In this document: piece after piece, positions 1-64,000 of the stretch
Layout of the letters: every line of letters starts with the position of its first letter
Position numbering within the stretch: position 1 is the first letter of the stretch
NCBI RefSeq assembly: GCF_001647285.1
Contig: NZ_LRML01000011.1
Coordinates: 1 to 64,000, forward strand
Origin: Rufibacter roseus
GTDB lineage: Bacteria; Bacteroidota; Bacteroidia; Cytophagales; Hymenobacteraceae
DNA: 64,000 bases
Direction of reading: 5' to 3'
The notes under the pieces: generated by a model
What the model was told of the DNA's origin: nothing
Database searches by the model: none
What the model saw: the letters and a program-made list of their open reading frames with translations, nothing else
Program-made: the position numbers and the translations under genes

Positions 1-1
1 T

Positions 2-136
2 CAAGAGGTAGCACCAACGGCGGCCCCGGGTGAAAAACCCCAGCGCCCAAAGGGCCGCCTGAACCGCATGGAAACCCCACTGACACAGACTAACTCAGAT
101 CCAATACTCCTATCAGATTTTCTTGAACTTGATTGA
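2..136 (+). CDS. 3' end of an unidentified CDS (truncated by window start)
   Basis: An open frame runs from the window edge for 44 codons to a TGA at 134-136 and is followed 22 bp later by a strong terminator hairpin, the layout expected for a gene end. The visible tail is Pro/Gly/Lys rich and then acidic, ending LSDFLELD. There is too little to name a family. It could also be chance coding in a short 5' edge fragment. Confidence 0.5.
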   Translation, partial: QEVAPTAAPGEKPQRPKGRLNRMETPLTQTNSDPILLSDFLELD

Positions 137-158
137 CTGTAATTCAAGAGGAGAAATA

Positions 159-196
159 ACAGAAAAGCTACTCATTTGAGTGGCTTTTCTGTTTTA
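159..196 (+). terminator. Rho-independent terminator
   Basis: Near-perfect inverted repeat ACAGAAAAGCTACT / AGTGGCTTTTCTGT around a short loop (CATTTG), followed by TTTT. It sits just after the truncated CDS ending at 136 and would work in both directions because the left arm is preceded by A-rich sequence. Confidence 0.8.
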
Positions 197-291
197 TACT
201 ACTTTCAGCTACACCCCTCTTCTTCATTTGTCGCAACTTAAACACCTCAAAGCTCTACTCTTTTAAAAGAGACTTAGCCTGATAATACAAA

Positions 292-317
292 TTGAAGCGT
301 TGGCAGCCGTATCTTTG
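292..317 (+). promoter_or_regulatory. Candidate Bacteroidota promoter for the threonine aldolase gene
   Basis: A perfect TAnnTTTG -7 element (TATCTTTG, 310-317) lies 30 bp before the start codon at 348. A TTG at 292-294 could serve as the -33 element, though the 15-bp gap is shorter than usual. This is a motif match only. Confidence 0.45.
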
Positions 318-347
318 ACGCAAATTCTTACCCTTAGAACTACTTAG

Positions 348-1388
348 ATGTTATATAGCTTCACCAATGATTACAGCGAAGGCTGCCACCCTAACATTCT
401 TCAAAGATTGACAGAAACCAATTTTACCCAACAAGCGGGGTATGGCAACGATCAATTTACTCTGGAGGCTGTAGCGGCCATCAAAACGCTTTGTCAGAAA
501 CCAGAGGTTGAGGTGCATTTGGTGGCGGGCGGCACGCTGGCGAATCTTATCATTTTAGGAGCCTTCCTAAAATCATATGAATCTGTGATTGCGGCCGAGA
601 CAGGACATATAAATAATCATGAGGCGGGTGCCATTGAAGCTACTGGGCATAAGATTGAAACGGTTCCCACCCCAGATGGGAAACTGACGCCTGCTACTAT
701 TCAACCATTGCTGAACAAGTTTCCAGAGTTTCATACGGTTAAACCTCGCATAGTATATATCTCTAATTCCACCGAGATCGGCACCATTTATACAAAACAA
801 GAACTCACCGATCTCTCCACTTTCTGCAAGCAAAACAACCTGCTTCTGTTCATGGATGGGGCAAGGTTGGCTATGGCCTTATCGGCACCAACTAATGATG
901 TAAGTTTAGCAGATGTGGCCTCTCTTACCGATATCTTCTATTTAGGAGCTACCAAGTGCGGAGGATTGATTGGCGAAGCCATTATTATTACCGACCCGAG
1001 CCTGCAAAAAGATTTCAAGTACTACATCAAACAACGCGGGGCGCTCATGGCCAAAGGAAGGCTCTTCGGAATGCAGTTCGCCGAGTTACTACGCCATAAC
1101 CTCATGTTTGAACTGGCTGCCCATGCGAACCAAATGGCGCAAAAAATAGCCACCCAACTGCAGGAACTAGGTTTTACTTTCTTGACCCCAGCCCAATCAA
1201 ACCAAATTTTCCCTATTCTGCCAGACACCCTTATTGCTGAATTAAGTAAAAACTACGGCTTTTTTGTATGGAAAAAAATGCCTGAAAACAAATCGGCGGT
1301 TAGACTGATCACCTCCTGGGCCACGCCCGAAGAAAAAGTAGACCAATTTTTACAGGAGGTGAAAGTACTTTCTGAGAAACAAAACTAA
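348..1388 (+). CDS. Low-specificity L-threonine aldolase (beta-eliminating lyase family)
   Basis: PLP-dependent aldolase predicted to cleave L-threonine/L-allo-threonine to glycine and acetaldehyde in the cytoplasm. The 346-residue length is normal for the family. Visible family marks are GGTLAN (about 61-66), the ring-stacking His in TGHINNHEAGA (His87), the PLP-pyridine Asp in MDGARLA (Asp170) and the Schiff-base lysine in GATKCGG (Lys203). The gene is monocistronic, with a terminator hairpin upstream and a palindromic repeat 12 bp after the stop. A related beta-eliminating lyase such as a tyrosine phenol-lyase-type enzyme is less likely given the length and motifs. Confidence 0.9.
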   Translation: MLYSFTNDYSEGCHPNILQRLTETNFTQQAGYGNDQFTLEAVAAIKTLCQKPEVEVHLVAGGTLANLIILGAFLKSYESVIAAETGHINNHEAGAIEATGHKIETVPTPDGKLTPATIQPLLNKFPEFHTVKPRIVYISNSTEIGTIYTKQELTDLSTFCKQNNLLLFMDGARLAMALSAPTNDVSLADVASLTDIFYLGATKCGGLIGEAIIITDPSLQKDFKYYIKQRGALMAKGRLFGMQFAELLRHNLMFELAAHANQMAQKIATQLQELGFTFLTPAQSNQIFPILPDTLIAELSKNYGFFVWKKMPENKSAVRLITSWATPEEKVDQFLQEVKVLSEKQN

Positions 1389-1400
1389 AACTGAACACCG

Positions 1401-1448
1401 CTTGCTGTTTTAGGTCTTATTTTCAGAAAACAGCCCTAAAACAGCAAG
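1401..1448. repeat. Intergenic palindrome copy 1 (outer arms CTTGCTG/CAGCAAG)
   Basis: A 48-bp near-perfect inverted repeat: left arm CTTGCTGTTTTAGG, right arm CCTAAAACAGCAAG, with an internal TTTTCAGAAAACAG hairpin centre. It starts 12 bp after the threonine aldolase stop and is a member of the family described in findings. It may also terminate transcription. Confidence 0.9.
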
Positions 1449-1578
1449 CATTCTTTATTTCTGCCTACTGTTGCCTTCTTGGGTGAAGAGGACAACCTAT
1501 GTTCTTATCTCAATTACTGTAGAATCATTCTAAATAACTTGGCATTTTAAAATCTATACCCTAATATTGAATCATTAT

Positions 1579-1593
1579 TTAGATTAAGTCTAA
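1579..1593. promoter_or_regulatory. DtxR/IdeR-like operator candidate (TTAGA-N5-TCTAA)
   Basis: The inverted repeat TTAGATTAAGTCTAA lies 28 bp before the ATG of the TonB receptor. Arm sequence and spacing resemble operators of DtxR/IdeR/MntR metal repressors. Together with the three downstream genes of iron-uptake type this suggests metal-dependent repression. The regulator is not encoded in the window. Confidence 0.45.
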
Positions 1594-1620
1594 TTACAAG
1601 TCAACGACTTGTTTAGCGAT

Positions 1621-4044
1621 ATGGAAGTACTTTCCCCGCGGCACTTTACACAATTCACTATTTCCTTTCAGATAAGGATTTTTTTCTTCATTTGCCTACT
1701 TCTAGCTCTTCCCTTTGCCGGGCAAGCGCAAAAAAAAGAAGCAATCTCTGGGAAGGTCATAGATACTGGAAGTAATGCCATAGAATTTGCCAACGTATAT
1801 TTAAAAGGAACCGAAGCCGCTACACAGACCAAGGCTGACGGTACTTTCACACTTTCTGCTCCTTCCGGTGATTATGAGCTTGTCATCTCGTTTGTAGGAT
1901 ACTCTACCAAAACTACCCCAATACAGATAGCAGCCGGGCGTACCACTAATTTGGGCACCATAGTTCTGTCAGAAAACCAGAAAATAAGCGAGGTGGTGGT
2001 TACCGGGAAAACCCAAGGAACCATTGTTAAAGAAGAAGGCTTCAATGTGACCGTTCTGGATGCTAAAAAGCTTTACAGCACCTCCGCCGACCTTAACCAA
2101 GCCTTAAACAGAACTACTGGCATTAGAGTGCGCGAAGACGGAGGCGTGGGATCCAACTTCAGCTTCTCCCTGAACGGATTCACCGGCAGGCAGGTCAAGT
2201 TTTTCCTGGACGGTATTCCCATGGATAATTTCGGATCATCTTTAACGCTCAACAACTTACCTGTCACTATGGCAGAACGGGTAGAAGTATATAAAGGCGT
2301 TCTTCCTATTCATTTGGGGGCTGATGCCTTAGGCGGGGCGGTTAATATTGTCACGCGGGCCAACCCCAACTTTCTTGATTTTTCCTATGGCCTTGGATCC
2401 TTTAATACCCACAAGGCCTCTGTGAACGGAGCATTTACCAATCCTGATAATGGACTCACTTTCCGGGCGAATGCGTTCTACAACTATTCAGACAATAACT
2501 ATAAAGTGGAGGTGCAGCCAATCAACTTCAGCACGGGTCAACGGGAAGAGGCGCGGGAAGTTGAGCGTTTTCATGATAAGTACAAATCGGGTACTCTCCA
2601 ATTAGAAGGGGGTGTTTCCGGAAAGAAATACGCAGACTTGCTCTTGGTGGGAGTGATTGCATCAGGAAATGAAAAGGATATTCAGACAGGTGTAACCATG
2701 GAGCAGGTTTTTGGCGCCCGCACTTCCCGTTCCTCGTCTGTAATCCCTACGGTAAAATACCGGAAAACGAACCTTCTTGTAGAGGGACTTGACCTGAGTT
2801 TGTACAGCGCCTATAACATGACGCAGTTCAGGCTCATTGACACTACGCGTGCACAGTACAACTGGCTTCAAGAGACTAAGCCCACCAGTACAGCTGAACA
2901 AAACCGTACACAACTAAAGAACAAAGACAACGAAGGCTTGACCACGGCTAACCTTAGCTACGCGATTAACCCTGTTCACTCTCTTTCTTTCAACTATGTA
3001 TTTTCTGATTTTGAGCGAAAATCAAGTGACGTGGAAGATCCTGAGAACGTGACATACCAGTTCCCCCAGTCCTTGAAAAAGCAGGTAATGGGCTTTGCTT
3101 GGCAAATGAACAAGCATCGGTTTAATGCTACGGCGTTCTCAAAGCTTTACCTATTAGATGCAAGTTCCTTTGAACGGGTTTTAGACGGAACGGGCACCGG
3201 TTATTACGCACCTACCCAGACCAATACCAATAACGTAGGCTATGGTTTGGCTGCAGCCGGCTTTATTTTGCCTCAATTTCAACTGAAGGCCTCTTACGAA
3301 CATACCTATCGCCTTCCTGAAGCCATAGAACTACTGGGCGATGGATTGTACTACCGGGGAAACCCTGACCTTGTACCTGAGAACAGTGACAATATAAACG
3401 TAGGAGTTAACTACTCCTTCAAGATCCGCACAGATCACCAAATTGCAGTAGAGGCAAATTATATCTATCGGAAATCAGGTAATTATATCCGCCCAGACCA
3501 GAGACAAACCCAGCCAATTGACCGGCAATACATTAATGTTGGAAATGTGAACACCAACGGTGCAGAAACTGACTTCAGATACTCCTGGAAGAACAAGTTC
3601 CAGCTTGGTTTAAACCTTACCTATCAAAACATCATTGACAAGCAGGAATCCTTTACCAGTACAAATGAAACCGGCACTACCGTTTATAGAAACTGGGGCT
3701 ATGATCACCGCCTCCCCAATACACCTTACCTTTTCGGGAACGCGGAAGTAGGGTATTCCTTCACTGACCTGGGCACAAAAGACAATGTACTCACCTTCAA
3801 TTACAGCCTCAATTATGTGGAAGAGTATTACTTCACGCCACATCATTTGGGGTCTAATAACCAAGATGTGATTCCGCGCCAGCTAGCCCACAATGCTATG
3901 ATTAATTACACGCAGCAGAATGGCAAATACGGTTTATCTCTGGAGTGCCGGAACCTGACCGACAATAAGCTCTTTGATAATTTTAAGCTTCAGAAGCCTG
4001 GTCGCTCTTTCTTCTTAAGAGTCAGATACTTTATCAATAAATAA
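1621..4044 (+). CDS. TonB-dependent outer membrane receptor, probably iron/siderophore
   Basis: Outer membrane active-transport receptor. From the ATG at 1621 the protein is 807 residues. A TTG 12 bp earlier is in frame but less likely. A signal peptide (hydrophobic FFFICLLLALPFAGQAQ) is followed by a carboxypeptidase-regulatory-like domain (about 40-130, GKVIDTGSNAIEFANVYLKG), a plug domain with EVVVTG and DGIPMDNFG, and a beta-barrel ending in aromatic FLRVRYFINK. It lacks a SusD partner. The neighbours (DUF4374 lipoprotein 25 bp downstream, then a PepSY protein) and the metal-type operator upstream point to an iron chelate or another metal complex. The actual ligand cannot be read from the sequence. 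Confidence 0.88.
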   Translation: MEVLSPRHFTQFTISFQIRIFFFICLLLALPFAGQAQKKEAISGKVIDTGSNAIEFANVYLKGTEAATQTKADGTFTLSAPSGDYELVISFVGYSTKTTPIQIAAGRTTNLGTIVLSENQKISEVVVTGKTQGTIVKEEGFNVTVLDAKKLYSTSADLNQALNRTTGIRVREDGGVGSNFSFSLNGFTGRQVKFFLDGIPMDNFGSSLTLNNLPVTMAERVEVYKGVLPIHLGADALGGAVNIVTRANPNFLDFSYGLGSFNTHKASVNGAFTNPDNGLTFRANAFYNYSDNNYKVEVQPINFSTGQREEAREVERFHDKYKSGTLQLEGGVSGKKYADLLLVGVIASGNEKDIQTGVTMEQVFGARTSRSSSVIPTVKYRKTNLLVEGLDLSLYSAYNMTQFRLIDTTRAQYNWLQETKPTSTAEQNRTQLKNKDNEGLTTANLSYAINPVHSLSFNYVFSDFERKSSDVEDPENVTYQFPQSLKKQVMGFAWQMNKHRFNATAFSKLYLLDASSFERVLDGTGTGYYAPTQTNTNNVGYGLAAAGFILPQFQLKASYEHTYRLPEAIELLGDGLYYRGNPDLVPENSDNINVGVNYSFKIRTDHQIAVEANYIYRKSGNYIRPDQRQTQPIDRQYINVGNVNTNGAETDFRYSWKNKFQLGLNLTYQNIIDKQESFTSTNETGTTVYRNWGYDHRLPNTPYLFGNAEVGYSFTDLGTKDNVLTFNYSLNYVEEYYFTPHHLGSNNQDVIPRQLAHNAMINYTQQNGKYGLSLECRNLTDNKLFDNFKLQKPGRSFFLRVRYFINK

Positions 4045-4069
4045 GAATCTCCAACCAATAATTAACTTA

Positions 4070-5308
4070 ATGAAGTCTATGTTAAAACAATTAGCCAAGA
4101 TCAGCTTATTTGCGGGAGTAGTGTTTACTGCTTTCTCTTGTGATGATAAAGATGACCCCACCCCCGCTGCTGAAACGGATAAAGTATATGCCTTAGGTGT
4201 AGGCGTGACCACATCTACAGCTACCACTAACTATGTGGTACAAACTGGCGACCTCATGAACGGCACCATCTCCCTGACCGGAAACGGCCTGTTGCAGGAA
4301 GGATACCGTGATTACGCTTTCGGCGGCGGCAATTTCTATAGCATAGGCGGGTTGGGCGTAACAGACGTGAACACTATCAGCCTGAATGCCTCTAATCAGT
4401 TGACCACCAAAACGGGGCTTACGTTTGAAATGGCCAACAATGAATTTATTGATGTGGACGGCACGGGCAAAACCATGGTAGGAGTATCTATGCCCGCTAA
4501 CCCCACCGCTGGACTAAACGCCAAGTTCTACACAGTAGATGTTGCTTCCAATACTATTACCAACAGAGCGGAAGTACCTATGAACGACATTCACCCCAGT
4601 AATCAAGACTGGCTGTTCCATACCGGAATGCAGGTAAGAGGCAACCAATTGTTCCAGACATTTTACCCAGTAAACCATACTACTTACGCTACAGCTAATA
4701 CAGACACCTGTTACGTTGCCATTTACAGCTACCCGGGTTTTGCATTGCAGAAAGTGATTAAAGATACCCGCACAGGACCAGCGGGAGCGTTTAACACCCG
4801 TTCAGGTATTTTTGAAACCGAGAACGGCGACCTCTATACAGTTTCCAACAGCAGCTACTCAAACGGTTACAGCCAATCAACTAAACCAGCTGGTATCTTA
4901 AGAATTGCCGCCGGAAGCACTGAGTTTGATCAAAACTATTTCTTCAACACAGACACCGCGCCTAACGGAGGTAAGATTGCTCACGCAATTTACATAGGCA
5001 ATAACAAGCTGTTTGCCGCAATAACTGTGGTGCCACCCACTCTTGACGACCGGTGGTCTGACAAGAACCTTCGACTTGCCATTGTGGATCTTTCTGCCAA
5101 AACTATTACTCGGGTAGCCAATGCGCCTGTTTTCACAGGTAATGGGGGCAGAAGCTTTGCAGCCCTAGTAGACGGGGACAAAGTATATACTGCCATAGCT
5201 GCTGATGGGGTAGTAAACATTTACCAAACAGACATAGCCACTGCTACAGCCACTAAAGGGGCTGAGGTACAAGGTTCCTTCTTAGGAGGTATTGCAAGAC
5301 TAAAATAA
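4070..5308 (+). CDS. DUF4374-type lipoprotein of iron-uptake cluster
   Basis: The 412-residue protein has a lipoprotein signal (FTAFSC, lipobox Cys about residue 24) followed by an acidic Asp/Lys linker. The rest resembles a beta-propeller-like extracytoplasmic fold, with repeated short beta-rich units such as RSGIFETENGDLYTVSN and GGRSFAALVDGDKVYTAI. I assign it to DUF4374 from overall look and from the usual TonB receptor-DUF4374-PepSY gene order in Bacteroidota. That assignment is from memory, not a search. It probably sits on the periplasmic or outer face and helps the receptor at 1621. It starts 25 bp after that gene, so co-transcription is likely. Confidence 0.7.
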   Translation: MKSMLKQLAKISLFAGVVFTAFSCDDKDDPTPAAETDKVYALGVGVTTSTATTNYVVQTGDLMNGTISLTGNGLLQEGYRDYAFGGGNFYSIGGLGVTDVNTISLNASNQLTTKTGLTFEMANNEFIDVDGTGKTMVGVSMPANPTAGLNAKFYTVDVASNTITNRAEVPMNDIHPSNQDWLFHTGMQVRGNQLFQTFYPVNHTTYATANTDTCYVAIYSYPGFALQKVIKDTRTGPAGAFNTRSGIFETENGDLYTVSNSSYSNGYSQSTKPAGILRIAAGSTEFDQNYFFNTDTAPNGGKIAHAIYIGNNKLFAAITVVPPTLDDRWSDKNLRLAIVDLSAKTITRVANAPVFTGNGGRSFAALVDGDKVYTAIAADGVVNIYQTDIATATATKGAEVQGSFLGGIARLK

Positions 5309-5316
5309 AACTAATA

Positions 5317-5357
5317 CCACAGCTTCAGCATTGCCTGCTGAGGCTGGTGTTTTTTTA
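5317..5357 (+). terminator. Terminator/attenuator hairpin between DUF4374 and PepSY genes
   Basis: An imperfect stem (CACAGCTTCAGCA with TGCTGAGGCTGGTG) is followed by seven T residues. It lies inside the presumed operon, so it may reduce rather than end transcription into the PepSY gene. Confidence 0.65.
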
Positions 5358-5377
5358 CTTTTTAATTCTGGTACAAC

Positions 5378-6604
5378 ATGAAAGGCAAGAAAAGGAACAA
5401 CCCAAGCATACTTAGACGCATCAATGATTGGCTTCACCTTTGGCTGGGTCTGGCGTCAGGGATTGTGGTGTTTATTGTCAGCATTACAGGTTGCTTTTAT
5501 GCCTTTCAGCAGGAAATCAAAGATGCCATAGAGCCTTGGCGTTTTGTGGAGGTGCAAGAGAAAAGCTTTGTGCCGCCCAGCCAGCTATTAGACACTGCTA
5601 TGGCGTACATGCCCGGTGCAAAGCCAACTGGCCTCACTTACAGTAACCGAGAGAGCGCCGCCGCGGTGGGCTTCAGCAGCTTTGAGAACGGAAAGCGCAG
5701 CTTTACAGCTATCTTCCTGAACCCATACACCGGAGAGTTCCTGCAGAAACAGCAATCCATAGGCACTGGGAAATTCGACTTTTTCAGGTTCATTATTGAT
5801 GGGCACCGCGCCCTCTGGCTGCCTTATAACATTGGCCGTCCAATTGTGGGGGTTTGCACGCTCATCTTTCTGGTGCTGCTCATTACTGGCTTGATCATGT
5901 GGTGGCCCAAGAAATGGAACAAGTCTAACCGCGACAAGAGTTTTAAAATTAAGTGGAAAGGCAGCTTTAAAAGGGTCAATTATGACCTTCACAACGTGCT
6001 CGGTTTCTACAGCCTACTTCTTGCTTTAGCACTGGGCGTTACTGGCTTAGTCTGGAGCTTTAAGTGGTTTGAAGAGGGCCTTTACTATGTAACTTCTGGC
6101 GGAAAAGAAATGCCAGAGCACCACCACCCGCATTCTGATACTACCAAAGCAGGTTTACTAGCCAATAACACCGTTTCTGCCCTTGACCAGGCTTGGTATA
6201 AAACTGTGGCAGTAGAGCCTAACGCGCAAGGCTGGTATATGACTCCTATTTTGGAAGACAAGGAAGACGCCATTGAAATCATAGCTTATCAAGACCACGG
6301 CTCCTGGTACAACCGCAACGAATATTTCTACGACCAATACACGTTAGAGCTTTTTAGGGTGCAAGGCGACCGGTATGCCGAAGCAAGTTTTGCCGACCAG
6401 TTGTCTTTGCTCAATTATGATATCCACGTTGGCGCCGTTTGGGGCTTGCCGGGCAAGGTTTTGGCCTTCTTTATCAGCTTAATTTGCGCTAGCCTACCTA
6501 TTACCGGGTTTTTGGTGTGGTGGAATAAAAAGAAGAAAACTAAAAAGAAACTAAACTCATCTAAAACGCCTACGCCTAAAAACGCGGCAACCATTACGGC
6601 CTAG
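5378..6604 (+). CDS. PepSY-associated transmembrane protein (iron uptake/reductase-like)
   Basis: Inner-membrane protein of 408 residues with four clear membrane segments (about 17-45, 152-178, 205-235 and 362-388) and conserved family features: N-terminal INDWLHLWLGLASG, FIIDGHRALW and an LHNVLGFYS segment with a His preceding the third helix. The C-terminus is Lys-rich and cytoplasmic. PepSY_TM proteins of this kind usually accompany siderophore receptors and are proposed to act in iron release or reduction. A His-rich stretch (EHHHPHSDTT, about 247-256) after the third helix could bind metal. It lies 69 bp downstream of the DUF4374 gene beyond a hairpin. Confidence 0.8.
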   Translation: MKGKKRNNPSILRRINDWLHLWLGLASGIVVFIVSITGCFYAFQQEIKDAIEPWRFVEVQEKSFVPPSQLLDTAMAYMPGAKPTGLTYSNRESAAAVGFSSFENGKRSFTAIFLNPYTGEFLQKQQSIGTGKFDFFRFIIDGHRALWLPYNIGRPIVGVCTLIFLVLLITGLIMWWPKKWNKSNRDKSFKIKWKGSFKRVNYDLHNVLGFYSLLLALALGVTGLVWSFKWFEEGLYYVTSGGKEMPEHHHPHSDTTKAGLLANNTVSALDQAWYKTVAVEPNAQGWYMTPILEDKEDAIEIIAYQDHGSWYNRNEYFYDQYTLELFRVQGDRYAEASFADQLSLLNYDIHVGAVWGLPGKVLAFFISLICASLPITGFLVWWNKKKKTKKKLNSSKTPTPKNAATITA

Positions 6605-6662
6605 CGTTCTTCCTACTATTTCTGTTGCCTTCCCTACTGTATTTAATTGCTGACACTTTGGT

Positions 6663-6698
6663 GTTTTAGCCCTGTTTTTCAAAAATCAGGGCTAAAAT
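6663..6698. repeat. Intergenic palindrome copy 2
   Basis: A 36-bp inverted repeat with arms GTTTTAGCCCTG / CAGGGCTAAAAT and centre TTTTTCAAAAA. It lies 59 bp after the PepSY gene. The core has changed from AGGCCTG to AGCCCTG with a matching change on the other side, so pairing is kept. Confidence 0.85.
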
Positions 6699-7406
6699 AA
6701 AAAATAAGCAAACGGTCAATCCTACAGAGGCCTTCCACAGATCTGAGCAAGTTGTGAGGAAGGCTCTTCTGCTTCTCTTAAACATGAAGTAGTTTAAAGT
6801 TACTGTTAAACTTCTGTCTCTAACATTCATTCCCTTCCGTTTTGTGCAGACATAAATGAACACCTCCAGTCAATGTACGATGACAACCATTGAAGCGAAG
6901 TGGCACAGTTTTTCTCATTTGATATAGGGAATAATAAGCCAAGCCTGTTTATTCTTTCAAACTCAGCAACGGCTTCTATTTTGTCCTGTTAACCATTTCT
7001 TTTTCTACTAAGCCGCCTTTGATACATTAGTACAGTTTTTTTAACTATTTACCAGGATACCATTGGCGCCATTTAATTTTCTTTTGCATCTAATTAAAAA
7101 TAAAGCACTTAACAAGATCAAAAGTCATTCCCCAACTTCTGCTCTTGTGTTCAATATTACCATACAAACAATTAAGAACAATACTATATTAGATTAATAC
7201 CATAATCATATTTAACATATTTCATAATTCAACCATCACAAACACTTGCACTTATCCAATATAATATAAAACGTTTTATAAAATTCACAGAAGTAGCTTT
7301 TGCAGTTAACATTTAAATAACACGCCCTTATAACTCATTTTAATTATTTTTTTCTTTTAATTAAAATTTTTCATCAAATTTGATCAAGATTCATACTTAA
7401 ACTAAA

Positions 7407-7436
7407 TTGCACTAAGCAATATTTTTAGTATGTTTC
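7407..7436 (+). promoter_or_regulatory. Candidate promoter for the ice-binding/PKD protein
   Basis: TTGC (7407-7410), an 18-bp spacer and TATGTTTC (7429-7436) fit the Bacteroidota -33/-7 pattern with one mismatch in TAnnTTTG. The start codon is at 7473. Confidence 0.35.
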
Positions 7437-7472
7437 TGAAGGCAACCCCTAGAACCCCCTAATGCCTGCTGC

Positions 7473-10400
7473 ATGAAAAAAATTCTACTTCTCTGGATAG
7501 TTTTAATTCTTTCCCCTTTCGCTGGTACCGCTCAGTTTACCCCGGCCACACTAGGCAAAGCTTCTTCTTTTACGGTACTGTCGGGCACAGGAGTGCATAA
7601 TGCTGGCGACACAAAGATCAATGGCAACGTTGGCGTATCTCCCGGAAACGGCTTTACAGGCTTTCCTCCTGGCATTGTCAACGGAGCTACAGTTATTAAC
7701 CAGCCTGCTGCTGCCGAGGCACAGCATGACTTGGCAGCAACCTATACCCAGGCAGCCAGTGAAACTCCTACACAAATTCTGACTGGCCAAAATTTAGGCG
7801 GACTTACTCTTCAGCCAGGGGTATACAGATTTGAAGGAAATGCCGACCTTAACGGCACATTGACGCTTGACAACAACGGAGACCCAAATGCCCTATTTAT
7901 CTTTCAGGTAAATGGCGACTTGCAAGTAGGGAGCAATGCGCGGGTAGCTCTTCTGGAACAGGCTCAACCCAGAATCAGAAATATCTTTTGGCAAGTATCA
8001 GACTCTGCAAGACTTGGCAGCGGCAGTACCTTCAGAGGAACTATTATGGCTCAGCAGGCTATCACCGCCAATACCGGGGCAACTGTTTATGGACGTCTGC
8101 TTTCTATAAATGAGGCAGTTAACTTAACTAACAATATCATCACTATTCCTACAGATTTATCGGTTACTATTACAAAAAGCGCCGGCAACACTGATGGCAA
8201 CTACTTTATTGGCGAAACAGTTACCTATACCATTACCGCACAAAATGCCGGCCCCATAGGCGAAACCAATGTGCGGGTCACTGTGCTAAACTCAGGCTTA
8301 TCTTTTATCAGCGCCAGTGCCCCTGCCGGCTCTACGTTTGACTCCTCAACCTCACAATGGAGCATCAACAATTTTGCCGCCGGAGCCACGGCCACCCTTG
8401 AAATAAAAGCGCAGATCAATAGCAATGCCACGGCCATATTGGTCAACAATGTCACCATATTAGGCGATGGTCTGGATGAAATAAGAGGAAACAATGAAAA
8501 TTCTGTTTCTATCTGCGTGGCTCCTTCTGACCCGGGGACTATTTCAGGTCCAGCTTCTGTTTGTGTAGGCAAGGAAGTTACCTACAGCGTTATTCCAACC
8601 AACGTTGCCTCGCAGTATAACTGGACAGTACCTTCTGGTTGGCAGATTGTAAGCAACCCCAGTGCCCCTAGCATTACAGTAGTTGCGGGTTTACAGGAAG
8701 GTGAAATAACAGTTACTGCCCAAAATGTATGCAGTGTCAGTGACCCAAGCACAAAGCAAATTGCTACGTCTTCAGCTCCCCCTCCGGCACCAGGCCCTAT
8801 CACTTCTAACGTAGCATTCAACAACCCCTGCGCCGGAAGCGAAGACATTACCTTCAGTATTGAACCTGTAAGTTCCGCAAACTCTTATGTTTGGACAGTA
8901 CCCGATGGCTGGCAAATATTGTCAGGGGCAAATACTACTTCCATTACCGTGCGGGTAGGCAGTACTGCTGGCAATGTAGAAGTAAAAGCCTTAAATGCTT
9001 GCGGCCCCAGCGCCCCAAGCACCTTACAGGTAGTGCCCTCTACTACCCCGCCTACTGAACCAGACGGCATTTCAGGCAACACTACCCCCTGCGTTGGGGA
9101 AACCGTAACGTACATAGTCACCGGAGAAACTGGCGCAACTTATTTTAACTGGAAATTCCCAGAAAGTTGGAAGATCACCAAAGGAGACAGCACCAACACA
9201 GTTCAGGTATTGGTAGGCAGCACAGCTGGAAACGTTGTGGTAACAGCCATCAACGGCTGCGGCACCAGCAGCGCTTCTTTAACTCTTGCGCCTATGACTA
9301 CTCTCACCCCTAGTGATATTAATGGCACCCTGGCTCCTTGCGCATCTAATGAAGGCATGGTGTACACCTACAGTGTGGCAGAAACGCAAGGAATATCAAG
9401 TTACTTCTGGCGTGTATCTGGCAACCTGACCATCATGGAAGGCCAAGGCACAGCCTCTATCAAGGTTAAAGTGACTACCAGCGTTACATCGGGCAATATT
9501 GTTGTAAGCGCCTTAAACAACTGCGGCCAGAGCGCTGAAAAAAGCATAACGGTAGTACCTATCACTAAGCCAAACCGTCCTTTGGCCATAACCGCTTCCA
9601 CTCCGAAGCCTTGTGCCGGCGAAGAAAACCTGGTTTACTCTATTGACCCCGTTGCCGGCGCTACAAGTTACGTGTGGACCCTGCCGGCTGATTGGATTAT
9701 CATGGGCCCAGCAGATGGCACCACTATTACAGTAAAAGCAGGCAGCACAGCAGGCAACATAACAGTAGCCGCCGTGAATAGCTGCGGAGCCGGTCCAGAA
9801 AGAACATTAGCGGTAACTCCCTCTTTAGATGTACCTACTGCTCCGTTGTCTATTACGGGCACAGCCAATCCTTGCGCAGGCGACCTGAGTGTGAGCTACT
9901 CTGTGGCAGAAGTGGTTTCTGCCACAGGCTATGTTTGGGAAGTACCAGCCGGTTGGACCATTACCAGCGGAGCTGGAACGTCTAACATTCAAGTAACCAT
10001 TGGCAGCGCCAGTGGCCAGATACGGGTAACCGCTAAAAACAACTGCGGCAACAGCACTGCTGCCGTGTTAGAGGTAGCCCCTTCTACAGCACCTGCCCCG
10101 GCACCCGGATCTATAACGGGGAGCACTCCTTCTCCTTGCGTAAATGAGGAAAATCTAACTTATTCAATTGACGCCGTTAAAGGAGCTCAAAGCTATGAGT
10201 GGACGGTAACCGGCGACTGGATTATTACGGGTGGCAACGGCACCACCTCTATTGAGGTAAAGGCTGGTACAGGATCAGGCACCATCACCGTCAGAGCCAA
10301 GAATGGCTGTGGCTTGAGCGATGCCAGCAGCCTGACAGTACAACCCGCTACTGGTGCACCTCTTGCTCCGGTGGCAATCAATGGCAGAGCGGCAGTTTGT

Positions 10401-13229
10401 ACAAATGAAGACAATTTAACCTACTCCATCAGTCCGGTAGCTGGCGCCACCAATTATACATGGCTTATCTCCAGCGCAGACTGGTCAATCATTCAAGGCC
10501 AAGGAACCACTTCCGTTCAGGTAAAAGCCGGCGTAAACCCTGCTGAGATTTCTGTGATTGCTAAAAATAACTGTGGAGTCAGTGAGGCATTTGTTCTGGC
10601 GGTTCAAACCAGCAACGCATTACCTGCCACTCCCGGACCAATTACTGGCAATAACAACCTATGCGCCGGGAATACAAATGTAAGGTTTAGCATTGCTCCG
10701 GTAGAAGGTGCTATTTCCTATGTTTGGTCAGTACCTAGCAGCTGGTCTTATACTCAGTCTACTGACGGCACTTCCATACAAGTTACAGTTGGCAATACCA
10801 GCGGCAAGGTAAGGGTAAAAGCAGTAAACGGTTGTGGTGAAAGCGCTGAAAGCGAGTTTAATGTTACACCAACACTTACGCCTCCGGCTACTCCAGGAAG
10901 TATCTTGGCTGGCTCAGCCGCTGTCTGCGCCTCAGAAGAAGGTGTTACCTATCTGGTTCCCCCAGTGACCGGCGCCAGCACGTACAGCTGGACCGTACCA
11001 AACGATTGGGAAATCACCGGAGGGCAAGGCACCAATATCATCACCGTTACAGTAGGAAAGTCAGTTGGTCAGATCACAGTGACAGCCTTCAACAACTGCG
11101 GAGCCAGCTCGGCCAGCACCCTTACTGTGAATCCTTCAGTTATTCCGGAAGCACCTGTTGCAATAAATGGTGAGAAGTTGCCGTGTGCGGGAAGCTCTGA
11201 AAATAAATATTCTGTAACTGAGGTTTCTGGCGCTACTGCGTATGAATGGACTGTTCCGGAAGGCTGGACTATCACCTCTGGTGCAGGAACAGCCTCTATT
11301 ACTGTAATGGCTGGTAATACCGGAGGAAACATTACCGTAAAGGCAAATAACCACTGCGGCAGCAGCGCCGCCACCACATTACCAGTATCTGTTTCTACCA
11401 CCGCTCCACCGGCACCACTGGCCATCTCTGGAAGTAACAGCGTATGCTCCGGTGCCACCAGCCTTGAATACAGCGTTGATGATGTTGACAATACCTCCAC
11501 CTATATTTGGTCTCTACCTGCCGGCTGGTTGATTACTTCTGGCCAAGGCACTTCCCGCATAATGGTAGAACCGAGCAACAGCCCGGGTACTATTTCTGTG
11601 ATGGCGCAAAATGGCTGCGGCATTAGCGCAGCCAGTATTTTGACAGTTACGGTTACCGGCCAAATGCCCTCTACTCCAAATAACATAACCGGACCTACTC
11701 AGGCCTGTGCCAATGCGCAGGAAGTTGTGTATAGCGTGGGTGCCGTGAGCGGGGCCACTGCCTATGAATGGGCTGTTCCGGAAGGCTGGGAAATCACCTC
11801 TGGTCAAGGCTCTGCTACCATTAAAGTGACTACCGGAACCTCAGGAGGCGCAATCAGCGTGAAAGCCGAAAACGGTTGTGGCATCAGCCAAGCAAAAACC
11901 ATAGCTGTTACCACCATCAACGCACCCGAACAGCCGCAACTGATCAACGGACTGGCACACCAATGCGTCAACACTACAGGTGTTGTTTATTCCATAGAAG
12001 CTGTTGCAGGTGCAGACACCTATACCTGGTCAGTACCTGAAGACTGGAAAATCACCCAAGGCCAAGGCACCACCTCCATTACTGTAACCGTTGGGAACAA
12101 ATCTGGAGACATAAAGGTGTTTGCTGAGAACAAGTGCGGAATCAGCAATACCATTACCTTGGCTGTTACCTCTTCTACTACTCCTTCACCGGCTCCGGGA
12201 CCCATTAGAGGGGCAGTTGGTTTGGTATGTAAAAACCAGGAAAGACTAGTTTTCTCAGTTGACCCTGTCAGCTCCGCAAACTCTTACCTATGGGATGTGC
12301 CCGAGGGATGGCAAATAACTTCCGGACAAGGCACTACCTCTATCACTGTAAGAGCAGGCACAACTTCCGGATCTATCTCCATAAAAGGAGTGAATGGCTG
12401 CGGGGAAAGTGAAGCCAACTACTTAGCGGTAAACATCAGTGAAGCCACTTCTGTACAGCTAGGTGCCATTGAAGGTGAAACAAGCTTCTGCGCTACCCAA
12501 TCTGGCTTACGCTATCAGGTTCCACCAATTGCAGGCGCTACAAACTACACCTGGACGCTACCTGCTGGTTGGGAAATCACCTCCGGCAAAGGAACCAACT
12601 CTATAACCGTAACGGCCGGAACGCAAACCGGCACTATAAGTGTGGTTGCCTCTAATGATTGCTCTAGCAGCCAAGCTCAGACTCTGGCACTTGTACCTAA
12701 TGCCATGCCTGAGACACCCGCCTCCATCATGGACACCAGCAGCCCTTGCGGCGGACTTTCTTTCACCGTTAGTCCTTCCGTTAATGCTATTTCTTACACC
12801 TGGGAAGTACCCCAAGGCTGGACTATCATCAGCGGGCAGGGAACCACCTCAATACAAATAAAAGCCCCAGAAGGCAGCAAACCAGGGGTTGTGGGTGTAA
12901 GCGCGAATAGTGAAAATTGCTCAAGTCCTTACACATTCATTACCGCTGACCCAGCCATGGCTGAGGGTGAACTGGAATTCGCCAACGCTTTGACACCGAA
13001 CGGAGACAACATCAACGATACCTGGAAAATCAGAAACATAGAGAATTACAAGGAGAATGATTTGGTCATCTTGAACCGGTGGGGCACCGAAGTGTATCGC
13101 CAAAAAGGATACCACAATAACTGGAACGGAGGAGAGCTAAGCGGTGGCACTTATTTCTATGTACTGAACGTGAAAACGTGCGACGGCTTCTTAAGATCAT
13201 ATAAAGGTTATGTAATGATTGTCCGGTAA
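7473..13229 (+). CDS. Giant secreted ice-binding-like (DUF3494) protein with 17 PKD-like modules and T9SS type B tail
   Basis: A 1,918-residue cell-surface or secreted protein. Order: signal peptide (1-20); DUF3494/ice-binding beta-helix domain (about 27-228, with FTVLSGTGVHNAGDTKING and GDLQVGSNARV); DUF11 domain (about 230-345, VTYTITAQNAGP); 17 PKD/Ig-like modules of about 85-90 residues (about 350-1820), each with a Cys near its start, a central Y-x-W strand, GWxITSGxGTxSI and usually a second Cys in an N-x-C-G motif; then a gliding-motility-associated C-terminal domain (about 1835-1918, FANALTPNGDNINDTWKI), the type B sorting signal of the type IX secretion system. The two Cys per module could form disulfides. 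DUF3494 proteins bind ice, but many act as adhesins, so the ligand is open. PorP/SprF and OmpA genes follow directly. Confidence 0.9.
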   Translation: MKKILLLWIVLILSPFAGTAQFTPATLGKASSFTVLSGTGVHNAGDTKINGNVGVSPGNGFTGFPPGIVNGATVINQPAAAEAQHDLAATYTQAASETPTQILTGQNLGGLTLQPGVYRFEGNADLNGTLTLDNNGDPNALFIFQVNGDLQVGSNARVALLEQAQPRIRNIFWQVSDSARLGSGSTFRGTIMAQQAITANTGATVYGRLLSINEAVNLTNNIITIPTDLSVTITKSAGNTDGNYFIGETVTYTITAQNAGPIGETNVRVTVLNSGLSFISASAPAGSTFDSSTSQWSINNFAAGATATLEIKAQINSNATAILVNNVTILGDGLDEIRGNNENSVSICVAPSDPGTISGPASVCVGKEVTYSVIPTNVASQYNWTVPSGWQIVSNPSAPSITVVAGLQEGEITVTAQNVCSVSDPSTKQIATSSAPPPAPGPITSNVAFNNPCAGSEDITFSIEPVSSANSYVWTVPDGWQILSGANTTSITVRVGSTAGNVEVKALNACGPSAPSTLQVVPSTTPPTEPDGISGNTTPCVGETVTYIVTGETGATYFNWKFPESWKITKGDSTNTVQVLVGSTAGNVVVTAINGCGTSSASLTLAPMTTLTPSDINGTLAPCASNEGMVYTYSVAETQGISSYFWRVSGNLTIMEGQGTASIKVKVTTSVTSGNIVVSALNNCGQSAEKSITVVPITKPNRPLAITASTPKPCAGEENLVYSIDPVAGATSYVWTLPADWIIMGPADGTTITVKAGSTAGNITVAAVNSCGAGPERTLAVTPSLDVPTAPLSITGTANPCAGDLSVSYSVAEVVSATGYVWEVPAGWTITSGAGTSNIQVTIGSASGQIRVTAKNNCGNSTAAVLEVAPSTAPAPAPGSITGSTPSPCVNEENLTYSIDAVKGAQSYEWTVTGDWIITGGNGTTSIEVKAGTGSGTITVRAKNGCGLSDASSLTVQPATGAPLAPVAINGRAAVCTNEDNLTYSISPVAGATNYTWLISSADWSIIQGQGTTSVQVKAGVNPAEISVIAKNNCGVSEAFVLAVQTSNALPATPGPITGNNNLCAGNTNVRFSIAPVEGAISYVWSVPSSWSYTQSTDGTSIQVTVGNTSGKVRVKAVNGCGESAESEFNVTPTLTPPATPGSILAGSAAVCASEEGVTYLVPPVTGASTYSWTVPNDWEITGGQGTNIITVTVGKSVGQITVTAFNNCGASSASTLTVNPSVIPEAPVAINGEKLPCAGSSENKYSVTEVSGATAYEWTVPEGWTITSGAGTASITVMAGNTGGNITVKANNHCGSSAATTLPVSVSTTAPPAPLAISGSNSVCSGATSLEYSVDDVDNTSTYIWSLPAGWLITSGQGTSRIMVEPSNSPGTISVMAQNGCGISAASILTVTVTGQMPSTPNNITGPTQACANAQEVVYSVGAVSGATAYEWAVPEGWEITSGQGSATIKVTTGTSGGAISVKAENGCGISQAKTIAVTTINAPEQPQLINGLAHQCVNTTGVVYSIEAVAGADTYTWSVPEDWKITQGQGTTSITVTVGNKSGDIKVFAENKCGISNTITLAVTSSTTPSPAPGPIRGAVGLVCKNQERLVFSVDPVSSANSYLWDVPEGWQITSGQGTTSITVRAGTTSGSISIKGVNGCGESEANYLAVNISEATSVQLGAIEGETSFCATQSGLRYQVPPIAGATNYTWTLPAGWEITSGKGTNSITVTAGTQTGTISVVASNDCSSSQAQTLALVPNAMPETPASIMDTSSPCGGLSFTVSPSVNAISYTWEVPQGWTIISGQGTTSIQIKAPEGSKPGVVGVSANSENCSSPYTFITADPAMAEGELEFANALTPNGDNINDTWKIRNIENYKENDLVILNRWGTEVYRQKGYHNNWNGGELSGGTYFYVLNVKTCDGFLRSYKGYVMIVR

Positions 13230-13249
13230 ACCAGAAAAAAGATTTAGAA

Positions 13250-14197
13250 ATGAAGAAGATTTTATTCCCCCTGCTTTTTTTCTGGGCATTTACCGCCACC
13301 GCCCAGCAAAGCGCCTATTATACACAGTACATCTTCAATGGCCTGATTATAAATCCGGCCTATGCGGGCAGTAAAGGAGTGTTGAATATTAGTGGCATGC
13401 ACCGGAGCCAGTGGAGTGGTTTAGAGGGCGCCCCTACTACACAAACAATTGCCTTAGATGGCGCTGTTCTTAACCAAAGAATTGGTCTTGGGCTGCAGGT
13501 AATGAATGATGTGCTTGGGGCGCAGGGCCAGAAAAGTGCCTTGGCCAGCGCCGCTGTACGCATTAATGTAGGGGCATCGGCCCGATTGGCATTAGGCTTA
13601 GCTGGCGGGGTTTCCCAATACTATGTTGATGGTACCAAATTACACCTACTAGATCCAGAGCAAGACCAGGCAATTCCTCTTTCAAAAGAAAGAAATTTTC
13701 TGCCAGATACTAAAGCGGGACTATTTTTTAACACAGAACGGTTCTTCTTGGGTTTGTCTGCTTTTAACTTAATCTCCTTCAAGAATGAGTTTACCTACAC
13801 ACCGGTACGTCACTTCTTTCTTACTTCTGGCTATGTTTTTCATATAAATGAAATGCTCAAGTTTAAACCAAGCTTTCTGCTGAAAGAAGACTTCAAGAGC
13901 CCCACTAACCTAGACCTGAACGCTTTCTTGCTAATTGGCGACAGGATTTGGGTTGGCGGAACCTACCGGAAAGCGTTAAGATTGTTCAACCCTGAAAGGT
14001 ATAGAGGACAAGGCCTTGATACCAACAATGCATGGGCCCTGATGACAGAACTGTACCTAACCCCGAAGATCAAAATAGGTTATGCGCACGACATGACGTT
14101 GAACAGCCTGCAGGGCTATGCCAGCCATGAGCTGTCAGTGGGATTCTATTTTTTCAAAAAAGAAGCAACCCCCTCTTTAACCATTCGCCATTTTTAG
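13250..14197 (+). CDS. PorP/SprF family type IX secretion outer membrane protein
   Basis: A 315-residue outer membrane beta-barrel of the PorP/SprF family. It begins with a signal peptide (LLFFWAFTATAQQ) and the family opening YYTQYIFNGLIINPAYAGSK, then MHRSQWSGLEGAPTTQ. It ends with FYFFKKEATPSLTIRHF. The gene lies 20 bp after the type B T9SS cargo. Such adjacent PorP/SprF proteins are known or proposed to anchor or help export the specific type B cargo next to them. This is therefore probably the dedicated partner of the giant protein rather than the core PorP of the cell. Confidence 0.9.
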   Translation: MKKILFPLLFFWAFTATAQQSAYYTQYIFNGLIINPAYAGSKGVLNISGMHRSQWSGLEGAPTTQTIALDGAVLNQRIGLGLQVMNDVLGAQGQKSALASAAVRINVGASARLALGLAGGVSQYYVDGTKLHLLDPEQDQAIPLSKERNFLPDTKAGLFFNTERFFLGLSAFNLISFKNEFTYTPVRHFFLTSGYVFHINEMLKFKPSFLLKEDFKSPTNLDLNAFLLIGDRIWVGGTYRKALRLFNPERYRGQGLDTNNAWALMTELYLTPKIKIGYAHDMTLNSLQGYASHELSVGFYFFKKEATPSLTIRHF

Positions 14198-14212
14198 ACC
14201 TTACCCAACTAC

Positions 14213-16192
14213 ATGAGCTGCAAGAGAACCCCTAAATCTTTAGCTATATTACTTTTAGTGCTGTTTACACAAATCGCCTTAGGTCAAAAAGGACAGAAGC
14301 TGGCCGATTTACATTATCAAAAGAAGGAGTATGCTCTGGCCATTAAAGCTTATAAAGATGTGCTTAAAACGCAGCAGCCATCTTTAGAAGTAGTCACCAA
14401 ACTTGCGGATGCCTACCGACAACTCAACAACCCTCAGGATGCTGAGTTTTGGTATGCCCAAATGTTGGCATTCCCGAATTACGACCCACAGCACCTAAAA
14501 CATTTCGCTGACATGGCACGCATGAACGGCGACTTTAAAAAAGCGAAGAACCTGTACCTCACTTACGCTGAAAAAGTACCTTCTGCTCAACATGAGGCTA
14601 TGAACCTGATCGCCACGTCTGAAAATGCTCAACTCTGGATGGCTCAACCTCAACCGTATGCGGTAGAAAAGCATCCTCAACTCAACTCAGAAAATTCTGA
14701 TTTTAGCCCCGCCTTTTATCAAGAAGGAATTGTCTTCACCTCAGACCGGTACGGGAATGATAAAAAGCGGAAAGTGTCTGCCTTTACAGGAAAGCCTTAT
14801 TCAGCTTTGTACTACAGCAAAAAAGAGGATTCTGGTTTTAGCTCAGCAGTACCTTTACCAGCCCCTATCCACAACGATGTACAGAACGGTTCAGCTGTCT
14901 TTTCTCCAGACGGCAATACTATCTATTTTACTCGTATCAATCATGTAAAGCAAAAGAAAAAAAAGGTAAATACTGATCCTTTCAGCTGGACCAAATTCTC
15001 CTCTACGCCAAATTATATTAATCGGCTGGAGCTATTTATCTCACAGAAACAAGCCAATGGCTGGAGTAAACCTAAACCATTCCCATACAACAATCCCAGC
15101 CTATATTCAATTGGGCACCCGGCTTTATCAGTAACCGGTGATACTTTGTATTTTGCTTCAGACATGCCCGGCAGCCTTGGCGAATCTGATATCTTTTTTT
15201 CTGTAAAGCAGCATAACAACGCTTGGTCTGCACCAACTAATTTAGGTCAGCAGGTTAATACCGAGGGCAAAGAGGTTTTCCCAGTCATTTCACCCTCCGG
15301 AAAACTTTACTTTTCATCTAATGGCCACAAGGGAATGGGAGGACTGGATATCTTTTCAGCGAATGGCTCCGGTGTTATTTGGAGCCAAGCAAAAAACCTG
15401 AGATACCCGTTAAACTCACCAGCTGATGACTTTGGTATTTTGTTCGAAAAGGCTGGCGACTCTGGTTATCTTTCATCTAACCGTGGAAGTACTGACGGCA
15501 CCGATGATATTTTTTCTTTTAAGTACGCTCCCATACCATGCCATCTTTCAGGTATAGCTCTGGAAAAGGCAGAAATAAAGCCAGGACTCTTTAAAGACGT
15601 ACCAGTAGCCAATGTTAAGATAAGCCTTTACAAAGAAGGTGATACTGTGCCTGTCATTACATATTCTAATGCAGCCGGACAGTTCACATTTGCCATTTTT
15701 GACGGCGTCGGATACAAAGTGAGAGCAACTAAAACAGGTTACCTCAATAGAACTGCCACTATTACACCTGCCTGTGAATCAACCGTAGATATGGTAAAAC
15801 TAGGCATGGTGCTTAACCGCAACACCCTAAATACTCCTATTCTTGTTGAGAACATCTATTACGACCTAGACAAATACGACATTAGACCAGATGCCGCTTT
15901 AGAACTTGACAAGCTGGTACAGACGCTGAATGACAACCCGAATATCAACATAGAGCTAAGCTCCCACACAGATAGTCGCCAAACCCGATCGTATAACAAC
16001 CTCCTTTCACAAATGCGCGCCCAGGCAGCCGTAGATTACATTGTATCCAAAGGCGTTGACCGCTCCAGAATTTCAGCAAAAGGCTATGGAGAAACCCGCT
16101 TGCTCAACCGGTGCGCAGACGGCGTAGCTTGTTCAGAAGAAGAACACCAGCTCAACCGCAGAACTGAGTTTAAGATTCTGAAGATAGAGTAG
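14213..16192 (+). CDS. OmpA-family protein with TPR and PD40 propeller (PorE-like)
   Basis: A 659-residue protein: signal peptide (LLLVLFTQIALGQ), TPR-like helices (about 25-130, LADLHYQKKEYALAIKAYKD), a WD40/PD40-like beta-propeller (about 155-440, FSPDGNTIYFTR, FPVISPSGKLYFSSNG), a carboxypeptidase-regulatory-like domain (about 445-525) and an OmpA peptidoglycan-binding domain (about 545-659, LSSHTDSRQTRSYNNLLSQ and RISAKGYGETRL). This architecture matches periplasmic T9SS-associated proteins that tie an outer membrane complex to the cell wall. It is 15 bp from the PorP/SprF gene, so the three genes form a cargo-anchor-peptidoglycan cassette. Confidence 0.88.
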   Translation: MSCKRTPKSLAILLLVLFTQIALGQKGQKLADLHYQKKEYALAIKAYKDVLKTQQPSLEVVTKLADAYRQLNNPQDAEFWYAQMLAFPNYDPQHLKHFADMARMNGDFKKAKNLYLTYAEKVPSAQHEAMNLIATSENAQLWMAQPQPYAVEKHPQLNSENSDFSPAFYQEGIVFTSDRYGNDKKRKVSAFTGKPYSALYYSKKEDSGFSSAVPLPAPIHNDVQNGSAVFSPDGNTIYFTRINHVKQKKKKVNTDPFSWTKFSSTPNYINRLELFISQKQANGWSKPKPFPYNNPSLYSIGHPALSVTGDTLYFASDMPGSLGESDIFFSVKQHNNAWSAPTNLGQQVNTEGKEVFPVISPSGKLYFSSNGHKGMGGLDIFSANGSGVIWSQAKNLRYPLNSPADDFGILFEKAGDSGYLSSNRGSTDGTDDIFSFKYAPIPCHLSGIALEKAEIKPGLFKDVPVANVKISLYKEGDTVPVITYSNAAGQFTFAIFDGVGYKVRATKTGYLNRTATITPACESTVDMVKLGMVLNRNTLNTPILVENIYYDLDKYDIRPDAALELDKLVQTLNDNPNINIELSSHTDSRQTRSYNNLLSQMRAQAAVDYIVSKGVDRSRISAKGYGETRLLNRCADGVACSEEEHQLNRRTEFKILKIE

Positions 16193-16197
16193 GTTTT

Positions 16198-16231
16198 GCC
16201 TGAAAAATGAACACAGGTTTTTTTTTCAGGC
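16198..16231 (+). terminator. Terminator after OmpA-family gene
   Basis: Stem GCCTGAAAAA / TTTTTCAGGC with a 14-base T-rich loop, starting 6 bp after the stop codon. The T-run is inside the loop and right arm rather than after it, so efficiency is uncertain. Confidence 0.55.
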
Positions 16232-16264
16232 GTTAATTTTTCTGTTAGAAGTTTCAGCTTACGT

Positions 16265-16308
16265 ACCTGTTTTAAAGCTGTTTTGGGAAAATCAGGCTTA
16301 AAACAGGT
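16265..16308. repeat. Intergenic palindrome copy 3 (arms ACCTG/CAGGT)
   Basis: Arms ACCTGTTTTAAAGC and GCTTAAAACAGGT surround a TGTTTTGGGAAAATCA centre. It lies between the convergent OmpA-family and CusB-like genes. Confidence 0.85.
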
Positions 16309-16412
16309 GTCCCCTGCTACTCATAGCCACAGGGTACCGCAAGACTACTTTAGTGGGTTCTTTTTAGAGTGTTTTTCTATAAGCAAAATCAACCTAATAG
16401 CGCAAGTCTTCC

Positions 16413-16456
16413 GGCTGTTTTAGAGCTGTTTTTGGAAAAACAGCTCTAAAACAGCC
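16413..16456. repeat. Intergenic palindrome copy 4 (arms GGCTG/CAGCC), at end of the efflux operon
   Basis: An almost perfect 44-bp inverted repeat with arms GGCTGTTTTAGAGCTG and CAGCTCTAAAACAGCC around TTTTTGGAAAAA. It lies 17 bp after the stop of the last gene of the minus-strand efflux operon and is the best terminator candidate for it. Confidence 0.9.
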
Positions 16457-16473
16457 TTATAATAAGTATAAAC

Positions 16474-17691
16474 CTAATGGTTGTGCCCAGCCATTGGGCT
16501 TGTTCCTTTTTTCAGCACGTATTCGCTGTACAAGAGGTATGCACCGGTAACCACTACCGTATCATTAGGTTTCAGGCCATTTTCTATGGCAACCTGATTT
16601 GCACTTTCCTCGCCTAAAGTTACCATTCTAGAAGTAAAGGTATTTTCAGCAGTCTTTACCCAAACGTGTGCCCCCTGCGCATCTCGAACTACTGCATCCA
16701 GCGGAAGCACCATCGCTTTCTGACTATCTGAGGCAGAGGGTAATGCAATAGAAGCCTGCGTACCGGGGATGAGGCGTCCCTGCGGATTAGACAGGGCTGC
16801 CCGCGCCACCACTATCTGGCTGTTCTGCCTAAACTCTGGGTTGATGAAAGATATTTTGGTCTTGATTGCCTCTTGCACACCAGGCACGCGTACTTCAACG
16901 GGTGTGCCAATCTGTACCTGGCTGGCTTCGGAGGCATATAGCTCCGCCTCTACCCAAATGGTATTCAACCGGTTGATGCGGTACAGCAGGGCTCCTTCAG
17001 CTACATACATACCTTCAGCGGAGGCTATTTCCGTTACCGTGCCAGCTGCCTGAGCCAGAAAAGTGATGCGGGCGTCTAATTTGCGCGAGCGGGCTATGCG
17101 GGTTATCTGCCCCTTGGACAGCCCCATGAGCAGCAGCTTTTGCTTAGCGGCCTCTAAAATAGAGGCAAACTGTTGCTCTTTCGGGAAGGCCTGCACCTGA
17201 TCCAGTGCCAGCAGGTATTCCTGCTCCAGCGTGAGCAAAGATTCGCTGTAGAGGTCGTACAAAGGCTGCCCTTCCCGGATAAATTGCCCCGTTTCTTTCA
17301 CGTACAGTTTTTCTATTCGGCCATCTGCACGGCTGCTTATCACATCTGCCTGCGTTTGGTCAACCACCAACCGACCATTTAATACAGTACTGCTGCCTAC
17401 CTGCCCCCCCTGCACAGGCTGAACCTGTATGTTGCCTAGCTTTATTTGTGTATCAGAGAGCATGAGGCTGGCCTCACTGCTTTCTGCAGTTTGTTTTTGT
17501 ACGGGCACTAAATCCATGCCGCAGATGGGGCATGAGCCGGGGCCTTTCTGTACAATCTGCGGGTGCATGGGGCAGGTATAAGTAACATTGGCAGCCTCTT
17601 CCACACCGTGGCCATGTTCGGCTTCTCCCCCACAGGCAACCAAAGCAGTAGCTATCAGCAGCAGTAAGAGACGGTTAAAAATTCTTTTCAT
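16474..17691 (-). CDS. Cus-type RND periplasmic adaptor (CusB-like) with heavy-metal-binding domain
   Basis: A 405-residue membrane fusion protein of a Cu/Ag efflux pump. It is a lipoprotein (lipobox ending at Cys20, TALVAC), then carries a YHS-like heavy-metal-binding domain (about 37-65, YTCPMHPQIV ... CPICGMDLVPV), a biotinyl-lipoyl/hairpin region (GRIEKLYVKETGQFIREGQ), a beta-barrel (VWVEAELY-like IWVEAELYASEASQVQIG) and a membrane-proximal domain. It overlaps the preceding adaptor gene by 4 bp (ATGA), so translation is coupled. Having two different adaptors in one operon suggests that they form a mixed ring or act on different steps. Confidence 0.9.
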   Translation of the reverse strand: MKRIFNRLLLLLIATALVACGGEAEHGHGVEEAANVTYTCPMHPQIVQKGPGSCPICGMDLVPVQKQTAESSEASLMLSDTQIKLGNIQVQPVQGGQVGSSTVLNGRLVVDQTQADVISSRADGRIEKLYVKETGQFIREGQPLYDLYSESLLTLEQEYLLALDQVQAFPKEQQFASILEAAKQKLLLMGLSKGQITRIARSRKLDARITFLAQAAGTVTEIASAEGMYVAEGALLYRINRLNTIWVEAELYASEASQVQIGTPVEVRVPGVQEAIKTKISFINPEFRQNSQIVVARAALSNPQGRLIPGTQASIALPSASDSQKAMVLPLDAVVRDAQGAHVWVKTAENTFTSRMVTLGEESANQVAIENGLKPNDTVVVTGAYLLYSEYVLKKGTSPMAGHNH

Positions 17692-19043
17692 CTGTTGTTT
17701 TCTTCTACCCTGATAAAACTTTCGCTGTCTACCAGGAATTGCGCATTGCTTGCTATGTCGTCTTCCACCCTCAGGCCTGACACCACCTCTACTAATCCAT
17801 CGGCATGCTGCCCTACTTCCACTCTTTTGGGTCTGAACACTCCTTTTACTCTAAGGAAGGCAACGGAGGTAGCACCTCCCAAATCTAGCAGCGCCTCTTG
17901 GGGTATCCATAAGGCAGTGCCGGTACTGAAGCTCGTTTTGCCAGTGACCAGCTGACCAATAATGGTTAGTTTATCCTGTGCAGGCAGGGCTGCTCTTATC
18001 CGCGCAAAGTTCTCCCCTGCCTCAAACACGGGTTCTATGAGGTTTATTTGTGATGTCACTGGTTCGTTAGGCAATTGATTGAAAGTAATGGACACTGGCA
18101 TTCCCTTCTGCAACTGACTCGCTTGATTTGGCGGTACGTTGAACTGCGCCCACACCTGTGATGCATCTATTACTTTTAAAAGCGACTGGCCATTAGTCAC
18201 GTACATGCCCTCCCGTAAGGCAAATTCTCCGCCCGGAGACGTGGCAGTGGCACCTCCTGCACCGCCCGTGGCTCTGCCAGAACTTGATGCACCACCGCTC
18301 ATACCCGCCATTCCTCCGCCGCCAGCTGCTGCATTACCTGCTGTAGGTGCTGAATTGGGAAGAGCGCTCACCTCTGGGTCAACCACGTAGCCGGAGTAAG
18401 GGCTGTACACGGTAAATGTATAAGAAGCTTTCCCGCTTCGGATGACTTGGTTTATCTGGGCTTCCGTAGCGCCTAACAGTCTGAGTTTTTGTTTAGCTCC
18501 ACTGATTAATGCCGTGTGGTCAGGGTCGTTCTGCAACAGGTAAAGCAGTTCTTTCTGGGCCGTCACCAGTTCAGGGCTGTAGATATCATAGAGTTTCTGC
18601 CCTTTGCGCACTGGCTGGAAGTTGAACTGCACGTACAGCTTTTCAATACGCCCCCCAAACCTCGCCGGAATAATGTACTGCCTGCGGGTATCATAGACTA
18701 CCACACCACTCATGGTGATTTCCTGCTGCATTTGTTTCTGCACAGGCTTGACTGTCCGGACAGAAGAAACCACCGTTTGATTTGCCGGCTCTAGCAGATA
18801 ATTCAGGTCTGAAGTGTAATTTACCACTGGCGCGTCTTCTGCCTTAGTAGGCACCAGGTGCATGCCACAGATAGGGCAATCTGCAGGTTTATCGCTAACT
18901 ATCTGCGGGTGCATAGGGCAGGTGTATTCTACGCCTGCTTCAGTGGCACTTTCTTCTCCCGCATGCTCTTGGCAGGCGGTAAAGGAAAAAGGAAGCAGCA
19001 ATATCAACAGCCCTAAAATTCTATTTCTCCAGTTCCTTTTCAT
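17688..19043 (-). CDS. Cus-type RND periplasmic adaptor (CusB-like) with Gly/Met-rich insert
   Basis: A 451-residue lipoprotein adaptor (lipobox Cys24, FSFTAC) with the same metal-binding module (about 39-66, YTCPMHPQIV ... CPICGMHLVPT), a lipoyl/hairpin segment (RIEKLYVQFNFQPVRKGQ) and a barrel domain (VWAQFNVPPNQASQLQKG). A low-complexity insert rich in Gly, Ala, Ser and Met (about 232-278, GGGGMAGMSGGASSSG) interrupts the lipoyl domain before REGMYVTNGQSLLKV. That is unusual and might bind metal or be a flexible loop. The start overlaps the TolC gene by 23 bp, and the end overlaps the next adaptor by 4 bp. Confidence 0.88.
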   Translation of the reverse strand: MKRNWRNRILGLLILLLPFSFTACQEHAGEESATEAGVEYTCPMHPQIVSDKPADCPICGMHLVPTKAEDAPVVNYTSDLNYLLEPANQTVVSSVRTVKPVQKQMQQEITMSGVVVYDTRRQYIIPARFGGRIEKLYVQFNFQPVRKGQKLYDIYSPELVTAQKELLYLLQNDPDHTALISGAKQKLRLLGATEAQINQVIRSGKASYTFTVYSPYSGYVVDPEVSALPNSAPTAGNAAAGGGGMAGMSGGASSSGRATGGAGGATATSPGGEFALREGMYVTNGQSLLKVIDASQVWAQFNVPPNQASQLQKGMPVSITFNQLPNEPVTSQINLIEPVFEAGENFARIRAALPAQDKLTIIGQLVTGKTSFSTGTALWIPQEALLDLGGATSVAFLRVKGVFRPKRVEVGQHADGLVEVVSGLRVEDDIASNAQFLVDSESFIRVEENNR

Positions 19044-20292
19044 AATTCACCACTATCAGGTACAGCTGCTGCAGGTTGTTGAGGTATTCCATTTGTGCCA
19101 TGTTCCAGGCTTCCCAGGCATCTACTACCAAGGGCAAGGCACCGGTGTTCTGCTCGTAGCTAAGCAAGGTTGTTTCATAGTTTCGGCGCAGGGCCGGAAT
19201 AATTTTGGTTTCATAATTCTGCACTTGAGTTCGCTTGGCCTGGAGCTCTACGGCCATGCTACGCACCATGCCTACCGCTTCATTTAATAAACCCTCGCGC
19301 CCACGTTGCATGCCTTGAATTTCTAAATCTATAGCTTTCGCATTGGCCTTATACATCTTAGAAGCCCAGGGCGCAATAGGAATAGATACCATTCCCATGA
19401 GCGAGAACATTCGGGGCATCATATCCGCCCGAGGCACCATACCTTCTAAACGCACTCCAAAGTCTGGTTTGCGTTGCAGGTTCTCGAGGCGCAGGTTCAA
19501 TTGCATGGATTCTATGCTACGGTCCAACCGGCGGATATCACTTCGGGAAGCACTTAAATCTACAGTATCTATGACGGCAATAGGCTCCGGCACTTTTACC
19601 AGGGGCACTACGGCGAATTTAAAGTCAGGCGGCAGGTTCATGAGCGTGTTCAGCTGAATGTTTTTCATGGCCATCTCGCCCTTCGTCATCACCAGCATGT
19701 TTTCAATCTCGCCTATCCGCCCTTCCACTTTATAAATACTGCCCAGCGAGCTTTGGTTATAGGGGTAGCGCACCTTGGCCAGCTTGAGCATGAACTCCAT
19801 AATTCGTTGACTCTCGCGGAGCACCTGCATTTTCCTTTCCAGCACTACCCACTGATAATATGCTGTCTTGGCTTGCGCCCTTAGTTGGTTGTATTGGTAA
19901 TCGCGCCCGGCCTCTTCCATACCGGCTCTGGAGAGTTGATATGCCTCCCGCGCTTTCAATTTAGCGGGATTGGTAATTTGCTGCTCCGCCGATACCATAA
20001 ACATACCTTTATCCCCCGGGTCCATTACTTTCTGCCCGGGGTACGGGTACATAAACACGCCGCCACCCACCATAGGCGCCATTTGGCTTCGGGCACCTTC
20101 GGCCATGGCATTCTGGGCCAACGCCCGGTACTGATTCTCCAGCAGCATGGGGTTGTTCTGGTCAATGAGCATCAGGACAGAATCCAGTGATAACACCGGC
20201 CCCCGCGCCTGCACTTGCAGCGAGTCTTGCGCTCTTGCTACAGAACTTATGAACAGCAGAAGCGCTAAGAAGTATAGTTTAGTGCTTGACAT
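19021..20292 (-). CDS. TolC-family outer membrane efflux protein (CusC-like)
   Basis: A 423-residue outer membrane channel subunit with a signal peptide (LALLLFISSVARAQ) and the two long alpha-helical repeats of the TolC fold (LDSVLMLIDQNNPMLLENQY and later YETTLLSYEQNTGALPLVVD). It should connect to the RND pump and the two adaptors. The start overlaps the end of the pump gene by 14 bp and the stop overlaps the first adaptor gene by 23 bp, so the whole block is one translation-coupled operon. Several Met-rich stretches (GVRLEGMVPRADMMPRMFSL) fit a copper/silver system. Confidence 0.88.
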   Translation of the reverse strand: MSSTKLYFLALLLFISSVARAQDSLQVQARGPVLSLDSVLMLIDQNNPMLLENQYRALAQNAMAEGARSQMAPMVGGGVFMYPYPGQKVMDPGDKGMFMVSAEQQITNPAKLKAREAYQLSRAGMEEAGRDYQYNQLRAQAKTAYYQWVVLERKMQVLRESQRIMEFMLKLAKVRYPYNQSSLGSIYKVEGRIGEIENMLVMTKGEMAMKNIQLNTLMNLPPDFKFAVVPLVKVPEPIAVIDTVDLSASRSDIRRLDRSIESMQLNLRLENLQRKPDFGVRLEGMVPRADMMPRMFSLMGMVSIPIAPWASKMYKANAKAIDLEIQGMQRGREGLLNEAVGMVRSMAVELQAKRTQVQNYETKIIPALRRNYETTLLSYEQNTGALPLVVDAWEAWNMAQMEYLNNLQQLYLIVVNYEKELEK

Positions 20293-22171
20293 CGTAAATT
20301 TCTATTTTGCCGTGTTTCTTCAGTTCGTACTCTTTGGTCATCTCAAACACCACGGGCGTTACCAGCAGAATGTGAATGGAAGAAGTCAGCACCCCTCCAA
20401 TCAAAGGCAGCACAATGGGCAGCATGACATCAGTACCCACACCCGTTGCCCAAAGCACCGGAATCAGCCCGAACAATGACACCGACACCGTCATGATTTT
20501 AGGCCGAAGACGCTTAGCAGAACCCATGAACACATATTCCCGGATGTCTTTTTTGGTGATGGTCTGGCTGGAGTTTCCTTTGTCAGCGACCAGTTGGTTC
20601 ATGGCCTCGTTGAGGTACACCACCATCACCATAGCTGTTTCCACGGCTAACCCGAACAAGGCAATAAAGCCAATCGCCACCGCCACCGACAAATTGATGC
20701 CGTAGAAGTACACAATAAAAACGCCGCCAATGAGCGCAAACGGAATGGTGATCAGGTTAAGGAGCGCCTCCTTGAAAGATTTAAACGAGAAGTACAAAAT
20801 CAGGAAGATGATGAGCAGCACCAGCGGAATAATGAGCTTCAGGGTTTGGTTAGCCCGTATCTGATTTTCCCATTGCCCACTCCACTCCAGATGGTACCCG
20901 TTCGGGATGCCCGTTACCTGCTGGTTGATGGTTTCAATAGCCTCTTGAACGGTACTGCCCAAATCCCGGTCGCGCACGTTGAACAGCACCGCCCCACGCA
21001 GCTGTGCGTTTTCTGAGGTAATCATGGGCGGACCGTCTGCAAACTGCACGTTGGCTACCGCCGAGAGCGGCACAGTACCTCCTGCGCTGGCTTGCAGCGG
21101 AATGCGGCGAATGCGGTCTAAACTGTTGCGGTACTCTTGGGCCAGACGCAGATTAATGGAGAACCGCTGCCGCCCCTCAATGGTGTTACCAATGGGCATA
21201 CTGCCCAGAGCAGATTCCACCACGGCGTTTACATCATCAACCGATAAACCGTAGCGCCCCAATTGGTCCCGCTTCACGTCTATCTCTAGGTATTTACCTC
21301 CGGTGACCGGTTCAATATAAAGGTCTTTCACACCCTCTACCCCTTGCAAGGCCTGCCGCACCTTCTCAGACACCACGGCAATGGAATCTAGGTTCTGACC
21401 ATAGACTTTCACGCCCACATCAGTTCTTATGCCGGTGGCCAACATGTTAATGCGATTGATGATGGGTTGAGTCCAGCCGTTGATAACGCCGGGAATCTGC
21501 AGCTTCTGGTCCAGCTCGGCTATGATATCGGCCTTAGTCAAACCTTCCCGCCACTCACTCTCCGGCTTCAGCTGAATAATGGTTTCTATCATGCTGATGG
21601 GCGAGTTATCTGTGGCCGTACTGGCCCGGCCGGCCTTACCCAACACCTGCTCCACCTCGGGCACCGACATAATGATTTTATCTTGCACCTGCAGGATGCG
21701 TTTGGCCTCTGAATTGGAAATATCAGGCAGGGTTACCGGCATGAACAAAATGGAGCGCTCATCTAGCGGCGGCATAAACTCGGTACCCAAACGCATGAGC
21801 ATGGGTATGGAAATAAGCAGAGCCAGAAGGTTCAGCCCGATGGTGGTTTTGCGCCACTCCAAACACCACCGCAGCACAGGACCATACACTTTGCCCAAAC
21901 CCCGGTTAATGGGGTTGCTGCTCTCAGGCTTGAACTTGCCTTTCAGGAACAGCGACACCAGCACTGGCGTCACGGTGATAGCCACAAAGGCATCGACAAT
22001 TAGAATAAAAGTTTTTGTCCAAGCCAGAGGACTGAACAGGCGTCCCTCCTGGCCTGTGAGCAGGAACACCGGTAGGAATGAGGTGATAATGATCACGGTG
22101 CTCCAGAAAACGCTGGGCCCTACTTGCTTTGAGGCTTTCTCGATGATGTTTAAACGCGTCTGCTTATCCAT
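20279..22171 (-). CDS. Cus-type RND permease, C-terminal part of a split pump
   Basis: These 630 residues match the part of CusA/CzcA from the loop after TM4 to the C-terminus: TM5 and TM6, the second porter half and the last membrane block. The three methionines that bind Cu(I)/Ag(I) in E. coli CusA have apparent counterparts: Met243 (RINMLATGIR), Met325 (GSMPIGNTIEG) and Met383 (GPPMITSENAQ). This supports a monovalent copper/silver pump. The ATG overlaps the stop of the N-terminal part (ATGGATAA), and a GGAGG Shine-Dalgarno-like sequence lies 6 nt before it, which suggests independent translation. A single-base frameshift in a once single gene, or a sequence error, is the alternative. Confidence 0.9.
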   Translation of the reverse strand: MDKQTRLNIIEKASKQVGPSVFWSTVIIITSFLPVFLLTGQEGRLFSPLAWTKTFILIVDAFVAITVTPVLVSLFLKGKFKPESSNPINRGLGKVYGPVLRWCLEWRKTTIGLNLLALLISIPMLMRLGTEFMPPLDERSILFMPVTLPDISNSEAKRILQVQDKIIMSVPEVEQVLGKAGRASTATDNSPISMIETIIQLKPESEWREGLTKADIIAELDQKLQIPGVINGWTQPIINRINMLATGIRTDVGVKVYGQNLDSIAVVSEKVRQALQGVEGVKDLYIEPVTGGKYLEIDVKRDQLGRYGLSVDDVNAVVESALGSMPIGNTIEGRQRFSINLRLAQEYRNSLDRIRRIPLQASAGGTVPLSAVANVQFADGPPMITSENAQLRGAVLFNVRDRDLGSTVQEAIETINQQVTGIPNGYHLEWSGQWENQIRANQTLKLIIPLVLLIIFLILYFSFKSFKEALLNLITIPFALIGGVFIVYFYGINLSVAVAIGFIALFGLAVETAMVMVVYLNEAMNQLVADKGNSSQTITKKDIREYVFMGSAKRLRPKIMTVSVSLFGLIPVLWATGVGTDVMLPIVLPLIGGVLTSSIHILLVTPVVFEMTKEYELKKHGKIEIYDVKH

Positions 22172-22185
22172 GGCTTTCCTCCGTG
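22164..22185 (-). promoter_or_regulatory. GGAGG ribosome binding site and ATGGATAA overlap between the pump halves
   Basis: On the minus strand, GGAGG is followed by a 6-base spacer (AAAGCC) and then ATGGATAA, which contains both the start of the downstream half and the stop (TAA) of the upstream half. Strong Shine-Dalgarno sequences are uncommon before Bacteroidota genes, so this one helps decide that the second half has its own start. Confidence 0.7.
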
Positions 22186-23444
22186 TGTTGGGCCTCGGCC
22201 AAGTGCCTGTAAGCGTTTTCTACCATCACAATGGCATCATCTACAATTACCCCAATAGAGAGGGCAATACCGGTAAGCGACATAATATTAGATGAAATAT
22301 CAAAGGCGTTGAGCAAGATAAAGCCAATAGCCACCGAGAGCGGCAATTGAATGATGATGATGAGCGCGCTGCGCCAGTGGAACAGAAACAGGAACACAAT
22401 GACGGAAGCCACAATCATTTCTTCAATAAGCGTACCCCGCACCGAGTCAACCGCCTCATTGATTAGGCCGCTGCGGTCATAGACTATGTTAAACTTCATG
22501 CCCTTGGGCAACCCCGCCGCTACCTCGTTCATCTTCTCTTTCACGTTTTCAATGACCTCCGCTGCGTTCTCGCCATAGCGCATAACCACTATGCCGCCCA
22601 CTGCCTCACCCTCTCCGTTAATGTCAAAAATACCTAGGCGGCTTTCGCCGGTCATTTGTACTGTGGCCACATCTTTTACCTGAACTGGAATGGTATTTTG
22701 GGTAAGGATAGGAATACTTTCAATCTCTTCGGCAGACTGTAAGTAGCCTGTGGTTTTAACTATGTAGCCAATGTCGCTCATCTCAAACTTGCTGCCTCCG
22801 CTCTCGTTGTTGTTGGTACGCACCGCCGCCATTACCTGCGGCACCGTAATATTGAAATAGGCCAGCCTGTTGGGGTCAAGCGTGATTTGGTACTGCTTCT
22901 GAAATCCCCCAAACGAAGCAATCTCACTGACGCCCGGCACGTTCTGCAGCGCAAACTTCACATACCAGTCCTGCACGGCCCGCTGCTCACCCAAATCAAG
23001 CCCTGGGGCATCCAGAGTATACCAGAGAATATGACCCACGCCCGTTCCTTCTGGCCCAATGGTGGGCACCGCCCCCTCGGGCAGCAACCGGTTAGCCGAA
23101 GCCAGCCGCTCCGACACTCTTTCCCGCGCCCAGTACACATCGGCGTCATCTTCAAAAATGACATAGATGAAACTCATGCCAAACATAGACACGCCCCGCA
23201 CATATTTCACCTGGGGCATGCCTTGCAAGTTGGTCACCAGTGGGTACGTCACCTGGTCTTCTATAATCTGAGGACTGCGGCCCATCCACTCCGTAAACAC
23301 GATGACCTGATTCTCAGAAAGGTCAGGGATGGCGTCTACCTTGTTGGTGCTGACGGAGTATAACCCCCACCCGAACAGCCCTGCCGCAATGAGCAGCACC
23401 ACCAGCCGGTTGCGCAGCGAAAAAGAAATAAGTTTGCCAATCAT
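22164..23444 (-). CDS. Cus-type RND permease, N-terminal part of a split pump
   Basis: From the ATG at 23444 this is 426 residues, beginning MIGKLISFSLRNRLVVLLI like other CusA/CzcA proteins. It holds TM1, the first porter half (VDAIPDLSENQVIVFTEWMG), TM2-TM4 and the TM4 Asp pair (VIVDDAIVMVENA), then stops in the cytoplasmic loop. A longer frame starting with TTG at 23504 is open, but its first residues would be encoded by a palindromic repeat, so it is not the real start. Together with the next gene it equals one full pump of about 1,056 residues with no gap in the alignable sequence. Confidence 0.9.
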   Translation of the reverse strand: MIGKLISFSLRNRLVVLLIAAGLFGWGLYSVSTNKVDAIPDLSENQVIVFTEWMGRSPQIIEDQVTYPLVTNLQGMPQVKYVRGVSMFGMSFIYVIFEDDADVYWARERVSERLASANRLLPEGAVPTIGPEGTGVGHILWYTLDAPGLDLGEQRAVQDWYVKFALQNVPGVSEIASFGGFQKQYQITLDPNRLAYFNITVPQVMAAVRTNNNESGGSKFEMSDIGYIVKTTGYLQSAEEIESIPILTQNTIPVQVKDVATVQMTGESRLGIFDINGEGEAVGGIVVMRYGENAAEVIENVKEKMNEVAAGLPKGMKFNIVYDRSGLINEAVDSVRGTLIEEMIVASVIVFLFLFHWRSALIIIIQLPLSVAIGFILLNAFDISSNIMSLTGIALSIGVIVDDAIVMVENAYRHLAEAQHTEESHG

Positions 23445-23469
23445 AAAAAGAAGGGAAGAAACTCTCCGG

Positions 23470-23511
23470 GCTGTTTTTGGCTCATTTTTCAGAAAACAGG
23501 CCAAAAACAGC
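23470..23511. repeat. Intergenic palindrome copy 5, inside the efflux operon
   Basis: A 42-bp inverted repeat (GCTGTTTTTGGC ... GCCAAAAACAGC) between the small metal-binding lipoprotein gene and the pump gene. The core has shifted from TTTTAGG to TTTTTGG with a matching change in the other arm. If it forms in RNA it may attenuate or stabilise the operon message. Confidence 0.88.
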
Positions 23512-23558
23512 AGTAGTGGTATCTATTGAACCGGAAGAGTCAAATGAACAGTCTACTG

Positions 23559-23840
23559 TTAGTGCTGGTCACCGGCTTCATGCTGATGCTGGGCTGTTGA
23601 ATCCTGGCTTGCGCCTGCTTCCACTTTTTCCAGGAACATGCCGCACTTAGGGCACTTACCAGGCTCATTGCTTACTACTTCGGGGTGCATAGGGCAAGTA
23701 TACGTTACCCCGGCCACCTGCTCCGTTGTTCCGGCCTGCTCAGTGGTAGTTGCATTTTGCTCGGTTCCGCCGCTATTGCAGGCAGTAAAAAGAGTTAGCC
23801 CAAAAAAAGCCACAGCAACGTTTAATTTGATTTTTTTCAT
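23559..23840 (-). CDS. Small lipoprotein with heavy-metal-binding domain
   Basis: From the ATG at 23840 the protein has 93 residues: signal and lipobox (LTLFTAC, Cys about 21), a Thr/Glu/Gln-rich linker, then one YHS-like metal-binding module (YTCPMHPEVV ... CPKCGMFLEKV) and a His-rich tail (QHQHEAGDQH). An open frame extends upstream to a GTG, but its sequence is not protein-like and the lipoprotein signal marks the real start. It is the free form of the domain fused to both adaptors of the operon and is probably a periplasmic Cu/Ag chaperone or buffer feeding the pump. Confidence 0.85.
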   Translation of the reverse strand: MKKIKLNVAVAFFGLTLFTACNSGGTEQNATTTEQAGTTEQVAGVTYTCPMHPEVVSNEPGKCPKCGMFLEKVEAGASQDSTAQHQHEAGDQH

Positions 23841-24074
23841 TTGAGTATGATTAATAAGATGAATGATTCTTGTACAGATTTCACAGCCAGAACTACCGTT
23901 CCTCTTACGCAACAGCAACCAGCTTGAGAAAAGAATAAAAACTGATTTTAGTAAGTACCAGCATGCGTATTGGCGCAAAAACAGATAAGGGGCGCAGAAA
24001 TAGCTATAGCTGCGCACCGATTGCTAGCCACACGGACACCATTATACAGAAGCCCAAGAACAGGCTAATAAAAT

Positions 24075-24479
24075 CTAAATTAGAAAGGTTTGGTACAAGA
24101 TTCCGAGGTGCCTGCCAGACATGGGCGGTGGCATTGGAACAGAAGGGAATTTATGAGAGAAGGTACGCGCCTTTGGAAAAACAGAAACAGAACTGGTGGC
24201 ATAGACCTGCTTTGGCTCGTGTTTTGCAATTTGCTGCGTAGGAGCGTTGAAGTTAACTTGTGTAGCCGCACCGCGTAGCATGACGCAGGTAACGTCACTG
24301 CAGTTTTTTTTCGTGGTTTCTGCCTTTTTACCACAGCAGCAAGAAGGTTCTCCAAAGAAGCTGATGGAGGTTGCACCCTTGCCGCCGGCGCACTGCTTCA
24401 CGCTCACTCTAAAACCAGTAGTCCCCAGTAACAGGGCCACAACTAAGGTGATGTGAATAAATTTCTGCAGTGCTTTCAT
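24075..24479 (-). CDS. HYC_CC_PP family small secreted Cys-rich protein
   Basis: A 134-residue protein with an N-terminal membrane/signal segment (FIHITLVVALLLGTTGFRVS), a KQCAGGK motif, a CCCGKK cluster, a further Cys pair (NCSDVTC) and a late Pro cluster (PMPPPMSG). This layout fits the HYC_CC_PP family of Bacteroidota, a name I recall rather than searched. The first His-Tyr-Cys motif appears here as KQC. It is the first gene of the minus-strand efflux operon and its Cys content suggests metal binding. Function is unproven. Confidence 0.65.
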   Translation of the reverse strand: MKALQKFIHITLVVALLLGTTGFRVSVKQCAGGKGATSISFFGEPSCCCGKKAETTKKNCSDVTCVMLRGAATQVNFNAPTQQIAKHEPKQVYATSSVSVFPKARTFSHKFPSVPMPPPMSGRHLGILYQTFLI

Positions 24480-24549
24480 TTGGCGCGAAATAATAGCTAG
24501 CGGGCTGATTTAGTCAAAAGCTTTGGTGGCTACTTTGGTAGAACGGCTA

Positions 24550-24557
24550 CAAAGGTA
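24550..24557 (-). promoter_or_regulatory. -7 promoter element of the copper/silver efflux operon
   Basis: TACCTTTG on the minus strand is a perfect TAnnTTTG, 71 bp before the start at 24479. No good TTG -33 box is seen at the usual distance, and activator-like direct repeats occupy the upstream space, as expected for an activator-dependent promoter. Confidence 0.6.
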
Positions 24558-24577
24558 AATATGTTGCCAAGCTAATA

Positions 24578-24608
24578 TGTTATACAATCTTCAGGTTTTG
24601 TTATACAA
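24578..24608 (-). promoter_or_regulatory. Two direct TGTTATACAA repeats, 21 bp apart (activator site?)
   Basis: TGTTATACAA occurs at 24578-24587 and again at 24599-24608, exactly 21 bp (two helical turns) start to start. They lie immediately upstream of the minus-strand -7 element. This geometry is typical of sites for AraC-type activators or dimeric regulators binding one face of the DNA. The divergent PAS-LuxR gene at 24860 is a possible but unproven regulator. Confidence 0.6.
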
Positions 24609-24859
24609 CTTTACATTTACCAGAAGCATTGAAACTGTAAGTTCCTGATTCATACCTCACTCATTTCTCAGGCTACTGCTGCGGCTACTCCCTTCTCTCC
24701 TTTCATTTTGCACACCTCAATAATGCAATTAAAATAAGCATGCCTTTTTAAAAATTTAATCGATTCCCCCATTGCCTGAATACAAGTATCTACATATATT
24801 ACGCTTCTGTATTTTTTATAAATTTTATTTATTAATCTAATAACATCTTTAATAAAAGA

Positions 24860-25555
24860 ATGAATAATCCTCGGCACCCAGAATTGCAGCGCCAGATAGA
24901 TGAGAAAATTGCCGCCATTGCAGCTGTTGCAGACCAACTACCAGGTGTAGTGATTATCCATGATATTCAAAGAAACTTTTCTGTTGAATACATGTCCCCT
25001 AATGGGTTAGCTTCCCTTGGAGTTACGCTAGAACAATTAAAGGAAGTAGGTGCTGATTTCTATCTGGAGTTCTTTCACCCCAGTGATGACTCTCAATCTA
25101 ATCCTTCAAAGTTGGCTGCAGGTCTGTTTGAACGAAATGACCCGCAAGAAATAATCTCGTTTTTTGAGCAAGTTAAATTCAGGGGAGTGGACGGCTGGCA
25201 CTGGCACTTAACCACCATGAAAATTTTATTGCAAGATGAAGAAGGTCTGCCTCTGCTAACTATTTCCATAGCAATTTTAGTAGACCCTAAGCATCATATT
25301 ACACCAAAGGTGGCTAGGCTTCTGGAAGAAAACACATTTCTACGTAACAACTATCAGCGCTTCGCTACATTAGGAGGACGTGAGCAAGAAATTTTGAGAC
25401 TGGTGGCATTAGGGAAAAGCTCAGTGGAGATAGGCCAGGAGCTAAATATTTCTGAGAAAACCGTCAATACCCACCGGCGCAACATCAAGTCTAAGTTAGA
25501 GGCTCACACAAATTTTGAGTTGTCACAGTACGCGTTGGCGTTTGACTTGATCTAA
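24860..25555 (+). CDS. PAS-LuxR transcriptional regulator
   Basis: A 231-residue cytoplasmic regulator: an N-terminal PAS-like sensor (about 20-140, GVVIIHDIQRNFSVEYMSPN and FHPSDDSQ) and a C-terminal LuxR/GerE helix-turn-helix (about 168-225, GGREQEILRLVALGKSSVEI, NISEKTVNTHRRNIKSKL). It has no receiver domain or phosphorylation site, so it probably responds to a small ligand or partner protein. It is divergent from the copper/silver efflux operon with a shared 380-bp regulatory region, but there is no direct evidence that it controls that operon. It is followed 8 bp later by a palindromic repeat. Confidence 0.85.
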   Translation: MNNPRHPELQRQIDEKIAAIAAVADQLPGVVIIHDIQRNFSVEYMSPNGLASLGVTLEQLKEVGADFYLEFFHPSDDSQSNPSKLAAGLFERNDPQEIISFFEQVKFRGVDGWHWHLTTMKILLQDEEGLPLLTISIAILVDPKHHITPKVARLLEENTFLRNNYQRFATLGGREQEILRLVALGKSSVEIGQELNISEKTVNTHRRNIKSKLEAHTNFELSQYALAFDLI

Positions 25556-25563
25556 AATCTCTT

Positions 25564-25611
25564 CTTACTGTTTTAGGCCTGTTTTTCAGAAAACAAGCCT
25601 AAAACAGTAAG
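25564..25611. repeat. Intergenic palindrome copy 6 (arms CTTACTG/CAGTAAG)
   Basis: A 48-bp near-perfect inverted repeat between the convergent LuxR and DUF58 genes, ending 2 bp from the stop of the DUF58 gene. It differs from copy 1 in the outer arm by a G/C pair exchanged for an A/T pair on both sides, a compensatory change. Confidence 0.9.
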
Positions 25612-25612
25612 T

Positions 25613-26959
25613 TTACAGCATGCCCCTTGCCTTGAACTCAAGGTATTTGTTGATGGCATTTACAGTTAATTTTTCCGGTGGCGTCAGAATGGATTGAATG
25701 CCGTGGCGGCTAAACTCCTTTACAATCTGCCTCTTTTCAAAAGCGAACTTCTCCGCGATGGCTTTCAGACAAATGGCTTCCAGACTATCAGCGGGTTTAT
25801 CCAATAGCTCACGGGTTTCAGTGTTTTCAAAAAATACTACCAGCAGTAAATGGTGCTTGGCTAGTTTGCGAAGGTACGGCAGTTGGCGCTGTGCACCATT
25901 TAGGGTTTCGAAATTTGTGAACAGCAACAGCAGGCTCCGCTGCTTTATTTTAGACCGAACGGTTACATATAGGCGTTCAAAGTCAGATTCCAGAAAGCGG
26001 GTCTTTTGGTTGTAGAGCAGCTCCAGGATTTTCTGCAATTGTGAAGAACGTCTTTCAGCGGGTAGCACAGAACCTAAGGTCTCAGAGAAAGTGATGATGC
26101 CTGCCTTGTCTTCTTTCTTCAGCGCCACATTACTCAGCACCAAAGAAGCATTGATGGCGTAGTCCAGCAGACTCAATTCAGCAAAGGGCATTTCCATGAC
26201 GCGGCCTTTGTCTATCACGCAATACACTTGCTGTGATTTCTCTTCCTGGTAGTGGTTCACCATCAGGTCGACTCTGCGGGCGGTGGCTTTCCAATTGATG
26301 GTGCGTTGGTCATCGCCGGCCACGTAATTGCGGATTTGCTCAAATTCAGAGCTATGCCCCACCCTTCTGATGCGCTTGATACCCAGCTCGGTCAGCTTCT
26401 GCGAAGCCGCTAACAATTCATATTGCCGCATTTGTATGAACGACGGATACACTGGCACCAACTGCCCCTGCCCAAACTTGTAGCGCTTCTTCACGACCTG
26501 AAAAGGCCCAGTTACCAGCACATTGATGGCCCCAAACGAATATACTCCCCGCTGCGTGGGTCTCAGGGAGTACTCAATGACTTTAGTTTCGTCCTTCGGT
26601 ACCCGTACCCTGAAGGTAGCATCACGCTTCTGAAACTGGAACGGCAGTTCCTCCATCACCTCCGCCGAAATGTCAAAAGGATAATGGTTCTCCAGGTAGA
26701 TATATACTGGGTTCTCGCTGCCGTTCGAGAGCTTCTCCTGCATGCTTCGGCTAGCCACCACTCCGTTTTTACGTTGAAATACCGTAGCCATGTCTATGAG
26801 CACAAACAGTACCAGCACCCCAAAAAAGATCTTGACCACAAACAGAATGGCCGGCAGGAAAAAGCCGAGCACAAACAGCCCCACCACCGCCGAGATAGCG
26901 TAGTAGAAGAACCGGGTGAAATAAAGGCTGCGGAGAAATGACACGGGAGCTGCGCTCAA
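25613..26959 (-). CDS. DUF58 domain membrane protein
   Basis: A 448-residue protein of the DUF58 family that almost always goes with MoxR ATPases. Two membrane segments (about 12-50) are followed by a beta-rich extracytoplasmic-like part and the DUF58/VWA-like core with the signature GHSSEFEQIRNYVAGDDQRT then INWKATAR (about 202-230). No ATG lies before the first helix. The frame opens with TTG at 26959, directly after an in-frame TAA, and a GTG lies at 26944, so the start is a non-ATG codon. It is part of the MoxR cluster and probably acts with it on folding or assembly of envelope proteins. Confidence 0.85.
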   Translation of the reverse strand: MSAAPVSFLRSLYFTRFFYYAISAVVGLFVLGFFLPAILFVVKIFFGVLVLFVLIDMATVFQRKNGVVASRSMQEKLSNGSENPVYIYLENHYPFDISAEVMEELPFQFQKRDATFRVRVPKDETKVIEYSLRPTQRGVYSFGAINVLVTGPFQVVKKRYKFGQGQLVPVYPSFIQMRQYELLAASQKLTELGIKRIRRVGHSSEFEQIRNYVAGDDQRTINWKATARRVDLMVNHYQEEKSQQVYCVIDKGRVMEMPFAELSLLDYAINASLVLSNVALKKEDKAGIITFSETLGSVLPAERRSSQLQKILELLYNQKTRFLESDFERLYVTVRSKIKQRSLLLLFTNFETLNGAQRQLPYLRKLAKHHLLLVVFFENTETRELLDKPADSLEAICLKAIAEKFAFEKRQIVKEFSRHGIQSILTPPEKLTVNAINKYLEFKARGML

Positions 26960-27053
26960 TTAAAAATTAGAAATTATGAATTAAAAATGCGGGGGTACTG
27001 CAAAGCTTTACGCTTCAAGTAGAAGAAGCACTGCTCTTCCATACCTGCTCTTT

Positions 27054-27174
27054 CGGATTTATTAATCCGGAAGTTCTCTGTCGGGGATTTCCTAATCCCC
27101 GTGCCTCCATCGGAAGACGTGAAGGGGATTTATTTATCTCCAACAGAGTGGTTCGGGATTGGTAAATCCCGAAC
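27054..27174. repeat. Cluster of four small GGATT/AATCC hairpins
   Basis: Four short inverted repeats lie in tandem in the gap between the DUF58 and MoxR genes: CGGATTTATTAATCCG (27054-27069), CGGGGATTTCCTAATCCCCG (27082-27101), GGGGATTTATTTATCTCC (27124-27141, imperfect) and a 24-bp one with arms GTTCGGGATT / AATCCCGAAC (27151-27174). The inner stem GGATT/AATCC is constant while loops and outer stems differ. Confidence 0.8.
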
Positions 27175-27194
27175 AGCGTAAAAAGGTAAATTCA

Positions 27195-28190
27195 TTACCT
27201 CGGCACCTCTATTTTCTGGATAATTTGCTTGATGACATCATCTGGCGTGGCTCCCTCCATTTCTTTTTCTGGGGTCAATTGAATACGGTGCCGCAACACG
27301 GGGTGCGCCAGTTCCTGCACATCTTCAGGAGTCACGAAATTGCGATTACGTACTGCCGCCAGCGCCTTGGCACTTGACAGCAATGCCAGCGAGGCGCGGG
27401 GCGAAGCCCCTAAATAAAGTGCTTTATTGGCTCTAGTCTGCACGATAATACTGGCAATGTACTCCAGCACCTTTGGGTCTACATGTACATTCTTCACTTG
27501 TTGGCGCAGCTGCACTATCTTACCAGAAGTAAGCACTGGCTGTATCTCATCTAATTCCCGCTGCAGGCTTGGGCGCTGGTGATGAATTTCCAGAATAGAA
27601 ACTTCTTCCTGCAAAGAAGGATATCCCACCAAAATCTTGAACATGAATCGGTCAAGCTGAGCTTCAGGCAAGCGGTACGTTCCCTCCTGTTCAATTGGGT
27701 TTTGAGTGGCCAGCACCACAAATGGATCAGCCATGGTGTATTCTTTACCGTCATGGGTGATCTGCCCTTCTTCCATTACCTCAAACAACGAAGCCTGTGT
27801 TTTGGCGGGGGCACGGTTAATCTCATCTATGAGGACAATGCTGGAGAAGATGGGGCCTTTCTTGAAGTCAAAAGTAGCCGTGCCCGGATGAAACACGGAA
27901 GTACCCAGCACATCAGACGGCATCAAGTCAGGGGTGAACTGAATACGGTTAAAGGCCACATCTACCGTACGGGCAATCAATTTAGCCGTAAGTGTTTTGG
28001 CAATGCCCGGCACGCCTTCAATCAGCACGTGTCCATCGGCTAGCAGCGCCACTAACAGTAAGTCAATAAACTGCTCCTGCCCAATAATCCTCTTTCTGAG
28101 TTCGTCTTTTATTTGCTGTACGGCGGTGTGCAGTTCAGAAAAATCGGCCTGCGGTTCCAGCCCTAACACGGTTTCTTCTATTTGATCCAT
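27195..28190 (-). CDS. MoxR-family AAA+ ATPase
   Basis: A 331-residue cytoplasmic AAA_3 ATPase. Visible are Walker A (EGVPGIAKT, about 59-67), Walker B (IVLIDEINRAPAKTQ), the sensor segment LATQNPIEQEGTYRLPEAQ with LDRFMF, and the C-terminal lid domain (ASPRASLALLSSAKALAA). MoxR proteins work as chaperone-like partners of DUF58/VWA proteins in the envelope. It lies between DUF4350 and DUF58 genes, all on the minus strand, in the order usual for Bacteroidota. The 235-bp gap to the DUF58 gene holds the hairpin cluster. Confidence 0.93.
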   Translation of the reverse strand: MDQIEETVLGLEPQADFSELHTAVQQIKDELRKRIIGQEQFIDLLLVALLADGHVLIEGVPGIAKTLTAKLIARTVDVAFNRIQFTPDLMPSDVLGTSVFHPGTATFDFKKGPIFSSIVLIDEINRAPAKTQASLFEVMEEGQITHDGKEYTMADPFVVLATQNPIEQEGTYRLPEAQLDRFMFKILVGYPSLQEEVSILEIHHQRPSLQRELDEIQPVLTSGKIVQLRQQVKNVHVDPKVLEYIASIIVQTRANKALYLGASPRASLALLSSAKALAAVRNRNFVTPEDVQELAHPVLRHRIQLTPEKEMEGATPDDVIKQIIQKIEVPR

Positions 28191-28202
28191 ATCTTTTGTT
28201 TA

Positions 28203-29411
28203 TCAGCTAGCCAGCCGGTAAAAATCTTCTAATTTCTTATTCAGGTTCCAGAGCGTATGCTCTTCTATACTGTCTGTATTTCGTATGTAGTGAATGAGGT
28301 TGAACAGCTCCCCTACTTCTTTGGACTCTACTCCTGATTTTTTCGAAACCCGCTCCTGAAATTCATGGTCCAGCACGTTGGTGCTCTCGTAGTAACGCAG
28401 GCGCAGGTACTCTAAAAAATAGTTTATTTTCTTTTGCGCAATAACCTGGTGGTCGCGGTAATTGTAGTAGAGGTTTCCCACTACCTGCACAAACTCCAAG
28501 GTAGTGTTTCGGGGCTTTTCCTGCACGGGAATAATGCGCTGGGTGCGCTTGCTTTCAAATACTACAAACAGCAACAAACCGCAGAGCGAAATATAGTATG
28601 CCCAAGACAACGCATCATTTGCTAAGATCACCCTAAAGATGGAATTTTCACCTAATGGCCCCTGGTTTTGGTACTCGTCCCACCAGACCTGACGAACAGG
28701 TAAATGCGAAAGGGCCGTGGCCGCATACTGTGCTTTGTTGCTGTTGATAACATAGTAGTTGCTGAAAGCCAGCGGCACCGTACTTACATAGATATTACCC
28801 TTGCCCAACGGAGCTCGCACGAAATTCACACCACCCTCCGCGTTCTTGCCTAAGACTTCTAAGTCAGAAACAGAATCTGGCTTGATGGTAATATTTGCCT
28901 TTTCCCAATCGAATTTGTACGCAACTTTTTTCTTTAACTGAGGGTGCAGGAACACCAGCTCCAAAGAATCTTTTTCTGTTTTAGGCGTATGCCCTGTTGA
29001 AAAGTTGAGGGTGTCTTTCAGGTAGTCTTCAAAATAATGAGCGCCTATAAACACGTTGTTGCCTTGGTGCACGAAATCCAAAAGGGTATTCATATCAAGG
29101 GAATCAGCCTCAAAAGCCTGATCTATGAAAACGTAGTTGGCTTCTTCATACACATACTCCTCTTCTTCCTCCTCTACTTCCAGAAGGTTTTCCTCCAGTT
29201 GGTTTACAATAGGCAAGCGCACCTGACTTACTGATTCACCTTTGAACAGATCCGGCAGCAGTTGGTACAGCACGTAAGTGCCGTATGGTATTTTATCTTT
29301 GTTAGAAAGGCTTTGGGTCCAGTCTACTGGTTTGGGCCGGTAGTACTCTACCAATACAAAAGCGGCAAACAGCAGGGCTAGCATCACCGCATATTTCCGG
29401 TATCCGCTCAT
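28203..29411 (-). CDS. DUF4350 domain membrane protein
   Basis: A 402-residue protein with an N-terminal membrane anchor (YAVMLALLFAAFVLVEYY), a DUF4350-type GATase-like extracytoplasmic domain (about 35-245, SLSNKDKIPYGTYVLYQLLP), a second membrane helix (about 272-292, YISLCGLLLFVVFES) and a cytoplasmic helical tail. An acidic Glu-rich stretch (LLEVEEEEEEYVYEE, about 75-90) lies in the extracytoplasmic part. Start overlaps the upstream DUF4129 gene by 4 bp (ATGA), and MoxR follows 12 bp downstream. Function is unknown; it belongs to the MoxR cluster. Confidence 0.8.
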   Translation of the reverse strand: MSGYRKYAVMLALLFAAFVLVEYYRPKPVDWTQSLSNKDKIPYGTYVLYQLLPDLFKGESVSQVRLPIVNQLEENLLEVEEEEEEYVYEEANYVFIDQAFEADSLDMNTLLDFVHQGNNVFIGAHYFEDYLKDTLNFSTGHTPKTEKDSLELVFLHPQLKKKVAYKFDWEKANITIKPDSVSDLEVLGKNAEGGVNFVRAPLGKGNIYVSTVPLAFSNYYVINSNKAQYAATALSHLPVRQVWWDEYQNQGPLGENSIFRVILANDALSWAYYISLCGLLLFVVFESKRTQRIIPVQEKPRNTTLEFVQVVGNLYYNYRDHQVIAQKKINYFLEYLRLRYYESTNVLDHEFQERVSKKSGVESKEVGELFNLIHYIRNTDSIEEHTLWNLNKKLEDFYRLAS

Positions 29412-30163
29412 GCCTTTGCTTTTATTGACCTGTTAAACTCTTGAATTGATTGCCTTACCGCCGCAAAACTTTCCTCATTTAACGCTGAGCCACCGTACCA
29501 CACGTACTCAAACAACTGAGTTATGTGTGCAAAGGGACGCTGCAACGGGTTGTTCTGCAGTTCGGTGACGTAGGTACGGTTAGTTTTACTAGGGGTCCAC
29601 TTGATCAATTCAAGATCAGTGAGCACTTTCAGCATGTTCAAATAGTACAGCCTGATGGCCCGTCGGTAATCTCCCTGCGTTTCTGCTTCTTCAATCAGAG
29701 ACTGAAAATTCAGCTCGTGAATATCCTCGGTATAGGTTTCATAGGGTATCACTACTTTAGAAGTCTTTCGGCCAAAAAGCCCCACAAAATCTATCTGCAG
29801 TAGTTTTATGATAACAAAAACTGTAATGCCAATCAGAAATATGTAGGTGACATAGTTCCAGTTTGAGTCTGAAGTATCTTCTTTACTGCTCCCGAGCAAG
29901 CTGTTTAGCCACTGCCCTACTTTCCGCCAAAAACGCTCCCAGGCGGTGAGGTCAGGCCGGACGTCCTGGTAATACTTGAAGTCTTCGCTTTCCTGCAAAG
30001 ACTTTAACTTTTCCGGATTTATTTGACGCACCTCTAAAGGCTGATGCTGATTGGCCGCAGCAGTACTATCTGGCAATGCCGCAGCAAATGAATGCTGTGG
30101 CAACGCCCAAAACATCAGCAAAAAAAGAAAAGGTAAATAGAGCCGCACCTGCTTAAATCTCAT
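29408..30163 (-). CDS. DUF4129 domain membrane protein
   Basis: From the ATG at 30163 it has 251 residues. The signal peptide (LPFLFLLMFWALPQHSFAAA), a linker, a membrane helix (about 120-140, YVTYIFLIGITVFVIIKLL) and a C-terminal DUF4129 domain (about 170-245, EAETQGDYRRAIRLYYLNML, WTPSKTNRTYVTEL) are visible. A TTG-initiated extension to 30202 is open but lacks support. It overlaps the next upstream gene by about 11 bp and the DUF4350 gene by 4 bp. DUF4129 proteins of this cluster are thought to be membrane partners of MoxR; the role is unproven. Confidence 0.8.
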   Translation of the reverse strand: MRFKQVRLYLPFLFLLMFWALPQHSFAAALPDSTAAANQHQPLEVRQINPEKLKSLQESEDFKYYQDVRPDLTAWERFWRKVGQWLNSLLGSSKEDTSDSNWNYVTYIFLIGITVFVIIKLLQIDFVGLFGRKTSKVVIPYETYTEDIHELNFQSLIEEAETQGDYRRAIRLYYLNMLKVLTDLELIKWTPSKTNRTYVTELQNNPLQRPFAHITQLFEYVWYGGSALNEESFAAVRQSIQEFNRSIKAKA

Positions 30164-31037
30164 CTTGTTCTGTAGCAGGGTACAGCGGTTGCCGTTGCCC
30201 AATTTGATTTACTTTTTCCAGCAGCCCTACGCCATCTTTAATCTCTACCAGAGTAAAATACTGAAAGGCTAGAGCCACAGTGGTAATAACGTACAGCAAC
30301 AGGTTCACAATAGATGAAAATGTACTGGCCGCAATAAAAACCATATCGTTCGTTCCGCCTGGCAAGTGGAAGATTCTGAGTACATACACTACCATGGAGG
30401 GTAGTGAAGCCACAAAAGCTATCAGTGCCTGTATAAGGCCAATAACTAAAATATAGCCGAAAGTTGGCCACCAGTTCCCCTTCATTAGGTAAAAGCAACG
30501 CTCTACGGCATCAATAAAGCCTAAGTCTTCGCGTACCATTACTATAATAAAAATAGACAGCACCACTGAAAGGTAAATACCTGGCACTATCAAAAGTAGC
30601 ATTCCTAAGGCCACCATGATCACCACTGCAACCGAAGAATAGAACACCGCGACGGCCTGGCTCTTTACCACCTCCCACACATCAGTCACCTCAATGGGGC
30701 CTTCATAGTCCATGCGCAGCACCAGGTAAGAATATACCGTTAGGCTTAGCATGACAAAAGCCATCAAAGAGAAGAACATAGTAGCCAGGTAGTGTACATT
30801 GCCCACCATCATGCTGAAGGAGTCAAAGGCGCCATACTCTCCGTTGAGCGCCTGCAGCTGACTGCTTTGGAACAAACCCGAGAAAATACCCGCCAGCAAG
30901 GCAAAAGGGGCAGCAATAAAAAGAATGCACCGTGAGAGTGGCGCAAAATTTTGCCTGATGAACCCAAACGTGGCGTTTATTTTCTGGCCAAAATCGCGCT
31001 CAACTCTAAAATCAATGGGTTGGGGTTTGGTTTTCAT
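30153..31037 (-). CDS. Uncharacterised multi-pass membrane protein of the MoxR cluster
   Basis: From the ATG at 31037 this is 294 residues with about six hydrophobic helices (for example LMAFVMLSLTVYSYLVL, VVIMVALGMLLLIVPGIYLS, YILVIGLIQALIAFVASLPS). The motif LLIVPGIYLSVVLSIFIIVM then REDLGFIDAVERCFYLMKGN resembles the glycerophosphoryl-diester-phosphodiesterase-type membrane domain seen in many such proteins, but no enzyme residues are visible. The longer TTG start at 31100 is unlikely, because the SpoIIM gene already covers it. It overlaps that gene by about 26 bp, so it is translation-coupled. Confidence 0.75.
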   Translation of the reverse strand: MKTKPQPIDFRVERDFGQKINATFGFIRQNFAPLSRCILFIAAPFALLAGIFSGLFQSSQLQALNGEYGAFDSFSMMVGNVHYLATMFFSLMAFVMLSLTVYSYLVLRMDYEGPIEVTDVWEVVKSQAVAVFYSSVAVVIMVALGMLLLIVPGIYLSVVLSIFIIVMVREDLGFIDAVERCFYLMKGNWWPTFGYILVIGLIQALIAFVASLPSMVVYVLRIFHLPGGTNDMVFIAASTFSSIVNLLLYVITTVALAFQYFTLVEIKDGVGLLEKVNQIGQRQPLYPATEQDEI

Positions 31038-31974
31038 TCCGGGCATGTAACCTGATGGGATAATAAATAAAGTAAAAGATAATAAATAAAGCTGACCCAA
31101 TGATAATAAACAGGCTTAGGTAGAGCGGCATTTGCGTATAGCGGGTCACAAAACCCTCTAAAAACCCGGCCATGATAAAGATAGGCACCAGCCCCACCAC
31201 AATCTTCAGCCCTTGTTTAGCGCCACGTTTAAAAGACTCTAACCTCGAGTAGGTTTTAGGAAACAGAAGACTGTTACCCATCACAAAACCGGCACACCCA
31301 GCAATGACAATAGCTGATATTTCAAGGGTACCGTGAATCCAGATGGTAAGGGCTGAGGTAGCCAACAGCCCCTGCTTGTAAAAGAAATATTGAAAGGCCC
31401 CTAACATTACCCCGTTTTGCAGCAGTACCCAAAAAGTACCCACTGAAAACAGCAAACCCAACACAAAAGCCGTGAAAGACACGTAAATGTTGTTAAAGGT
31501 TATCCGGAGGAACATGTAGGTGGCATCAGGGTCTTTGTAAATGGCCATTGGATCACCGCTCCGGATATTATCCAAGGTTTTGTTCACGTAAGAATCACCT
31601 AGAATGAGCCGCACAAATGTGTCATCATAAGCTGCCGACAAAGCCCCGATAAAGCAGGCAGCCGCAAATATCAGGAAGGAGTAAAACAGCTGCCGGTGGT
31701 GGTGGTAGAACAGCAAAGGCAACTCCTCTTTCCAGAAAAGAAAGAAGCGGTTCCGCTGTTCTTTTTTATTCTTGTAGATAGCCTGGTGCACTCTGCCCGT
31801 CAGCCCGTTCAGGTAATCGGTTACTTCTGACTCAGGGTAAAAGGTACGGGCATACGAAAGATCATCGGTTAACTCTATAAACCGATTGGCCAGCTCATCT
31901 GGGTTAGACGTTGGTTCACTGGCGTACTGCTTCCACTTAGCGGTGTTTTGTTTGATAAAAGCGGCTTCGCGCAT
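31012..31974 (-). CDS. SpoIIM-family (stage II sporulation protein M-like) membrane protein
   Basis: A 320-residue protein with an N-terminal cytoplasmic helical part (MREAAFIKQNTAKWKQYASE) and several membrane helices, including the SpoIIM/DUF95-type segment with ITFNNIYVSFTAFVLGLLFS and WIHGTLEISAIVIAGCAGF. In non-sporulating Bacteroidota this family is found with RDD and MoxR genes as here; it has no link to sporulation. It begins the minus-strand part of the cluster and is divergent from the RDD gene, with a 70-bp gap for both promoters. Confidence 0.85.
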   Translation of the reverse strand: MREAAFIKQNTAKWKQYASEPTSNPDELANRFIELTDDLSYARTFYPESEVTDYLNGLTGRVHQAIYKNKKEQRNRFFLFWKEELPLLFYHHHRQLFYSFLIFAAACFIGALSAAYDDTFVRLILGDSYVNKTLDNIRSGDPMAIYKDPDATYMFLRITFNNIYVSFTAFVLGLLFSVGTFWVLLQNGVMLGAFQYFFYKQGLLATSALTIWIHGTLEISAIVIAGCAGFVMGNSLLFPKTYSRLESFKRGAKQGLKIVVGLVPIFIMAGFLEGFVTRYTQMPLYLSLFIIIGSALFIIFYFIYYPIRLHARNENQTPTH

Positions 31975-32044
31975 GAACCTTCCTTTTGTTTCCTCTCAAA
32001 TATATTTAACTTAGGCTACTTATTAAAGTAGTTACTGCTTAAAA

Positions 32045-32761
32045 ATGAATACAATTAAGGTTAGAACCACCCAGAATGTGGAGGTTGAATATGCCATTGC
32101 CAGTGTGGGAGACAGAATTCTGGCGTATCTGGTTGATGGGGCGGTATTGGTAGGATGGTTCATTCTTATAGGAATTGTAGCCAGCACCTTCACTTTTCTT
32201 GAGTCAGCGGGAGAAGCCATTCTTATTTTCCTGCTTTTCCTGCCGGTACCTTTTTATCACTTGTGCAGCGAAATTTTTATGAACGGCCAAAGCCTAGGCA
32301 AAAGGGCCCTTGATATAAAGGTGGTGAAAATGTCTGGCCACTCCCCCTCTGTTGGCGATTACCTGTTGCGCTGGATTCTGCGCATTATTGATTCCGGCAT
32401 TGTGGCTGTTATAACCATTGCCATTAACGGCAAAGGTCAGCGCCTGGGTGATTTGGCAGCTGGCACCACAGTCATCAAAACCCACATGGTGCGCCGCCGC
32501 AGACCTTTTCAGGTAAAAATAGAGGATGACTACCAGATCCAGTTTCCGGAAGTAACTCAACTTACCGACAAAGACATGGCTCTGATGCGCCAGCTACTTT
32601 ATAAAGCCATTGAGCACCGCAACGAAGTCCTTCTGGAACGTATAGCCCAACGCGCCAAAGAAGTGATGGGTGTAGAAACCAACCTTACTGACCGCGAGTT
32701 TCTGAAGACCGTCATCAAAGATTACCAGCATGCAATGGCTGGGGTGGAAGCAGAAGCATAG
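32045..32761 (+). CDS. RDD-family membrane protein
   Basis: A 238-residue protein whose first 150 residues are an RDD domain: RILAYLVDGAVLVGWFILIG (helix 1), a second helix AILIFLLFLPVPFYHLCSEI, NGQSLGKRALDIKVVKMSG and the late RLGDLAAGTTVIK. The C-terminal part (about 155-238) is soluble and helical. RDD proteins are suspected transporters or scaffolds. The gene is divergent from the SpoIIM-MoxR-DUF58 genes and is commonly found with them. Confidence 0.85.
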   Translation: MNTIKVRTTQNVEVEYAIASVGDRILAYLVDGAVLVGWFILIGIVASTFTFLESAGEAILIFLLFLPVPFYHLCSEIFMNGQSLGKRALDIKVVKMSGHSPSVGDYLLRWILRIIDSGIVAVITIAINGKGQRLGDLAAGTTVIKTHMVRRRRPFQVKIEDDYQIQFPEVTQLTDKDMALMRQLLYKAIEHRNEVLLERIAQRAKEVMGVETNLTDREFLKTVIKDYQHAMAGVEAEA

Positions 32762-32762
32762 C

Positions 32763-32799
32763 GTTTTAGGCTCGTTTCTCAGAAAACAGCCCTAAAACA
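32763..32799. repeat. Intergenic palindrome copy 7
   Basis: GTTTTAGGCTCG and CCCTAAAAC arms around TTTCTCAGAAAACAG, 2 bp after the RDD stop. It is a shorter and less perfect member of the family. Confidence 0.8.
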
Positions 32800-32882
32800 C
32801 ATAGACCGCTGTTATCAGTTTTTGCACAGCCAATACTCATAGCGGCTTCTCTAGCTTCTTTTAACTACACTCCATTGATGCC

Positions 32883-32919
32883 CCTGCTCCCGCTGAGGGG
32901 AATTTTGCCTAGGAGCAGG
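32883..32919. repeat. Small inverted repeat CCTGCTCC/GGAGCAGG
   Basis: Arms at 32883-32890 and 32912-32919 with a 21-base loop, in the gap between the convergent RDD and GH43 genes. The open frame across this gap has no protein-like features. No function can be given. Confidence 0.5.
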
Positions 32920-32987
32920 CATGATTATGACTATTATACACAAGGTTTGTTCTTAACCCTCAACCTTATTTCTTCATTTAAATTTAG

Positions 32988-33029
32988 CGGAGAAGGCCTG
33001 CCGCATTCAAGTGCGGCAGGCCTTCTCCG
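32988..33029. terminator. Strong terminator hairpin between convergent genes
   Basis: A perfect 18-bp stem (CGGAGAAGGCCTGCCGCA with its complement) and a 6-base loop, followed on the plus strand by TTTTCTGTTT. It is 69 bp from the GH43 stop and 227 bp from the RDD stop. It probably serves both sides. Confidence 0.8.
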
Positions 33030-33032
33030 TTT

Positions 33033-33074
33033 TCTGTTTATGGGCTACTTTTCTGAAATCAGCCTAAAAACAGA
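33033..33074. repeat. Intergenic palindrome copy 8
   Basis: Arms TCTGTTTATGGGCT and AGCCTAAAAACAGA around a TTTTCTGAAAT centre, directly abutting the terminator and 24 bp before the GH43 stop (minus strand). Confidence 0.75.
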
Positions 33075-33097
33075 GTTACCTTTCCTACTCTATTCTC

Positions 33098-34717
33098 TTA
33101 GTTGCTTTGATTCTTTAGAGTGAACCACTCAAAGCTGGCGTTGCCGCTGGCGGTGCCTTTTGCTACTAGCCCTACGCGTACGGCTCTATCCCACGGCGGC
33201 AAAAAGGCTCCGCTTATGGCTTGGCCGCTGTTCAGGGTATTCCAGGTGGTTCCATCTGCACTCCAGGCAAACTGCAGTTGGTCACCCTTGGCTGCTGTAA
33301 GCCTTAGTTGCAACACATCTTGGGCCGGAGCAGCAGCTTTACCCAATATTTCCGTTTTACCTCCTTTGGTGATCCACAGCTGTATTTCATTACCTCTGAC
33401 AGACACTCCTACCGCATTGCCAGGGTCTCCTACGGCGGCAAGACCGGCCGCTACTCCAGAAGATGTCTGTTTCTGATTGATGGCAGCAGTGGCAGTATAG
33501 TTAGCTTTCAGAGTCCGTTGGGCCAGCACGTTCCCAATCTTGTCCGGCGATGCCTGCAACGCTAACCTACCGTTGTTTCCGGTTTGCACAGAATAAGTTG
33601 GCATCGTCTCCACGAACCACTGCCAGCTTTCAGGCAACTTAGAAGATGTGAATTCCTCCCGCACATCCAACGCCTCATTACCATTTGCGTTATGTGGAGC
33701 CAGGGCGGTTACCGCAGGAGAGTTTACTTTAAAGGCAGGCCATCCGTCTGCTCCCCATAAGATTTCATCTAGCAAGCCCTGACGCCCGGCATAAACACTG
33801 CTGTTAGTGCTGTAGGCATGGTACAGGAAATAGTCTCGGCCTTGCGGATCTGACACGACCGTACCGTGTCCAGGGCACTTCCACGTTTCATTCTTCTTCA
33901 TGATAGGGTTACCAGGATGTTTTTCCCAAGGCCCCCGTAAGTTTTTCGCTCTGGCCACACCCACGCCGTAGGTGCATTCCCTGCCGCAGCAGGCGTCACC
34001 CGCGTAAAACATGTAATAATACCCGTCGCGTTTCACCAAAGCCGGGCCTTCTACCAGACCTCCCTCCCAAGTTCCTCTTTCATTGCGGAAGAGCTCAAAT
34101 TTCTCGCCCAGCAAAGCAGTTCTTTCCTCGTTCATGCGCTGGCCCCAGAGCGGAGTAGGTTTGCCCACGCTGTTGGCGTCTTCTTTCCAGATTAGGTACA
34201 GCTCACCCTTCTCATCTCTGATGGGGAAACCGTCAATTGAACCAACCTCTTGGCACACTATGGGGCCATGGTCGGTGTAAGGTCCAGTGGCGTTAGTGGC
34301 ACTGGCTATACCCACACATAGGTTACCGCCTTTCTTTTTGGCGGTGTAGTAGATGTAATATTTGCCGTTATCGTATGAAATTTCAGGAGCCCAAAAATGA
34401 GCCTCGGCCCAGTCTGGCAGCTTGTTTGGGAACACATGCCCTACCGTCTCCCAATCTACCAAGTTCTTGGAGTGCAGAATAGGAAACAGAGGCGCCCATT
34501 CAGAAGAGGTAGCCGTGGCCCAGTAGTCATCCCCCACCCGTACCGCTGATGGGTCTGCATAATCGCCAGGCATCACCGGATTGGTATAGGTAACTGTTTG
34601 GGCAGATGCCGCGGGCGCAGGGGAAGTTCCTTGGTTGGCGGTACCTTTGTTCACGTTGCAGGAAAAGGTCAGGAGACCTACCACCGCAACGGTTAAGGAA
34701 AATATATTTTTTTTCAT
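33098..34717 (-). CDS. GH43 glycoside hydrolase, lipoprotein with C-terminal beta-sandwich
   Basis: A 539-residue lipoprotein (lipobox LLTFSC, Cys about 20). The five-bladed GH43 propeller spans about 45-345 with the catalytic triad visible: Asp base in YADPSAV, Asp modulator in SIDGFPI, Glu acid in LVEGPAL. A concanavalin-like second domain (about 355-539, ESWQWFVETMPTYSV) follows, as in two-domain GH43 enzymes acting on arabinofuranosides or xylosides. Substrate cannot be fixed. It is the last gene of the minus-strand saccharide operon, 26 bp after the aldose 1-epimerase. Confidence 0.88.
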   Translation of the reverse strand: MKKNIFSLTVAVVGLLTFSCNVNKGTANQGTSPAPAASAQTVTYTNPVMPGDYADPSAVRVGDDYWATATSSEWAPLFPILHSKNLVDWETVGHVFPNKLPDWAEAHFWAPEISYDNGKYYIYYTAKKKGGNLCVGIASATNATGPYTDHGPIVCQEVGSIDGFPIRDEKGELYLIWKEDANSVGKPTPLWGQRMNEERTALLGEKFELFRNERGTWEGGLVEGPALVKRDGYYYMFYAGDACCGRECTYGVGVARAKNLRGPWEKHPGNPIMKKNETWKCPGHGTVVSDPQGRDYFLYHAYSTNSSVYAGRQGLLDEILWGADGWPAFKVNSPAVTALAPHNANGNEALDVREEFTSSKLPESWQWFVETMPTYSVQTGNNGRLALQASPDKIGNVLAQRTLKANYTATAAINQKQTSSGVAAGLAAVGDPGNAVGVSVRGNEIQLWITKGGKTEILGKAAAPAQDVLQLRLTAAKGDQLQFAWSADGTTWNTLNSGQAISGAFLPPWDRAVRVGLVAKGTASGNASFEWFTLKNQSN

Positions 34718-34743
34718 AGGAGAAAGGAATTCTTAGTCAGGTA

Positions 34744-35934
34744 TTATTTCTGAACGGAAAACTTGTAGACGCTGCTGGTCTCGTAGGTCTCTCCCGGCCG
34801 CAACACGGTAGAAGGGAAATCCGGCTGGTTAGGGGAGTTCGGGAAGTGCTGTGTCTCCAGACAGAAAGCTGTTCTATACTCATCTTTGCTTCCGCCTTTG
34901 AAGGTGTTCTTGCTCTGCATGAAATTACCACTGTAGAACTGCAAACCCGGCTCGGCTGTTGACACCTCCAAAATGATTCCGCTCTTGTCGCCCTGTACGG
35001 TGGCCGCTTTGGTAAGCCCGTTGCCCTGCCCCTCGTTCAACACATAGTTGTGGTCATAGCCGGCCCCATTTTTCAGTTGCTCGTTTTGCTCATTAATTCT
35101 GGACCCTATGGCGGTAGGCTTACGGAAGTCGAAAGGAGTGCCTGCCACCGGAACAATTTTACCAGTTGGTATCAAGGTGGCGTCTATTGGAGTGTACGTG
35201 TCGGCGTTGATCTCCATTACATGGTTTAAGATGGTACCGCTGCCCTCGCCGTTCAGGTTGAAGAAGGCATGGTTGGTCAGGTTTACTACGGTGGCCTTGT
35301 CGGTAGTGGCTTGGTACTGCATCTTCACCTCATTATCATCAGTTAAAGTGTAGGTGACTTTTGCCTGCAGGTTACCGGGGAAACCCTGTTCCATGTCTTT
35401 GGAAAGATAGGTAAACACAATAGTTTGCCCGTCAGTCTGCTCCGCCTGCCACATAACTGCCTGAAAGCCCATTTTACCGCCGTGAAGCGTATTGATGTCA
35501 TTGTTGATAGGCAGGTTGTACTCTTGCCCGTCCAGAGAAAACTTGCCTTTTGCAATACGGTTCCCGAACCGGCCAATGGTAGCGCCAAAATAAGGTTCAG
35601 TTGAGTTTTCATAGGCCTCTGCACTAGGCAGGCCCACCACCACATCCGTCATCTCGCCATTTTTGTCGGGCATCACGAAACTCACCCAGCGCCCACCGTA
35701 GTTTGTGAACGTTGCCGTGACATTGTTCTTGTTTTTCAGCGTGTACAGCCGCGCCTCTGTGCCGTCTTTGATTTTGCCGAACGGCTCACCCTCTGTGTTT
35801 ACAGCTCCGGCCCTTTCAGCGGTGACTACTTGAGTCTCGGCTTCCGGCTTCGCAGAACAGCCTACCAAGCCCGCAGCGGAAATACTCAGCAGGGAGAGAG
35901 ACAGGAGGATCTGCCGTATGTTTCTTTTTTTCAT
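34744..35934 (-). CDS. galM: Aldose 1-epimerase (galactose mutarotase) lipoprotein
   Basis: A 396-residue protein that interconverts alpha and beta anomers of aldoses. It is a lipoprotein (SAAGLVGC, Cys about 26), so it works outside the cytoplasm. Substrate and catalytic motifs are present: FTNYGGRWVSFVMPDK, GRFGNRIAKGKFSL, LHGGKMGFQ, the His of LTNHAFFNL and the catalytic Glu of CLETQHFPNSPN. It lies between two GH43 genes and fits the handling of galactose or pentoses released outside the cell. It would also serve the galactose cassette at 57-62 kb. Confidence 0.92.
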   Translation of the reverse strand: MKKRNIRQILLSLSLLSISAAGLVGCSAKPEAETQVVTAERAGAVNTEGEPFGKIKDGTEARLYTLKNKNNVTATFTNYGGRWVSFVMPDKNGEMTDVVVGLPSAEAYENSTEPYFGATIGRFGNRIAKGKFSLDGQEYNLPINNDINTLHGGKMGFQAVMWQAEQTDGQTIVFTYLSKDMEQGFPGNLQAKVTYTLTDDNEVKMQYQATTDKATVVNLTNHAFFNLNGEGSGTILNHVMEINADTYTPIDATLIPTGKIVPVAGTPFDFRKPTAIGSRINEQNEQLKNGAGYDHNYVLNEGQGNGLTKAATVQGDKSGIILEVSTAEPGLQFYSGNFMQSKNTFKGGSKDEYRTAFCLETQHFPNSPNQPDFPSTVLRPGETYETSSVYKFSVQK

Positions 35935-35967
35935 AGAGAGGTAATGATGAAATAGTGAATGGATGAA

Positions 35968-37071
35968 TCAATGGGCAATTGTACTATTTGACCCAGACGG
36001 TAACGGAATGGGCACCCCAGCCGGAACAGGTTCTCCAAACTGAGGGTAGCCGTTTATTGTCCAGGTGAATTTTTGGGCTCTGATATTGCGCTGCCAACCC
36101 GGAGTGGCAGATTTCTTGGCATGGTACAGAATCCAGTCTTCCGTATTGTCCGGTGATTTGGTAAACGAGCAATGCCCTACCCCCAGAACCTGATCTGTTC
36201 CCTGAAAAACAGGGCCGTCAGATTTCTTCCAGTTTTTGGATTGCATAGGATCCATTAGAGTATCTGCCAGAGTTAGCTGCCCCAAACGGTATTCTTTCAG
36301 CCATGATTCACGGGTGGAGTAGATGACAAAAGCCTTCTCGTTCTTCTTCAGTATCTGTGGTCCCTCGTTTAGGTCTAGCTCTCCGCCTGTCTCCCATGTT
36401 TCAGTTGGTGAAGAAATTTTAACTCGGTTGGAGCTGATGGTGTAGGGGTTGCTCATTCTGGCGATAAACAGATGCTGTTTGGTTTTATCAGTTAAGGCGT
36501 TTTCCTCCCAGCCAGACCACACCGCGTACAGCTGCCCGTTCAGGTAAAAAGGAGAAAGATCTATAGCCCATTTCACGGAAGAGGAATCATCCATATTATC
36601 GCCGGTATACAACATCCCCCTGTCTCTGTAAGGGCCGAAGGGACTGTTAGTGGTAGACTCCAAGACCCCTGATCGCTGGTGTATGTAAGGCCCGCCCCTG
36701 ACTTTGCCGGCTGTGTAGTAAATGTACCACTTGCCCTGCAGGTAATGTATTTCCGGCGCCCAAATGTTGTGCGCGTTCCAACCCTCCTCAGGGGCGCTCC
36801 ACACCTGCACTCGCTTACCTAGTTGGGTTAACGTAGAAGATTTTGACACATAGATGCCTCCTCTACCCGCTCCGCAGGAGTAGTACACACTATCCATCTT
36901 GAGAACCCAAGGGTCTGCACCTTCCGCAATGGGGTTAGTAAAAAAACGTGAGGAGTCAACGGCAACAGCCTGGGCATCTGGAGAAGTCACTGGCACAGTC
37001 TGCTGCTTGCAAGACCACAGCCAAACCTGGCATGCAAGAGCTACCCAATAGAACGTACCTGATACCTTCAT
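35968..37071 (-). CDS. GH43 glycoside hydrolase lipoprotein
   Basis: From the ATG at 37071 it has 367 residues with a signal and lipobox (CQVWLWSC, Cys about 20). The upstream TTG-started extension to 37155 is not protein-like. Single-domain GH43 propeller with the triad Asp in GADPWVL, Asp in WAIDLSPF and Glu in LNEGPQI. HNIWAPEIHYLQGKWYIYYT and WNAHN are typical of arabinofuranosidase/arabinanase-type members. The general plan resembles that of the GH43 at 38913, so the two may be paralogues with different linkage preference. It is preceded by a 435-bp gap holding two palindromes and a hairpin. Confidence 0.87.
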   Translation of the reverse strand: MKVSGTFYWVALACQVWLWSCKQQTVPVTSPDAQAVAVDSSRFFTNPIAEGADPWVLKMDSVYYSCGAGRGGIYVSKSSTLTQLGKRVQVWSAPEEGWNAHNIWAPEIHYLQGKWYIYYTAGKVRGGPYIHQRSGVLESTTNSPFGPYRDRGMLYTGDNMDDSSSVKWAIDLSPFYLNGQLYAVWSGWEENALTDKTKQHLFIARMSNPYTISSNRVKISSPTETWETGGELDLNEGPQILKKNEKAFVIYSTRESWLKEYRLGQLTLADTLMDPMQSKNWKKSDGPVFQGTDQVLGVGHCSFTKSPDNTEDWILYHAKKSATPGWQRNIRAQKFTWTINGYPQFGEPVPAGVPIPLPSGSNSTIAH

Positions 37072-37184
37072 TCCTAATGATTTGATGTACTCAACATTGT
37101 TCAACTTTAGCACACGGTCATCGTTGAGTTTTTTGTTATTAGAACTACCCTTCAAATAAGTTTTAGAAACTTGATTTTAATTTG

Positions 37185-37230
37185 CGTCTGTTTTGCACCC
37201 ACTTTTTAAAAAACAGGCGCAAAACAGACG
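37185..37230. repeat. Intergenic palindrome copy 9 (arms CGTCTG/CAGACG)
   Basis: A 46-bp inverted repeat with arms CGTCTGTTTTGC and GCAAAACAGACG around TTTTTAAAAAACAG. Even the core TTTTAGG has changed to TTTTGC, with the matching change opposite. Confidence 0.88.
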
Positions 37231-37383
37231 TAAAGTATATTATGATGTACTTTCACTTCCCAATGACTAATCCAACTGGAAGTACAAAGTAGTTCCCCTA
37301 TAGCACCTGCTGATATCCTAAAGGTGCAAAGCGTTAGAAACCACAATTCTGTTCAGTTCATTAAAATCAGACTAATAATTCAA

Positions 37384-37429
37384 TTTCCGTTTCTGGCTTG
37401 ATTTCTGAAAACCGGGTCAAAAACGGAAA
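37384..37429. repeat. Intergenic palindrome copy 10 (arms TTTCCG/CGGAAA)
   Basis: Arms TTTCCGTTTCTGGC and AAAAACGGAAA surround a TTGATTTCTGAAAACCGG centre. It lies in the same gap as copy 9, between the GH43 at 35968 and the GH172 gene, both on the minus strand. Confidence 0.8.
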
Positions 37430-37539
37430 ATAAATACTTGTGCAGAGTCTAACGAACTGCCACTCATGCAGCCACTGAGAACCTCATAAATTTGCCCTAA
37501 ATTTTTAAAAGTGGAGCAAAAACAACTCTGCTAAAAAGA

Positions 37540-37570
37540 AAGAAGCAAAGCCATATTGGCTCCGCTTCAG
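37540..37570 (-). terminator. Terminator after the GH172 gene
   Basis: On the minus strand the stem GAAGCGGAGCC / GGCTTTGCTTC with loop AATAT is followed by TTCTTTTTAG. It starts 21 bp after the GH172 stop and splits the minus-strand block into at least two transcripts. Confidence 0.7.
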
Positions 37571-37590
37571 TTTTCTACACAAACAAAAAA

Positions 37591-38739
37591 TTAATTTACT
37601 TCCCGCTCGTTTTTAGACGGCAACTTAGGGAACGGAGCATGCGGCTCTGTCTGGTACCAGTACACCACTGAGCTTATGTCTGATTGCTGAGGCAGGTAAC
37701 GGTGTTCACTGCGCCAGCCCAGGTCTTGAATGGTTACCCTTAAATCTTTGTCGAAACGGATAGGATCCATGATATGCCAGCGGTACATTCCAAAACGCTG
37801 CTGTGCGCTATACAAACCATCTGGTCTTATTACCTGGTGTAAACCAGCATAAGCGGTAGAATAAGGTTCATATTGCCGGGTTCTCTTATTCTCAAAGTTG
37901 TATGAACCCAGGAAGTAGTCTTCTGCCCCAGTACCGTTTATGGTTGGCCAATCTTTATCACCGTCCATGTAAAACTTGATTTCGCCTTCGCCCCACCAGC
38001 CGTTGTTGTTCACGCCCCAGGCTATATAAGTACCCACATAGTGGCCTTTCCCTTTTATACCATCAATCAGCGTGTACAGAGACCCTTTTGTTGGATTGCT
38101 ACGGCGAAACTGCGCATGGAAATAAGCAGCATCATCAGGTACTTGCGTCAAAGTGTAATCAACTTGGTAGAACAGGTTCATTCTGTCTGAATTGGTATTC
38201 TCCATCGTGATTTTACATTTCTTCCGGAAGGGCATTACCCAGTAAGAGTTAAATGCGCTGCCCGGGTTTACCTGCACAGGAAGCGAGTTCAGAGGAGCAT
38301 ATTCACCCCAACCCATTCCGAAGAAATCACCTACAGGCACTTCAATAGAAGGCTCTTTCTCATCATCCCAATAAACACGCAAGATAGAGTAGCGCCAGTT
38401 TCCGGTTGGGGTCATCCAGATGTGCTGAATGGCGCCTGGCCCTTCAATCTCAGCCAAGGTCACAGTTTGTCCACCTTCTATCCAAACAAAAGGATTTACT
38501 TTCCAACCAACACCTAATTCTCGGGCCTGATGCCCATGCACCCCTTTTTCAAGAGGCGTCATTCCGCCTTTGCCTTTGCCACCAGTAATGTTCTCTGGGC
38601 TTATAGAACGGGTTTCAGCATTAGACAAGCGGTACAGATTTCCCATGTTCATTTCAAGACCAGAGAAATTACCGACCTTCTGCGCGTAGGCGCTAAATGT
38701 AAAGAGGACTACAGCTAATAATGTAAGCAGGTTTTTCAT
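37591..38739 (-). CDS. GH172 family (DUF2961) glycoside hydrolase
   Basis: From the ATG at 38739 it has 382 residues with a Sec signal peptide (LLTLLAVVLFTFSAYAQ) and no lipobox, so it is periplasmic or exported. Family marks: GPGAIQHIWMT, FFGMGWGEYAPLNSLP, the acidic GTGAEDYFLGSYNFE region that holds a catalytic Glu in characterised members, and AYAGLHQVIR. GH172 contains difructose dianhydride I synthase/hydrolase and exo-alpha-D-arabinofuranosidases, so alpha-D-arabinofuranoside or fructofuranoside cleavage is the likely chemistry. This fits the FucI/FucP/AraB genes of the same locus. Confidence 0.85.
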   Translation of the reverse strand: MKNLLTLLAVVLFTFSAYAQKVGNFSGLEMNMGNLYRLSNAETRSISPENITGGKGKGGMTPLEKGVHGHQARELGVGWKVNPFVWIEGGQTVTLAEIEGPGAIQHIWMTPTGNWRYSILRVYWDDEKEPSIEVPVGDFFGMGWGEYAPLNSLPVQVNPGSAFNSYWVMPFRKKCKITMENTNSDRMNLFYQVDYTLTQVPDDAAYFHAQFRRSNPTKGSLYTLIDGIKGKGHYVGTYIAWGVNNNGWWGEGEIKFYMDGDKDWPTINGTGAEDYFLGSYNFENKRTRQYEPYSTAYAGLHQVIRPDGLYSAQQRFGMYRWHIMDPIRFDKDLRVTIQDLGWRSEHRYLPQQSDISSVVYWYQTEPHAPFPKLPSKNEREVN

Positions 38740-38912
38740 TAGAGTTACTTTGGTTTTGGTAAATTTCATTGTTTGAACAGCCTCAGAAAAGGCATAACCC
38801 TCTCTTCAACAGATGCAGGCACCTGTTCTAAATCATGCTAGCAGGAGACTTGCTGCCATACCGTACCATGACAGCATGAACAGCAATCCTACAATTAACT
38901 AGAGGCAGTTAT

Positions 38913-39986
38913 CTATTTTATTTCGCCAGAGGGTCTGGAAATTTTGGTTCCTACTTTAACAGGCTCTCCAAAGTGTGGGGTTCCGTCTGCATTCCAGGTA
39001 ATTTTCTGGATGCGTGGACTTCGATTATTACCACATCCTTGACCGCTGGCCATGTTGGCGTGGTAAATTATCCAATCTTCAGTTCCGTCCGGAGATTTAA
39101 AGAAGCCATTATGGCCAGGGCCATACGCATTATTTTCACCCTTGGTAGAAAGAACAGGAGTGGCAGTTTTAACCCAGTCAGTTGGGTTCATTGGATTACC
39201 GTTGTCTTTGAGGGTTAGCATACCCAAGGCATAGTGGTCGGTCCAGCAACCGCTGGCTGAGAACACCATGAAAACTTTTCCATCTTTATTCTTGATTACT
39301 TCAGGCCCTTCATTCACTAGTCCGTTCCGCTCCCAATTATAAGTGGGCTGTGAAATCATAACCCGCTCTCCTTCTATTGTCCAAGGATTACTCATTCGGG
39401 CAATATAGATTTGTTGATTACCTGAATTGCTGGAGCTAGCCGTTCTCCAGCCAGACCAAATGAAATACATTTGATCTTCATGCGTAAAGACAGATCCGTC
39501 TATTGCCCACAAATCAGTTGGGTCAGAAATTTTACCTTTAAAGGTCCAAGTACCCGCCAATGGGTTTTCATTAGTATTTTCCAACACATACATTCTGTGG
39601 TTGGCGTCATCCCCGTCATCTGCCGCAAAGTAGATATACCACTTGTTATTAAGCCTATGTATTTCAGGCGCCCATATATTTTTGGAATAAGGGCCGGTGC
39701 TGGGCGGAGTCCATACTGTGACAGGGCTTGCTTTAGACAGTTGGCTTATATATTGGGTCCGGTAAATACCTATTCTGTTGCCCAGGGTATGGGTGTAATA
39801 ATAGAAATTGCCATGATGCACTACCCACGGATCTGGCCCGCTTGGCAAGAGCGGATTAGTGAAAGTAGGATCCTGTTCTGTAGGCGGCGTTGCAGGCCCA
39901 CTAGTTTGGTTATCATCACTTCCACATCCTAAAATGAATAGGACGGCAAAAAGATGTAGAAACAAAAAATTCTTGAACAACTTCAT
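38913..39986 (-). CDS. GH43 glycoside hydrolase lipoprotein, exo-arabinofuranosidase-like
   Basis: From the ATG at 39986 it is 357 residues (an ATG 9 bp earlier is also possible), with lipobox LFILGC (Cys about 21). Single GH43 propeller with the triad Asp in GPDPWVV, Asp in WAIDGSVF and Glu in VNEGPEV. The ending RSPRIQKITWNADGTPHFGE is like that of exo-1,5-arabinofuranosidase-type GH43 members (from memory). The 5' region (39987-40156) has an operator-like TTAATCGTTTAA, so this gene may start its own LacI-controlled transcript that runs on into the GH172 gene. Confidence 0.87.
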   Translation of the reverse strand: MKLFKNFLFLHLFAVLFILGCGSDDNQTSGPATPPTEQDPTFTNPLLPSGPDPWVVHHGNFYYYTHTLGNRIGIYRTQYISQLSKASPVTVWTPPSTGPYSKNIWAPEIHRLNNKWYIYFAADDGDDANHRMYVLENTNENPLAGTWTFKGKISDPTDLWAIDGSVFTHEDQMYFIWSGWRTASSSNSGNQQIYIARMSNPWTIEGERVMISQPTYNWERNGLVNEGPEVIKNKDGKVFMVFSASGCWTDHYALGMLTLKDNGNPMNPTDWVKTATPVLSTKGENNAYGPGHNGFFKSPDGTEDWIIYHANMASGQGCGNNRSPRIQKITWNADGTPHFGEPVKVGTKISRPSGEIK

Positions 39987-40125
39987 AAGCGGCATTTCAT
40001 ATCTTACCTCTGAAATGGATAGCAGAATTACCCTTTAGAGGGTTAGACTTCATGTGAGTGTACTTGACTACTAATCAAGGCACAAGAAATATTATTAATC
40101 TTGATTCTTTAGCAATTTAATAATA

Positions 40126-40140
40126 GTTAATCGTTTAAAC
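40126..40140. promoter_or_regulatory. LacI operator candidate, upstream of GH43
   Basis: GTTAATCGTTTAAAC contains TTAATCGTTTAA, one base off the TTAATCGATTAA operators found near the first lacI gene. It lies 140 bp before the GH43 start on the minus strand. Confidence 0.55.
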
Positions 40141-40156
40141 AAGCTGTTTCTTAGCT

Positions 40157-41368
40157 CTACCTTTTAATTTTTCCTTCCTTCATAAAAATTTCACTATGCC
40201 CGTCACTAAAGTTTCGGGTAGTCACTGCCAGAACAGTGTTTTCATCTTTCAGGAACAAAGAGTTATAGTAGGCACCTTCAGACGAAGGCAGGTTGGGCCA
40301 AGGATATGAAATGTTAGTGAAATTTTTTGCCACACTATTTCCCACCAATACCAGCATAGTTGTTTTCTTCCAGTCTGGAATACTTCTTCCGCCTGCATCT
40401 TGCACCGAAAGTATGGTCTCTCCCGTTGGCAACTGAATAATATAAGGAGCGCCTCCCCAGATGTTTTCAGTGGTTGCCAACCATCTTCTACCGTTTTCAA
40501 GAGAAGCCGGAGCTTTGTATTCCCATTTCGCATCAAGTGAAGACCAGATTATCCAGGGAGATTTAGCTCCTTTTACCTGTTCAATGGGGAATACTATGCC
40601 TTTGTTGTTGTTCAACACTAAGGGTACTGGCATACCGTCGCGCATGTTGGTGGTGTAGGCAACACGCCTAGGTGATCTCCAGGTGTTTCCATTATCTGTA
40701 GAATGCACCATCAATATCTCTTGTTGCTCAGCCGTAGAACCAGGCCCATTCCAGAATCTGGCCTCACTGGCATAAAACAACTCTATTTCTCCACTTGGAA
40801 GCTGAATCATGGCTGGCTCCCAAGAGCGGCCCCTTGCCACAATTTTGGGTGGGCCAAATGTCCACCCGCGGTCGGTGCTCATTCTTATCTGAACATTAGA
40901 ATGGGCGTTGTCATCTGGCCTACCTCTTCCGGCGTAAGCCAACATGACTGATCCATCTTTGAGGACTAATAACTCAGGGTTAGCGAATCCATAATAATCC
41001 GGATGATCATCTGCCACTATGGTTTCAGCGGGAGACCAAGTAACTCCATTATCAATACTTCTTCTAATGGCAATATTATCCCACACATTGTTGATGGGAC
41101 CAAAATGATATGTAAGAAGTAGCGTGTCTCCTTTTACACGATGTATGCGCGGGTATTCTGCAAAATATACTTCATGTGATAATTTTGTAGCCGTGTTACT
41201 CCACTCGATGGTTAACGAAGGTCTGGAATTATCCTGCTCCGGATAATCGTCTTCATGAGCCTGTGATGGCGGTGCTGGTGCCGGATCTTCCTTGTCGCTT
41301 TTACAAGCGGAAAAGGAAAGCAATCCCGCCACTATAAACCAGAATGGTAATTTCTTAAAGTTCATCAT
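40157..41368 (-). CDS. Sialidase-fold six-bladed propeller lipoprotein (GH93-like?)
   Basis: A 403-residue lipoprotein (GLLSFSAC, Cys about 20). It has the BNR/Asp-box repeats of the sialidase fold: SIDNGVTWSP, STDRGWTFGP and STDNGNTWRS, and the fold-typical RIHRVKGDTLLLTYH opening. The neighbours are arabinan-type GH43 enzymes, so an exo-arabinanase of family GH93, which shares this fold, is a reasonable guess. A true sialidase is less likely because no other sialic acid gene is present. Arginine-triad residues cannot be assigned with confidence. Confidence 0.7.
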   Translation of the reverse strand: MMNFKKLPFWFIVAGLLSFSACKSDKEDPAPAPPSQAHEDDYPEQDNSRPSLTIEWSNTATKLSHEVYFAEYPRIHRVKGDTLLLTYHFGPINNVWDNIAIRRSIDNGVTWSPAETIVADDHPDYYGFANPELLVLKDGSVMLAYAGRGRPDDNAHSNVQIRMSTDRGWTFGPPKIVARGRSWEPAMIQLPSGEIELFYASEARFWNGPGSTAEQQEILMVHSTDNGNTWRSPRRVAYTTNMRDGMPVPLVLNNNKGIVFPIEQVKGAKSPWIIWSSLDAKWEYKAPASLENGRRWLATTENIWGGAPYIIQLPTGETILSVQDAGGRSIPDWKKTTMLVLVGNSVAKNFTNISYPWPNLPSSEGAYYNSLFLKDENTVLAVTTRNFSDGHSEIFMKEGKIKR

Positions 41369-41552
41369 GCTACTACTTTACTTTATTCGATATTCCCAAC
41401 TTCTCTTTACAATCTTTTAAGGCTCTAGTTAATAAAGCCGCATTATGCATTACTCCAGCTTTCATCTCCTGATTAACCTACTCAGGCACAAGAGGAACTA
41501 CTTCTACCTAGTTAAGAGATCTTCAAAGACCACACAAAAACTCTTGTTCTTA

Positions 41553-41604
41553 TAAAAAAGAAGAAGCTGGAAAGTTCCTCCACAGGGTACCCTCCAGCTT
41601 CTCT
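41553..41604 (-). terminator. Terminator after the FG-GAP gene
   Basis: Minus-strand stem AGAAGCTGG / CCAGCTTCT with a 23-base loop, followed by TCTTTTTTA. It lies 6 bp after the stop at 41610, so the SusC-SusD-FG-GAP transcript probably ends here. Confidence 0.7.
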
Positions 41605-41609
41605 TTATA

Positions 41610-43412
41610 TTACTGCACTACAATTCTGCGGGTCTCAACAGAACCTTGATTATCTGTTACTTGCATTACATAAATACCAGGTGTCAACTGCAACTGCGCT
41701 GCGCCGCTTGCTGATGTTTCTGTCACAAAGCGTCCGTCAATAGCGTTAACACGCACGTGGTAATTTTTGCCGTTTTCAAACTTAACGTTCACCAAACCTT
41801 GTGAAGGGTTAGGATAAACCGCCATTTCAAACTTAGCTCTGGCATCTTTTGCGCCCAACACGCCGCCTGCCACAGAGAAGCTTTTTTTAGCGAACTGAGA
41901 TCCAACATACGCATTGTCAATGGCCTGTACACCCCAACGGTACTTACCTTCTGGCAGCCCCTTTAAGGTCCAGCTTCTGTTAAGAGCTACATTTCCCATC
42001 TTTTGCATCATCAGCTTACCAGTGGTAGTGTCTGCCATAGCATAAGAAAAGTGTCTTCCGTCTGGGCCCACCACAAATAAGTTATAGCTTAATGAGTTTT
42101 GTGATGTCTTATCATCAGTGGCAGCATCCCAAGTGAAAGTAATGTCGCCGTTTGATCCTAAAGATGCTCTCAAGTTAGCAGGCATACTCGGAGCAGCATT
42201 TGTGGTAGTAGTTGGGTTCTTCACAATTAAGCTCACATTTCTGGCGAAGGCACTTCCTGCTCCATTGTAGTTATTGCCAGAGAAACCGGTCATAATTAAA
42301 TCCAGATCACCGTCATTATCTGTATCGGCTACTTCTATAGCACTTTCAGATACCCCTGGAATTTTCGCATTATCTGCATGGGGAGTAAAAGTACCATTGT
42401 TGTTCAGATAGATATCGGTTGCCTGGCGCCCTTGGTTGTGGCTCCATCCAGTTACTATAATATCAAGGTCACCGTCGTTATCCCAGTCAGCAAACCTTGA
42501 GCCATCGCCCAAGCTAATTTGACGGTAATCCATAAAAATGGCGGCCTCCACAAAAGTACCGTTGTCATTTCTGTAGAGACGGTAGATATTGTCATTGTCT
42601 TCCCCAGAACCTAACCAGCCGTCTCCGTTCAGCAAAATATCTAAATCTCCGTCGCTGTCATAGTCACCCCACGAGTACGAGCCGTTCCCTTTAGGCTGTA
42701 AGCCCAGATTGCGTTCAGTGAACACGCCACTTCCGTTGTTTTCCAATACTCTGGAATAACGAACAGTATTAGGCAGGTTAGCATCATTAGCCGCCATCAT
42801 GAACAAATCCAGATCTCCGTCTAAATCGTAGTCAATAGCCTCTACTATAGGTTCCCAAAGGTCAAAAGCATCGAATTGAGCCGACTCAGTAAATCCGCCC
42901 TGTTTGTTATTGAAGAATATTTTAGACTTGCCACCTTGTTTGTTTCCAAACAGGAAGATGTCTTGGTACCCATCATTATTCAAATCTGCCAACCCTACAG
43001 ACGGAGACATTTGAGGAAGCGTCACGCCTGTAAAAGCAGTAAACACACCAGCAGCATTTGAAGTGAAAATATTTGTGTAAGGGTTTATATTATTAGGCTC
43101 ATGAATACCGGCTTGCGCTAAATCAGGCAGACCATCGCCGTTTATATCACCCCAGCTGTAGGACACGTGCTTAGAACCCATAAAAATAGATTCAGCAGGC
43201 ACAAAATTGCCACTCCCGTCATTCATAAGCAGCATAACTGTTGTATTATGCCCTCCAATTAGTAAATCTATATGGCCATCTCTGTTAACATCAATGGCAG
43301 AGATGTCACCATGTTGCACCTCTAATTCTAAATTCTGAATGGTGAACCCTTGCGCAAAGGCAGCCGCAGAACCAAATAGTCCCAAGCTAAGCAATAGTAA
43401 TTTTCTTTTCAT
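41610..43412 (-). CDS. FG-GAP/VCBS repeat protein with T9SS type A sorting domain
   Basis: A 600-residue secreted surface protein: signal peptide (LSLGLFGSAAAFAQG), seven-bladed FG-GAP/VCBS propeller (about 20-395) with calcium-binding-like acidic repeats (DVNRDGHIDLLIGG, DYDSDGDLDILLNG, DTDNDGDLDLIMTG), a fibronectin-III-like domain (about 410-515) and a type A C-terminal sorting domain (about 528-600, YPNPSQGLVNVKFENG, GIYVMQVTDNQG). It probably binds a glycan or the substrate on the outside of the cell, as the third gene after SusC and SusD. It has no visible catalytic domain. Confidence 0.85.
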   Translation of the reverse strand: MKRKLLLLSLGLFGSAAAFAQGFTIQNLELEVQHGDISAIDVNRDGHIDLLIGGHNTTVMLLMNDGSGNFVPAESIFMGSKHVSYSWGDINGDGLPDLAQAGIHEPNNINPYTNIFTSNAAGVFTAFTGVTLPQMSPSVGLADLNNDGYQDIFLFGNKQGGKSKIFFNNKQGGFTESAQFDAFDLWEPIVEAIDYDLDGDLDLFMMAANDANLPNTVRYSRVLENNGSGVFTERNLGLQPKGNGSYSWGDYDSDGDLDILLNGDGWLGSGEDNDNIYRLYRNDNGTFVEAAIFMDYRQISLGDGSRFADWDNDGDLDIIVTGWSHNQGRQATDIYLNNNGTFTPHADNAKIPGVSESAIEVADTDNDGDLDLIMTGFSGNNYNGAGSAFARNVSLIVKNPTTTTNAAPSMPANLRASLGSNGDITFTWDAATDDKTSQNSLSYNLFVVGPDGRHFSYAMADTTTGKLMMQKMGNVALNRSWTLKGLPEGKYRWGVQAIDNAYVGSQFAKKSFSVAGGVLGAKDARAKFEMAVYPNPSQGLVNVKFENGKNYHVRVNAIDGRFVTETSASGAAQLQLTPGIYVMQVTDNQGSVETRRIVVQ

Positions 43413-43447
43413 AAGTATTGGGTTAAAGGTTATTTAAGAATAAGGCT

Positions 43448-43476
43448 TAGCTATGGAGCCATGGGCCCCATAGCTA
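43448..43476. terminator. Hairpin between SusD and FG-GAP genes
   Basis: Inverted repeat TAGCTATGG ... CCATAGCTA in the 71-bp gap. No clear T-run follows, so it may stabilise an mRNA end or partially terminate. Confidence 0.45.
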
Positions 43477-43483
43477 TTATTTA

Positions 43484-45022
43484 CTACCAGTTTGGGTTTT
43501 GCTCTATGTTTGGATTGATGTCTACGTCACGTTGCGGTATTGGAAGCAGCTCATGCTTACCCACTTCAAACCGAGCGAAGGCTGGATCTCTGTTAGCCAA
43601 CTGCGGGCCTAAATCTCCCCATCTGGCCAAATCATTCCATCTGTGTCCTTCTCCAGCAAGTTCTGTAATCCGCTCATGCTTGATCTGCTCTAAGAATGCA
43701 GTTTGTGACAGATTGGGCTTCACGTCAGTAAGTCTTGCCAGGCCTGCTCTTTGCCTCACCCTGTCTACATACTGATATGCGTCAGTGGTTCTCCCTACCG
43801 CATTTAATGCTTCAGCATACATCAACAGCACATCGGCATACCGAATATAGCGCCAGTTGTTAGGTGAGCGGAAGCCCTCTGTGTTCTGAGTAGCATCGTT
43901 CAGGAACTTCCGGAACCAAACCCGGCTCCGGAAAGGGTGGTTGATGTTATATCTGATTGCCCAAGCCTGACCATATACTCTTGAAAATAAAGGCCCGCGC
44001 ACGTCAGTGGAATCATACAGATAAGTTGCCTCCAATCTCGGGTCTCTCTGATTATTGACAGTTCTTTCTTTCAAAAACTCTCTGGTTCCCCATCTTAGCG
44101 CTTCCGCATCTTCAAAACCAGCAGGCGGCGGCGAGAAAAACTTGGCAATAGAGGTACCATAGTTCTGATCTGGTGTTGCAATATCATTGTCTGTGGTTTC
44201 AACCGGGTTAATGGCAAACTGAATTTCAAAAACAGATTCTCTGTTGTTTTCAGTTGTGCTCAAAAAGTTATCACGGTAGTTAGGCACTAAGCTGTAGATA
44301 TTCCTGCCCTCTCCTTCAACTAACCACTGCAAAGGCGTTAGCGCCTCATCATACTTTCCATCTTGCATGTAGACCTTCGCCAACAAAGCATTTGCGGCAC
44401 CTTTTGTAGCACGCCCCATATCAGCCGGATTGGCATAGGTGGCAGGCAATGCCGCCGCCGCCTCAGTAAGGTCTTTCTGCACCTGTGCCCACACCTGCTC
44501 CTGAGTAGCCTGCTCCGGCACGTCTTCTGGCGATGGTGTCTTAAGCAAGATTGGAACATTACCCCACAAACTAGCTAACTGGTAATAGAAGAGGCCTCTC
44601 AGAAATTTGGCCTCGCCCAGCAGCTGTTGCTTTTTGGTCTCGTCCATCTGAATGCTTGGTACATTGTCTAAAACCTGATTTGCACGGTTTATGCCCACAT
44701 ACAGTTCATGCCATAGAGTGGCAGTTTCCCACAAGTTATAGTTAGGCTGAATAAACTTGTCAATAGCGTTTGCCAATGCAGGGTTTGGGCTGTAGCTAGC
44801 TCCTAGGTCAGACCTAATAATGGTAAGAAAAGGCAACAGTCTAGAGAAGCCTGGCCGGTGAAAGGTACTGTAGACAGCATTTACCCCTTGCTGGGCGTGT
44901 TGGGCATTTTGCCAAAACACCGCAGTAGTTGGTCGGTTAGGGTTATCAATATCTAGATCAGTTTCACAGCTTGAAACTGCCAAACCAGCCGCTAAAAGAG
45001 AATATATAAATAACTTTTTCAT
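43484..45022 (-). CDS. SusD/RagB-family nutrient-binding outer membrane lipoprotein
   Basis: A 512-residue lipoprotein (LAVSSC, Cys about 19) that closes over a SusC channel to capture oligosaccharides. Typical marks: DIDNPNRPTTAVFWQNAQHA, LLGEAKFLRGLFYYQLASLW, and the C-terminal FLEQIKHERITELAGEGHRW NDLARWG block with DVDINPNIEQNPNW at the end. It lies 23 bp after the SusC gene in one operon. Ligand specificity cannot be read, but the adjacent enzymes suggest an arabinose-containing glycan. Confidence 0.95.
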   Translation of the reverse strand: MKKLFIYSLLAAGLAVSSCETDLDIDNPNRPTTAVFWQNAQHAQQGVNAVYSTFHRPGFSRLLPFLTIIRSDLGASYSPNPALANAIDKFIQPNYNLWETATLWHELYVGINRANQVLDNVPSIQMDETKKQQLLGEAKFLRGLFYYQLASLWGNVPILLKTPSPEDVPEQATQEQVWAQVQKDLTEAAAALPATYANPADMGRATKGAANALLAKVYMQDGKYDEALTPLQWLVEGEGRNIYSLVPNYRDNFLSTTENNRESVFEIQFAINPVETTDNDIATPDQNYGTSIAKFFSPPPAGFEDAEALRWGTREFLKERTVNNQRDPRLEATYLYDSTDVRGPLFSRVYGQAWAIRYNINHPFRSRVWFRKFLNDATQNTEGFRSPNNWRYIRYADVLLMYAEALNAVGRTTDAYQYVDRVRQRAGLARLTDVKPNLSQTAFLEQIKHERITELAGEGHRWNDLARWGDLGPQLANRDPAFARFEVGKHELLPIPQRDVDINPNIEQNPNW

Positions 45023-45045
45023 GTAACTCTAATTAAGGGTTCTTA

Positions 45046-48000
45046 TTAAAATCCGCACTGAATTCCAAAAGAGAAGATTCTGCTGGCTGGCCAGTTTCCT
45101 GAATCAAAACCTCTGTCCAAAATTCCGCTACCTACCACGTCCGGATCTAAACCACTGTATTTGGTGAAGGTGATTAAGTTCTGACCGCTTACAAAAATGC
45201 GTGCTGTTCCGAACCCAATTCGTGAAAGAGCAGCCTTAGGTAATGCATAGCCAACTTCAAGATTCCGAACTCTAACGTATGAGCCGTTTTCTAACCAACG
45301 GTCACTTGAGAAGGCGTTATTGAGAGCAATAGCCGGATCTCCTTCCTCTAAACCCAAGCGGGGGTCAGTGGTGTTGGTATTGTCTTCTCTCCAAGGATTG
45401 ATGTCACGTCTGAAGTTGTTCAATTGGTAACTATCCAGATCTCTTCTCACCCCATTGTATATTTTATTACCGAACACCCCTACCAGCTGCAAGTTCACGC
45501 TGAAATTCTTGTAAGAGGCGTTGAACTGGGCACCAGTTTGCAAAGTAGGCCATGGAGATCCACCCACGTAGGTACGGTCACCATCTTCCGTGATACGACC
45601 ATCATCATTGATGTCTACAAATCTGATATCACCTGGTCTGGCATCTGGCTGAATGATGGTACCCTGAGAATTTACGTGCGCATACACCTCATCATAGTTC
45701 TGGAAGATACCAGCGGTTTTCATAACGTACCACTCTCCCAACGGCCTTCCCACTTCACTACGGGTAAGGCCTGTAGAAATATAGTTCTGAACACGACCGC
45801 GGTTGCCTAAATCCAATACCTCATTCTTAATGGTAGTGGCATTTACAGAAACATCCCATTTCAATGCTCTTTCACTGTTACGGTAAGTTGCCCCAAACTC
45901 AAAGCCCCTGTTTCTGATAGAGGCGGCATTTACCGGTGGGTCGCCTTCTAGGTTACCTAAGTACAGCGCTATGGGCAGGTTTACCAATACATCTCTTGAT
46001 TCAGAGTTATAGGCGTTAAATTCCAGGGTAAGCTTGTTGTTGAACAAACCAGCGTCAAAACCTAAGTTCTGCACAATCCGGCTTTCCCATCTTAAGTCTG
46101 GGTTTGTCAGTCTTGCCTGATAGGCACCTATACCAATTATCTCAGAACCGTTAGGTCCAAAAACAGCTCTAGGGTTGCTGTTCAGGTAACCAATGTAATC
46201 CCATGAGCCCAATGTATTGATACCAAGCGTACCATAAGAGGCATTAATCTTTAGGTTATTTACCCATTCCACATTAAAAAACTCTTCTTCACTCAAGCGC
46301 CACGCGGCAGAGAATGACGGGAAGAAACCTGTTCTATAGGCCTCCCCAAACCTTGAGTCTTGATCAACACGGGCAGTAACGGTAAACAGGTAGCGGTCTT
46401 TCAACACATAATTCACCCGTCCTAAATACCCAAGGTTTCTGAAGTTATTGATCACGTCGCCGCTAACTGCAGCAGCACCACCGGCAGAATTAATAGTAGT
46501 GTAATATTGCCCATCTACCACCTGCAGGAAAGTACGCCCGGCTGTAGCACCCTCATGATGTATTGTCTGCTGAGTCACCCCAACAACCCCATCAATATGA
46601 TGCACCCCAAAGTCTTTTGTAAAATTTAAGGTGTGGTCAAACTTAGTGTTCAAGAATCTACCGCGGGCTTCATCAACTCTGGTTGAGTCTGAATTTTGGT
46701 TATAGCGCCAGTCGCCACGTTTTCTGATAGTTCTGGTGTGGTCAAAGCTTACTTCTAGACCTGCATCAAATTTATATGTAAGCCAATCTGCCACTTTCAC
46801 TTCCACGAACCCGTTACCAATCAACTTGGCAAAGTTGTCTCTTGTTCTCCACAGCTCATTTACTGCTATTGAATTCCATGCATACGTCTCAGCGTTTGCG
46901 TTTCCTATACCAAAACCACGAGGATTGTTACCGCCTACTCCAATATAAGAATCACTGCGCACCGGAATGACAGGCAACATTCTAGGAATGTCATAGAAAG
47001 GATTCCCACCTGCCGGTCTTTCCTGGACAGTATTGGTTAGGAGAAGGTTTTCTCCGAAAGAAACTCTACCTCTTTTGCTTCGGGTGTTAATCCGCAAGCT
47101 ACCTCTCTCAAAGTCGTGGCCAATCAATACCCCTTTGTTAGAGAAGAAGCTTCCTGACACCATATAAGTGCTGGTCTCAGAGCCACCTGAAACATTCAGG
47201 TTATAATCCTGCATGTTCCCTAACTGAAAAGCTTCTTCCTGCCAATCAGTATCAATAGACGGATCAAACTCATCGCTTACGCTTGGAGGGGCTGGCAGAC
47301 CGGCATTTTCAAACTGCACTCTTTGCAGAGCCGCAAACTCTGAAGCATTCATCAGGTCCCAGCGCTTTGGTATCTGCTGAATACCATATTTCGCAGAGAA
47401 CTCAACCTTGGCAGGGCCCTCACGACCTTGCTTTGTTGTAATAATAATTACCCCGTTACCGGCCCTGGAACCATAGATTGCCGCAGCCGAGGCGTCCTTT
47501 AATATCTGAATAGATTCAATGTCATTCGTGTTAACGGTAGTATTGGCATCAGACAACATACCATCAATCACATACAAGGGCGCCGTGTTTCTAAAACTTG
47601 CCGCGCCTCTAATTTCAATAGCAGCCCCCTGCCCTGGCCTTCCAGTTGTTCTCACCGTTACTCCAGGCGATAGGCCTTGTATAGACTCTGCAACGGTTGT
47701 AGCAGATACTCGGCTTGCTTGCTCTGTGTCTACCACAGCCACTGCACCAGTAAGATCTCTCTTTCTTACCGTCTGGTACCCGATCACCACCACCTCATTT
47801 AATGTTTGCTCGTCCGCCTGAAGAACAGCATTCACCACGGACTGACCAGCAATAGGCACCTCCAGAGGCGTATACCCCACATAAGAGAAGACAAGCGTAC
47901 CGTTCTCTTGATTTTCTGCCAGGTTAATCAAGTAATTCCCGCTAACATCTGTAGAAGCACCGTTTGTGGTTCCCTTCACCAATACAGTTACGCCTGGCAA

Positions 48001-48180
48001 AGGTTCACCACCTGCACTTGTCACTTTTCCGGTCAAGTTTCGCTGCTGCGCAAAAACCTCTTGCACCAGAGTGCTCAGCATTAGAAAAGTAAGCCCCAAA
48101 AGCACCCTTCTCCAATTGTTGCTCTCTAGGCGGCACGTTGAAGCACCTTGCCGCAATTCAATAGGTAACTTTTTTTTCAT
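45046..48180 (-). CDS. SusC/RagA-family TonB-linked outer membrane protein
   Basis: A 1,044-residue TonB-dependent transporter for oligosaccharides. Signal peptide (LLGLTFLMLSTLVQEVFAQ), carboxypeptidase-regulatory-like domain (about 48-130, NLTGKVTSAGGEPLPGVTVL), plug with EVVVIGYQTVRKRDLTGAVA and AAIYGSRAGNGVIIITTK, then the 22-strand barrel ending FSFGIQCGF. It pairs with the SusD gene 23 bp downstream. Its promoter and an operator for the divergent LacI regulator lie in the 664-bp intergenic region, so substrate-dependent induction by LacI rather than by an ECF or hybrid sensor is likely. Confidence 0.95.
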   Translation of the reverse strand: MKKKLPIELRQGASTCRLESNNWRRVLLGLTFLMLSTLVQEVFAQQRNLTGKVTSAGGEPLPGVTVLVKGTTNGASTDVSGNYLINLAENQENGTLVFSYVGYTPLEVPIAGQSVVNAVLQADEQTLNEVVVIGYQTVRKRDLTGAVAVVDTEQASRVSATTVAESIQGLSPGVTVRTTGRPGQGAAIEIRGAASFRNTAPLYVIDGMLSDANTTVNTNDIESIQILKDASAAAIYGSRAGNGVIIITTKQGREGPAKVEFSAKYGIQQIPKRWDLMNASEFAALQRVQFENAGLPAPPSVSDEFDPSIDTDWQEEAFQLGNMQDYNLNVSGGSETSTYMVSGSFFSNKGVLIGHDFERGSLRINTRSKRGRVSFGENLLLTNTVQERPAGGNPFYDIPRMLPVIPVRSDSYIGVGGNNPRGFGIGNANAETYAWNSIAVNELWRTRDNFAKLIGNGFVEVKVADWLTYKFDAGLEVSFDHTRTIRKRGDWRYNQNSDSTRVDEARGRFLNTKFDHTLNFTKDFGVHHIDGVVGVTQQTIHHEGATAGRTFLQVVDGQYYTTINSAGGAAAVSGDVINNFRNLGYLGRVNYVLKDRYLFTVTARVDQDSRFGEAYRTGFFPSFSAAWRLSEEEFFNVEWVNNLKINASYGTLGINTLGSWDYIGYLNSNPRAVFGPNGSEIIGIGAYQARLTNPDLRWESRIVQNLGFDAGLFNNKLTLEFNAYNSESRDVLVNLPIALYLGNLEGDPPVNAASIRNRGFEFGATYRNSERALKWDVSVNATTIKNEVLDLGNRGRVQNYISTGLTRSEVGRPLGEWYVMKTAGIFQNYDEVYAHVNSQGTIIQPDARPGDIRFVDINDDGRITEDGDRTYVGGSPWPTLQTGAQFNASYKNFSVNLQLVGVFGNKIYNGVRRDLDSYQLNNFRRDINPWREDNTNTTDPRLGLEEGDPAIALNNAFSSDRWLENGSYVRVRNLEVGYALPKAALSRIGFGTARIFVSGQNLITFTKYSGLDPDVVGSGILDRGFDSGNWPASRIFSFGIQCGF

Positions 48181-48321
48181 GTAATATAGGTTTGGGATTA
48201 TGTAAAAGTATTTCAGAATTAAGCCTTGGTCCTCTGGCTACTAATCATTAACCAACCACTTCCATCTTTCTTTAACCTCTATTCCACATGCAGACAAAAC
48301 CGTCAATAAGCCACAAGGTTA

Positions 48322-48335
48322 GTTAAGCGATTAAC
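48322..48335. promoter_or_regulatory. LacI operator candidate at the susC start site
   Basis: GTTAAGCGATTAAC, a palindrome with one broken pair, related to TTAATCGATTAA. It lies immediately downstream of the susC -7 element and would cover the transcription start, the classical place for repression. Confidence 0.6.
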
Positions 48336-48340
48336 AACAG

Positions 48341-48369
48341 CAAACTTAAGATTTTTTTTCAGAACACAA
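48341..48369 (-). promoter_or_regulatory. Promoter of the susC-susD operon
   Basis: Minus strand TTG (48369-48367), an 18-bp spacer and TAAGTTTG (48348-48341), a perfect TAnnTTTG. The start codon is 161 bp downstream at 48180, leaving a long 5' leader. Confidence 0.65.
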
Positions 48370-48756
48370 GCAGTTTTATAAAATTTTCATAATTTACCAG
48401 AAGTTATCAGGTGTGTGATTATTAAAAAATCACTAACAAGCCGCACGAACAAATTTTCTCCAACAGAAAAATATACAATACATAATAGCATCAAATAGAA
48501 CTATTAGTACAAGACAAATTAAATATTATGCTGAATTTCAATAATTTAGCAATATCAATATCTATAAAATAGCTAAAGAAGTTTGTTCGCATCAACTGAA
48601 CAACTGTTATACATCTAGAAAGTTTAAACTAAATACTCTGGCAAAACAGGGGCTCATTTGCCATTAACCTTGCATTTAGCATACTGTCATACAACACATA
48701 ACATATTAATTAATAGCTTTTTAATAAACAACCAAAAAAGATAATTAAGATTTAAA

Positions 48757-48787
48757 TTGTATATTTAATCGATTAAGCATAGTTTAG
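48757..48787 (+). promoter_or_regulatory. Candidate lacI promoter with operator in its spacer
   Basis: TTG (48757-48759), 20-bp spacer, TAGTTTAG (48780-48787, imperfect -7). The operator TTAATCGATTAA (48765-48776) lies inside the spacer, consistent with autoregulation. Confidence 0.45.
48765..48776. promoter_or_regulatory. LacI operator, perfect TTAATCGATTAA palindrome
   Basis: A perfect 12-bp palindrome with the central CG expected of LacI-family operators, 69 bp before the lacI start. The same 12-mer recurs at 49902. Confidence 0.75.
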
Positions 48788-48844
48788 CTTAATAAACGCT
48801 TAACATTAAGTTACACAGGCCGAGGAGTTGCGAAATATTCACAT

Positions 48845-49861
48845 ATGAGAAATAAGGTATCTTTAAAAGACATAGCACAGAAAGTGGGAGTTTCTACCGC
48901 TGCAGTATCCTATGCTCTTAACAAGGAGAAAGAAGGAAAAGTGAGTGATGAAATGGCCGCCAAAATCAGGGCTACAGCAAAAGAACTCAACTACCAACCA
49001 AACCAAATTGCAAAAAGCTTAAAGATTGGGCGCACCAATACCTTAGGTTTAATTATTGCCGATGTTTCTAACCCATTCTTTGCCACCATTGCCCGAGTGG
49101 TAGAAGATGAGGCGAAAGCACATGGCTACACAGTAGTTTTTGGCAGCTCAGACGAAAAAGCAGAACGGTCATGGGACCTAATTAATGTTTTAGCAAATAG
49201 ACAGGTGGATGGATTAATCATTGCCCCGTCAGAAGCCTCAGAAGACCAAATACTATATTTAAAGGAGCAGAAGATACCTTTTGTTCTAATAGATAGATAT
49301 TACCCTGACATACCATCCAGCTTTGTTGTTCTTGATAATTACAAAGCTGCTTATGACGCCGTGTTTCACCTCATTGAAAATGGCAGAAAAAGGGTAGGCA
49401 TGTTAGCCTACAAAACAAACCTGTATCATATGCAGGAGAGAAAAAGAGGGTACCAGGAAGCTCTTCAGGCAGCAGAGCTTCCAGTAGGCAAAAGCCTTTT
49501 GAAGGAAGTAAAGCATGATGACACCAAGAACGGGGTAAAAGCTGCCATAGATGCTATGCTTGCTTCTCCAGAAGGACTTGACGCCCTATTCTTTGCCACC
49601 AACACCCTGGCAATACATGGTCTGAAATATATTGACAGCTTAAATCTTAAAGTTCCAACTGATCTAGCCATTGTCAGTTTTGATGAGGGTGAGGCATTTG
49701 ACTTTTACTACTGCCCTTTAACCCACATAAAACAACCAGTAGATGAAATTGGCAAAGAGGCGGTCCAGCTCCTACTAGATCAAATGTCTAGCTCCAACGG
49801 CAGAATAGGACAGATTCATTTTGAGCCTGAACTAATAATACGCCAGTCTAGCGGAGCTTAA
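48845..49861 (+). CDS. LacI-family regulator of the saccharide locus
   Basis: A 338-residue repressor: helix-turn-helix (about 5-50, VSLKDIAQKVGVSTAAVSYA, NYQPNQIAKSLK) and a periplasmic-binding-protein-like effector domain (about 60-335, TLGLIIADVSNPFFATIA, VDGLIIAPSE, FVLIDRYYP). It is divergent from susC and starts the lipoprotein-fucI-fucP-araB run. Four operator-like palindromes occur at 48322, 48765, 49902 and 40126, so it probably controls both arms of the locus and itself. The effector is likely a pathway sugar such as D-ribulose, D-arabinose or an oligosaccharide; this is inference. Confidence 0.92.
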   Translation: MRNKVSLKDIAQKVGVSTAAVSYALNKEKEGKVSDEMAAKIRATAKELNYQPNQIAKSLKIGRTNTLGLIIADVSNPFFATIARVVEDEAKAHGYTVVFGSSDEKAERSWDLINVLANRQVDGLIIAPSEASEDQILYLKEQKIPFVLIDRYYPDIPSSFVVLDNYKAAYDAVFHLIENGRKRVGMLAYKTNLYHMQERKRGYQEALQAAELPVGKSLLKEVKHDDTKNGVKAAIDAMLASPEGLDALFFATNTLAIHGLKYIDSLNLKVPTDLAIVSFDEGEAFDFYYCPLTHIKQPVDEIGKEAVQLLLDQMSSSNGRIGQIHFEPELIIRQSSGA

Positions 49862-49901
49862 AAACTGAAATCTCTAAAAAAGATCTTGTTGCTTTAATGT
49901 T

Positions 49902-49913
49902 TTAATCGATTAA
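49902..49913. promoter_or_regulatory. LacI operator, second perfect TTAATCGATTAA
   Basis: The identical 12-bp palindrome, between lacI and the lipoprotein gene, 81 bp before the start at 49994. It implies a separate regulated promoter for the catabolic genes. Confidence 0.75.
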
Positions 49914-49993
49914 CTGCAATACCTATCAATCCCCACCATTGTGCTCCATACTTTTTTAAGCTTCTCCACCGAGTTAATTGCAAAACAATACAT

Positions 49994-51235
49994 ATGAAAA
50001 AAACTCCCCTTTTAATCCTTCTTCTAGCTATGAGCCTACAGGCATGCCAAACCAACGAGAGTAAAACCCAAGAACAGTCAACAGCCTCTCAGCAGAGTAC
50101 TGAAGGCTCTTTTGGGTATGACTTAAATTTCCTGAAGAGCAAAGACGACAGCCTTGTTGTACTTAAAAGCGCAGATGGATCTAGCCAGGTGATTGTATCT
50201 GCTAAATACCAAGGGAAAGTATTTACCTCTACCGCAGAAGGCATAGATGGTAGAAGCTTTGGCTGGATTAACTATGAGGCTTTTGATGCCCCTATTGACC
50301 CACACATGAATGCCTACGGCGGAGAGAACAGATTATGGCTTGGTCCTGAAGGAGGTAAGTTCTCTATCTTTTTCAGACCGAACGCTAAAATGGTTTTTGA
50401 CAACTGGGCTACACCGGCTGCCATTGACACAGAACGTTGGCAAGTACTTTCCAGTGGACAAGACAAGGTTTCAATGCAAAAAGAAACCTCTATTCAGAAC
50501 TACTTAGGCACCACCCTGAACACTAAAATCAAACGTGATGTACAGATACTAACCAGTGCTGAAATTGAGAGCATGCTGGGAGTGGGCGCAGGCGAAGGAG
50601 TAAAAGTGGTTGGTTTTAAAACCAACAATGCTATCACCAACACAGGTGACAAAGCCTGGACAAAAGAAACAGGAGCTCCCTGTATCTGGATTCTTGACAT
50701 GTTCAACCCTGCCAACGGCACCGTAATTGTGGTTCCTTTCAATGAGCAGGCTACCGGCAAAGTAGCTACCACCGATTATTTTGGGGAGATACCAGAAGAC
50801 CGCATTAAGTACAATAACGGGATTTTGTATTTTAAAGCAGACGGTAAATCAAGAGGCAAATTAGGCTTGGCCCCAGAGAGAGCAAAACCTATTGCCGGCA
50901 GCTATGACCCTACCAACAATGTGCTAACCGTTACAAAATTTGATGTAGACAACAATGGCGTTTATCTCAACCAAGAATGGACCACGGCAAAAGATCCACT
51001 AAAAGGTGATGCTGTCAATGCATACAATGATGGTCCTCTGGAAGATGGAAGCCAAATGGGTCCTTTCTATGAAATTGAAAGCGTTTCACCGGCAGCGTTC
51101 CTTCAGCCTGGCCAAACACTTACCCATAACCACAGCGTTTTCCACTTTACCGGTGACAAAGCCGCATTAGATCAAATTGCGCAGAAGATTTTTGGTGTCT
51201 CCCTGGAAACCATTCAAAATACATTTCAAAAGTAA
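49994..51235 (+). CDS. Lipoprotein, DUF6786-like, possibly mutarotase fold
   Basis: A 413-residue lipoprotein (AMSLQAC, Cys about 18) followed by a Gln/Ser/Thr linker. It contains [20 protein letters not shown] (about 108-127) and late [18 protein letters not shown] and [10 protein letters not shown] (about 357-386), a pattern seen in galactose-mutarotase-like beta-sandwich proteins. I believe the family is DUF6786, from memory. It stands directly before fucI (41 bp) under its own operator, so it may epimerise or bind the sugar outside the cytoplasm. No activity is established from the sequence. Confidence 0.55.
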
Positions 51236-51276
51236 GAAGCATAGTCAAGTTGAGACTAGCTGTTGAACAAAGACAA

Positions 51277-53052
51277 ATGAAAGAAGCAAAAGAAGAATAT
51301 CCAAGAATAGGCATCAGACCTATTATAGACGGCCGATTGGGCGGCGTGCGTGAGTCATTGGAAGAAACCACCATGAACATGGCTCGCAACGTAGCAGCGT
51401 TGTTTGAGCGTGAATTGAAATATCCAGACGGCACCCCAGTACAATGTGTAATTGCTGACTCCACCATTGGTGGTGTAAAAGAAGCAGCCGACTGTGCTAA
51501 AAAGTTTGAGAGAGAAAATGTAGGAGTTTCTTTGTCAGTTACCCCCTGCTGGTGCTACGGCACTGAAACCATAGACATGAACCCTCATCTGCCTAAGGCA
51601 ATTTGGGGCTTTAACGGAACCGAAAGACCTGGTGCAGTTTATCTGGCCGCGGCACTTGCCGGGCACAACCAAAAGGGTTTACCAGCCTTTGGGATATACG
51701 GCAAAGACGTTCAGGATGTAGGCGATCTTTATGTACCGGAAGATGTAAAGTCTAAGCTTTTAAGCTTTGCCAGAGCAGGTCTGGCCGTAGCCATCATGCG
51801 CGGAAAATCATACCTAAGCATTGGCTCAGTTTCAATGGGTATTGCCGGATCTATTGTAGATGCTGATTTCTTTCAGAACTACCTGGGCATGCGCAATGAG
51901 TATGTTGATTCTACAGAGGTGTTGAGAAGAATTGAGCATAATATTTTTGATCAGGAAGAATATGCCAAAGCTATTGCCTGGACAAAAGAGAACTGTAAAG
52001 AAGGAGAAGACTTTAACCCAGCGGAAAAGCAGAGCACCAGAGAGCAAAAAGACCAAGATTGGGAGTTCGTGGTGAAAATGACCCTAATTATTCGGGATCT
52101 GATGATTGGCAACGAGAAGTTGGCAGAGATGGGATTTGGAGAAGAGGCTTTTGGTCACAATGCCATAGCGTCAGGCTTCCAAGGCCAGCGCCAGTGGACA
52201 GACTTTTTACCGAACGGAGACTTTCCAGAAGCAATCTTGAACTCCTCTTTTGACTGGAACGGAATCAGGGCACCCTTCATGGTAGCCACTGAAAACGACT
52301 CGCTGAACGGCGTGCCTATGTTGTTCGGTCACCTGCTCACCAATACGGCTCAGATCTTTGCCGATGTAAGAACTTATTGGAGCCCTGAAGCGGTAGAACG
52401 CGTTTCCGGCTGGAAACCAACTGATCAGGCTGCCAACGGATTCATCCACCTGATCAACTCGGGCTCCTGCACCTTAGACGGCACCGGCCAACAATCGCGT
52501 GACGGCCAGCCTGCCATGAAGCCTTTCTGGGAGATTAGTGAAGAAGAAGCTCAAGCCTGTTTAAACGCTACCACTTGGTACCCTGCCAACAATGGCTACT
52601 TCAGAGGGGGCGGCTATTCTTCTAAGTTTTTGACTAAAGGTGGCATGCCCGTCACCATGAGCCGGATTAACCTGATCAAAGGCCAAGGCCCCGTGTTGCA
52701 GATAGCGGAAGGTTATACCATTGATATTCCGGAGAATGTACACCAGATATTAGATGAGCGCACTGACAGAACCTGGCCTACCACTTGGTTTGTGCCAAAA
52801 CTAACCGGTCAGGGAGCCTTCAGAGATGTGTATTCTGTAATGGCCAACTGGGGCTCTAACCATGGCTCTATCAGCTACGGACACGTAGGCTCAGATCTAA
52901 TCACGCTTGCCTCTATGCTCCGGATTCCGGTTTGTATGCACAATGTGGAAGATGAGCGTATTTTCAGGCCTTCTGCCTGGAGCGCCTTTGGCATGGACCC
53001 AGAAGGTTCAGACTACCGTGCCTGCCAAACCTATGGCCCTGTCTATAAATAG
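51277..53052 (+). CDS. fucI: L-fucose isomerase / D-arabinose isomerase
   Basis: A 591-residue cytoplasmic isomerase from the ATG at 51277; the frame is open from a TTG 27 bp earlier that is not needed. It matches E. coli FucI nearly end to end: [85 protein letters not shown], and SYGHVGSD (Mn-binding/catalytic regions). FucI converts L-fucose to L-fuculose and equally D-arabinose to D-ribulose. No fuculokinase or fuculose-phosphate aldolase gene is in the window; instead araB follows, so D-arabinose is the more coherent substrate. It is followed by a hairpin and a palindrome. Confidence 0.95.
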
Positions 53053-53067
53053 ATTTTCATTCCACTC

Positions 53068-53114
53068 AATGCGCAGGCAGTTGCAAATTTTAGTTAGTTA
53101 ACTGCCTGCGCATT
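53068..53114 (+). terminator. Hairpin after fucI
   Basis: A 15-bp stem AATGCGCAGGCAGTT with its complement and a 17-base loop, 16 bp after the stop. Only a short T stretch follows, so it may be a partial terminator or an mRNA 3' end stabiliser before fucP. Confidence 0.6.
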
Positions 53115-53148
53115 TAACTAACACGCTGCACACTTTAATTTTTGATTT

Positions 53149-53190
53149 CTGTTTTAAGCCTAAATTTTCAAAAACAGGTCTGAAACACAG
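53149..53190. repeat. Intergenic palindrome copy 11
   Basis: CTGTTTTAAGCCT and GGTCTGAAACACAG arms around AAATTTTCAAAAACA. It is a degenerate member of the family in the fucI-fucP gap. Confidence 0.75.
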
Positions 53191-53284
53191 CTTTTAAGTC
53201 TACTCTCTTTGCACTCCTTACTATTCTAAACAAACGCATGTAAACCAGCCTACCGGCACCACCAAACTCAAACAAGCAAGAACA

Positions 53285-54613
53285 ATGGCGAAGGATTTTA
53301 GAAGTTCCATGATCAAGTCGGCCAACCTATGGCCTTTTATTCTTATCACTAGCCTTTTCTTCTTCTGGGGGTTGGCTAATAACATGACCGATACGCTGCT
53401 GGCAGCTTTTAAGCGAATCATGAGCATGACTGATTTCCAGACCTCCTGGATTCAGTTAGCCTTTTATGGTTCTTATTTTTGCCTGGCTTTGCCAGCCGCC
53501 ATCATCATCAAAAAGTACACTTACAAATCGGGGGTATTATTGGGGCTGGGGCTTTTCATTTTAGGTGCTTTGCTGTTTTACCCAGCAAGCCAATCTATGG
53601 ATTACGCCCACTTCCTGATTGCCTTGTTCATTCTGGCAGGTGGCTTATCTATTCTGGAAACCGCGGCCAATCCGTTTGTGTTTGCCATGGGCTCGGAAGA
53701 AACCGGAACCAGACGCTTGAATCTGGCCCAGTCATTCAACCCAATCGGCTCTATGACGGGCGTACTGCTCAGCAAGCTGTTCATTTTGTCGCAACTGAAT
53801 AAAGCCAGTGCTGAAGAAAGAGCAGACATGACAGCTGAGCAGCTACAGACCATTCAATCAGACGAACTCTCGTCAGTAATGGGTCCTTATGTAGGTGTAG
53901 CCGTTGTGCTGGTACTTTTAGGAATACTGATCAAGACCACTAAAATGCCTGAAATGAAAGATGAAGGTAGATTAGACCTGGGGGCAACTTTTAAAAGGCT
54001 TCTGAAAAAGCCGACATATGTGTGGAGCGTAATTGCGCAGTTCATTTATGTAGGGGTGCAGATCTGTGTATGGTCTTTTACGATCAGATACGTAATGGAA
54101 CAGCTCAGCCTGAACGAAGACGACTCTTCTAACTATTACCTGGTTTCTCTGATCTTATTTGCCAGCTGCCGGTTTATTTTCACAGGCTTGATGAAATACA
54201 TCAGACCAAGAATATTACTGCTGTTCTCCGCTATTGCGGCTGTGGCATTTACCTTGATAGTTATTTATGGTAGCGGGCATTTAGGTGTTTATGCTTTAAT
54301 AGGTATTTCAGGTTGCATGTCCTTAATGTTCCCTACCATTTATGGCCTAGGCATGCGTGGTGTAGGCAAAGACACTAAGATAGCCGGATCGGGTATGATT
54401 ATGGCAATTTTAGGAGGCGCCATTTTGCCTGTTTTTCAAGGGCAGATGTCAGATTCAACCCAAAGCATTTCGCTTTCTTTTTATATCCCATTATTCTGCT
54501 TCGCCTTTATTGCCTTATATGCGCTATTTGGTGCTAAGCTGGATAAATCAGCTGATTACGGAACAGAAAACGAAGTATTGGAAAAAGAGCCATTAACAAA
54601 AGCGGTAATCTAA
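53285..54613 (+). CDS. fucP: FucP-type sugar:H+ symporter (MFS)
   Basis: A 442-residue inner-membrane transporter of the fucose:H+ symporter family with about 12 membrane helices. Matches to E. coli FucP include SLFFFWGLANNMTDTLL, SWIQLAFYGSYFCLALPA, ETAANPFVFAMGSEE, RRLNLAQSFNPIGSMTGVLL, and YVGVQICVWSFTIRYVME. The E. coli protein carries L-fucose, L-galactose and D-arabinose. It lies between fucI and araB in the same direction, so import of D-arabinose or a similar sugar into the isomerase-kinase route is the natural reading. Confidence 0.9.
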   Translation: MAKDFRSSMIKSANLWPFILITSLFFFWGLANNMTDTLLAAFKRIMSMTDFQTSWIQLAFYGSYFCLALPAAIIIKKYTYKSGVLLGLGLFILGALLFYPASQSMDYAHFLIALFILAGGLSILETAANPFVFAMGSEETGTRRLNLAQSFNPIGSMTGVLLSKLFILSQLNKASAEERADMTAEQLQTIQSDELSSVMGPYVGVAVVLVLLGILIKTTKMPEMKDEGRLDLGATFKRLLKKPTYVWSVIAQFIYVGVQICVWSFTIRYVMEQLSLNEDDSSNYYLVSLILFASCRFIFTGLMKYIRPRILLLFSAIAAVAFTLIVIYGSGHLGVYALIGISGCMSLMFPTIYGLGMRGVGKDTKIAGSGMIMAILGGAILPVFQGQMSDSTQSISLSFYIPLFCFAFIALYALFGAKLDKSADYGTENEVLEKEPLTKAVI

Positions 54614-54721
54614 AGTCTGTTTAACCTGAGGTTTGATACAAGTAGAAATCTGTTAAACAATTATTTTCTGTCTTATTGTGCCATCTGCCGCGGGCATACT
54701 TTTACCAAATTTGACAATATC

Positions 54722-56434
54722 ATGAGCGAAGATAAATATGTGATTGGGGTTGATTACGGAACCGACTCAGTACGGTCTGTTATTGTGCATGCCAGTACCG
54801 GTAAAGAGGTAGCGGCAGCCACGTTTGTTTACCCACGCTGGAAAAAAGGGCTGTACTGCAACGCCGCTAAAAACCAATTCAGACAGCACCCATCTGATTA
54901 TATAGAGGGGCTGGAACAAACTGTTAAGCAGTGCCTGCAACAAGTAGATGCTGCCGTAAGGGCTGGCATTAAGGCTTTGTCAGTAGACACTACTGGTTCT
55001 ACGCCGGTAGCTGTGAATGAGGCAGGTGTTCCTTTAGCGCTTCTTCCAGAGTTCAGCGAGAACCCCAATGCCATGTTTGTGCTTTGGAAAGACCACACTG
55101 CCGTAAAAGAGGCGGCTGAAATAAACGCTCATGCGGAACAATTTGAGAAGAACTACCTGCAGTATGTGGGTGGCATTTATTCCTCTGAATGGTTCTGGGC
55201 TAAAATGCTTCATGTGCTACGGCAAGATGAACAAGTCAGAAACGCCTGCTATACCTGGGTAGAACATAGCGATTGGATTCCTTTTCTATTGACCGGGGGC
55301 ACAAAGTCCTCAGAAATCAAAAGAAACGTTTGTGCTGCGGGCCATAAAGGATTATGGTCAGCTGACTTTGGTGGCTTTCCGCCGGAAGAGTTCTTTGCCA
55401 CGCTTGACCCAGTGCTGGCAGGACAAGCCAACCGCCTGAGCAACCAAACCTATGCCGCAGACGCACCTGCCGGACAAATTAGTCAGGAATGGGCAGAGCG
55501 GCTTGGTTTGCCACAGGATATGCTCATTGGCATAGGCGCCATAGATGCGCACATGGGAGCCGTAGGCGGTCAGATAGAACCTTATCATTTACTCAAGGTG
55601 ATGGGCACTTCAACCTGCGATATGATTGTTGCGCCTGCCGAATCATTTGAAGACACGCTGGTAAAAGGAATCTGCGGCCAAGTGAATGGCTCCATCATTC
55701 CTGGCATGATAGGCATGGAGGCCGGTCAGTCTGCCTTCGGTGATGCGTTTGCCTGGTTCAAGGACTTGATAGCGTGGCCCCTACAGCACCTTTTATCTAA
55801 CTCTACCCTTATTGATTCTGCCACAGCCAAAGCTCTAGTGCAGGAGACTTCAGACAAGATCCTTTCTGAGTTAAGTAAGCTGGCGGCCCAACTACCTGTA
55901 GAAACTGAGAGCGAACTGGCCGTGGATTGGCTAAATGGCAGACGTACTCCCGATGCCGACCAAACCTTAAAAGCAGCTTTCAAAGGCCTGAGTTTAAGTT
56001 CAGACGCCCCAAGTATGTTTAAAGCGCTAGTGGAAGCTACCTGCTTTGGCGCCCGCAGAATTGCTGACCGATTTGTAGAGCAAGGCGTTCCGGTGAAAGG
56101 AGTTATTGGAATTGGCGGCGTAGCAAAGAAGTCACCTTTTGTGATGCAAACCATGGCCGATGTGTTGGGTATGCCTATCAAAATACACGAGTCTGAGCAG
56201 ACTTGCGCGTTAGGAGCCGCCATGTTTGCCGCTACAGTAGCTGGATTATACCCCAATGTTCAGGCTGCCATGGAAAAAATGGGCGGTGGGTTTGATCAAG
56301 TCTACACCCCAGAACCACAAAAAGCTGAAGTATATACCCTCCGCTACCAAAAGTATTTGGAGTACTGTAAGTTCATAGAGTTTGGGAACACTGCTTTGAA
56401 GGAAACCCAAGAAAATTTGGTTGGTGCTGTTTAA
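54722..56434 (+). CDS. araB: Ribulokinase
   Basis: A 570-residue FGGY-family kinase that phosphorylates ribulose with ATP. It matches E. coli AraB strongly: GVDYGTDSVRSVIV, WKKGLYCNAAKNQFRQHPSD, ENPNAMFVLWKDHTAVKEA, GGIYSSEWFWAKMLHV, GAIDAHMGAVGGQIEP, KVMGTSTCDMIV, GMEAGQSAFGDAFAWF, WLNGRRTPDADQTL. AraB accepts both L- and D-ribulose. No araA or araD is present here, whereas fucI is, so the product may be D-ribulose 5-phosphate feeding the pentose phosphate pathway directly. It starts 108 bp after fucP. Confidence 0.95.
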   Translation: MSEDKYVIGVDYGTDSVRSVIVHASTGKEVAAATFVYPRWKKGLYCNAAKNQFRQHPSDYIEGLEQTVKQCLQQVDAAVRAGIKALSVDTTGSTPVAVNEAGVPLALLPEFSENPNAMFVLWKDHTAVKEAAEINAHAEQFEKNYLQYVGGIYSSEWFWAKMLHVLRQDEQVRNACYTWVEHSDWIPFLLTGGTKSSEIKRNVCAAGHKGLWSADFGGFPPEEFFATLDPVLAGQANRLSNQTYAADAPAGQISQEWAERLGLPQDMLIGIGAIDAHMGAVGGQIEPYHLLKVMGTSTCDMIVAPAESFEDTLVKGICGQVNGSIIPGMIGMEAGQSAFGDAFAWFKDLIAWPLQHLLSNSTLIDSATAKALVQETSDKILSELSKLAAQLPVETESELAVDWLNGRRTPDADQTLKAAFKGLSLSSDAPSMFKALVEATCFGARRIADRFVEQGVPVKGVIGIGGVAKKSPFVMQTMADVLGMPIKIHESEQTCALGAAMFAATVAGLYPNVQAAMEKMGGGFDQVYTPEPQKAEVYTLRYQKYLEYCKFIEFGNTALKETQENLVGAV

Positions 56435-56512
56435 TCAGAGGAAGAGGCCCTAAGTCTACAGTTGAAAGCCTTCAAGTTGGCAGATAGATGCCATCTTCTT
56501 TATATTTTAAAT

Positions 56513-56577
56513 AAAACTCTCTGTTGCTAGAAATCCTGCTGCTAGACTTTGCAGCGTTATAGGAACAGAGAGTTTTT
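56513..56577 (+). terminator. Terminator after araB
   Basis: A long stem with outer arms AAAACTCTCTGTTGCT and GGAACAGAGAGTTTTT, with smaller inner pairing (TGCTGCTAG/CTTTGCAGC region) and the T-run at the 3' arm. It lies about 80 bp after the stop. Confidence 0.65.
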
Positions 56578-56607
56578 AACATTCATCTATCATTAGCCCC
56601 TCTGTTT

Positions 56608-56622
56608 CGCAATCGATTACGC
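56608..56622. promoter_or_regulatory. Second-LacI operator candidate (upstream copy)
   Basis: CGCAATCGATTACGC, an imperfect palindrome with the same AATCGATTACG core as the site at 56811. The two centres are about 206 bp apart, which could allow DNA looping. Confidence 0.6.
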
Positions 56623-56782
56623 AAACTATAACTCTCTTCTATTAGAAAACCCGCAGAACCCGCCATTCTTATCTTTGAATATTTTCCAAAATTTGCAGCG
56701 CTAGTTTATCAAATAGATTCTATCATAAACCAGCATCAGCAGTGAATTTTAAATTTATTAACCCCTGAACAAGACGCCCCCT

Positions 56783-56813
56783 TGCTCTTCTCTAAAATAA
56801 TCTTCTATATTTA
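56783..56813 (+). promoter_or_regulatory. Candidate promoter of the galactose operon
   Basis: TTG (56782-56784), a 21-bp spacer and TATATTTA (56806-56813, last base off consensus TAnnTTTG). The operator begins inside and just after the -7 element. Confidence 0.4.
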
Positions 56814-56830
56814 CGTAATCGATTACGTAA
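56811..56830. promoter_or_regulatory. Perfect 20-bp LacI operator at the start of the second lacI gene
   Basis: TTACGTAATCGATTACGTAA is a perfect palindrome ending 3 bp before the ATG at 56834. A repressor bound here would block its own transcription start and so that of the whole lacI-SGLT-galK-galT run. Confidence 0.8.
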
Positions 56831-56833
56831 ACT

Positions 56834-57880
56834 ATGGGGCGAACTACTATTCATGACATAGCGAAGGAGCTGAATACGACAGCTGCCACGGTATCGCGGG
56901 CGCTGAATGATCATCCTTCTATCAGCGCGGCCATGAAAGAGATTGTGCGGAAGACTGCCCACCAGCTAAACTACCAACAAAACCGGATTGCCTCTTCCTT
57001 ACGCTCTGGCAAAACCTTTGTGATTGGAGTTGTGATTCCGAGTGCAGACATCAGTTTTTTTGGCTCGGTAATCCATGGCATTGAAATGGTAGCTAAAACC
57101 CACGGCTACAATGTCATCCTTTTCCAAACAAATGAGCGGTATGAAGATGAAGTACAGGGCATACAAACCCTATTGCAGTCTAATGTAGATGGAATTATTG
57201 CTTCTATCACTAAAGAAACCTCCAACTTTGACCATTTTCTGGAAGTAAAAAGACGGGGAATTCCGCTTATTCTGTTTGATAGAGCCACCGACGAACTGGG
57301 TGTTTCTACGGTAGTAATTGATGATTACAAAGGTGCTTTTATGGCTACGGAACACTTGCTCCAGCAGGGTTACACCCGTATTGCGCATATTGCGGGTCCC
57401 TCCCATATCAAGATCTTCCATGAGCGCCTGCGAGGGTACGTGGATGCATTGGCTGCCCACCACATCAAAATAGACGAAGACCTGATCACTTATGGCAAAG
57501 TGTCCATTGAGTCTGGCAGAACCTGCACTCAGCAACTGCTCCAGCTCCAGAAAAACCGACCCGATGCCATCTTTGCGGTAGAAGATTTCACGGCTCTTGG
57601 AGCCATGGAAGCTATCAAAGAAAGCCAATGGAACCGCCCTGGGCAGATTGGGTTAGTTGGCTTTGCGAACGAAGCCTTCAGCGCCTACATCACCCCTAGC
57701 CTTACCACCATTGACCAACAGACAGCTCTAATGGGGCAAGAAGCCGCCAAACTTCTCATGGATCAGCAGCAGGCAGAGCAACATCATGAAAAAAGCCCGC
57801 AGAAAATAGTGCTGGAGCCTCTCTTGATTCAGCGTCAGTCGTCTATGCGGCGGCAGACCAAACAGAAAACAGCCTCTTAA
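56834..57880 (+). CDS. LacI-family regulator of the galactose cassette
   Basis: A 348-residue repressor with the helix-turn-helix TTIHDIAKELNTTAATVSRA and NYQQNRIASSLRSG (about 3-58) and a sugar-binding effector domain (VIGVVIPSADISFFGSVIHG, VDGIIASITKE, PLILFDRATDEL, VVIDDYKGAF). The C-terminus is Gln/Lys rich. It starts a tandem run with the transporter 52 bp downstream and then galK and galT, so it is likely an autorepressor induced by galactose or a derivative. Its operator half-site (ACGTAATCG) differs from that of the first LacI (TTAATCG). Confidence 0.92.
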   Translation: MGRTTIHDIAKELNTTAATVSRALNDHPSISAAMKEIVRKTAHQLNYQQNRIASSLRSGKTFVIGVVIPSADISFFGSVIHGIEMVAKTHGYNVILFQTNERYEDEVQGIQTLLQSNVDGIIASITKETSNFDHFLEVKRRGIPLILFDRATDELGVSTVVIDDYKGAFMATEHLLQQGYTRIAHIAGPSHIKIFHERLRGYVDALAAHHIKIDEDLITYGKVSIESGRTCTQQLLQLQKNRPDAIFAVEDFTALGAMEAIKESQWNRPGQIGLVGFANEAFSAYITPSLTTIDQQTALMGQEAAKLLMDQQQAEQHHEKSPQKIVLEPLLIQRQSSMRRQTKQKTAS

Positions 57881-57932
57881 TTTCATTAAACTAACTCTAA
57901 ACAAACTAACAAACCTGAAACACTTTTAAGCT

Positions 57933-59570
57933 ATGGGACTACATACCATTGACTATGCCATCTTCCTGCTATACTTCCTGATTGTCTCGGGGTACGGCTA
58001 CTGGATTTACAAGCGCAAGCAAAGCGCCACCCTTGACTCTAAAGAATTCTTTCTGGCCGAGGGCTCGCTGACCTGGTGGGCCATTGGGGCCTCGCTCATT
58101 GCCTCCAACATTTCCGCAGAGCAGTTCATTGGTATGTCGGGTTCTGGTTTTGCCATGGGTCTGGCCATTGCCAGTTATGAATGGATGGCAGCTGCCACCC
58201 TTATCATAGTGGCGGTTTTCTTTATTCCTATCTACCTCAAGAACAAGATTTACACCATGCCGCAGTTCCTGTCGCAGCGGTACAACAATGGCGTAAGTAC
58301 CATTATGGCCGTGTTTTGGCTGCTAGTGTACGTGTTCGTGAACCTTTCCTCTATTCTGTACCTGGGCGCGCTGGCCATTGTCACCATTACCGGAATTGAG
58401 TTTTACACCTGTATGGTGGGCATGGCTATCTTCGCCATCTTTATTACCCTGGGCGGCATGAAAGTAATTGGCTACACAGATGTGATTCAGGTGTTCGTGC
58501 TGGTGCTGGGAGGCTTGGCCACTACCTACCTGGCTTTGGATTTGGTGTCTACCCAATTGGGCGGCACCGGCGTTTGGGACGGACTTACTATGCTGCATTC
58601 AGAAGCCACGGACCACTTTAGCATGATTCTTTCTGAAGGCGAGTTGATGATACCGGACGGCGAGGGCGGTACCCGTGACGCCTACATGGACTTACCTGGT
58701 TTATCTGTAATTATCGGCTCAATGTGGATTATCAACCTGAGCTACTGGGGCTGTAACCAGTACATTACACAGCGCGCTTTGGGTGCCGACCTGCAAACTG
58801 CCCGCAGCGGTCTGTTGTTTGCTGCATTCTTGAAACTGTTGATGCCCATTATTGTGGTGTTGCCCGGTATTGCCGCCTACGTGTTGTTCCAGAACGGTCT
58901 TTTCCAAACCGAGATGACCAATGAGTTGGGGCACGTGAAACCTGACCACGCTTATCCGGTGCTGCTGGAACTGCTGCCTATTGGTTTGAGAGGACTTTCG
59001 TTTGCAGCACTTACCGCTGCCATTGTAGCCTCACTGGCCGGTAAAGCCAACAGCGTCTCCACCATCTTCACCTTAGACATTTACCAGAAATTCTTCAACA
59101 AAACCGCCTCTGAGAGAAAACTGGTAAGCGTGGGCCGCTGGGCCGTGGTAGTGTCTTTTGTCATTGCCGTGCTGGTGGCGCCCCAGTTGCGTAAACTAGA
59201 CCAGGCATTCCAGTACATTCAGGAATATACCGGCTTTATCTCTCCGGGCGTGTTCGCCATCTTTATCCTGGGCTTCTTCTGGAAACGCACCACGTCTGCG
59301 GCTGCCTTAACCGCCGCCATTCTGACTATACCGCTGTCTACGTTCCTGAAATTCCAGTTCGCCGAGATTCCGTTCATTAACCGTATGGGTATTGTGTTTG
59401 TGGTACTGGCCGTGCTGATGGTGATCATCAGTTTACTAGATTCCAAAAGCAAGAACAACCCCAAAGGCTTGGAAATCGACGCCAGTATGTTCAAACCTAC
59501 CACATCCTTTACGGTGGGCTCCATTATTATCTGCGGCATTCTGGCCGCGCTTTATACCATGTTCTGGTAA
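57933..59570 (+). CDS. SGLT-type sodium/sugar symporter
   Basis: A 545-residue solute:sodium symporter with about 14 membrane helices, close in pattern to vSGLT: GYGYWIYKRK, DSKEFFLAEGSLTWWAIGAS, LIASNISAEQFIGMSGSGFA, KIYTMPQFLSQRYN, WGCNQYITQRALGA, GLSFAALTAAIVASLAGKAN and FTLDIYQKF. Neighbouring galK and galT make D-galactose the likely substrate, as for vSGLT. It lies 52 bp after lacI and 85 bp before galK. Confidence 0.92.
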   Translation: MGLHTIDYAIFLLYFLIVSGYGYWIYKRKQSATLDSKEFFLAEGSLTWWAIGASLIASNISAEQFIGMSGSGFAMGLAIASYEWMAAATLIIVAVFFIPIYLKNKIYTMPQFLSQRYNNGVSTIMAVFWLLVYVFVNLSSILYLGALAIVTITGIEFYTCMVGMAIFAIFITLGGMKVIGYTDVIQVFVLVLGGLATTYLALDLVSTQLGGTGVWDGLTMLHSEATDHFSMILSEGELMIPDGEGGTRDAYMDLPGLSVIIGSMWIINLSYWGCNQYITQRALGADLQTARSGLLFAAFLKLLMPIIVVLPGIAAYVLFQNGLFQTEMTNELGHVKPDHAYPVLLELLPIGLRGLSFAALTAAIVASLAGKANSVSTIFTLDIYQKFFNKTASERKLVSVGRWAVVVSFVIAVLVAPQLRKLDQAFQYIQEYTGFISPGVFAIFILGFFWKRTTSAAALTAAILTIPLSTFLKFQFAEIPFINRMGIVFVVLAVLMVIISLLDSKSKNNPKGLEIDASMFKPTTSFTVGSIIICGILAALYTMFW

Positions 59571-59585
59571 CAGACTATCAAATGT

Positions 59586-59622
59586 TGGGCAGATGCGTTA
59601 TAGTTACTGACGCATCTGCCCA
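59586..59622 (+). terminator. Hairpin between transporter and galK
   Basis: A 13-bp stem TGGGCAGATGCGT / ACGCATCTGCCCA with an 11-base loop and no T-run. It is an intra-operon structure that could set the transporter/galK mRNA ratio. Confidence 0.55.
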
Positions 59623-59655
59623 CAACCTATTATTCTTCAAATAAAAGCTGACACT

Positions 59656-60828
59656 ATGGTTCAAGATATCGTAGATAAATTCAAGCAATTATATAATCAG
59701 GAACCCGTGGTGGTGCGCTCGCCGGGCCGGGTGAACCTAATTGGTGAACATACTGACTACAACAACGGCTTTGTGCTTCCGGCGGCCGTGAACAAGGAAA
59801 TTTACTTCGCCATTGCCCCCAACGGCACTGACAACATGCGCGTCTATGCCTTTGATTTGCAGGAGCAGGCAACATTTGACTTAAACCAGGTGGCGCGGCA
59901 GAAAATTGGTTGGGCGAACTATCTGCTGGGCGTGGTGGCTCAGTTTCAGAAAGCGGGCCATGCGGTGAAAGGTTTTAACCTGGTGTTTGGTGGCAATGTA
60001 CCTATGGGGGCTGGCATGTCATCCTCGGCGGCCGTGGAATGTGGCTTGGCCTATGCCCTTAATTACCTGTTCGCATTTAATATTGAGAAATTCACGTTGG
60101 TGAAGATGGCGCAGAAAGCCGAGCACGAGTTTGCAGGTGTTATGTGCGGCATCATGGATCAGTTTGCCAGCATGTTTGGCAAACACAATCACGTGGTAAA
60201 GCTAGACTGCCGTTCTTTGGAGTATCAATACTACCCGTTCAACATTGAGGATTACCGTATTGTGCTCTGTGACACGCAGGTAAAACACTCACTGGCCTCC
60301 AGCGAGTACAACACCCGCCGCAAAGAATGCGAGACCGGCGTAGCAATCTTACAGAAGCATTACCTGCAGGTCAAAAGCCTGCGCGATGTCACCCTTGAGA
60401 TGCTCACCCGCCACCAACACGAATTTGACCCAGTAGTATACAAGCGCTGCCGGTATGTGGTAGAGGAAAACTTACGCGTGGAAGAAGCCTGTTCAGATCT
60501 GGAGCAGGGCAATTTAGAAGCGTTCGGTCAGAAGATGTACGCCTCGCACCAAGGCCTGCAGCATGACTACGAGGTAAGCTGCCCTGAGCTGGATTTCTTA
60601 GCTGACGCTGCCAAACAATCTGGCGCTGCTTTAGGAGCCCGTATGATGGGCGGCGGATTTGGCGGCTGCACCATTAATCTGGTAAAACTGGAAAGGCTAG
60701 ATGATTTCACAGCCCGGATGTCCGAGGCCTACCAGAAACATTTCGGAATTACCTTAAAAACCTACGTAGCCCAGATTGTAGACGGCAGCAGTCTGGTTTC
60801 CACTGATTTTTCAAAAACCAGCCTATAA
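59656..60828 (+). CDS. galK: Galactokinase
   Basis: A 390-residue GHMP kinase that phosphorylates D-galactose to galactose 1-phosphate. Signature motifs: VRSPGRVNLIGEHTDYNNGF (galactokinase signature, about 20-39), the phosphate loop MGAGMSSSAAVECGL (about 117-131), CGIMDQFASMFGK and MMGGGFGGCTINLV. Length is normal. The last eight or so codons and the TAA overlap a sequence resembling half of the palindromic repeat (60803-60832), so the C-terminus DFSKTSL may have been replaced by a repeat insertion. Confidence 0.96.
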   Translation: MVQDIVDKFKQLYNQEPVVVRSPGRVNLIGEHTDYNNGFVLPAAVNKEIYFAIAPNGTDNMRVYAFDLQEQATFDLNQVARQKIGWANYLLGVVAQFQKAGHAVKGFNLVFGGNVPMGAGMSSSAAVECGLAYALNYLFAFNIEKFTLVKMAQKAEHEFAGVMCGIMDQFASMFGKHNHVVKLDCRSLEYQYYPFNIEDYRIVLCDTQVKHSLASSEYNTRRKECETGVAILQKHYLQVKSLRDVTLEMLTRHQHEFDPVVYKRCRYVVEENLRVEEACSDLEQGNLEAFGQKMYASHQGLQHDYEVSCPELDFLADAAKQSGAALGARMMGGGFGGCTINLVKLERLDDFTARMSEAYQKHFGITLKTYVAQIVDGSSLVSTDFSKTSL

Positions 60829-60832
60829 ACAG
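60803..60832. repeat. Degenerate half palindrome at the galK stop
   Basis: CTGATTTTTCAAAAACCAGC then CTATAAACAG follows the centre and right arm of the repeat (TTTTTCAGAAAACAGGCCTAAAACAG) with a few changes. It covers the galK stop codon. The left arm is hard to align, so chance cannot be ruled out. Confidence 0.45.
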
Positions 60833-60841
60833 AACGTAATC

Positions 60842-60877
60842 TGGCCGCTCTTGCACCTGCAAAGCGGCCATTTTTGT
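60842..60877 (+). terminator. Terminator after galK
   Basis: Stem TGGCCGCT / AGCGGCCA with a 15-base loop and TTTTTG after it. galT begins 53 bp later, so this may only attenuate transcription into galT. Confidence 0.7.
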
Positions 60878-60929
60878 AATTGATATTGCTACTCACTTAT
60901 TCAATCACCCACTCATTCACTCATTCACC

Positions 60930-61955
60930 ATGAGCACCTTTGATTTAACCGACCACTCTCACCGAAGATATAATTCCCTTACCGGCGAATGGGTGCTGGT
61001 ATCGCCGCATCGCTCTAAAAGACCATGGCAGGGGCAACAGGAAGAAACCCAGCGGGAGCAGAGGCCTGAGTACGACCCTAGTTGCTACCTCTGCCCTACT
61101 AACACCCGCGCCAACGGAGAGACAAATCCTGACTATGACGCCACCTTTGTGTTTGTGAATGATTTTGCGGCACTGCAAGCTGATTCGCCCAGCGGCTCTT
61201 TCTCTAAAGGAGGCTTACTCAAAGCCGAAAGCGAAAGAGGTATCTGCAAAGTAATCTGCTTCTCACCCCGCCATGACCTCACCTTGTCTGACATGGCAGT
61301 TGAAGACATAAAAAAAGTGATAGACCTGTGGCAAAAAGAGTATCTGGAGCTGGGAGCGTTAGAGTACATCAACTACGTGCAGATTTTTGAGAACAAAGGG
61401 CAAGTAATGGGCAGCAGCAATCCGCACCCGCACGGCCAGATTTGGGCTCAAAGCTCCGTACCGGTAGAACCCGCCAAAGAAATGGCCCAGCAGGCTGCTT
61501 ATTACAGAGAAAACGGCCGCAGCCTTTTAGCCGATTATCTACAGCTTGAGCTAGAGGAAAAGTCGCGGGTAGTACTGGAGAATGAGCACTTTGCGGCGCT
61601 GGTTCCTTTTTGGGCTGTTTGGCCTTTTGAAACCATCATCATCAGTAAGCGGCATTTCCAGCACCTGGGGCAGATCTCAGAGGATGAAAAAGTAGCTTAT
61701 GCAAAGATTATGAAGCAGCTCTCGGCGGTGTATGACAGCCTTTTTCAAACCAGCTTCCCCTATTCCGCCGGACTGCACCAAAGCCCCACCGACGGGCAGG
61801 AGCACCCGGAGTGGCACTTCCACATGCACTTCTACCCGCCCTTGCTGCGTTCCGCCACGGTGAAAAAGTTTATGGTGGGCTATGAAATGATGGGCAACCC
61901 TCAGCGTGATATTACTCCTGAAAGCGCCGCCGAACGGCTGCGGAGTTTGGCGTAA
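60930..61955 (+). CDS. galT: Galactose-1-phosphate uridylyltransferase
   Basis: A 341-residue Leloir-pathway enzyme that swaps UMP between UDP-glucose and galactose 1-phosphate. Motifs: [20 protein letters not shown], zinc-type [17 protein letters not shown], the active-site [14 protein letters not shown] (HPHGQ nucleophile His, about 168) and [17 protein letters not shown]. galE is not in the window. It ends the galactose run and is convergent with the CNNM gene, with a palindrome between them. Confidence 0.96.
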
Positions 61956-61958
61956 AAG

Positions 61959-62000
61959 ACTGTTTTAGGCCTGCTTTTCTAAAAACAGGCCTAAAACAGT
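61959..62000. repeat. Intergenic palindrome copy 12 (arms ACTG/CAGT)
   Basis: A 42-bp almost perfect inverted repeat, ACTGTTTTAGGCCTG ... CAGGCCTAAAACAGT, filling the 45-bp gap between the convergent galT and CNNM genes and touching both. It is the only apparent transcription stop for either gene. Confidence 0.92.
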
Positions 62001-63092
62001 TTATGCCTGCGCCGGTTCTGGTGCCTCATCTGTTCCAGCAGGTTTGTCATCAATAATTCCTAGGCGTTTGGCGCGTTTCTTCCACTTCTCCTTAGCCCAA
62101 TGCTGTAAATCTTCTACTTCGTCGTATTCATCGGTAATCTCAAGGCCCAGCAGCGTTTCAATTATGTCTTCCATAGTGACCAAACCTGCCGTTCCACCGT
62201 ACTCGTCTACTACCAAGGCAATGTGTTCTTTGGTGTCCATGAGGCGGGTGAATAACTCAGGCACGGGCATGGTCATAGTCACGGGCTGAATAGGCCGTTT
62301 TATTTCGCCCAAGAGCAACTCGCCTTTTTGCTCAATAAGGGTTTGCAGCACCAGGTCTTTGAGCACGTAGCCTGTTATATGGTCAATGTTTTCTGCAAAG
62401 ACCGGAATTCTGGAAAACCGTAAATTAGGAGAGTGGTTATAAAACTCGGCAACTGTCTGATTTTGCGGGGCCGTTCTGATGACGGTGCGGGGGGTCATGA
62501 TGTGATGCGCCAAAATCTTATTAAACCGGAGCACGTTGCTAATCACCCTTGACTCGTCTTGGTGCAATACTCCCTCTTGGGTGCCCAGCTCGGCCATGGC
62601 GGTAAAATCTGCCCTGCTCAACACACTTTTGCTTTTTTCCTGCTTTAGCCGTTTTGTGATAAACTGCGAAAAAAGAATAACTGGGTACAAAGGCGAGTAA
62701 ATCAGTATTTTAAGGGTACGCACCGTAAAAGGTGTCAGCGATTGCCAGTAATTGGCGCCCAGTGTTTTGGGTATAATCTCGGTCAGGATGAGGATTATAA
62801 TGGTTAAAATTACTGACACTATTGTCAGGGCTTCTTCTCCCCAAATAAGTTGAGCCTGCGCCCCCACGCCTGCCGCGCCAATGGTGTGCGCAAAAGTGTT
62901 TAGGGTGAGGATAGCTGCAAGCGGGCGGTCAATGTTGTCTTTGAACTTCTGAATGTCTTGGCCCAGTGCTGGATTCTTTTTCCCGATGATGCTGGCGTGG
63001 GACGGCGTGATGCTCAACAGCGAGGCTTCCAGTAAAGAACACAAAAAGGAGAAAAACAACGCTATAGCTAAATACAGTAATAATAGCCCCAT
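62001..63092 (-). CDS. CNNM/DUF21 and CBS domain membrane protein
   Basis: A 363-residue protein: CNNM (DUF21) membrane domain with about four helices (1-170, YLAIALFFSFLCSLLEASLL and ILTEIIPKTLGANYW) and a CBS pair (about 195-325, HHIMTPRTVIRTAP, ALVVDEYGGTAGLVTMEDII). It lacks the C-terminal CorC_HlyC domain and ends in a short Lys/Asp/Pro tail. Members are linked to Mg2+ or Co2+ transport or sensing in the inner membrane. It belongs to a single-gene unit next to the sugar cassette and has no clear functional tie to it. Confidence 0.9.
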   Translation of the reverse strand: MGLLLLYLAIALFFSFLCSLLEASLLSITPSHASIIGKKNPALGQDIQKFKDNIDRPLAAILTLNTFAHTIGAAGVGAQAQLIWGEEALTIVSVILTIIILILTEIIPKTLGANYWQSLTPFTVRTLKILIYSPLYPVILFSQFITKRLKQEKSKSVLSRADFTAMAELGTQEGVLHQDESRVISNVLRFNKILAHHIMTPRTVIRTAPQNQTVAEFYNHSPNLRFSRIPVFAENIDHITGYVLKDLVLQTLIEQKGELLLGEIKRPIQPVTMTMPVPELFTRLMDTKEHIALVVDEYGGTAGLVTMEDIIETLLGLEITDEYDEVEDLQHWAKEKWKKRAKRLGIIDDKPAGTDEAPEPAQA

Positions 63093-63276
63093 GGGAATGA
63101 CAGAAATTTAACAAACTTAAAAGTAACAGCCTGCGTGCGCCGGTAAATATAACGTACACAGTTTAGAAAAAGTCATGCTAAATAAGAACAACTGAATTAC
63201 ATCAACTTTTAGGGAGTATTGAAGCGAAGTAAATTTGTCTCCGACTTCACTACCTGCCTTTTATTCTTATAGGTAT

Positions 63277-63310
63277 AAAAAAAAGCTGCTCCGGGTGGGG
63301 AGCAGCTTTC
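63277..63310 (-). terminator. Terminator of the DinB gene
   Basis: Minus-strand stem AAAGCTGCTC / GAGCAGCTTT around CCCACCCG, followed by TTTTTATACC. It lies 17 bp after the DinB stop. Confidence 0.85.
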
Positions 63311-63326
63311 CTGGGAAATGGTATCT

Positions 63327-63848
63327 CTAAAACTGTGCCTCATCGGCACTGGGGCCGTAGCTGCCGGGAATGGGCACATTGAGCAGCCGCAGGTACACGC
63401 CTAACTGCGCCCGGTGGTGTATTATCTGGCTGATGGACATGCGCAGCACCTCGTATTTGCTAGAAGTCATGTAAACGGTGTCGCCTTCACGAAGGGTCCA
63501 GAGATCATTTAACTGGTCATCAGCCCCGTGCGCGAAATGGTGGCGGCCATCATCCATCATGCGCTCAAAGTAGTTCAGCAGTTCCTCAGTATTATTGACA
63601 ACCTCTGGCTGGTACGGATTGTTGGCGAAATCGAGCTCAGAGGTGGTGAGGGTCATACCAACCCAACTCGGAAGCTCTGCTATATGCGCGGCTAGCCTTC
63701 TCATGGTCATGCTCTTCTCATGGGGCTGCCAGTCGTACTTATCATCTGGAATGCGCTCCAGCATTTTACGGGTGGTTTGGGCTTCCTGCTCCAGCTCTTT
63801 GGCCAGCAGGTCAATAATAGTGGTGGTGGATGTTGCTACTTCTGACAT
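63327..63848 (-). CDS. DinB-family four-helix-bundle protein
   Basis: From the ATG at 63848 it has 173 residues. The TTG extension to 63875 is unlikely. DinB/YfiT-like fold with metal-ligand-type histidines: LAAHIAELPSWVG (His about 52) and ISQIIHHRAQLGVYLRL (HxxxxH-like, His about 139-140), a conserved tail PIPGSYGPSADE. Such proteins are probable metal-dependent thiol transferases or hydrolases of unknown substrate in Bacteroidota. It is a single gene with its own terminator. Confidence 0.85.
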   Translation of the reverse strand: MSEVATSTTTIIDLLAKELEQEAQTTRKMLERIPDDKYDWQPHEKSMTMRRLAAHIAELPSWVGMTLTTSELDFANNPYQPEVVNNTEELLNYFERMMDDGRHHFAHGADDQLNDLWTLREGDTVYMTSSKYEVLRMSISQIIHHRAQLGVYLRLLNVPIPGSYGPSADEAQF

Positions 63849-63973
63849 AGTTTTAGTTATTAAGTGATGGAGCAAAGAAAAACGGCTCCACTGACAACCC
63901 TATGGCAGTGCAATATTCCTGATGATGATTTATTTAAGATTTTTTTATCTGCCGGTCTAAAGGAGAAAGCCTA

Positions 63974-64000
63974 CCCGTTTTTGGCCTGTTTTCTGAAAAC
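63974..64000. repeat. Intergenic palindrome copy 13 (cut by window end)
   Basis: CCGTTTTTGGCCTGTTTTCT then GAAAAC: left arm and centre of the repeat. The right arm lies beyond the window. It is 126 bp upstream of the DinB start. Confidence 0.8.

Follow-up and report, generated by a model that had tools for sequence, protein, structure and literature searches.

Which sugar feeds a run of genes that sets a fucose isomerase (FucI), a fucose permease (FucP) and a ribulokinase of the AraB family side by side? Judged from sequence, such a run in the window (the whole 64,000-nucleotide stretch analysed here) very probably forms the inner part of a regulon for D-arabinan use that feeds D-arabinose into central metabolism, and the wider gene set most likely serves to strip D-arabinose, a mirror-image sugar, off cell-wall polymers, for example mycobacterial ones. 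The FucI and AraB families are present, and their action on D-arabinose and D-ribulose, respectively, is predicted.

The gene run and its surroundings

Profile searches identify four open genes, in order on the plus strand: a DUF6786 lipoprotein (49994..51235; PF20583, 561 bits), the L-fucose/D-arabinose isomerase FucI (51277..53052 from ATG; TIGR01089, 1095 bits against a cut-off of 850), a FucP-family sugar:H+ symporter (53285..54613; TIGR00885, 464 bits, cut-off 280), and an AraB-family ribulokinase, predicted to be a D-ribulokinase (54722..56434; NF003154, 714 bits, cut-off 428). The preliminary description had placed a FucI-FucP-AraB run at 49994..56434; these three genes are real and in that order, but the run starts with the DUF6786 gene, which had been overlooked, and not with FucI. 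FucI, found in a single copy in the genome, has as its best PDB match 3a9r, named D-arabinose isomerase (1009 bits); a TTG at 51250 offers a second candidate start. FucP reaches 324 bits against NF007524, below that model's cut-off of 427, and AraB reaches 582.4 bits against TIGR01234, just below the cut-off of 583.25.

A LacI-family regulator, presumed to bind a palindrome, is encoded on the plus strand at 48845..49861 (PF00356, PF13377). Divergent from it on the minus strand runs an operon that begins with a SusC/RagA outer-membrane TonB transporter (45046..48180; TIGR04056, 788 bits) and a SusD-like glycan-binding lipoprotein (43484..45022; PF07980, 138 bits), followed by an FG-GAP repeat protein with a type IX secretion tail (41610..43412; PF13517, PF18962) and a BNR_2 repeat lipoprotein (40157..41368; PF13088, 61.5 bits) with only weak, sialidase-like PDB matches. 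Hydrolase genes follow on the same strand: a GH43 (38913..39995; PF04616, 221 bits), a GH172 (37591..38769; DUF2961, PF11175, 319 bits), which the preliminary description had rightly placed in this locus, a second GH43 (35968..37155; PF04616, 149 bits), an aldose 1-epimerase family protein (34744..35934; PF01263, 313 bits), and a third GH43 with a C-terminal GH43_C2 domain (33098..34717; PF04616, 268 bits; PF17851, 60 bits). The first and third GH43s and the epimerase have lipoprotein-like N termini, and that of GH172 is signal-like. PDB matches of the GH43s point to no single substrate: the first matches 3k1u (named beta-xylosidase), the GH43 structures 9nxj and 9nxg, and the alpha-L-arabinofuranosidase 3akf at 258-248 bits, the second matches 9nxj, 9nxg, and 3akf at 166, 165, and 152 bits, and the third has mixed matches of at most 138 bits.

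D-arabinan-type hydrolases and a shared operator

The GH172 is a predicted exo-alpha-D-arabinofuranosidase, in line with the earlier assignment by family: its best PDB match is 8ic8, a proven enzyme of this activity (403 bits), followed by alphaFFase1 at 147 bits. Two GH116 genes, 68% identical, occur in the genome; the one compared with PDB sequences, on a different contig from the run, best matches the exo-beta-D-arabinofuranosidase 8ic6 (341 bits, the next match reaching 32 bits). By sequence, both the exo-alpha (ExoMA1-like) and the exo-beta (ExoMA2-like) activities of a D-arabinan locus would thus be represented. A GH183/DUF4185 gene, suggested earlier as something to look for, was found once in the genome, with the endo-alpha-D-arabinanase 8hhv as best match (169 bits); it belongs, however, to an alpha-mannan locus that also encodes GH92, GH76, and GH125, lies on a different contig, and lacks TTAATCGATTAA.

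This palindrome occurs exactly at four sites in 5.12 Mb, compared with none for its reversed control and an expectation of 0.3-0.6. One site lies between SusC and LacI (48765..48776), one 81 bp upstream of DUF6786-FucI-FucP-AraB (49902..49913), and one before each GH116 gene, so that the four-site regulon links three loci. Allowing one mismatch gives 11 sites, the 4 exact ones included, compared with 15 for the reversed control and hence no excess, with 4 of the 7 mismatched sites falling in the loci that hold exact ones; two of these operator-like sites precede SusC by 143 bp (48323..48334) and the GH43-GH172 genes by 132 bp (40127..40138). Co-regulation with araA/araD or fucK/fucA elsewhere would have spoken against D-arabinose; outside this locus, the operator precedes only the two GH116 genes. 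LacI relatives 59-82% identical are encoded in four related loci (L008, L009, L013, and L034) where the same palindrome occurs, and the LacI whose gene separates the two operons is the probable TTAATCGATTAA-binding protein.

The polymer degraded would come from Mycobacteriales, as arabinogalactan or a glycan related to it, with mycobacterial-type arabinogalactan, lipoarabinomannan, and other D-Ara glycans all being candidates. The same D-arabinose pathway, in a variant that can hold together with the regulon, might instead draw on lipoarabinomannan, on pilin or other D-Ara glycans, or on free D-arabinose, which we consider rather doubtful yet by no means far-fetched. The position of the only GH183 gene in an alpha-mannan locus would suit lipoarabinomannan, and pili of Pseudomonas aeruginosa PA7 bear alpha-1,5-D-Araf (PMC10115798); against this, adjoining GalK and GalT genes and the operon's three GH43s may point to D-galactofuranose as a second component, as in arabinogalactan, an indication weakened in turn by the GalK-GalT group having a palindrome different from TTAATCGATTAA and by the putative nature of any activity on Galf.

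Completeness of the candidate pathways

D-arabinose and L-fucose have a common ring configuration; L-arabinose is not known to be a FucI substrate. The preliminary description had noted that fuculokinase, fuculose aldolase, AraA, and AraD are missing from the run, and family-profile searches of the genome (5.12 Mb, 99.99% complete) extend this to the whole genome. No match to PF02610 (AraA) was found anywhere in it, while the same search was positive in 5 of 14 control genomes; nor was any match to the class II aldolase family PF00596, positive in 12 of the 14, and AraD and FucA therefore both appear to be missing. The genome's four FGGY_C matches are the run's AraB, GlpK, a XylB-like kinase, and a match on contig 23 that proved to be the chaperone HscA and was rejected as a sugar kinase; FucK is not among the FGGY matches. 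The XylB-like kinase (324 bits against XylB, under the cut-off of 380) adjoins XylA and XylE on contig 37, so AraB is unnecessary for xylose and a xylose role was rejected. The genome accordingly shows neither the FucA and FucK of a fucPIKUAO system nor the AraA and AraD of an araBAD system, and of the three routes only the one from D-arabinose through D-ribulose to D-ribulose 5-phosphate is complete, as first proposed.

Use of L-fucose, in which FucI and FucP would serve the sugar for which their families are named and AraB or another kinase would phosphorylate fuculose, is consequently very unlikely: since the genome yields no match to a class II aldolase, fuculose phosphate would have no known cleavage enzyme, FucK is absent, and no fucosidase family was found among the window proteins scanned. 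The related loci speak in the same direction.

Relatives of the locus

The FucI relatives were drawn from 586 confirmed candidates, of which the best 80 were kept; these are the nearest relatives and no random sample. Among these best 80 of 586, DUF6786 lies beside FucI in 29 loci and an AraB of more than 500 bits is found in 15, an association with FucI beyond chance; FucK, FucA, and FucU never co-occur with DUF6786 or AraB. Still within the best 80 of 586, the 29 DUF6786 loci differ from the other 51 in close GH172 (19/29 versus 0/51), FucK (0/29 versus 20/51), and the exact operator (7/29 versus 0/51), and 21 of the 29 carry a close GH172, GH116, or GH183, compared with 0 of 23 fucose-type loci. 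Of the same 29, 8 have none of the three hydrolase markers, 10 have no close GH172 (including the nearest relatives, L008 and L009), and 16 show no AraB in the sequence covered, part of which stops at contig ends. On the FucI tree, 32 rows bear a DUF6786 or AraB label; 30 of these form one group, which also takes in eight rows without a label but none of fucose type. One genome of the same family (G160) has LacI-DUF6786-FucI while its only AraB match adjoins AraD, and a kinase of its own is thus no requirement for such a locus.

The DUF6786 protein matches PF20583 alone at E 0.001, with no match to Aldose_epim (PF01263) at that threshold and none to PDB sequences at E up to 1. It has the galactose-mutarotase-like beta sandwich of the aldose 1-epimerase fold, with E111, E360, E362, H378, and H384 invariant and H104 nearly so, and is a predicted mutarotase. 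A literature search of limited scope found no paper on DUF6786/PF20583. The family occurs in 48 of 291 genomes of the host's order, and 28 of 30 loci fetched from that order (the run's among the 30) have no FucI within 1.5 kb; DUF6786 was therefore rejected as a marker of D-arabinose only, and its association with FucI is limited to a nearer subgroup.

AraB proteins encoded beside FucI, the run's included, separate on the AraB tree from L-arabinose AraBs. The residue before the DAH motif, Ile274 in the run's AraB, is I, M, or L in all 17 FucI-adjacent proteins and F or Y in all 27 of L-arabinose context, E. coli included, among 44 labelled AraBs. In 20 further loci all 19 L-context genes have F; L166 is no independent test, being the same gene as L112. 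The 49 AraB loci examined were taken from a longer list of AraB matches; L121 was left out before the tree was built because of an internal stop, and L123 was unlabelled. Two rows of the FucI-context set (L026 and L033) are long and of odd composition. A strict switch is at odds with the solved Bacillus halodurans ribulokinase 3qdk, whose residue at this position is V in the printed alignment. In favour of the D-arabinose route, E. coli AraB phosphorylates D-ribulose, according to the accessible part of PMC12307932.

Scarcely credible is the use of L-arabinose from plant arabinan by GH43 enzymes, in which AraB would act as usual and FucI would replace AraA: the kinase belongs to the AraB family, two GH43s with 3akf among their best matches would suit a plant glycan, and two genomes of the same genus have araB beside araD (G196 and G228, the latter also beside araA), but the usual L-arabinose route is missing from this genome despite those matches, the run's AraB groups with FucI-adjacent AraBs and not with those that its genus and family carry in araBAD context, and ExoMA1 and ExoMA2, the proven relatives of its GH172 and GH116, are specific for alpha- and beta-D-Araf, respectively, as described in the accessible part of PMC10509167.

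Proposed pathway and its significance

A dedicated D-arabinan locus in a member of the Bacteroidota, as initially suggested, is supported by the genome-wide absences, the GH172, GH116, and GH183 matches, and the shared operator. Alpha- and beta-D-arabinofuranosyl chains would be attacked by GH172 and GH116, which have signal-like N termini, to give free D-arabinose; oligosaccharides would enter through SusC/SusD, and, on the outer side of the inner membrane, the DUF6786 lipoprotein would probably convert sugar anomers into one another. FucP would then bring in D-arabinose, FucI would convert it to D-ribulose, and AraB would yield D-ribulose 5-phosphate for a presumed pentose phosphate pathway. 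LacI, as a presumed repressor, probably sits on the four operator sites until released by D-arabinose or a product.

More broadly, we tentatively propose, with belief slightly outweighed by doubt, that three things hold jointly: a dedicated D-arabinose module, LacI-GH172-DUF6786-FucI-FucP-AraB, has spread between Bacteroidota classes; its AraB is a separate lineage that became a D-ribulokinase and is marked by Ile/Leu/Met in place of Phe/Tyr before DAH; and DUF6786 is a new family of secreted mutarotases that act on sugars of D-arabino/L-fuco configuration. If so, grazing on actinobacterial cell walls would be a way of life of many free-living Bacteroidota. The findings offer a marker cassette for D-arabinan degraders, whose enzymes are sought as tools for studying the mycobacterial cell wall, a candidate function for DUF6786, and one AraB position as a candidate determinant of D- versus L-ribulose use.

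Comparison with known systems

D-arabinan loci with a fucose isomerase have already been published; here, a jointly controlled set occurs in a new lineage. One of the closest parallels is PUL42 of Dysgonomonas gadei, also of the Bacteroidota, in which three GH172s, DUF4185 (GH183) genes, and a predicted fucose isomerase share one PUL, the isomerase being the most abundant carbohydrate-active enzyme made on D-arabinan (PMC10115798). The main text of that paper does not contain the word ribulokinase, and the set described here differs in occupying at least three loci, which share a single operator that the GH183 locus does not have. An AraB-family kinase is shared with the araBAD operon, whereas this genome has no AraA or AraD match. 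The E. coli L-fucose/D-arabinose cluster contains DarK, a D-ribulokinase inserted in the fucose operon that serves D-arabinose metabolism (PMC12307932, accessible part); here, in contrast, the kinase is of AraB type and the genome is without fucK and fucA. Microbacterium arabinogalactanolyticum has a D-arabinan cluster that encodes an exo-alpha (GH172), an exo-beta (GH116), and an endo (GH183) activity together with a putative isomerase and kinase, of families not named there, leading to D-ribulose 5-phosphate, but is Gram-positive and uses an ABC importer (PMC10509167, accessible part), where the present system has SusC/SusD, FucP, FucI, AraB, and the DUF6786 lipoprotein. With predicted exo-alpha and exo-beta enzymes, uptake, isomerase, and kinase, and the endo enzyme elsewhere, this likely member of the Hymenobacteraceae would thus hold a nearly full D-arabinan kit.

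Sugar routes encoded in the genome

The source draft genome comprises 5.12 Mb in 39 contigs (99.99% complete), and the window corresponds to bases 1–64000 of contig 3. FucI, FucP, and AraB, presented in the preliminary description as a run of three genes, are all there, but the run numbers four with DUF6786 included: DUF6786 (49994–51235), FucI (51277–53052, ATG start), FucP (53285–54613), and AraB (54722–56434), all on the + strand and preceded by a LacI-family gene (48845–49861).

A search of the source genome for the class II aldolase family PF00596 gave no match, the same search finding matches in 12 of 14 control genomes; AraA_N (PF02610) was likewise without a match (5 of 14 controls had one). 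The genome thus appears to lack AraD, FucA, and AraA. Four proteins matched FGGY_C: AraB of the run, GlpK (adjoining a gene that carries glycerophosphate-oxidase domains), a kinase resembling XylB (324 bits against XylB, cut-off 380; located together with XylA and XylE), and the chaperone HscA. No FucK is among them, and the absences first noted for the run thus appear to extend genome-wide. Judged from these families, an L-fucose route would appear to end at fuculose or fuculose phosphate, and an L-arabinose route would appear to lack its isomerase.

The gene content supports the proposal of a complete two-step D-arabinose route: FucI and AraB, both present as families, would suffice to take D-arabinose to D-ribulose 5-phosphate. 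FucI and FucP of Escherichia coli accept D-arabinose. The single FucI copy of the source genome has as its best PDB match 3a9r, named D-arabinose isomerase (1009 bits), versus 892–929 bits for structures named L-fucose isomerase. D-ribulose is a substrate of purified E. coli AraB (PMC12307932).

A shared operator-like site and a probable single regulon

The palindromic, operator-like site TTAATCGATTAA occurs in four exact copies in the source genome, versus none for the reversed control; the expected count, from 222 kb of its own sequence, is 0.61 by base composition and 0.33 under a first-order model. Two copies, from which the pattern was taken, lie in the window: one at 48765, between SusC and LacI, and one at 49902, 81 bp upstream of DUF6786. 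The remaining two are independent and are found on contig 1, at 351716 upstream of a GH116-GH172 pair and at 237015 upstream of a second GH116. TTAATCGATTAA thus precedes each of the two GH116 genes in the genome. Tolerating one mismatch raises the count to 11, fewer than the 15 of the reversed control, so the seven inexact sites carry little weight. Of these seven, four fall in the same loci: in the window, before SusC and before GH43-GH172 genes, and on contig 1, near the 237015 site and before a SusC/SusD-GH172-GH43 group. The LacI at 48845–49861 is the putative binder of TTAATCGATTAA.

Downstream (3′) of the run, the stretch 56834–61955 encodes another LacI together with a sodium/solute symporter, GalK, and GalT. 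This group has its own palindrome, GTAATCGATTAC, which differs from TTAATCGATTAA; a copy with one mismatch stands 206 bp farther upstream (sites 56609–56620 and 56815–56826). The group may allow use of the D-galactose half of arabinogalactan.

Candidate D-arabinan hydrolases

The operon divergent from the run encodes, in order, SusC, SusD, an FG-GAP protein ending in a type IX secretion tail, and a BNR_2 lipoprotein; these are followed by two GH43s with GH172 between them, then an aldose epimerase and a third GH43. The GH172 of this operon is predicted to be of the exo-alpha-D-arabinofuranosidase type: the best PDB match is 8ic8 (403 bits, residues 44–391), versus 147, 130, and 129 bits for the three remaining GH172 structures. 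The BNR_2 lipoprotein of this PUL (40157–41368) has only weak sialidase-like matches and is a candidate unknown hydrolase. Elsewhere in the window, an AcrB-type RND pump gene (20279–23504) reads as two adjoining ORFs, one matching the N-terminal and the other the C-terminal half of the family profile.

The genome encodes three GH172, two GH116, and one DUF4185/GH183 in total. The contig 1 GH116 adjoining a GH172 scores 341 bits against the exo-beta-D-arabinofuranosidase 8ic6, and the second GH116 shares 68% identity with that protein. Judged by eye, the N termini are twin-arginine-like in both GH116s and signal-like in the window GH172. In the locus of the second GH116 (contig 1, 237425–250144; L105 and L100), this gene is followed by SusC, SusD, a CobW-domain gene, the third GH172, and GH43; the neighbourhood also holds GH32 genes, a PfkB kinase, and a hybrid two-component sensor.

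The genome search for GH183/DUF4185 that had been suggested returned one gene (169 bits against the endo-alpha-D-arabinanase 8hhv), but this sits in an alpha-mannan-type locus on contig 1 of the source genome G000 (41142–74649; L004 and L005), with three GH92, two GH76, GH125, GH97, a sulfatase, and its own SusC/SusD as neighbours. Such a locus would suit an arabinomannan and could be a lipoarabinomannan locus.

Conservation of the FucI module

A scan of the genome collection gave at least 594 stretches, at least 586 of them encoding a FucI relative. From these the best 80 loci were taken and searched with proteins of the window, of the rest of the source genome, and of E. coli as reference. 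Among the matches listed, the closest FucI is that of the cultured relative Sabulibacter ruber (Hymenobacteraceae; L008; 94% identical), which also carries the cassette; the source organism thus probably belongs to the same family. DUF6786 is found in 29 of these best 80 loci. Close GH172 accompanies 19 of the 29 versus none of the other 51, AraB 13 versus two, and GH116 nine versus none; FucK, FucA, and FucU are absent from all 29 and occur in 20, 11, and 14 of the 51, respectively. Any of close GH172, GH116, or GH183 is present in 21 of the 29 versus 0 of 23 fucose-type loci, the other 28 of the 80 being neither DUF6786 nor fucose-type. Ten DUF6786 loci are without close GH172, including those of the nearest relatives (L008 and L009), of which L009 has a GH116. 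Within the same 80, exact TTAATCGATTAA occurs in seven of the 29 DUF6786 loci, all from other Bacteroidota, where it precedes LacI, GH172, DUF6786, SusC, or FucP; the 51 loci without DUF6786 lack it.

Of the 32 rows labelled DUF6786 or AraB in a FucI tree (built by a quick method), 30 cluster in a single 38-row group (support 98) containing no fucose-type rows. Members of the module belong to Hymenobacteraceae, Flavobacteriaceae, Cytophagaceae, Chitinophagaceae, Sphingobacteriaceae, and Tannerellaceae. A Sphingobacteriales MAG carries GH183 between the FucI and FucP of its cassette (L018:4763–5863). In another genome of the order (L159), DUF6786 has a FucK-like kinase and FucP as neighbours, a hint that DUF6786 may act more generally on D-arabino/L-fuco-type sugars.

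The AraB kinase

AraB was detected at E 1e-60 in 100 of 291 genomes of the order. AraD or AraA lies alongside in 27 of 30 AraB loci fetched from these, FucP or FucI in two (the source run and one locus of G250, a genome with AraB of both kinds), and none of these in one. In an AraB tree (n = 45), two label changes account for the split between the 17 genes beside FucI and the 27 in L-context, versus about 13.8 when shuffled; AraB of the run groups with Sabulibacter and Pedobacter AraBs beside FucI (99/97), apart from the araBAD kinases of its genus and family. The alignment column directly before the DAH motif (residue 274 in AraB of the run) separates the two sets fully, with I/M/L beside FucI versus F/Y in L-context (F in 19 of 19 further L-context genes). 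The solved Bacillus halodurans ribulokinase has V in this column, so the residue is a marker and no proven switch. Counting against a dedicated kinase, 16 of the 29 DUF6786 loci among the best 80 show no AraB nearby, and genome G160, with LacI-DUF6786-FucI, has its sole AraB match beside AraD.

Relation to known D-arabinan systems

Shimokawa et al. (PMC10509167) showed GH172, GH116, and GH183 activities and proposed a route to D-ribulose 5-phosphate through an isomerase and a kinase. In Dysgonomonas gadei on D-arabinan, a predicted fucose isomerase is strongly made from a PUL with GH172 and DUF4185 genes, according to Al-Jourani et al. (PMC10115798). Neither the operator shared between loci, nor the grouping of AraB, nor the association with DUF6786 came up in the literature covered; a search by name, for DUF6786 only, gave no match. 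With a fucose isomerase in that PUL and an isomerase–kinase route already proposed, the D-arabinose pathway of the preliminary description is thus a known one, here found in another lineage.
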